In this document: positions 1 through 27,103 of the stretch, piece by piece
Layout: the number at the start of each line of letters is the position of its first letter
Position numbering within the stretch: position 1 is the first letter of the stretch
Source: a virus
Direction: 5' to 3' (one strand)
Virus record (IMG/VR): IMGVR_UViG_3300027704_000128
Coordinates: 1-27,103 of that record
DNA length: 27,103 nucleotides
Program-made: the position numbers and the translations under genes
Notes under the pieces: model-generated
The model's database searches: none
Seen by the model: the letters and a program-made list of their open reading frames with translations, nothing else
What the model was told of the DNA's origin: nothing

Positions 1-1367
1 GTTATGATGGTGAAAAGCTTTCACTACTAGTACACGATGAGAGTGGTAAATGGGAACGACCAGATAACATACTCAACAACTGGCGAGTTACAAAAACTTG
101 TCTTAGACTAGGTAGCAGGATTATTGGAAAATGTATGATGGGTTCAACTTCTAATGCTTTAGATAAAGGTGGTGAAAACTTTAAGAAGCTATATAACAAT
201 AGTGACGTAACTAAAAGAAATAGAAATGGTCAAACAAAATCTGGTTTATATTCTTTGTTTATACCAATGGAATGGAACTTTGAAGGATTTATTGACGAGT
301 TTGGACAACCAGTCTTTACTACTCCAGAATCCGATGTTCGTGGACCAGATGGCGAACTAATAGATATAGGAGTTGTTGACCACTGGCAAAACGAAGTTGA
401 TGGTTTAAAAGATGATCAAGATGGTTTAAATGAATTTTACCGTCAGTTCCCCAGAACAACGGAGCATGCGTTTAGAGATGAGACAAAAAATAGTATATTT
501 AACTTGGTAAAAATATACGAGCAAATAGATTACAATGAAGGTATTGGAAGTTCAGTCGTGGTTAACACAGGTAATTTTCAATGGGCTAATGGAGTTAAGG
601 ATTCAAAAGTAGTATTTTACCCAGATCCAAAAGGTAGGTTTAAAATAAGCTGGACTCCGTCAATGAACCTTCAGAACAAGGTAATAGTAAAGAATGGAAT
701 AAAGTATCCAGGAAACGAGCACATGGGCGCTTTTGGTTGTGACAGTTACGATATTAGCGGAACTGTAGACGGAAGAGGTTCTAATGGAGCTTTACACGGA
801 TTGACTAAGTTCAGTATGGAAGATGCTCCAGCAAACGCTTTCTTTTTAGAATACGTTGCTAGACCTCAGACTGCTGAGATGTTTTTTGAAGATGTATTAA
901 TGGCATGCGTATTTTACGGTATGCCTATACTAGCAGAGAACAACAAGCCAAGACTTCTTTATTATATAAGAAGAAGAGGTTACAGAGGGTTTAGCATGAA
1001 CAGGCCCGATAAGGTTTGGAATAAACTTTCTGTTGCAGAAAAAGAGATTGGTGGTATACCAAACTCAAGTGAAGATATAAAACAAGCTCACGCTGCTGCT
1101 ATAGAAATGTACATACAAAGCCACGTTGGTCACTTAGGTGATGGTAGGTATGGTAGCTTGTATTTTAATGAAACTTTAAACGATTGGGCGAAGTTTGATA
1201 TAAACAAAAGAACTAAGTTTGATGCTGCAATAAGTTCTGGTCTAGCTGTAATGGCTTGCAATAGACACTTGTATGCACCTAATGCTAAAGTAGAAAAACC
1301 AAAGATAAACTTAAGTATTGCTAAATACAACAATAAAGGCGGTGCTTCACGAATAATAGAAAATTAA
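1..1367 (+). CDS. terL: Terminase large subunit, C-terminal part (left end cut by window)
   Basis: This is the DNA-packaging motor and headful nuclease that docks on the portal. The frame is open from base 3, well before the first ATG at 135, so the gene starts outside the window; 454 residues are visible. The ATPase Walker A region is missing. What remains begins with the end of the ATPase domain, including the stretch KCMMGSTSNALDKGG (bases 111-155). The RNase H-like nuclease domain follows, with a likely first metal-binding Asp in GCDSYDI (codon at 741) and a late Asp in KFDAAISSG (codon at 1221). The sequence reads like TerL of uncultured marine and Bacteroidota podoviruses. The stop lies 2 bases before the portal start, so the two are surely co-transcribed. 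The small terminase subunit is not in view. Confidence 0.93.
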   Translation, partial: YDGEKLSLLVHDESGKWERPDNILNNWRVTKTCLRLGSRIIGKCMMGSTSNALDKGGENFKKLYNNSDVTKRNRNGQTKSGLYSLFIPMEWNFEGFIDEFGQPVFTTPESDVRGPDGELIDIGVVDHWQNEVDGLKDDQDGLNEFYRQFPRTTEHAFRDETKNSIFNLVKIYEQIDYNEGIGSSVVVNTGNFQWANGVKDSKVVFYPDPKGRFKISWTPSMNLQNKVIVKNGIKYPGNEHMGAFGCDSYDISGTVDGRGSNGALHGLTKFSMEDAPANAFFLEYVARPQTAEMFFEDVLMACVFYGMPILAENNKPRLLYYIRRRGYRGFSMNRPDKVWNKLSVAEKEIGGIPNSSEDIKQAHAAAIEMYIQSHVGHLGDGRYGSLYFNETLNDWAKFDINKRTKFDAAISSGLAVMACNRHLYAPNAKVEKPKINLSIAKYNNKGGASRIIEN

Positions 1368-1369
1368 AT

Positions 1370-3808
1370 ATGGCTGAATCAATATATAATAATTATTTTC
1401 CTAGTCAAGCTGTTAGTGATCTAGAAAAAATTACTACTGAGTATGGACTAAAGATAGCTAAAGCCATAGAAAAAGAGTGGTTTGAGTCTAATTCAATGGG
1501 CAACAATTATTCTAGCAGTAGGTATTACAACAATAAAAGTACCTTTCACAAACTAAGACTTTACGCTAGAGGAGAGCAAGGTATACAAAAGTACAAAGAT
1601 GAGCTTTCTATAAATGGCGACTTAAGCTATTTAAACTTAGACTGGAAGCCTGTACCTATAATACCTAAGTTTGTTGACATAGTGGTTAATGGTCTCAGCG
1701 AAAGAGCCTATGACGTTAAGGCATTTTCACAAGATCCTTACGGAGTAGAGAAAAGAACTGATTACATGCAGCGTATGTTAGATGAAATGCGAACAAAGGA
1801 TTTCACTAAGTTTTATAAAGATACTTTTAATGTAGACTTATCTACGGTTCCAGAGGATAAACTACCAGAGACAGAAGAAGAGTTAGATCTACACATGCAG
1901 TTAACTTATAAGCAAACTGTTGAATTAGCAGAAGAGCAAGCTATAAACGTTTTACTCAAAGGAAACGACTACGACTTGATTAGAAGAAGAGTTAATTACG
2001 ATTTAACTGTTCTAGGTATTGGTGCTGTTAAGACAGGGTTTAACAAGTCAGAAGGTGCTACTGTGGAATATGTTGATCCAGCAGACTTAGTTTACTCCTA
2101 CACTGACTCGCCTTACTTTGACGATATATATTATGTTGGTGAAGTTAAAGACGTCCCAGTCAACGAATTAGTAAAACAATTTCCAGAGCTTAACGAAGAA
2201 GAAATAAAAGATATATTAAACTCTAACAACCAAGCTTCTGGTAGATATTCTAGAAAATATAGCTACGGTAGAGAAACAGATAACAACAAAGTTCAAGTCT
2301 TATACTTTAATTACAAGACTTATATGAACGATGTTTATAAAGTAAAAGAAACTGCAACTGGAGCTCAAAAAGCAATAGAAAAAGACGATACATTTAATCC
2401 ACCAAAAGATGCACAGGTAAACTTCATGAAACTGCAAAGGTCAGTTGAGTGTTTATTTGAAGGAGCATTTATAGTTGGTACAGATAAACTAATATCTTGG
2501 AAAAAAGTAGATAACATGATGAGGTCTAAGAGTGACTTCAACAAAGTAAAAATGAATTATTCTATTACTGCTCCAAGGATGTATAATGGTAGGATAGAAA
2601 GTTTAGTTGGTCGTATAACAGGTTTTGCTGATATGATACAGCTTACACATTTAAAGCTACAACAAGTTATGTCAAGGCTTATACCTGATGGTATATACTT
2701 AGACGCCGACGGCTTAGCTGAAATAGACTTAGGTAACGGTACAAACTACAACGCACAAGAAGCTTTAAACATGTTCTTCCAAACAGGTTCTGTTATTGGT
2801 AGATCAATGAACGAGCTTGGCGAAGGTAATCCTGGTAGAATTCCAATACAAGAAATAGCAAGTGGATCTGGCGGTCAAAAGATGCAAAGTTTAATTGGCA
2901 CATACAACTACTACTTGCAAATGATACGTGATACCACCGGGCTCAACGAAGCTCGTGATGGTAGCACTCCAGCGAAAGACGCTTTAGTTGGTGTACAAAA
3001 GTTAGCAGCCGCTAATTCTAACACGGCTACAAGGCACATATTACAGTCTGGCTTGTTTTTAACTAAGTCTGTAGCTGAAAGCTTGTCACTTAGAATATCT
3101 GATATAATAGAATTTTCTCCTACCAAAGATGCGTTCGTGCAAGCTATTGGAGCTCACAACGTAGGAACTTTAGAAGAGATGTCTAATTTACACTTGTATG
3201 ATTTTGGTATATTTATTGAGCTAGCTCCAGACGACGAAGAAAAACAATTACTAGAGAATAACATACAGCAAGCTTTAGCTCAAAATAGCATAGATCTTTC
3301 TGATGCAATAGATCTTAGAGATATAAAAAATGTTAGACTAGCAAATCAGCTGCTAAAGATTAGACGTAAAAAGAAAATGGATGAAGATCAAAAACGTCAA
3401 CAAGAAAACATAAAAGCACAATCTGATGCTAATGTTCAGGCCCAGCAAGCAGCAGCTCAATCTGAAATACAAAAGCAGCAAGCGCTAACACAGATGAATG
3501 CACAGATGGAGCAGATAAAAACTGACTCAAAAACAAAAATTATAACTCACGAGGCAAATGTTAAAAAGCAATTGATGGATCACGAGTTTCAGTTGAGCAT
3601 GCAGCTTAAGCAAATGGACTTGCAGTCTATTAGTAACAAGGATAATGAGAAAGAAGATCGTAAAGACAAAAGAACAAAGATACAAGCTTCGCAGCAAAGT
3701 GAACTTATAGAACAAAGAAAAGCAGGTACTCCACCTAAAAACTTTGAGTCATCAGGTAATGATATACTTGGTGGTGGTATGGGTTTGAGTGATTTTGGAC
3801 CTAGATAA
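1370..3808 (+). CDS. Portal protein
   Basis: This protein forms the twelve-fold ring at one capsid vertex through which DNA is packaged and ejected; TerL docks on it and the neck adaptors attach below. The 812 aa length suits the larger portals of podoviruses and crAss-like phages. Its position directly after TerL and before scaffold and capsid supports the call. The portal-like core includes VDPADLVYSYTDSPYFDDIYY from about residue 234, a segment I associate with portals of Bacteroidota phages. Residues about 658-783 are a Gln/Lys-rich helical stretch typical of the barrel or crown of long portals, followed by a Gly-rich tail. The ATG lies two bases after the terL stop, with no Shine-Dalgarno sequence. 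Isoleucine is mostly ATA here, unlike the capsid gene. Confidence 0.87.
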   Translation: MAESIYNNYFPSQAVSDLEKITTEYGLKIAKAIEKEWFESNSMGNNYSSSRYYNNKSTFHKLRLYARGEQGIQKYKDELSINGDLSYLNLDWKPVPIIPKFVDIVVNGLSERAYDVKAFSQDPYGVEKRTDYMQRMLDEMRTKDFTKFYKDTFNVDLSTVPEDKLPETEEELDLHMQLTYKQTVELAEEQAINVLLKGNDYDLIRRRVNYDLTVLGIGAVKTGFNKSEGATVEYVDPADLVYSYTDSPYFDDIYYVGEVKDVPVNELVKQFPELNEEEIKDILNSNNQASGRYSRKYSYGRETDNNKVQVLYFNYKTYMNDVYKVKETATGAQKAIEKDDTFNPPKDAQVNFMKLQRSVECLFEGAFIVGTDKLISWKKVDNMMRSKSDFNKVKMNYSITAPRMYNGRIESLVGRITGFADMIQLTHLKLQQVMSRLIPDGIYLDADGLAEIDLGNGTNYNAQEALNMFFQTGSVIGRSMNELGEGNPGRIPIQEIASGSGGQKMQSLIGTYNYYLQMIRDTTGLNEARDGSTPAKDALVGVQKLAAANSNTATRHILQSGLFLTKSVAESLSLRISDIIEFSPTKDAFVQAIGAHNVGTLEEMSNLHLYDFGIFIELAPDDEEKQLLENNIQQALAQNSIDLSDAIDLRDIKNVRLANQLLKIRRKKKMDEDQKRQQENIKAQSDANVQAQQAAAQSEIQKQQALTQMNAQMEQIKTDSKTKIITHEANVKKQLMDHEFQLSMQLKQMDLQSISNKDNEKEDRKDKRTKIQASQQSELIEQRKAGTPPKNFESSGNDILGGGMGLSDFGPR

Positions 3809-3830
3809 TTATTAACTTATATTTTATATT

Positions 3831-4961
3831 ATGAATGAAAATGAAAACATTGAGGAAACTCAAGACATTGAATCTACTGAACAAGTAGAACAACCCCAAG
3901 AAGAAGTGGTAGAACAAGAGTCGCCGATCTCTTACAAAGACGACGGTACAATTGTTCTCAACATGGATAAAGTTAGCGAACTAGAAGCTGCAAACGAAGA
4001 AATTGAACAATCAGCAGAGGCTACGCAAGAAGCTGCAGCTCAAGTTGAGGTTCCTGAAGAGAGTATAGAACAAGAGGTAAATAACACAGTTGAAGAAGCT
4101 AACCAAGCTATTGAAGCAGCGGAACAAACTGGACAAGCGTTACCAGAAAATATACAGAAGCTAGTTGACTTTGTTAACGATACTGGTGGAAACGTAGAAG
4201 ATTACGTTAAGTTAAATCGCGATTATAATGAAATGGATAATCAAACAGCGCTTAGCGAATATTATAAAATAACTAAACCTCACTTAGATGATGAGGAAAG
4301 AAGCTTCTTAATGGAAGACAACTTTTCGTTTGACGAAGAGATTGATGAAGAAAGAGAAGTAAGAAAAAAGAAAATAGCCTTAAAAGAGCAAGTTGCAGAG
4401 GCTAAAGCCTATTTAGACGGGCAAAAGTCTAAGTATTATGATGAGATTAAAGCTGGATCAAACCTTACTGCAGAGCAGCAAGAAGCGATACAGTTCTTTA
4501 ATCAGTATAACGAGGATACGGTAGAAAGCGAGAGATTAGCTAGAGATAGATCAGAGCAGTTTACAACGAGGACTAACAAAGTTTTCAACAACGAGTTCAA
4601 AGGTTTTGAATATAACGTTGATGGTAAAAAGCTTAATCTTAAAGTACCTAATGCAAATGAAGTAGCGAGAAATCAAAGCGACATCAATAATTTTATTGGA
4701 AAGTTTTTAAACGATGACAATAGTATTAATGATGTTGAAGGTTATCACAAAGCTTTATATGCCGCTATGAATCCGGATGTTATTGCAAAGCATTTTTACG
4801 AACAAGGTAAAGCTGATGCTATACAAAACACTGTCGCTAAAGCAAAAAATATAAATATGGATGCTAGACAGTCTTTTAGTAATGAAAGCACTAGTGGATT
4901 TAAAGTAAAAGCGCTAGACACAGACAATGGTCCTACGTTTAGAATTAAAAAACGAAATTAA
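3831..4961 (+). CDS. Probable capsid scaffolding protein
   Basis: This is likely the internal scaffold that organises capsid subunits around the portal before packaging. The call rests on position (between portal and capsid genes) and composition, not on a recognised motif. Residues 1-130 are very acidic and rich in Glu, Gln and Ala. Residues about 165-205 are a charged helix (EEREVRKKKIALKEQVAEAK). The C-terminus is basic (FRIKKRN), as in scaffolds whose basic tail binds the coat protein. The length (376 aa) is usual for such proteins. No protease catalytic motif is visible, so a fused scaffold-protease is not supported. The 22-base leader before the ATG is almost pure A/T with no ribosome binding site. 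Confidence 0.62.
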   Translation: MNENENIEETQDIESTEQVEQPQEEVVEQESPISYKDDGTIVLNMDKVSELEAANEEIEQSAEATQEAAAQVEVPEESIEQEVNNTVEEANQAIEAAEQTGQALPENIQKLVDFVNDTGGNVEDYVKLNRDYNEMDNQTALSEYYKITKPHLDDEERSFLMEDNFSFDEEIDEEREVRKKKIALKEQVAEAKAYLDGQKSKYYDEIKAGSNLTAEQQEAIQFFNQYNEDTVESERLARDRSEQFTTRTNKVFNNEFKGFEYNVDGKKLNLKVPNANEVARNQSDINNFIGKFLNDDNSINDVEGYHKALYAAMNPDVIAKHFYEQGKADAIQNTVAKAKNINMDARQSFSNESTSGFKVKALDTDNGPTFRIKKRN

Positions 4962-4985
4962 TTAACAATTTAAAAACTATTTATT

Positions 4986-6485
4986 ATGGCAATTACTGCA
5001 GGAAATAGTTTGAATAGCGTGCCAGCTGCAAAGCCGCAAACGTTAGAATCAAACTATATAGACTTCAACCAAGACATGGGTTGGGCTCAACAATATTTAC
5101 CAGATCTTATGGAAAAAGAAGCTGAAGTTTTCGGACCGAGAACTATTTCAGGATTTCTTTCAAAAGTAGGAGCTGAAGAAGCGATGACTTCTGATCAAGT
5201 TATTTGGTCTGAACAAGGTCGTTTACATTTATCTTACAAAGGGCACATTCAAAGTGCAACAGGTGGTACTGCTTCTGGTGGTCAAATCGAAATTGAAGTT
5301 GATATTGACGGAAACGATATAGCCGCAAATCACGGTATTAGAGTTAATGATACTATCATCGTTGCTAACTCTCAAGGTGTTGTTAAGTGTTTAGTAGAGG
5401 CTGTTGATACAGGTTCTATGATTGACGTTTTACCTTACGACTTTGCATCTTTAAACACTGCTAGTTTAACAACTACTGGTGGAACACAAGATACAACTAT
5501 ATTAGTTTATGGTTCTGAGTTTGGTAAAGGTGTAAGTTACAACAACTCTGCAAACAGTGCTGCTACTGACCAGAGAGGTGCTAACGAGCCTTCGTTCAAA
5601 ACTTTCTCTAACAAGCCAATTATCATGAAAGACTACTACGAAGTATCAGGATCTGATGCATCTCGTATTGGTTGGGTTGAGATTACTGGTGAAGAAGGAC
5701 AATCAGGTTACTTATGGTACTTAAAAGCTGAAGCTGACACAAGAGCTCGTTTTAACGACTACTTAGAAATGTCCATGCTTGAAAGTGAATTGAATCTTGC
5801 TGATTCTCAAATTGACGGTAACGCTCTTGTTGCTGGATCTACAGCTGGCGCTGGAAACGTTGGTACTGAAGGTTTATTCTCTGCTATTGAAAAGAGAGGT
5901 AACGTAACTTCTGGTGTTACTGGTGTTAACGCTGCTACTGACTTAGCTGAATTTGATGCTATCTTAGCTGAATTTGACAAGCAAGGAGCAATTGAAGAAA
6001 ACATGCTATTCGTTAACCGTGCTACTTCTTTAGCATTTGACGATATGTTAGCTTCCATGAACTCTTACGGTGCTGGTGGTACTTCTTATGGAGTATTTCA
6101 AAACGACGAAGATATGGCTTTAAACTTAGGTTTCTCTGGATTCAGAAGAGGTTCTTATGACTTCTACAAGTCTGACTTCAGATACTTGAATGACTTAGCT
6201 ACTCGTGGTGGTATTAATGCTGCTGCTGGTTCTAACGCTATCCGTGGGGTTGTTATTCCTGCAGGTACTTCAACTGTATATGATCAGCAATTAGGAAAGA
6301 ACCTTAAGCGTCCTTTCTTACACGTTAGATACAGAGCTTCTCAAACAGATAATCGTAGAATGAAAACTTGGACTACTGGTTCGGTTGGAGCTTCTACATC
6401 TGCTTTAGATGCAATGCAAATTCACATGTTATCAGAAAGATGTTTAGTTACTCAAGGTGCTAACAACTTTATGTTAATGAAGTAG
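4986..6485 (+). CDS. Major capsid protein
   Basis: This is the main shell subunit, expected to have the HK97 fold. The 499 aa length, the position after portal and scaffold, and the N-terminal sequence (RTISGFLSKVGAEE at 52-65, then TSDQVIWSEQGRLH at 68-81) fit capsid proteins of Bacteroidota and marine podoviruses. Residues about 92-178 look like a beta-rich inserted domain with an IRVNDTIIVAN strand. The gene has its own codon use: by hand count only 3 of about 26 Ile codons are ATA, against a strong ATA preference in its neighbours, and CGT is common for Arg. That is the pattern of a highly expressed gene. It is followed at once by a strong terminator. The start has an A/T-rich leader (TTATTATGGC) and no Shine-Dalgarno sequence. 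Confidence 0.9.
   Translation: MAITAGNSLNSVPAAKPQTLESNYIDFNQDMGWAQQYLPDLMEKEAEVFGPRTISGFLSKVGAEEAMTSDQVIWSEQGRLHLSYKGHIQSATGGTASGGQIEIEVDIDGNDIAANHGIRVNDTIIVANSQGVVKCLVEAVDTGSMIDVLPYDFASLNTASLTTTGGTQDTTILVYGSEFGKGVSYNNSANSAATDQRGANEPSFKTFSNKPIIMKDYYEVSGSDASRIGWVEITGEEGQSGYLWYLKAEADTRARFNDYLEMSMLESELNLADSQIDGNALVAGSTAGAGNVGTEGLFSAIEKRGNVTSGVTGVNAATDLAEFDAILAEFDKQGAIEENMLFVNRATSLAFDDMLASMNSYGAGGTSYGVFQNDEDMALNLGFSGFRRGSYDFYKSDFRYLNDLATRGGINAAAGSNAIRGVVIPAGTSTVYDQQLGKNLKRPFLHVRYRASQTDNRRMKTWTTGSVGASTSALDAMQIHMLSERCLVTQGANNFMLMK
5259..5519 (+). other. Beta-rich insertion in the major capsid protein
   Basis: Residues about 92-178 are Gly/Thr/Asp-rich, with alternating hydrophobic strands (VNDTIIVAN, SMIDVLPYD). 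They separate the conserved N-terminal segment from the rest of the coat. The pattern resembles the VGD-type modules of the tail-hub gene. It may be a surface insertion domain on the HK97 core; this is inferred from composition only. Confidence 0.4.
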
Positions 6486-6499
6486 AAATACTTTTTTTG

Positions 6500-6531
6500 A
6501 ACTACCCTGCCTTCGGGTGGGGTAGTTTTTT
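6500..6531 (+). terminator. Factor-independent terminator after the capsid gene
   Basis: The arm AACTACCC (6500-6507) pairs with GGGTAGTT (6520-6527). The inner bases extend the stem with two G-U wobbles and two C-G pairs, closing on a C(UUCG)G tetraloop (UUCG at 6512-6515). The stem totals 12 pairs and runs into six T (6526-6531). There is no T tract on the opposite strand, so it works only in the + direction. It begins 14 bases after the capsid stop and probably limits read-through so that the capsid mRNA is made in excess. Confidence 0.9.
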
Positions 6532-6555
6532 ATTAATTTTTTATTATATTATATT

Positions 6556-7395
6556 ATGGCAAAGAAACAAGCCGCAGCAAAAGCTGCACCAAAAGTTGAA
6601 GTAGCACAACCAGAAATTAAAGCTACAAATGAAATGGTTGAAGTAGTTATTGAAAAACCTCAACCTAAAAAAAATGAGTGGGAAATAAAAGATAGAGTAT
6701 ATTATCTTAAAGGTAGAAAAAAACCTTTGTCTAGAGCTATTAGATCTGCAAATGTTTATTGGTTTGACAAAGAAAAAGGCTACGAAAGAGAAATTAAGTA
6801 CTGCGAGAATCAAACAACACCTTTCGTTGACGAAATGAAAGGCGATCAAAGGCTTTCGCACATTATATTTAGAAGCGGATCTTTATTTGTTCCTAAAGAA
6901 AAAACTATTTTACAGAAGTTTTTGACTAATTATCATCCAGATGCAAACAAACTATTTCACGAGCATAAACCTATTAAAATTGCAGAAAATCAATTAGACT
7001 GGTTAGAATTTGAAGTTCAAGCAATGGTTATAGCTAGAGACATGGACATTGATATGGCTGAAGCTGTAATGAGAGTAGAGAAAGGATCTGAAGTTAATAA
7101 GCTAAGTTCTAAAGAACTTAAAAGAGATTTGCTACTATTTGCAAAGAAAAATCCTAAGCTGTTCTTAGAGCTTACTACAGACGATAATGTAATGCTTAGA
7201 AACTTTGGTATTAAAGCTGTAGAAGCTAACATAATAAAACTATCAGGTGATCAACGTTATTTTACGTGGGTATCTAACGATAGACAAATTATGACTGTAC
7301 CATTTGATGAGCACCCATATTCTGCTTTAGCCGCTTGGTTTAAAACAGATGAAGGCATGGAGATTTACTCCAATATTGAAAAACGATTAAACTAA
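6556..7395 (+). CDS. Head-associated protein of unknown function (279 aa)
   Basis: I do not recognise a named domain. The protein starts with an Ala/Lys-rich, probably disordered segment (MAKKQAAAKAAPKVEVAQP). A compact charged domain follows, with WEIKDRVYYLKGRKKPLS near residues 42-59 and then FVDEMKGDQRLSHIIFRSG. The C-terminal half is mostly helical (KELKRDLLLFAKKNPKLFLEL and onward to GMEIYSNIEKRLN). Its position between the capsid gene and the neck adaptors suggests a head-completion, decoration or DNA-contacting structural role. It is flanked by two UUCG-capped hairpins, so it sits in its own small segment of the transcript. The leader is A/T-only for about 20 bases before the ATG, without a Shine-Dalgarno sequence. 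I have seen similar sequences in uncultured marine phages, but no function is known to me. Confidence 0.6.
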   Translation: MAKKQAAAKAAPKVEVAQPEIKATNEMVEVVIEKPQPKKNEWEIKDRVYYLKGRKKPLSRAIRSANVYWFDKEKGYEREIKYCENQTTPFVDEMKGDQRLSHIIFRSGSLFVPKEKTILQKFLTNYHPDANKLFHEHKPIKIAENQLDWLEFEVQAMVIARDMDIDMAEAVMRVEKGSEVNKLSSKELKRDLLLFAKKNPKLFLELTTDDNVMLRNFGIKAVEANIIKLSGDQRYFTWVSNDRQIMTVPFDEHPYSALAAWFKTDEGMEIYSNIEKRLN

Positions 7396-7404
7396 TTAAT
7401 CACC

Positions 7405-7444
7405 ATAGTAGAGCAGCCACTCTTCGGGGTGGTTGCTAAACTAT
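7405..7444 (+). promoter_or_regulatory. UUCG-capped RNA hairpin without U tract
   Basis: The arm GCAGCCAC (7413-7420) pairs with GTGGTTGC (7429-7436, one G-U). Inside it a T-G and a C-G pair close a UUCG loop (7423-7426); outside it is A7412-T7437. An outer ATAGT/ACTAT stem (7405-7409 with 7440-7444) lengthens it past a small internal loop. No U tract follows (the next bases are AAAAAACA), so it is a poor intrinsic terminator. It may stop RNA decay, mark an RNA processing site, or be a weak or factor-dependent terminator. It ends 13 bases before the next ATG. Confidence 0.65.
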
Positions 7445-7457
7445 AAAAAACATAACA

Positions 7458-8207
7458 ATGGCAGTAAGCATAGATACAGTATATCAAAAAGTATTAGCGC
7501 TAGCTAATAAAGAACAAAGAGGTTATGTTACGCCTATAGAATTTAACTTGTTTGCAGAGCAAGCACAGTTAGATATATTTGAAAACTACTTTAGAGATTT
7601 AGATCAAGCTCAAATGATTCACGGTGCCTCTACGGAGTATGGTGATCTTGTAGACACTCTAGCTTCTAAAATAGCTCCATTTCAACAGTTTGATGTAGCT
7701 ATGTCTGCTATAGCAAATACAAATGAATTAACACTTCCAACATCTACCGCTGTACATAGATTAGGTACAGTTTTCTACGAAACAAGTTCTGATAATTTCA
7801 AAGAAATAGAAAGAGTAGAAATAAACGATTTACGTATGATGCAGCAAACTGGTTTATTTAAGCCTAGCGCTTCTAGACCAGTATACGTTTACAAGACTAA
7901 TAGCATATTAAAAATATTTCCATCATCTAATACTCCTAACTACGCTACTTCTAATATATCGTGTAATTATATAGCTAAACCTACTACACCGTATTGGAAT
8001 TATGTTGTAGTTCCAAACTCTGCTGGAGGTAATGAATATCCACTACATGACTCTACTAACACAGTAGACTTTGAGCTACACCCGTCTGAAGAAGACACTT
8101 TGATATTTAAGATATTAGAGCTTTCAGGTATACTGCTTAATAAGCCTGGTATAGTTTCTATAGCAGCTGGAAAAGATAAGGATAATAGAAATCAACAAAT
8201 AGCATAA
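7458..8207 (+). CDS. Head-tail adaptor / neck ring protein (predicted)
   Basis: This is probably the first ring attached beneath the portal. The N-terminal helix region (VYQKVLALANKEQRGYVTP, residues 8-26, then FNLFAEQAQLDIFENYF) and the late segment FELHPSEEDTLIFKILELSG (about 211-230) match a recurring type of virion protein found after the capsid gene in Bacteroidota phages. The middle is beta-rich. The length (249 aa) suits a connector. It ends one base before the next adaptor gene, and the pair is placed just as the head-completion and tail-tube A proteins are in podoviruses. No Shine-Dalgarno sequence precedes the ATG (AAACATAACAATG). The exact ring position is inferred. Confidence 0.6.
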   Translation: MAVSIDTVYQKVLALANKEQRGYVTPIEFNLFAEQAQLDIFENYFRDLDQAQMIHGASTEYGDLVDTLASKIAPFQQFDVAMSAIANTNELTLPTSTAVHRLGTVFYETSSDNFKEIERVEINDLRMMQQTGLFKPSASRPVYVYKTNSILKIFPSSNTPNYATSNISCNYIAKPTTPYWNYVVVPNSAGGNEYPLHDSTNTVDFELHPSEEDTLIFKILELSGILLNKPGIVSIAAGKDKDNRNQQIA

Positions 8208-8208
8208 T

Positions 8209-9111
8209 ATGGGATTATTCGAAGGAACAACAGGAAATTACTATCAAGGGGCAGACAACACCCAAAACACAGCTGATGATACTCAATATGGGAATTATCA
8301 GTTTACTTCGTTAGAGCACATTATAAATCAGTTTATTCTAGCTTATGTTGGTGAAGACAAAATAATATCTAAAATAAGAAGAGCTGACGTTGCTTATCAT
8401 GCACAGCGTGCTTTACAAGAGATGAGTTTTGATGTTTTCAAGTCTACTAAAGCTCAAGAAATAGAAGTACCTGCAACGCTGCAAATGGTACTACCTCACG
8501 ACTACGTTAACTATGTTAAGCTTTCGTTCTCCGACGGAGCTGGTATCAAAAGAGTGATATACCCAACAAGGCTTACTAGTAATCCAGACGCTATAACTCA
8601 AGGAACTGACGGTAGCTACACTTTAGATGGTGACGAAATACAAACATCAGACTCTGATACTTGGACAGCTTACAAAGGACAAGTACTTCCTGAAAACGGA
8701 ACAGCTAACTACGATTACGACGACGACATATACAATGATATTGTAGGTCAAAGATATGGTATAGAGCCAAGTGAAGCTCAGACAAACGGCTCATTTTACA
8801 TTGATGACAAAAAAGGTAAGATACACTTTAGCTCTAACTTGTCTGGAGCAACAGTTATACTCGATTACATTAGCGATAGCTTGGGCACAGACGCTGAAAT
8901 GCAGGTACACAAGTTTGCTGAAGAAGCAATGTACAAATATATAGCTTATGCTGTACTTTCAACTAGAGCTAACGTTCAAGAGTTTATAATACAAAGATTT
9001 AGACGTGAGGCTTTTGCTTCAAAAAGAACTGCTAAGCTTAGATTGTCAAATATTAAGTTACAAGAAATAGTACAGCAATTAAGAGGTAAAGCTAAACACA
9101 TAAAACACTAA
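8209..9111 (+). CDS. Tail adaptor protein (tail-tube A / gp11-like position, predicted)
   Basis: This is likely the adaptor ring between the portal/neck and the tail hub. The helical segment around residues 35-85 (LEHIINQFILAYVGEDKI, then RADVAYHAQRALQEMSFDVF) leads into a beta domain starting EIEVPATLQMVLPHDYVNYVKL. A second helical region (about 225-295, with EEAMYKYIAYAVLSTRANVQEF and a basic RFRREAFASKRTAK segment) closes the protein. This helix-beta-helix layout is common in podovirus tail adaptors, whose outer helices pack against the portal. An acidic insertion (YDYDDDIYNDI) lies near residues 164-174. It begins one base after the upstream adaptor gene and ends three bases before the tail-hub gene, so the three are translationally close. 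Confidence 0.6.
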   Translation: MGLFEGTTGNYYQGADNTQNTADDTQYGNYQFTSLEHIINQFILAYVGEDKIISKIRRADVAYHAQRALQEMSFDVFKSTKAQEIEVPATLQMVLPHDYVNYVKLSFSDGAGIKRVIYPTRLTSNPDAITQGTDGSYTLDGDEIQTSDSDTWTAYKGQVLPENGTANYDYDDDIYNDIVGQRYGIEPSEAQTNGSFYIDDKKGKIHFSSNLSGATVILDYISDSLGTDAEMQVHKFAEEAMYKYIAYAVLSTRANVQEFIIQRFRREAFASKRTAKLRLSNIKLQEIVQQLRGKAKHIKH

Positions 9112-9114
9112 TAC

Positions 9115-12100
9115 ATGCCTGAATTAAATAGAAGCTTTATTAAAGGTAAAATGAATAGAGACCTTGATGAAAGGTTGTTACCGGCAAGCGAGTATAGAGA
9201 TGCTATGAACATTACTGTTTCAACTTCAGAAAACTCTGACGTTGGGGCAATTGAGAATTTACTAAGCACTAAGTTTATAGACGGCGTTAGATTTATAAAG
9301 CCTTTGAACCATAGGCCTATAACAAGCCCTGGTAGCATTAATCAAACTGTTGGTAGACATGAATTCTCAAATAGTAGTCTTCTAAACAAAGGTATAATAA
9401 ATTCAGCTGGAACTAGGTATATATATCCACCAGCACAAGTCGTAGGAGCAAGAGAAGATACTGAAACAGACAGAATATACTACTTCATAAAAGATGCTGC
9501 TAGCTTTATCACTGGAACAGTCACAACGAGTAGTGTTACTTATACTTTTTATACTGGTGAAAGATCAGACTGTATATTTGAAGCTACACCTAATCCAGTA
9601 CGCCATCGACGTACTAATCAGTCTATACTACCTGTGCTAACAGATGTATACGATGTTAGAAGAAGATTTGCCGCGTACAGCAATTCTGCAGAATCTGATG
9701 GATCACATATTATAAGTGGGGCGTCAGGCAGCGGTGTTGATTACAATGGTATTGAAATTGGCATGAAAGTAGATGCTATTGATGTTAATGGACAAAGTGT
9801 TTGGTCTGGTACTTACGACAACGTCGAAGTGACAGGTATAATTGTTGATAACTTTCAAGACACAGCAGGAGGCGTAGACGCTTCTAGCACTAATCACGTT
9901 CAAATAACAAACAACAAGTTAACAGTGCTAACTAGTACTCAAGTTGGCCAAGGTGTTGTTTTGGCATTTACAAAACCTAGGATATTGAAATTTGAGTCAG
10001 GTAATGATCTTGACAATGAAGGTGAGCTTGGACATTCATATATCGACGCTAACGGTGACTCTGTCTTGTCACCAACTCCTACTAAAATTATAACGGCTAT
10101 AGATATTTTTGATGGCATGTTGTTTTTTACAGACGGTGAAAATGAGCCTAAAAAAATAAACATTTTAAACTGCTTGAAAGGTACTATAAGCGGAGATAAT
10201 CCAGGTGGTATATTCAATACAACTCACTTAAAAATACCGACGTCAGCTAGCTCTACATTAGAAAATGACAGCTGGAACGTAGATTATCTTGCTAATGACA
10301 GCTCCAATAGTAATACGCCTATAACTGAAGCTCATATAACGGTAATGAGACTAGCTCCTACAATGCCGCCAAAGCTGCTTATGTCAAATAATCCTAAGGC
10401 AACATTAATGCCTGGCGCTATAGCTGATACTACAGATGTAACTACTGGTAACATAAACTTAAACGCAAGTGGGCTTAATCCAGTTGTTGGAGTAACTATT
10501 AACATACCTACCACAGCTGTGAATGGCTTTAGTGTTGGAGACAACGTTAGCGTTCTTCTTACTTCAAACGAGGCAAACGGTATAATAGGTACTATAACAG
10601 CTGTGACTGACGCAAGCTCAATAACAGTTTCTGTTACTAGCATTGAAGGAACGAACGCTAACTCTGCGGCAGCTCATAATACTACCTTGGTAACAGATGA
10701 AACCCAAAAACTATTTAAAGATCAGTTCGCAAGATTTGCATATAGATATAGATATACAGACGGAGAAGTCTCTACGTTATCTCCTTTTTCAAATCCAGCG
10801 TTCTTACCTAGAACTTACGCTTACGACTCTAAGGAAGCGTTTAACAAAGGTATGCAAAACGACGTATCTTTACTGAAAATACAAAATTTTGTTCCGGCAA
10901 ACATACCTAAAGATGTTGTTGGCGTGGATATTCTATACAAAGAAGATATATCTCAAAACATCTTCTTTGTTAGAACTATAAAAGGAAATATAATGCTAAC
11001 AGATGTAGACTCTGAGTTTGAAGCAGATGGTCACATAAATGAAACTTTAGCAACTTCTTCTACTTACTTAGACGGATCCGAGTGGGTTAGACCAGTTAAT
11101 AAAGGTAGTATAACCATGACCTCTGAGCAGTTTGGATCTACAATACCAGCTAACCAGTTGCTAAGGACTTGGGATGCAGTTCCTATAAAAGCTAAAGCAC
11201 AGGCTATAAGCGCTAATAGAATTATATATGCTAACTATGTTCAAAACTACGATTTACTTACAGGCGAAGCAAACTCTACTGGAGGCCTTATAGAATTGCG
11301 CCCAGACTTAGACTTAGCTATTAGAAACGTAACTGGCTTTACAGTTGGAACACCTAACGAGTCTATAAAAACACAAAGAACGTATCAAGTAGGTGTAGTG
11401 TATAAAGGAAGACTAGGTAGAGAGACTTCTGTTTTAATAGATAAGAACTCCTCAATAACAACCTCTATAAATTTAAGCGATCAGCATTTAAAACTACAAG
11501 CTAAAGTTAATTCTCTAGCTCCTACTTGGGCTACACACTACAAGTTTTTTATAAAAGAAACTTCAAACGAATATTACAACTTAGTTTTACATAAATCTTA
11601 TAATTTTGCTGGCGCGCCGACAGGTACTGACGACGACTCACCTGATATAGCTAATCAATTTGTTTACTTAGCATTTCAGTCTCTTGACAGAAATAAAGTT
11701 CAAGAAGGTGATTATTTGTCTATTAAAAAAGCTAGAGATGGTGGCGCTACTACTTACAAAGCTGTAGATAACAAAATTAAAGTTCTTGATATAAAAAATG
11801 AAGCTCCAACTGGAATAACACTAAGTCAAACTGAAAAAGAAGGTAAGTTCTTTGTTAAAGTTAAAAACATAGCTGGTCTTTTATCAGGAACAGCTGGACA
11901 ATTAAATGGTAGTAATGATCCTGTTGGTACCGCGGCTAGCCCTGTAACAACAAACGCAGCTGTATTTGAAGTTTTACCTTCTCCAGATAGAGATGTAAAC
12001 TTGTACTACGAAGCAAGCGGTGCATATCCTATTGAGCTTACTGAAGAAACTATATGTGAGTGGGTTAATCCTGGTGATGAAGCTTTTGGTTTTGATTATG

Positions 12101-15100
12101 TTTCGGAAGCCGCTAGTAGTGTCGCGTTAGACACTGAGCTTACTGGTGGTAGTACTGATGCCAAGGCTTTTGTTGATACTATTACTTACGATCACGCTAA
12201 GCAAGCTTGGGGATTAACGTTTAAGAGCTTAGCTGGAACAGCTGTTGAGTTTAACTTTCAAGACAACTCTTATGTCGGTACTCTTCATTTTAAGCAGAAA
12301 GATGGATCTATAAATATATCTACAATACACTTTGAAAACGCACCTGCTCCTTCTTACGACAACGGCGGTACAGGTGCAAACAACGCTACTGTATTTATAA
12401 AAAGATTTACACACGGTACTAATGCAGATGGCTCTGAATCGAACAACATTGTTTGTGAGGTAGTTTTGCCATTCATGAACTGCTACTCTTTTGGAAACGG
12501 CGTTGAATCTGACAGGATGAGAGATGATTTTAACGCTCCTAGATTAGCTAAAGGCGTTAAGGCTTCTACGACGTTTGAAAAATATAGTGAAGAAACTAGA
12601 TCTTCTGGAATGATATTCTCTGGAATATATAATTCTACAAGTGGAACTAATAGACTTAACCAATTCATACAAGCAGAACCAATAACAAAAGACTTAAATC
12701 CTATATATGGTTCTATACAAAAACTAGTAGCTAGAGATACTGATATAGTTACGATGTGTGAGGACAAGATATTAAAAGTGCTAGCTAATAAGAACGCTTT
12801 GTTTAATGCGGATGGTAACACTAACGTCACTTCTAACAATGCTGTTTTAGGAACTTCAGTACCTTTTAGTGGCGAATATGGTGTTTCTACGAATCCAGAG
12901 TCTGTTGTTTTAAGCGGGTATAGAATTTATTTTACAGACAAATTTAGAGGAGCTGTTTTAAGACTGTCTAACGACGGCTTAACTCCTATATCTGATTACG
13001 GTATGAAAGATTATTTTAAGGACACTCTTAAAAATGCCACGGTGTGCATTGGTTCTTTCAACGGCAAGCTAGAAGAATATGATTTGTCTATACACTCTGT
13101 AACCTCTAACAACAGCAGCCTTAAAAACGTTGATACAGTTTCTTTTAAAGACGGAGTAAACGGATGGTCTAGCTTTAGATCTTATGCTCCCGAGCAAGGT
13201 GTTAGTTTAGACGGTGAATACTACACGTTTAAACGCGGCACTATATACGAGCACTCTCTTGATTCAACAAGGAACTCTTTTTATGGTGTAGCAACTAGAC
13301 ACGCTGGCTTTGCGGCTGGTGCAACTACTATAACCGTAGATAGTCCTATAGATCCTAACTTTAAAGTTGGTGATGTAGTAATTCACTCGGTAGCGGCAAA
13401 CGCTTTTGACTCAACAGGCTTTATACCTGATAATACGACTATAACAGCAATAAACACATCGACGCCTTCTATAACAATATCCAATGCTACAGTAAACGAC
13501 ACGGCGGTAAGCTCTGCAGCTGGGGTAATAACTAGCTTTGGTACTTTTTCTAACAGCACGGTTACAACTATATTTAATGATGCACCTAGCTCTGTTAAAA
13601 GCTTTATGTATTTAAAATACGAAGGAACAAAAGCTAGAATAATAAAGCCTGTTACAAAAACAAATAATGGTGGAAACGCTGTGAGTAGTAGTACATCTGT
13701 AACTTTAGCGGAAATAAACACCGCTATAGCTGTAGGTCAAGCTGTAACTTTAACTTCAACAAGCGCTTCGCTTGGTACTGTTTCAGCTATAAGTGGCACA
13801 GCACTTACTTTGTCTGGATCTGTAAGTATAGACGCTAATGCGAGCTTGACATTTTCTGATGGAGCTTCTCAAAGCAACCTACTGAATAGAAACTATATAA
13901 ACAACTTCTCTCAAGATGGTTGGTTTGCTTCTTCTATACAAACTGATCTTCAAGAAGGTAAGTCACTAGAGTTTATTGAAAAAGAAGGCAAGTGGTTTAA
14001 CTACATAAAAGGAGATATTTCTAACTTTGCCAATCAATCACTAGGCGCGGATGCCTCTGGTAACATAGACTCTAAAGAGTTTTCTGTTCAAGGTATAGCT
14101 AGATGTACTAGTAGTAGTTTTGCTGGAGGAACAGAGCCTGGGCTATCTTTTGGTTTAAAAGTTATTTCTGCTGAAAGTGTAGATTCGCCGGGAGAAGCTA
14201 ACTTATATACGGTTGATACATTTTTAATAGAAAGTGTTAACTCTATTGCTAACAGCAATGACACTGCTACTGGAAGCATAACGTTCTCACCTACACAAAC
14301 CCCAAGCGTAGACTTTTTAACTATAACTCCAGTTGAAGGTGCTGGTATAGCCGCTGAACAGTTTTTTATATTAGGTGGTAACGCAGGAACTGTAGCTGAC
14401 GCCGCGTCTGGAACAACGTTTACCCATGGTACAAACGGAATAACACTACATAACATAGATAATACCTCTAAGCCTTTAAAATCTGTAGTATTCACAGACA
14501 ATGGCTCTCCATACGACGCCGCAAACACTGTTAAGGCAAGCATCGTATTTGCAGATACTACTTTAAATGCAAACCTAACCTATGAAATACCATTTGGTAA
14601 AACTGTAGCAACAACAGCGATAGACACTCCAAGATATAGCAAGCGCCATAGAACTGAGATAATAATAGAGTCTTACGACAACACAGGTAATAGCGTTCAT
14701 CCTTTCTGTATATCAACCGCAACTATTGACGGTGCTGTTAATGATGATGCAACGGTTGATTTAGATAGCACACCTACTGGTAACTTTAGCGTAGGTGATT
14801 CTGTTTCTGGAACTAATGTGGACGCTGGCCAAACCGTAGCCAGCATAACTGATACAAATACATTTGAGCTTTCAAGCGCGGACACTGTTGGAGATGGAGT
14901 TACACTTACTTTCAACGGAGTAACCGCTGGTTCTGAATATAGTTTGATAAGCGCTGCGGATGATTTCCAAACTTCAGCTCAAGGCTTGTTTAGACCTTTA
15001 AAGACTGTAAGCGATGGTTTTCCATTTTTAGATGTAGGAAATCTTGTGTGTAGTTTTCAAATATCAGCTGGAACTGGCAAGAAATTTACCTCATCTTTTA

Positions 15101-15336
15101 TTAACAGCTTTTCTAGTGGAGTTGGTGGTTTCGACCAGCTTTTGGTATTTCCAAGCGATCACAGTTCTTTTGTTACGATAGAACAAAGTTTTTCAAACAA
15201 CGGAGACGGAGAAGCAATAACACTAAACGTGTCTGTTAAGTTTAATCCTCCAAGCGATTTTAATGATGCATTCACGCGTGTTAAACTATACGGTAAATTT
15301 CAAGGAACATCAAACAATTTTATAGATGACATTTAA
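9115..15336 (+). CDS. Giant tail-hub / nozzle protein (stabilisation-protein type)
   Basis: This 2073-aa protein probably forms the tail tip or nozzle below the adaptor rings. Hallmarks I associate with this family are the N-terminal GKMNRDLDERLLPASEYRDA (residues 11-30), FFTDGENEPKKINI (337-350), RFAYRYRYTDGEVSTLSPF (about 540-558), and a central block near residues 1203-1305 containing IVTMCEDKILKVLANKNALF and IYFTDKFRGAVLRLSNDGL. Such blocks are consistent with a beta-propeller-like hub. It is much longer than the classic T7 (about 800 aa) or P22 (under 500 aa) counterparts. The excess includes at least five inserted Thr/Ser/Asn-rich beta modules built around a VGD-type strand (annotated separately). 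No enzymatic motif or signal peptide is seen. Isoleucine is mostly ATA. It starts three bases after the adaptor gene. Confidence 0.75.
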   Translation: MPELNRSFIKGKMNRDLDERLLPASEYRDAMNITVSTSENSDVGAIENLLSTKFIDGVRFIKPLNHRPITSPGSINQTVGRHEFSNSSLLNKGIINSAGTRYIYPPAQVVGAREDTETDRIYYFIKDAASFITGTVTTSSVTYTFYTGERSDCIFEATPNPVRHRRTNQSILPVLTDVYDVRRRFAAYSNSAESDGSHIISGASGSGVDYNGIEIGMKVDAIDVNGQSVWSGTYDNVEVTGIIVDNFQDTAGGVDASSTNHVQITNNKLTVLTSTQVGQGVVLAFTKPRILKFESGNDLDNEGELGHSYIDANGDSVLSPTPTKIITAIDIFDGMLFFTDGENEPKKINILNCLKGTISGDNPGGIFNTTHLKIPTSASSTLENDSWNVDYLANDSSNSNTPITEAHITVMRLAPTMPPKLLMSNNPKATLMPGAIADTTDVTTGNINLNASGLNPVVGVTINIPTTAVNGFSVGDNVSVLLTSNEANGIIGTITAVTDASSITVSVTSIEGTNANSAAAHNTTLVTDETQKLFKDQFARFAYRYRYTDGEVSTLSPFSNPAFLPRTYAYDSKEAFNKGMQNDVSLLKIQNFVPANIPKDVVGVDILYKEDISQNIFFVRTIKGNIMLTDVDSEFEADGHINETLATSSTYLDGSEWVRPVNKGSITMTSEQFGSTIPANQLLRTWDAVPIKAKAQAISANRIIYANYVQNYDLLTGEANSTGGLIELRPDLDLAIRNVTGFTVGTPNESIKTQRTYQVGVVYKGRLGRETSVLIDKNSSITTSINLSDQHLKLQAKVNSLAPTWATHYKFFIKETSNEYYNLVLHKSYNFAGAPTGTDDDSPDIANQFVYLAFQSLDRNKVQEGDYLSIKKARDGGATTYKAVDNKIKVLDIKNEAPTGITLSQTEKEGKFFVKVKNIAGLLSGTAGQLNGSNDPVGTAASPVTTNAAVFEVLPSPDRDVNLYYEASGAYPIELTEETICEWVNPGDEAFGFDYVSEAASSVALDTELTGGSTDAKAFVDTITYDHAKQAWGLTFKSLAGTAVEFNFQDNSYVGTLHFKQKDGSINISTIHFENAPAPSYDNGGTGANNATVFIKRFTHGTNADGSESNNIVCEVVLPFMNCYSFGNGVESDRMRDDFNAPRLAKGVKASTTFEKYSEETRSSGMIFSGIYNSTSGTNRLNQFIQAEPITKDLNPIYGSIQKLVARDTDIVTMCEDKILKVLANKNALFNADGNTNVTSNNAVLGTSVPFSGEYGVSTNPESVVLSGYRIYFTDKFRGAVLRLSNDGLTPISDYGMKDYFKDTLKNATVCIGSFNGKLEEYDLSIHSVTSNNSSLKNVDTVSFKDGVNGWSSFRSYAPEQGVSLDGEYYTFKRGTIYEHSLDSTRNSFYGVATRHAGFAAGATTITVDSPIDPNFKVGDVVIHSVAANAFDSTGFIPDNTTITAINTSTPSITISNATVNDTAVSSAAGVITSFGTFSNSTVTTIFNDAPSSVKSFMYLKYEGTKARIIKPVTKTNNGGNAVSSSTSVTLAEINTAIAVGQAVTLTSTSASLGTVSAISGTALTLSGSVSIDANASLTFSDGASQSNLLNRNYINNFSQDGWFASSIQTDLQEGKSLEFIEKEGKWFNYIKGDISNFANQSLGADASGNIDSKEFSVQGIARCTSSSFAGGTEPGLSFGLKVISAESVDSPGEANLYTVDTFLIESVNSIANSNDTATGSITFSPTQTPSVDFLTITPVEGAGIAAEQFFILGGNAGTVADAASGTTFTHGTNGITLHNIDNTSKPLKSVVFTDNGSPYDAANTVKASIVFADTTLNANLTYEIPFGKTVATTAIDTPRYSKRHRTEIIIESYDNTGNSVHPFCISTATIDGAVNDDATVDLDSTPTGNFSVGDSVSGTNVDAGQTVASITDTNTFELSSADTVGDGVTLTFNGVTAGSEYSLISAADDFQTSAQGLFRPLKTVSDGFPFLDVGNLVCSFQISAGTGKKFTSSFINSFSSGVGGFDQLLVFPSDHSSFVTIEQSFSNNGDGEAITLNVSVKFNPPSDFNDAFTRVKLYGKFQGTSNNFIDDI
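9742..9978 (+). repeat. VGD-type beta module A in tail-hub protein
   Basis: Residues about 210-288. It begins GIEIGMKVDAI, has a middle strand EVTGIIVDNFQDT, and ends GVVLAFTKPR. It shares with modules B-E the order 'x-x-G-x-x-V strand, T-rich strand, hydrophobic-T-F end strand'. The similarity is protein-level and divergent, not a DNA repeat. Confidence 0.45.
10450..10659 (+). repeat. VGD-type beta module B in tail-hub protein
   Basis: Residues about 446-515. The core is NGFSVGDNVSVLLTS, followed by GTITAVTDASSITVSVTSI. It matches module E at GxFSVGDxVS and the following I-T-x-x-T-D-x-x strand. It is inserted between the FFTDGENEPKKINI block and the RFAYRYRYTDGE block. Confidence 0.55.
13309..13548 (+). 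repeat. VGD-type beta module C in tail-hub protein
   Basis: Residues about 1399-1478. It starts FAAGATTITVDSPIDPNFKVGDVV and continues DNTTITAINTSTPSITISNA. This is the clearest form of the module: a T-I-T-V-D strand, then the VGDVV turn, then two T/I strands. Confidence 0.55.
13672..13863 (+). repeat. VGD-type beta module D in tail-hub protein
   Basis: Residues about 1520-1583. It has SSSTSVTLAEINTAIAVGQAV, then SLGTVSAISGTALTLSGSV, ending ASLTFSDG. The VGD turn is VGQ here. It is separated from module C by about 40 residues. Confidence 0.5.
14731..14937 (+). repeat. VGD-type beta module E in tail-hub protein
   Basis: Residues about 1873-1941. It contains DATVDLDSTPTGNFSVGDSV, GQTVASITDTNTFELSSA and GVTLTFNG. 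With module C it is the best conserved copy. Confidence 0.55.
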
Positions 15337-15345
15337 TCACGAACT

Positions 15346-15720
15346 ATGGCAGCAATAGAAGTAACATACAATTTTACAACTCGTATAAATAGATCTGTTC
15401 AAGTAGGTGATATACTGTATTACTCTACGGCTAGCACGACTACACATCCAAATGATACTGTGTTAACTTACAACGATATTACTAAATCTGGACCAATTAA
15501 AACAATAACTAGGACTTCTAGCGGTGGGGCTATAGTTGTAAATCAAGATCAAGCGGTTCCTATGCCTACTGATGGAGACTTTATATTTTTTAGCAAAGAA
15601 GCGTCAGCTAACAACTCACACTTGCTTGGATACTACGCTGAGTGTAAGTTTGAGAACAACAGCAATAAAGAGATAGAACTATTTAACATAGCCACTGATA
15701 TATTTGAAAGTAGCAAATAA
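15346..15720 (+). CDS. Small virion-cluster protein, unknown function (124 aa)
   Basis: No named family is recognised. The protein is beta-rich with no membrane segment or signal peptide. Its N-terminal half holds RSVQVGDILYYSTAST, the same 'V-G-D' strand seen in the tail-hub modules. Its C-terminal half has LLGYYAECKFENNSNKEIELF, a segment I recall from small proteins that follow the tail hub in uncultured marine phages. It starts 9 bases after the tail-hub stop and lies before the cupin-like gene. A minor structural or tail-tip role is plausible from position only. The leader (TCACGAACT) has no Shine-Dalgarno sequence. Confidence 0.55.
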   Translation: MAAIEVTYNFTTRINRSVQVGDILYYSTASTTTHPNDTVLTYNDITKSGPIKTITRTSSGGAIVVNQDQAVPMPTDGDFIFFSKEASANNSHLLGYYAECKFENNSNKEIELFNIATDIFESSK

Positions 15721-15750
15721 GTGTGATAGTAAACATATAAATTTAATTAA

Positions 15751-16230
15751 ATGAATGAATTACAAAAAGCCGAGTATAAGCTATCTATGCGCGGTAAAAT
15801 ACAAGATTTAGAACAAGGACTGCTAGCTGCAGCTAACGACGAAACTATAGTAGCTGGTGACAACAATGGACTTGGTAATAAACTAGCGCCTCTCAAGCAC
15901 TCATTTGCGGATGGTGTCTACGTTAGGCAAATGTCTATGCCTCAAGGGACCGCAGTTGTCGGTAAGATACACAAGCGAGATCATATATGGTTTTTATTAG
16001 AAGGTGAAATATCTGTAGCTACAGAAGATGTAGTCGAGGACTATATAGCACCTTGCTACGTTACTTCTAGCGGTGGAACTAAAAGAGTTATACTAGCTTT
16101 AGAAAACTCTATATTTGTAAACATACATCCTAATCCTACTAACACTGAAGACTTAGTTGAATTAGAAAAATACAACGTGGTAATTAGCTACGAAGAATAC
16201 GAAAAATACATTAATAATAAAAAACAATAA
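15751..16230 (+). CDS. Cupin-like beta-barrel protein
   Basis: A 159-aa protein with a helical N-terminus and a cupin-type core. Motif 1 reads G71-K-I-H74-K-R-D-H78, then E84-G85, resembling the cupin pattern G..H.H....E..G but with the two His three residues apart. Motif 2 is P101 followed by SGGTKRVILALENSIFVNIHP, giving H126. The metal ligands would be H74, H78, E84 and H126. The core ends at about 127 and a charged tail (SYEEYEKYINNKKQ) follows. Known cupins range from enzymes to pure binding or structural barrels. Its place inside the virion operon suggests a structural or sugar-binding part, but an enzyme cannot be excluded. The 30-base leader is A/T-rich, with no Shine-Dalgarno sequence. 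Confidence 0.65.
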   Translation: MNELQKAEYKLSMRGKIQDLEQGLLAAANDETIVAGDNNGLGNKLAPLKHSFADGVYVRQMSMPQGTAVVGKIHKRDHIWFLLEGEISVATEDVVEDYIAPCYVTSSGGTKRVILALENSIFVNIHPNPTNTEDLVELEKYNVVISYEEYEKYINNKKQ

Positions 16231-16231
16231 T

Positions 16232-16888
16232 ATGTCATTTGCAATAGTAGCAGTAATAGGAGCGGCGGCTGGTTTAGCTAAAGTAGGTATTGGTTTAAGT
16301 AAGAAATCAAAACTTAAAGGTAAGCTAAAAAAAGCAAAGCAAAAGCAAAAAGAAGCTTTCAATCAATACAAAGATAGAGAAATAACAAATCCATACGAAA
16401 ACTTAGAGAACACTTACGAAGACTTACAAGTCAACACGCAACAAGCGGAGTTTGAAGCTAAACAAAATCAACAAGCCCAAGCAGATATTATGGGTAATCT
16501 TCAAGGTGCTGCCGGTAGCTCTGGTATTGCAGGCCTTGCTCAAGCTATGGCAAACAAATCTACACAAGACTCTGCTAGATCTTCTGCTAGCATAGGACAG
16601 CAAGAAGCTTCTAACGAAAGAGCATCGGCTGGAGGAGCCGCTAGTGTGCAATCGCAAAAAGCAGCTGGTGAAGGTCAACGCCAGCAAATGGAATTAGGTA
16701 GAGACCAAAACATACTAGAATATAGAGCTGGTCAAACAGCAGGTAAGCAGCAAGCAGTGTCTGATAACAACCAAATGATGATGAGTGGCATTGGCGATGT
16801 AGCTGGTGCTGGTATGCAGTACTTTGGTGGTATGCCTATGAAAAGAAAGCCTAAAGGTAAGAAAGTTAAAAGAAACAAAAAGAAGTAA
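16232..16888 (+). CDS. Small internal virion / DNA-ejection protein (predicted)
   Basis: A 218-aa helical protein. Residues 3-22 form a hydrophobic, Gly/Ala-rich segment (FAIVAVIGAAAGLAKVGIGL) and are followed by a Lys-rich stretch. The middle is Gln/Ala/Ser-rich (AEFEAKQNQQAQADIMGNL, then GIAGLAQAMANKSTQDSA), and the C-terminus is strongly basic (KPKGKKVKRNKKK). This is the composition of the first, smallest ejection protein of podoviruses (T7 gp14 or P22 gp7 in role), which inserts in the host envelope as the DNA leaves. It lies one base after the cupin-like gene and two bases before the next predicted ejection gene. The role is inferred from order and composition; no enzymatic motif is visible. 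Confidence 0.6.
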   Translation: MSFAIVAVIGAAAGLAKVGIGLSKKSKLKGKLKKAKQKQKEAFNQYKDREITNPYENLENTYEDLQVNTQQAEFEAKQNQQAQADIMGNLQGAAGSSGIAGLAQAMANKSTQDSARSSASIGQQEASNERASAGGAASVQSQKAAGEGQRQQMELGRDQNILEYRAGQTAGKQQAVSDNNQMMMSGIGDVAGAGMQYFGGMPMKRKPKGKKVKRNKKK

Positions 16889-16890
16889 GC

Positions 16891-18357
16891 ATGGCGGATA
16901 AAAAAACAGACGAGGAAAAGCAAAGTGGTTTTTACAACATGGGTAAAGGCGCTAGCTATACAGATAGAACCTCAGGTTTAAATTCTTTAGCAGATGCAAT
17001 GAACTTGCAAATGCAGAATTACTCTGAACAAATGGCTTTAGCTGCCGCTCAACGTAGGGCCGCTAGGCAAGATAAAAAAGCGGAGAAGCGAGACGAAAAA
17101 AAGTATGGAGAAAACCCTGATCAACCTATGGACACTCCTACCGGAGAACAGCAGGGAAAGATAGATGCTAACACTGAGGCTAACAAAAAGCGTACTGAAG
17201 ATCTTACAAATCCGCCGCCTCCACCAAGTGCAGTAACAATGAAAAGTCCTATAAAGAACTTATATAGTGCTGCTCGTGGATCAACTTACAGTGGTGACAT
17301 TAAAAAAACTTCGCAAGAACTAAGTGGCATCGTAGCTTTTTCAAATAAAGTAAAGCTAGATATGAAGAAAGCTCTTAATGATAAAATATCAGCAGAGCTC
17401 AAAAACTTTGTTCCAGAAGCTATAGATATTCAAGGCTTTGACAACTTTAAAAACGGTAAAAACGCTTGCACTAATTTTGGCATGAACTTAAAACAGCAGC
17501 TGGCACAGAAGAAAAATGAGGCGCTAAAGTTAAACCCGTACTCCGAAGAGTATAAGCTTACTATAAAAGACATAAACAATTTAGTAGAGTCTAGTAAAAA
17601 TTTAACGCTAGAAAAAACTAAGTTATCAAATATGAAAACAGAGTGGGGAGAAACTAGTATAGGTGACTTGTATTCTCAAGGTTCTTCAAAAATGTCTATG
17701 AATTATCTAGATCAAGTTCATGGTGGTATGGCGGGTATGACTCTTGATCCTTTTGGCAGAGCTCAATTTATGGTTGCTGTAGTAGATGAAAATGGAGAGT
17801 TTGTAACAGAAGTAGTTGACGGTCAACCAAAGCAAATAGAGCAGCTAATGACTATAGACCAAATGATGAGTAACGTTTTTGAAAAAGTCGATGCTAGTGA
17901 GGATTACAGAACGCTACAGTCTGAAATAAGAGACAACGTTAGAAATGACATAAGCTTTGACAGAGAAGGTGTTGAAGGTTATTGGGATAAAAAGATAGCA
18001 CCAAGATGGAAGTCTGGAACTCAAGACGAAGAAATACTTTCTTGGATCTACGATAATCCTGAAGGCGGAACAGAATCTTACTATGACTACTTCGCTAAGA
18101 CTAACACATTTACAGAAGAGCAGTTAAAAGAAGTTTTTAACTATGACACATCTGATTGGGACCAAATATATCCTGGTACAGATAAAACGCTCAGAGAAGT
18201 CATCTATAGCGATCTAGTAGCGTATAACACTAGTATAGTTGAAAACTACTATAGCAAGCAGACTAGAACAGAGGACAAGCACACTAAGGAGAATAACTTT
18301 AACGTAGGCGAAGGCTTTGGCGAAACAGACTTTTCACAATACGTTGTAACTAGATAA
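16891..18357 (+). CDS. Second internal virion / ejection protein (predicted)
   Basis: A 488-aa soluble protein with no recognised catalytic motif. The N-terminus is helical, with Gln/Ala and charged residues (AAAQRRAARQDKKAEKRDEKK near residues 50-70), then a Pro-rich linker (NPPPPPSA, about 107-114). After that comes a mostly helical body and a mixed segment (MTLDPFGRAQFMVAVVDENGEF) near residues 285-306. The C-terminal region is acidic and aromatic (WIYDNPEGGTESYYDYFAK). Position between a gp14/gp7-like protein and a giant protein parallels the middle member of the three ejection proteins in T7 (gp15) and P22. The start is 2 bases after the upstream stop. I have no independent domain evidence. 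Confidence 0.55.
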   Translation: MADKKTDEEKQSGFYNMGKGASYTDRTSGLNSLADAMNLQMQNYSEQMALAAAQRRAARQDKKAEKRDEKKYGENPDQPMDTPTGEQQGKIDANTEANKKRTEDLTNPPPPPSAVTMKSPIKNLYSAARGSTYSGDIKKTSQELSGIVAFSNKVKLDMKKALNDKISAELKNFVPEAIDIQGFDNFKNGKNACTNFGMNLKQQLAQKKNEALKLNPYSEEYKLTIKDINNLVESSKNLTLEKTKLSNMKTEWGETSIGDLYSQGSSKMSMNYLDQVHGGMAGMTLDPFGRAQFMVAVVDENGEFVTEVVDGQPKQIEQLMTIDQMMSNVFEKVDASEDYRTLQSEIRDNVRNDISFDREGVEGYWDKKIAPRWKSGTQDEEILSWIYDNPEGGTESYYDYFAKTNTFTEEQLKEVFNYDTSDWDQIYPGTDKTLREVIYSDLVAYNTSIVENYYSKQTRTEDKHTKENNFNVGEGFGETDFSQYVVTR

Positions 18358-18368
18358 TTTTTTTTAAT

Positions 18369-21300
18369 ATGAGTAATACAAGATATAAAGTAGGTGAAAC
18401 AACTTACGATATACCAGAAAATAAAGTAGACTCTTTTTTACAAGCAAAGCCAAACGCAGTACTTGTTAATGAGGGAAAGCAAAACGCTTCTCAGACACCG
18501 GATGCAACTGTGGAGCAAAACACTACGGCATCCGAATTGGAAAACACTTCTTTGGATACAGATCCAACGGAGGTGAAAACTGTTGTTGAACTACCTGAAG
18601 TAGAGCCAGTCTTTTTTAAAGACATAGAAATAACAACTGATCAAGTTAGGCAAGATGTAAAGTGGAGCTTCCACGAGCTTGGCGTTATAGGTAATCTTAA
18701 TAAAAAATACGAAGCGCTACTAAGCAAGGACAAAACAATAGTAAACGTCAACGGCAAAGAAGTACCTAATCCTGAATACTTAGAGTTCACTAGAAGCGAT
18801 CTTGATTTTGGTGGTGGCAAGAGTATATACATAAGATCTAATCAACTTACCAGTCTGCAAAAAGAAGATATAGTTAAATTTATGCCTGAAGGCTTTGGAA
18901 AAGGCGATTTTTTTGGCACTGTAGAAGAGTCAGGCTTAATAAAAATAAAGCTACCTAAAGCAAGCGCTAGTAAAGAGGAGTGGGATAAGGCAACGGCTGC
19001 AATGAACGAAGTGATTAAACTGCACTACGAAGGCGTTAAGTCGGCAGGTAGCGCTCCACAGAAAGGATCATCAACTTATTTACCTGAGAAGAATAAAGCA
19101 GACATCATTAGCTCGACGCTTGAGTATGAAACTGAAAATATAAAGCTTCGCGAACAAATAAAATATGCTGTTGGGGAAGAAAAAGAAAGACTTGAAGAAG
19201 CTTTAAAATATAACGAAGAAAATAAAGACGAATTAGTAGATTATTACAAAAACTACGATAAAGCTTTTGAAAATCACAAGTATAATAAAGGCCAAGTCAA
19301 AGATAACCTAGCGGAAGTAGAGCGTATACGAAAAGAGGCCAATAGAAGATACAACGATATGGTGGGTACGGAATACCAGCTAAGCAAGTTTGAAGTTGGA
19401 ACGTATCAAGAAAGTGGAAGAGAACAATATGTAGACTCCGCTTTAAACGTATACGCGTCTAACTTATCTCCTAATCAATTAGACAAAGTAAACAAAACTT
19501 TAGTAGACGAAAAAGCAGTTGAACAGCTAATTACAGAGACAGATATATATGGCCCCACCTTTGGAATGGACTACGAGGCTAGTGGTGAACAAATAGATGT
19601 TAGCTTTTTAAATGACGAGCAGAAAATTAAGCTGTTGAGAGGTTTAAACGGAAGAGAGATAGCACAACTAGCCAAGGGCGATTTTAGTGTTGCTATGAAA
19701 GAGCAGCAACTAAACACTTCACTTTGGAGTTTGCTAGATGAAAGCAGAAGCCAAATTAACGAAGAGTTTGAAGACGCGTCTGGTCAAGCTAAAGAGCTCA
19801 CGCAGTTAAAGAGAGATATAGATTTAGAAAGCCAGAACATACAGGAGTTGTCTAACAGTATCAACTCAGAGTTTGAAATACTAAACTCTCAAATGGAAGA
19901 TGTTCAGTCTATATTAGAAGGTGACACTGATAAGCTCGCGAAGCTCAATGGTACTATAGAGCAAATGAAAGCAAATCCTAGTGGATACACCGATGAACAA
20001 AAGCAAAATGCTATTGACGAGTTCAATAGAACATTAGCAAACGTTAATGACGCTCAGGGTGAACTAAACACGTTGAGCGATCAATATGAAAGCATTGAAG
20101 AAAGAAATTCCAACCTACAGTCAAGAAGTGACGGTATTAATTCAAAAATAAATCAATTTAATTCAGAGCAAGAAGATTATCTTAAAGAACTAGAGAAGCT
20201 AAACAAAAGAGAGTCTGCTTTAGCTTCTACTTACGGTTTTACTATTAGTGGTGAAGTTATTGGCAATAGATTTGAAATAACAGACAAGTATCAAGAGTGG
20301 AAAAATAAAAATGTCTCTGGAACTAACTCTGACGGCACACCGTTTAACTCTGGGTTTTTTGGATCTGCTAGAGATCTAGGTAATAGAATAGCGCAAGGAT
20401 TAGCTATTGAAGTTGTAGACTTGTATGTAGGTACGGGTGTTTGGGGAACAAATCTACTTGGCTCGTTTATGAAAGGTGCAACAGGTATAGGTAGCTATAG
20501 CGACAGCGATCAAGTGTATGATAGATACGATCAACTAAACGCTATGTATAAGAACTACGTTTCAGATGCTAGCTTTTTAGCTGTTGCGGACAGTTTAGAA
20601 GGTAGCGCTTTTAGTAGCTACAAGCACTCTATGCAAACTATTGGTAACATGCTTCCTTTCACACTTGCATTAATAGGTAGCATGCGAAAAGGTAACTTTT
20701 CTAATACCCAAGCAATATACAAGCAGCTTTCTAAGAAAGGCTTTAGCAAAAGAAAGCTTGAAGTATTTAAGACAACCGAAATAGGTTTTAGACTTACAGC
20801 TATAGATCAGTATCAAGAGGCTAAAGATCTTGGCTTAAACGATGACCAAGCTTTGGGTTATTCAACTTTTACAGGCTTAGCAATAGGACTTTCTAACTCA
20901 GTATTTTCCGGGGAATTTGGCTTTGGCAAGCAGCAAGCTGTTAGAGAAATATTTAAAACGTTTTCAGGTAGCTTAAAACAAGCGGCCACAAAACAAGCTA
21001 TAAACAAAACAATAAAAGAAGCAACTGTTAACTTGTTCCAGGAGTTTGGTGAAGAAGAAATAGAGCTTATACTAAGTGATGTTGCTAAACACTCTTTTGG
21101 TTTAAGCCACGCCGCAGAGTTTACTAATTTTGAAACTCACCAACAAATAGTTGAAGGTACTATATTACTTTCTGGTACGTTAAAAGGTGTTGGCGGTGGT
21201 TCAGTTCAAGACTTTAAAAGGTTTAAAAGTGAGGTATACAATGGATTTAAACAGAGATCTGGTGAAGTGATAGAAGATATTAACTCTCAAATAGCAGCTA

Positions 21301-24300
21301 TAGACACTAAAATAGATCAACAAAAAAATCCGCAATACATAGGTCCTAAGTCAGCTGACTTACTAGAGCAAATGAAAAACGAGCTTATTCAAGCTAGAGA
21401 CTATGGTATGCTAATACAAAACGCTATTAACTTATCACCTGAAAACGTTACAAACGAGCAGCTAGATTTGATAATTCAAAAAAACGAGTTGTTAGCTACT
21501 AAGAAAGATACAGATCCAGCTTTTCACGCAATGTTTGATGAAGAGATAAACAAACTAAACGAGCAAATACAAAACTCTGATGTTACAAGTGTTGCTAGGC
21601 AAAACTTTGAAAGAACTGTAAGCAATACAGAGAAGATAATAAATGCTATCAATCCTTCTTTAGGAAACAGAAAAATACAGTTTAAGTCTTTTGATGGCGA
21701 AAACTCTACGCAAGACATGTACGACTTTTTAGTTGGTGAAACTGGTCTTGATTTAGAAACAGCTGAAGAGACTATAGGTTCTCACGGTGGCGCTTTTGTG
21801 GCAGACGGAGTTGAATATATTATTGTAAACAAACCTGTGTCGTTGTCTTCTACTGGAGCCAATGTTGCCGCACATGAGTTGTTACACAAGATGATGTTCA
21901 TGTCTATGGCAGAGCGTGATAGCAAAGGTAATTTAATTACTGACGAAAACAACCAGCCTGTTATAAACAAAGAAACAGCAATGGCTTTGGCTCAAGGTTT
22001 AGGAAGCTACATAATGGGTATAGACGCTACTAAAGTAGAGAACTCTATATTTGCCTCAAGACTAAGAGCTTATCAACAAGCTCCAGCTAGTGTTCAAGCT
22101 CAAGAAGTTTTAACTTTATTTTCCGACGCTTTAGCCACTGGTGATATTAAGTTTGAAGAAGGTATATTTGAAAAAATAGGTAAATTTTTAGAAAAAGCTT
22201 ATCAAGCAATTGGTCTACCTATCAGCACTGGAGATAGTAAAAATCCAGGTGTAAAACTAAAAACAGGTAAAGACGTATTTAACTTCCTAAAAGGCTTTAA
22301 CGAAAGCATTAAAAAAGGTTCGCTAACAGCTGATCAAAAAGCTATGTTTCTTGAAGGGGCTACAATAGAAGGAGAACTTGCAGACTTGAAGGTTGATGAA
22401 GATATAATAGAAGCTTCTACAGCAGAAAGAAAAGAAGAAGGATCTATAATTCTGTCGTCAAAAGAACAAGTTTATCAAAGGGTTGAAGCCATGAAAGACA
22501 GGCTTGTAAAAGCTGATACAAAAGAGGTTACTGCTATTGAAATAGCCTACGAATTACAAAACGAGATAGAAAGAAGGATGCAGTTTTTAGAAGGTGTAGA
22601 TATTTCTGAAATAGCCCTTGAGTTTATGACTTCTGATTCTAATAGAGGTTTGCAAGCTATATTAAAGAAATACGATCCTAATAGAAACGACAGTGTTATG
22701 GGCTACTTAAACGGCTTTGTGCCTGGCACTGGTAGAAGCTTAATGGACGTTAGGCTTCAAGAGTTTTATGAAAACGACCCTAGATACGCCAACATAATAC
22801 AATCAACTAGCGAAGAAGCTGTTGGAAGAAAAGTTGAAAATAGAATAACGGAAGAAACTGTAGAACAACAGCCTGAAAGAAAAACAAAGCTAAAGGTACT
22901 AGCAGATCAACTAAATGTAAGCAAGCAGGTAGATGGTGCCGTTGCTAATGCAGATGTAGATGTAACTTCTATATTTAACTTCAAGTCTGTTCCTAATGCT
23001 GCGGCTGGAACAGTAGGTGAGTTGATGGGTATATCGCCTGCTAAAATAAAATCTAAAGCAAACTTAACTAAGTCAGAACTTGCTAACGCTCAAAGATTTA
23101 TCAAGAAAAACGTAGGCGTGCTAATAGGTATGATGCCAGAAGGCTTTGACTCATCAGGTAAAGCTACAGGTGTGCCTAAAACTATGTTAGATGCTTTCTA
23201 CACTAAAAGAGAGTCAAGAGCTAAAACAAAAGCTGGATTACAGACTCAAGTAAAAAGAGGTAATATAAAAGACTCTGAGTTCTTAGAGATATTTAATATA
23301 TTCGAAGGTATTCCAGATAGATCAGATAGAAATACATCGGCAAGAGTTATTGCGCTAGCAAACTTAATGGGTAAAGTTATGACTAACCAGTCTATTAGAA
23401 AACAAAACCCAAGCGTCGTATCTATTGCAGACGGAATGTCTAAGATAATGTTCTCTAAAGAAATTGATCTAAACAAAACAAAAGATATAGACAAAACTAT
23501 AGAGTGGGGCACGCAAGGCGGATTTGCATTGCAGCCAAAATCTTATTGGATGAAAGGACTACACGGGTCTGGTGCTAAAAACACTAACATCGAAGAAGAT
23601 GGTGAGCAAGTATACTTAGATGAAAACAACAACAAAACTTTTAAGAAAACAAAAACAAAACTTAAGCGTTATCCACTGAAAACGGGTGGTTCAATACTTA
23701 ATAACGATCCAAACTTTAGCGAAAGTACAATTAACCACGTCCCTGCTAGTAAAGGTATTTTTGCAAACGCTCCTCAAAGAGATGCTATATTAAATAAGTA
23801 CGAAGAAGATGGAGGTAAGTTTTTACCGGCTAGCGAAACGTACCAAGCGGCTTCAGATAGAACAACTGTTTACGGCAAAAAAACAGGTGAGCAAGTAAAA
23901 GCTTTAATAAATAAAAATCAAGATAAGTTTAACAAGTCGGAAAAAGGCTTTATAGACTATTGGTTGAACATACAAGAAGACATAGAAAATAATCCAAAAA
24001 ACGAAAAGTATTGGGCTGCTTTGCTAGAGGTTACTTCTACTAACCAATCGAGCTTCATGAGGGTTGGATCTAGACTTATAGGCTACAATACCCTTGGTTT
24101 AGAGAATCGTGAAGAGCACATGTCTCCTGCTAGTGATTTTGCTAAATATCTATTTCAAATGGCGAAAGATGGGTTATTAACGCGTAGGCAAATGAAGCAG
24201 GCAATGAAGTCTTATACTCAAATATCTCTACCGTTGATATATGATGAAATGCTAAAAGGTGTAGATGTTGATGGTAAGCCTTTTGATTACACAAAGGTTC

Positions 24301-27103
24301 TACCTAAAGAGTTTGCAGGCCTACCTGTTAAGCTTCAAATACTACAAGGTATGATACCTAATTGGGTGAGGTATATAAATCCTAATGTTAATGCTATGCC
24401 TTACACTTTAAACGGCAAGCAATACTATGGCATGAATCCTAATGTGCTAATGTTAGGCGATGGTAGAAACTTAGCTCAAACGTACGGCTTAGGAGTAGAC
24501 TCTTCTTTAGAAATGAATCAAGATGTTATATCTGTTCAGCAAGAACTTTTGTTTAAAGTATTCATGAACAATATTACGAAAGCAGAAGCTGTCTCTGAAC
24601 TAAACAACTACGTTAACAGTATGATTCCCGCTGCGTCAACTATAGCAATGTTTAGTAAAAACATCGATGCTAACAAAGCTAATGTAAACCCTAATGGTAT
24701 TACTATTCTAGACTTTGATGACACATTAGCTACCACTAAATCTAACATACTTTACACGGCTCCTGACGGAACTAAAGGAAAACTTAACGCAGAAGAGTTT
24801 GCTAAGAAAGGTGCTGATCTATTAGGGCAAGGATACGTTTATGACTTCTCTGAGTTTAACAAAGTAGTTAGAGGTAAAACAGCTCCTCTATTTAACAAAG
24901 CTTTAAAGCTAGCTGGAAAATTTGGTACAGACAACATGTTTGTTTTAACAGCTAGACCAGCAGAAGCCGCTTTAGCTATATCTCAATTTTTAAAAGCAAA
25001 CGGCTTAGATATACCTTTAAAAAATATAACTGGCTTAGGTAACTCTACGGCAGAAGCAAAAGCGTTATGGGTTGCTGGTAAGTTCTCTGAAGGCTACAAC
25101 GACTTTTACTTCGCTGATGATGCTATTCAAAATGTTAAGGCTGTAGATAATATACTAGAGCAGTTTGATGTAAAAAGAAAAGTACAACAAGCTAAAATTA
25201 ACTTTAGTAAAGATCTTGATCCTAAGTTTAATCAAATGTTAGAGCGTAGTGCCGGCATTGGTGCTCAAAAGATATTCTCAAGAGTTGAGGCTGCTAAAAG
25301 AGGTAAGAACAAAGGTAGGTTCACTTTCTTTGTACCACCATCTGCTGAAGACTTTACTGGACTACTTAGATACTTTGCTGGCACAGGAAAACAAGGTGAT
25401 GCTGACATACAGTTTTTTAACGAAGCTTTAATAAAGCCTTTTGCTAGAGCTGATAGAGCTATGGGTCAAATGAAACAAGCCATAAGAGATGATTATAGCG
25501 CTTTAAGAAAAAAGTTTCCTGATGTTAAGAAGAAGTTAGGCAAGTTGATAGAAGGAACTACTTTTACAAACGACATGGCTGTACGAGCTTACTTATTTGA
25601 CAAGGCTGGATATGAAGTACCTGGTCTTTCAAAACAAGGTAAAGCTAAGCTAATTAATACTGTCAAAGGAGATCCTGAGATGAGAGCTTTTGCTGATGCA
25701 CTAGGTATAATATCTAAGCAAAAAGATGGCTACTTAAAACCAAGTGAACACTGGAATACAGAAAACATAGCTTTAGATTTACAGAATGCTACAAACAAAG
25801 TAGGTAGAAAGCAGTTTCTACAGGAGTGGGTTCAGAATAAAGAAATTGTATTTTCTCCTGAAAACATGAACAAGATAGAAGCTGTGTATGGTACGCAGTT
25901 TAAAGAAGCTTTAGAAGACGTATTATTTCGTATGGAAAACGGAACTAATAGATCTTCTGGCAAAACTTACGGCCAAGGCTGGACTAACTGGGTTAATAAC
26001 TCCGTTGGTGCGATTATGTTCTTTAATGCAAGATCTGCCGTACTACAAACCTTATCTACGGTTAACTTCATAAACTTTGAAGACAACAATATATTTGCCG
26101 CTGGTAAAGCTTTTGCTAATCAAAAACAATACTGGGCTGACTTTAGCTTCTTGTTTAACTCTGACTTCTTGAAAAACAGAAGAGCTGGATTAGCAACTAA
26201 TGTAAACGAAGCTGAACTCGCAAGTGCTGTTGCTGGTGCGACCAACAAGGCTAGAGCTGCTTTAGGTTATTTACTTAAGATAGGTTTTACACCTACACAA
26301 ATTGCAGATAGCTTTGCTATTGCTTCAGGTGGCGCTACGTACTATAGAAACAAAATTAAAACATACCTAAAGTCAGGGTTGTCTCAAGAGCAGGCAGAGA
26401 CTAGAGCTATGCTTGATTTTCAAGAAATAGCTGAAGAAACTCAACAGTCTGCTAGACCAGATCGTATATCTCAACAGCAAGCTTCTCCACTAGGTAGAAT
26501 TATACTAGCATTTGCTAACACACCTATGCAATACAACAGGCTTATTAAAAAAGCAGCTGGAGATCTTGTAAACAAAAGAGGTGACTGGAGGTCGAATGTA
26601 TCTAGAATACTTTACTACGGAGCTATTCAAAACTTCATATTTGCATCTTTGCAAAATGCTTTATTTGCTTTAACGTTTGACGACGATGATGAAGAGCTAA
26701 CAGAGTCTCAACAGGCTGCTAGAGATAAAAAAGAAGAAACTAAAAACTTTAGAATACTAAACAGTATGTTTGATTCTTTAGCTAGAGGATCTGGTATTTA
26801 CGGAGCGGCTCTAGCTACTGTTAAAAATGCTATATTTGAATTTTACGAGCAAGAAGATAAAGGTTACAGAGCAGACTACAATCAAGTTGTTATTGAGTTA
26901 TTAAACGTTTCTCCTACAATAGGCTCTAAAGTTAGAAAACTAGCTAGCTCTGGCTACACGCGTAAGTCTAAAAAAGACGTAATGCAAGAAATGTCCATGT
27001 TAGACTACGACAACCCAGCTTGGCAGGCTATAGGTAATGTAGTAGAAGCTACTACAAATATACCAATGGCTAGAGCCATAAGAAAAGCAGATAATCTTAG
27101 AGA
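18369..27103 (+). CDS. Giant internal virion protein with zincin and HAD domains (right end cut)
   Basis: I translated this frame by eye from the ATG at 18369 to the edge and found no stop: 2911 complete codons, end outside the window. Order of parts: residues 1-30 carry a short motif (KVGETTYDIPENKVDSFL) resembling N-termini I recall from other giant virion proteins; about 457-623 is a long coiled coil; 679-705, 755-772 and 830-848 are hydrophobic; HELLH is at 1169-1173; an EEHMSPA motif is at 1915-1921; HAD motifs span 2115-2251; a long helical region follows with WVNNSVGAIMFFNARSAVLQ; a hydrophobic segment lies at about 2744-2770 and is followed by DDDDEE at 2771-2776. It is third in the run of ejection genes, the place of T7 gp16. 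It is most likely packaged and ejected with the DNA. No RNA-polymerase motif was found in the visible part. An 11-base T-rich gap precedes the start. Confidence 0.9.
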   Translation, partial: MSNTRYKVGETTYDIPENKVDSFLQAKPNAVLVNEGKQNASQTPDATVEQNTTASELENTSLDTDPTEVKTVVELPEVEPVFFKDIEITTDQVRQDVKWSFHELGVIGNLNKKYEALLSKDKTIVNVNGKEVPNPEYLEFTRSDLDFGGGKSIYIRSNQLTSLQKEDIVKFMPEGFGKGDFFGTVEESGLIKIKLPKASASKEEWDKATAAMNEVIKLHYEGVKSAGSAPQKGSSTYLPEKNKADIISSTLEYETENIKLREQIKYAVGEEKERLEEALKYNEENKDELVDYYKNYDKAFENHKYNKGQVKDNLAEVERIRKEANRRYNDMVGTEYQLSKFEVGTYQESGREQYVDSALNVYASNLSPNQLDKVNKTLVDEKAVEQLITETDIYGPTFGMDYEASGEQIDVSFLNDEQKIKLLRGLNGREIAQLAKGDFSVAMKEQQLNTSLWSLLDESRSQINEEFEDASGQAKELTQLKRDIDLESQNIQELSNSINSEFEILNSQMEDVQSILEGDTDKLAKLNGTIEQMKANPSGYTDEQKQNAIDEFNRTLANVNDAQGELNTLSDQYESIEERNSNLQSRSDGINSKINQFNSEQEDYLKELEKLNKRESALASTYGFTISGEVIGNRFEITDKYQEWKNKNVSGTNSDGTPFNSGFFGSARDLGNRIAQGLAIEVVDLYVGTGVWGTNLLGSFMKGATGIGSYSDSDQVYDRYDQLNAMYKNYVSDASFLAVADSLEGSAFSSYKHSMQTIGNMLPFTLALIGSMRKGNFSNTQAIYKQLSKKGFSKRKLEVFKTTEIGFRLTAIDQYQEAKDLGLNDDQALGYSTFTGLAIGLSNSVFSGEFGFGKQQAVREIFKTFSGSLKQAATKQAINKTIKEATVNLFQEFGEEEIELILSDVAKHSFGLSHAAEFTNFETHQQIVEGTILLSGTLKGVGGGSVQDFKRFKSEVYNGFKQRSGEVIEDINSQIAAIDTKIDQQKNPQYIGPKSADLLEQMKNELIQARDYGMLIQNAINLSPENVTNEQLDLIIQKNELLATKKDTDPAFHAMFDEEINKLNEQIQNSDVTSVARQNFERTVSNTEKIINAINPSLGNRKIQFKSFDGENSTQDMYDFLVGETGLDLETAEETIGSHGGAFVADGVEYIIVNKPVSLSSTGANVAAHELLHKMMFMSMAERDSKGNLITDENNQPVINKETAMALAQGLGSYIMGIDATKVENSIFASRLRAYQQAPASVQAQEVLTLFSDALATGDIKFEEGIFEKIGKFLEKAYQAIGLPISTGDSKNPGVKLKTGKDVFNFLKGFNESIKKGSLTADQKAMFLEGATIEGELADLKVDEDIIEASTAERKEEGSIILSSKEQVYQRVEAMKDRLVKADTKEVTAIEIAYELQNEIERRMQFLEGVDISEIALEFMTSDSNRGLQAILKKYDPNRNDSVMGYLNGFVPGTGRSLMDVRLQEFYENDPRYANIIQSTSEEAVGRKVENRITEETVEQQPERKTKLKVLADQLNVSKQVDGAVANADVDVTSIFNFKSVPNAAAGTVGELMGISPAKIKSKANLTKSELANAQRFIKKNVGVLIGMMPEGFDSSGKATGVPKTMLDAFYTKRESRAKTKAGLQTQVKRGNIKDSEFLEIFNIFEGIPDRSDRNTSARVIALANLMGKVMTNQSIRKQNPSVVSIADGMSKIMFSKEIDLNKTKDIDKTIEWGTQGGFALQPKSYWMKGLHGSGAKNTNIEEDGEQVYLDENNNKTFKKTKTKLKRYPLKTGGSILNNDPNFSESTINHVPASKGIFANAPQRDAILNKYEEDGGKFLPASETYQAASDRTTVYGKKTGEQVKALINKNQDKFNKSEKGFIDYWLNIQEDIENNPKNEKYWAALLEVTSTNQSSFMRVGSRLIGYNTLGLENREEHMSPASDFAKYLFQMAKDGLLTRRQMKQAMKSYTQISLPLIYDEMLKGVDVDGKPFDYTKVLPKEFAGLPVKLQILQGMIPNWVRYINPNVNAMPYTLNGKQYYGMNPNVLMLGDGRNLAQTYGLGVDSSLEMNQDVISVQQELLFKVFMNNITKAEAVSELNNYVNSMIPAASTIAMFSKNIDANKANVNPNGITILDFDDTLATTKSNILYTAPDGTKGKLNAEEFAKKGADLLGQGYVYDFSEFNKVVRGKTAPLFNKALKLAGKFGTDNMFVLTARPAEAALAISQFLKANGLDIPLKNITGLGNSTAEAKALWVAGKFSEGYNDFYFADDAIQNVKAVDNILEQFDVKRKVQQAKINFSKDLDPKFNQMLERSAGIGAQKIFSRVEAAKRGKNKGRFTFFVPPSAEDFTGLLRYFAGTGKQGDADIQFFNEALIKPFARADRAMGQMKQAIRDDYSALRKKFPDVKKKLGKLIEGTTFTNDMAVRAYLFDKAGYEVPGLSKQGKAKLINTVKGDPEMRAFADALGIISKQKDGYLKPSEHWNTENIALDLQNATNKVGRKQFLQEWVQNKEIVFSPENMNKIEAVYGTQFKEALEDVLFRMENGTNRSSGKTYGQGWTNWVNNSVGAIMFFNARSAVLQTLSTVNFINFEDNNIFAAGKAFANQKQYWADFSFLFNSDFLKNRRAGLATNVNEAELASAVAGATNKARAALGYLLKIGFTPTQIADSFAIASGGATYYRNKIKTYLKSGLSQEQAETRAMLDFQEIAEETQQSARPDRISQQQASPLGRIILAFANTPMQYNRLIKKAAGDLVNKRGDWRSNVSRILYYGAIQNFIFASLQNALFALTFDDDDEELTESQQAARDKKEETKNFRILNSMFDSLARGSGIYGAALATVKNAIFEFYEQEDKGYRADYNQVVIELLNVSPTIGSKVRKLASSGYTRKSKKDVMQEMSMLDYDNPAWQAIGNVVEATTNIPMARAIRKADNLR
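19737..20237 (+). other. Long coiled-coil region of the giant protein
   Basis: Residues about 457-623 show heptad-like hydrophobic spacing among Glu, Gln, Asn, Lys and Ser (for example DLESQNIQELSNSINSEFE and QSRSDGINSKINQFNSEQE). Only one NPSGY break is seen. It probably forms an elongated rod or oligomer contact N-terminal to the hydrophobic segments. Confidence 0.65.
21756..22148 (+). other. Zincin-type metallopeptidase domain in the giant protein
   Basis: Residues about 1130-1260. The motif NVAAHELLHKMMF gives H1169-E1170-L-L-H1173 (bases 21873-21887): two zinc-binding His and the catalytic Glu of zincins. It is preceded by strand-like VEYIIVNKPVSL, as in many HExxH peptidases. A later helix AQEVLTLFSDALATGD offers E1246 as a possible third ligand, 73 residues downstream (gluzincin-like); that assignment is a guess. 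The conserved-looking segment TGKDVFNFLKGFNESIKKG follows. Target unknown: self-processing, host envelope or cytoplasmic proteins are all possible. Confidence 0.6.
24696..25193 (+). other. HAD-superfamily phosphatase domain in the giant protein
   Basis: Residues about 2110-2275. Motif I is ILDFDDTLATT, with nucleophile D2115 and acid D2117 (bases 24711-24725). Motif II is FVLTARP with T2194. K2231 (EAKALW) is a candidate motif III lysine. Motif IV is FYFADDAIQNV with D2250-D2251. All four appear in the right order and spacing, each after a hydrophobic strand. A cap-like segment (GKLNAEEFAKKGADLLGQG) lies between motifs I and II. The LTARP form occurs in nucleotide and polynucleotide phosphatases, so a nucleic-acid end or nucleotide substrate is a reasonable guess. 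Confidence 0.75.

Follow-up and report, generated by a model that had tools for sequence, protein, structure and literature searches.

The window analyzed here is a 27,103-base fragment of a virus record. It carries a partial terminase large subunit gene with portal and head genes (3..9111), the gene of a 2073-aa virion protein, small tail-type genes, two ejection-type genes and a giant frame, inside which the 3' edge of the window falls; the terminase-to-head stretch, the ejection-type genes and the giant frame with its parts lie on the plus strand. The first of these genes place the phage. Terminase and portal match those of Flavobacterium phage elemo, Cellulophaga phages, Maribacter phage Panino, Tenacibaculum phages and one metagenomic podovirus, and the capsid-type gene at 4986-6485 matches the same groups minus Tenacibaculum; synteny with cultured podovirus-like flavophages extends from the terminase as far as the giant gene. 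The phage, a tailed one related to isolates infecting marine flavobacteria, is podovirus-like and kin of Cellulophaga phi38:1, Flavobacterium elemo, Maribacter Panino and Tenacibaculum Gundel, and the window represents its structural module. Podoviral morphology has been documented by electron microscopy for Gundel, Calle and Panino (PMC8776804, PMC11590407). The nearest family of the window phage is uncultured; about 500 IMG/VR relatives were found in each of two scans, and a literature search on virus NIOZ-UU157 gave no useful paper. The 2073-aa protein (9115-15336), a second giant in the module, has a match to PHROG 14478, a virion structural family, and a weak one to the C-terminal model of the crAss muzzle.

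The giant frame starts with an ATG at 18369 and continues for 2911 codons without a stop to 27101, where it is still open at the window edge, in agreement with the uninterrupted frame of at least that length described in an earlier note on this DNA. Relatives' frames terminate 47-207 residues past the last aligned window residue, and we therefore expect a protein of about 3,000 aa (range about 2960-3120). Taken as a whole, the protein gave nothing significant against Pfam and PHROG and no tblastn match in 50,697 phage records; the similarity of its family HMM to the giants of elemo, MW202828 and Panino was not significant, and profile searches of PDB sequences returned unrelated proteins or none, with no convincing match to a solved structure.

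Several parts of the protein can nonetheless be delimited. A short N-terminal module of the Y..g..Y.ip...v..F...P.A type, read directly from the sequence, occupies residues 1-45 (18369..18503) and gives way to other short types in relatives. Heptad periodicity (p < 0.0005 in each half) bears out the coiled coil claimed previously, locating a coiled-coil-like region at residues 470-625 (19776..20243). A conserved domain at residues 1511-1690 (22899..23438) shares 45-50% identity in its middle part with about 25 relatives and is modeled by AF2 with pLDDT mostly 70-90, most of the stretch 1512-1700 having no Pfam match. It is followed by an EHxxP domain at residues 1899-2090 (24063..24638; AF2 pLDDT mostly 75-93), for which the Pfam scan gave no match. 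The several hydrophobic segments of the earlier note reduce to one, residues 2752-2770 (26622..26678), which passes a lenient cut (Kyte-Doolittle 1.23), none being found at the usual transmembrane cut. The same position reaches 1.4-1.8 in a number of relatives, and some have stronger hydrophobic segments both at this place and before the zincin.

The zincin-like module lies at residues 1130-1320 (21756..22328) and holds the sole HExxH of the giant, HELLH at residues 1169-1173 (21873-21887). Residue shuffles of the window protein produce an HExxH in 0.6% of trials, and the motif is present in 145 of the 154 relatives of at least 2000 aa, against about 1% in shuffles, being missing from the other 9 full-length relatives. 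N1154 (21828), H1169, E1170, H1173 and the distal E1246 (22104-22106) are invariant in 40 sequences that are only some 25% identical to the window; moreover, E1246 is present in 75 of 75 sequences aligned around the HExxH, an alignment anchored on that motif and in which E1246 played no part as an anchor. In the AF2 model of residues 1090-2090 (mean pLDDT 66, about 70-87 across most of the zincin), a three-strand sheet is followed by the HExxH helix and then by a second helix bearing the Glu, the order of elements described for the MPTase domains of polyvalent proteins (PMC5512222). Foldseek of this model against the PDB returned only matches with E of 1 or more, and hence no meaningful fold match. 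The HExxH first noticed as a bare motif belongs to a real zincin-like module, best explained, from residue conservation and the model, as a gluzincin-type metalloprotease, probably an active one. In one relative (L171, residue about 1107) the motif looks degenerate, reading QEIGH, which suggests that the active site is sometimes lost.

The second candidate enzyme is a HAD-like phosphatase module at residues 2107-2290 (24687..25238). Motif I by itself is weak evidence, a looser version of it arising in 15% of shuffles. We consider the complete HAD motif set claimed in the earlier note to be real because all seven of its residues, D2115 (24711), D2117 (24717), T2119, T2194 (24948), K2231 (25059) and D2250-D2251 (25116-25121), are invariant in 35 relatives. 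All 35 also match PF11019 DUF2608 (best E 1.3e-5), which we take to be a member of the HAD clan, and 11 of the 35 match PF12710 HAD (best 0.011); each match was made by a single sequence, and those of the window protein fall under the curated cut-offs. The AF2 model of residues 2092-2911 (mean pLDDT 74) has Rossmann-type alternation at the HAD region, and motifs I (DxDxT), II (T), III (K) and IV (DD) occur in order on this predicted Rossmannoid fold. A fold search of the PDB with the whole 820-aa model listed the HAD proteins 6aok, 9jz1 and 2x4d, but weakly: their E values exceed 1 and their probabilities are low to middling. Among relatives, dN/dS of the HAD is 0.008-0.18, and the module is, we believe, quite probably an active enzyme.

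Downstream of the HAD, and not set apart in the earlier note, lies the constant part of the giant, a C-terminal helical domain covering residues 2320-2911 (25326..27101) and continuing beyond the window. It is nearly all helical in the AF2 model, and its identity among relatives is about 50-77%. Against predicted viral structures, Foldseek matched it at E 1e-53 or better to four proteins of uncultured viruses; many further proteins followed, with E 1e-11 to 1e-4 and TM-scores mostly about 0.4-0.5, and several of these are annotated as large polyvalent or ART-PolyVal. In its modeled structure, the domain resembles the C-terminal part of phage polyvalent proteins. We also considered whether it is LPD38 itself (PF18857) and, on sequence grounds, rejected that assignment: there was no Pfam match, the hhalign probability was 0.4%, and an LPD38-region HMM was not significant on the family. 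The LPD38-region profiles do match the Panino giant (E about 1e-18) and phi46:3 gp121 (E about 1e-15). The Panino protein (WZE63588, L083:13229-18718) is annotated as a tRNA methyltransferase, a domain that Pfam does not find in it, and the LPD38-region profile covers its residues 999-1473; in phi46:3, the giant slot is divided into two frames, gp120 and gp121 (L089:6439-12958), the second of which carries the LPD38 region.

Comparison of closely related viruses reveals how the rest of the giant is assembled. Loci L071 and L131 are 92.8% identical in DNA over 3.8 kb upstream and 93.1% identical over the first 233 bases around the frame start; about 2.9 kb that includes the zincin then has no DNA match, and from there, through the HAD and past the end of the gene, identity is 94.3%. 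Related patterns are seen in the pairs L051/L045 and L073/L079, and in L038/L128 the difference is confined to the segment between zincin and HAD. N-terminal parts reach dN/dS values of up to 0.8, which mark replacement only, because the compared pairs are often not truly homologous. Nor is the HAD always present: it had seemed universal in the family only because it served as the query, and when the C-terminal domain was used instead, 51 carriers had the HAD and 13 of 64 (20%) lacked it, the 64 being a non-random sample drawn from the best 80 matches. In HAD-less relatives, an EHxxP-type stretch, as read by eye, immediately precedes the C-terminal domain. Furthermore, HAD identity to the window is just 44-59% in its nearest C-terminal relatives (64-77%), and relatives with C-termini at 55-63% include HADs of 71-74% identity; this mismatch suggests that the HAD moved independently of the C-terminal domain. 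The giant gene is a cassette array in which related viruses swap, lose or replace modules, and this is new here. The zincin-plus-HAD toolkit proposed in the earlier note is not a fixed one, the zincin lying in the swappable part and the HAD being missing from a fifth of the sampled C-terminal-domain carriers.

Other modules appear in the family. Relative L070 (2498-3997) begins with an SLT transglycosylase domain (E 4e-8) and one relative has a GH108 glycosidase (E 4.5e-7), both of which fit the expectation for ejected proteins, since such proteins must cross peptidoglycan. The first 40-70 residues of the giants (window 18369-18503; L002-L081, L180-L259) can be sorted into seven or more short recurrent types, including two common hairpin-plus-helix types and one GY..S..F repeat, and HAD-less relatives have different types before a similar linker. 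At L225:6039-7388, the HAD is replaced by a stretch AD..IEYNGKKVDIEAKL that has by eye the look of a PD-(D/E)xK nuclease and gave no Pfam match.

Module exchange bears on what the zincin may do. Its role may be chiefly self-processing, with cleavage of the giant itself while virions are assembled or once it has been ejected, and not that of a host-directed effector. We regard this as a serious possibility of somewhat less than even probability: self-processing has been proposed in published reasoning on the MPTase domains of polyvalent proteins, e.g., phage P1 DdrB (PMC5512222), and the wide divergence of the module (about 25% identity) would suit co-evolution with its own cleavage sites. However, entire zincin-bearing segments are replaced in giants whose C-terminal halves are 94% identical, an exchange that would break a fixed cleavage arrangement, and the N4 virion RNA polymerase has an MPTase domain yet is packaged unprocessed (PMC5512222). 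As to the cut itself, cleavage of the giant and cleavage of a host protein by the predicted zincin seem to us about equally likely.

The case for the giant as a virion component comes from its slot. Immediately upstream lie the genes of a small virion/ejection-type protein of 218 aa (16232..16888), matched in 54 loci, and of a second one of 488 aa (16891..18357), for which no match was found elsewhere by sequence, including by tblastn against 50,697 phage records. They occupy the slots of Cellulophaga phi40:1 gp099 and gp100, both detected by MS/MS. The earlier note's two ejection proteins are thereby placed in the slots of virion proteins; an ejection role would follow by analogy with phage N4, in which the ~3,500-residue virion RNA polymerase is ejected with two ejection proteins through the tail channel (PMC12633501), so that the window's two proteins and the giant may be ejected together. 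The giant's own slot is that of phi40:1 gp101 and phi18:3 gp123, annotated from MS/MS virion proteomics, as are the two smaller proteins upstream of each; in phi18:3, a hypothetical 103-aa gene sits among the genes of this trio. The phi38:1 giant is 99.9% identical to that of phi40:1, and a search of the phi38:1 and phi18:3 giants for the HExxH and HAD motifs found neither, so the MS/MS support for the window giant goes by gene position and not by domain. With that understood, the slot makes it very likely that the giant is packaged in the virion, and it is probably delivered into the host cell as well.

Two other readings must be weighed against this. The giant might serve in the virion structure or the ejectosome, its enzyme-like modules being carried along and contributing little catalysis, as would be allowed by its long coiled coil, by its helical C-terminal domain and by the phi38:1-type virion proteins that fill the slot with neither motif; we find this unlikely, however, given that the catalytic residues of both zincin and HAD are invariant despite strong divergence and that dN/dS of the HAD is very low. 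It might also stay in the producing cell and act in assembly, in head maturation or DNA packaging, a role compatible with the position of its gene in the late structural module. Against this, proteins of the giant's slot are found in mature virions and relatives carry cell-wall hydrolase domains, and we consider an assembly role decidedly improbable.

How does the giant compare with known systems? T7 gp16 is a giant ejected podovirus protein, with an SLT transglycosylase at its N-terminus; such a domain occurs in relative L070, but the family scan of the window giant found no N-terminal lytic transglycosylase. Cellulophaga phi40:1 gp101 (1691 aa) and phi18:3 gp123 (1935 aa) close the structural module behind two smaller virion proteins, as the giant does here, and differ from it in lacking both the HExxH and the HAD motifs. 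Gundel1_74 of Tenacibaculum phage Gundel_1 is also the third gene of a small-medium-giant trio, has an HExxH at 1337 and matches the C-terminal profile of the window family significantly (E 4e-11, in a one-sequence search); its HAD match, in contrast, is not convincing, and the clear alignment spans only about 160 aa. The N4 virion RNA polymerase gp50 is similar in size (about 3,000-3,500 aa), multidomain, equipped with an MPTase domain and ejected with two further proteins, whereas the window giant has no family match to an N4-type RNAP domain at E up to 1 and carries a HAD instead. The closest parallel is with the polyvalent proteins (PMC5512222), which are likewise large and multidomain, encoded with the portal-terminase packaging module and possessed of a zincin with HExxH and distal Glu; the window giant also has two enzyme domains, zincin and HAD, with invariant catalytic residues, and its relatives vary in architecture by domain shuffling. 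It differs in that no significant sequence match to the LPD models was found, and in its HAD, a HAD or phosphatase domain going unmentioned in that paper's main text. Best read, the giant belongs to the polyvalent class, in a form that carries a HAD module as well as a constant C-terminal domain; it is not something categorically new.

We suggest, with reasonable though not full confidence, that a polyvalent-type giant with a constant C-terminal domain and exchangeable cargo is the best explanation overall. The helical domain (about 600 aa) would be the constant part, probably required for packaging and/or for passage through the tail and the cell envelope; the cargo would comprise the short N-terminal module, the coiled coil, the gluzincin-type metalloprotease, the two conserved domains and the HAD phosphatase. 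The zincin would most likely process the giant polypeptide or cleave a host protein, and the HAD would most likely dephosphorylate a small host molecule or a nucleic-acid end early in infection. More tentatively, the giants may form a polymorphic effector system in the virion, in which N-terminal and central cassettes (zincins, HAD phosphatases, peptidoglycan hydrolases and possibly nucleases) are exchanged by intragenic recombination on a constant C-terminal delivery chassis. Such a system would mirror the polymorphic toxins of bacteria, with the difference that its constant part is C-terminal. In either case, an abundant uncultured phage group appears to swap its genome-ejected cargo cassette-like and to retain one domain, and if that domain is a delivery signal, the loading and ejection of giant proteins becomes testable in cultured flavophages. 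The HAD would then be a delivered phosphatase-type activity that goes unmentioned in the main text of the polyvalent-protein survey (PMC5512222); our literature search for a HAD domain in ejection proteins gave no useful paper.

Two minor observations concern the far end of the gene. A good share of related viral contigs stop within about 3 kb past it. Part of the family, e.g., L027:12302-12814, ends in a Cys-rich tail (KRCKMQT..SGYCYYHD) that matches DUF5763 and a TRM13-type zinc finger, and other members are without it.
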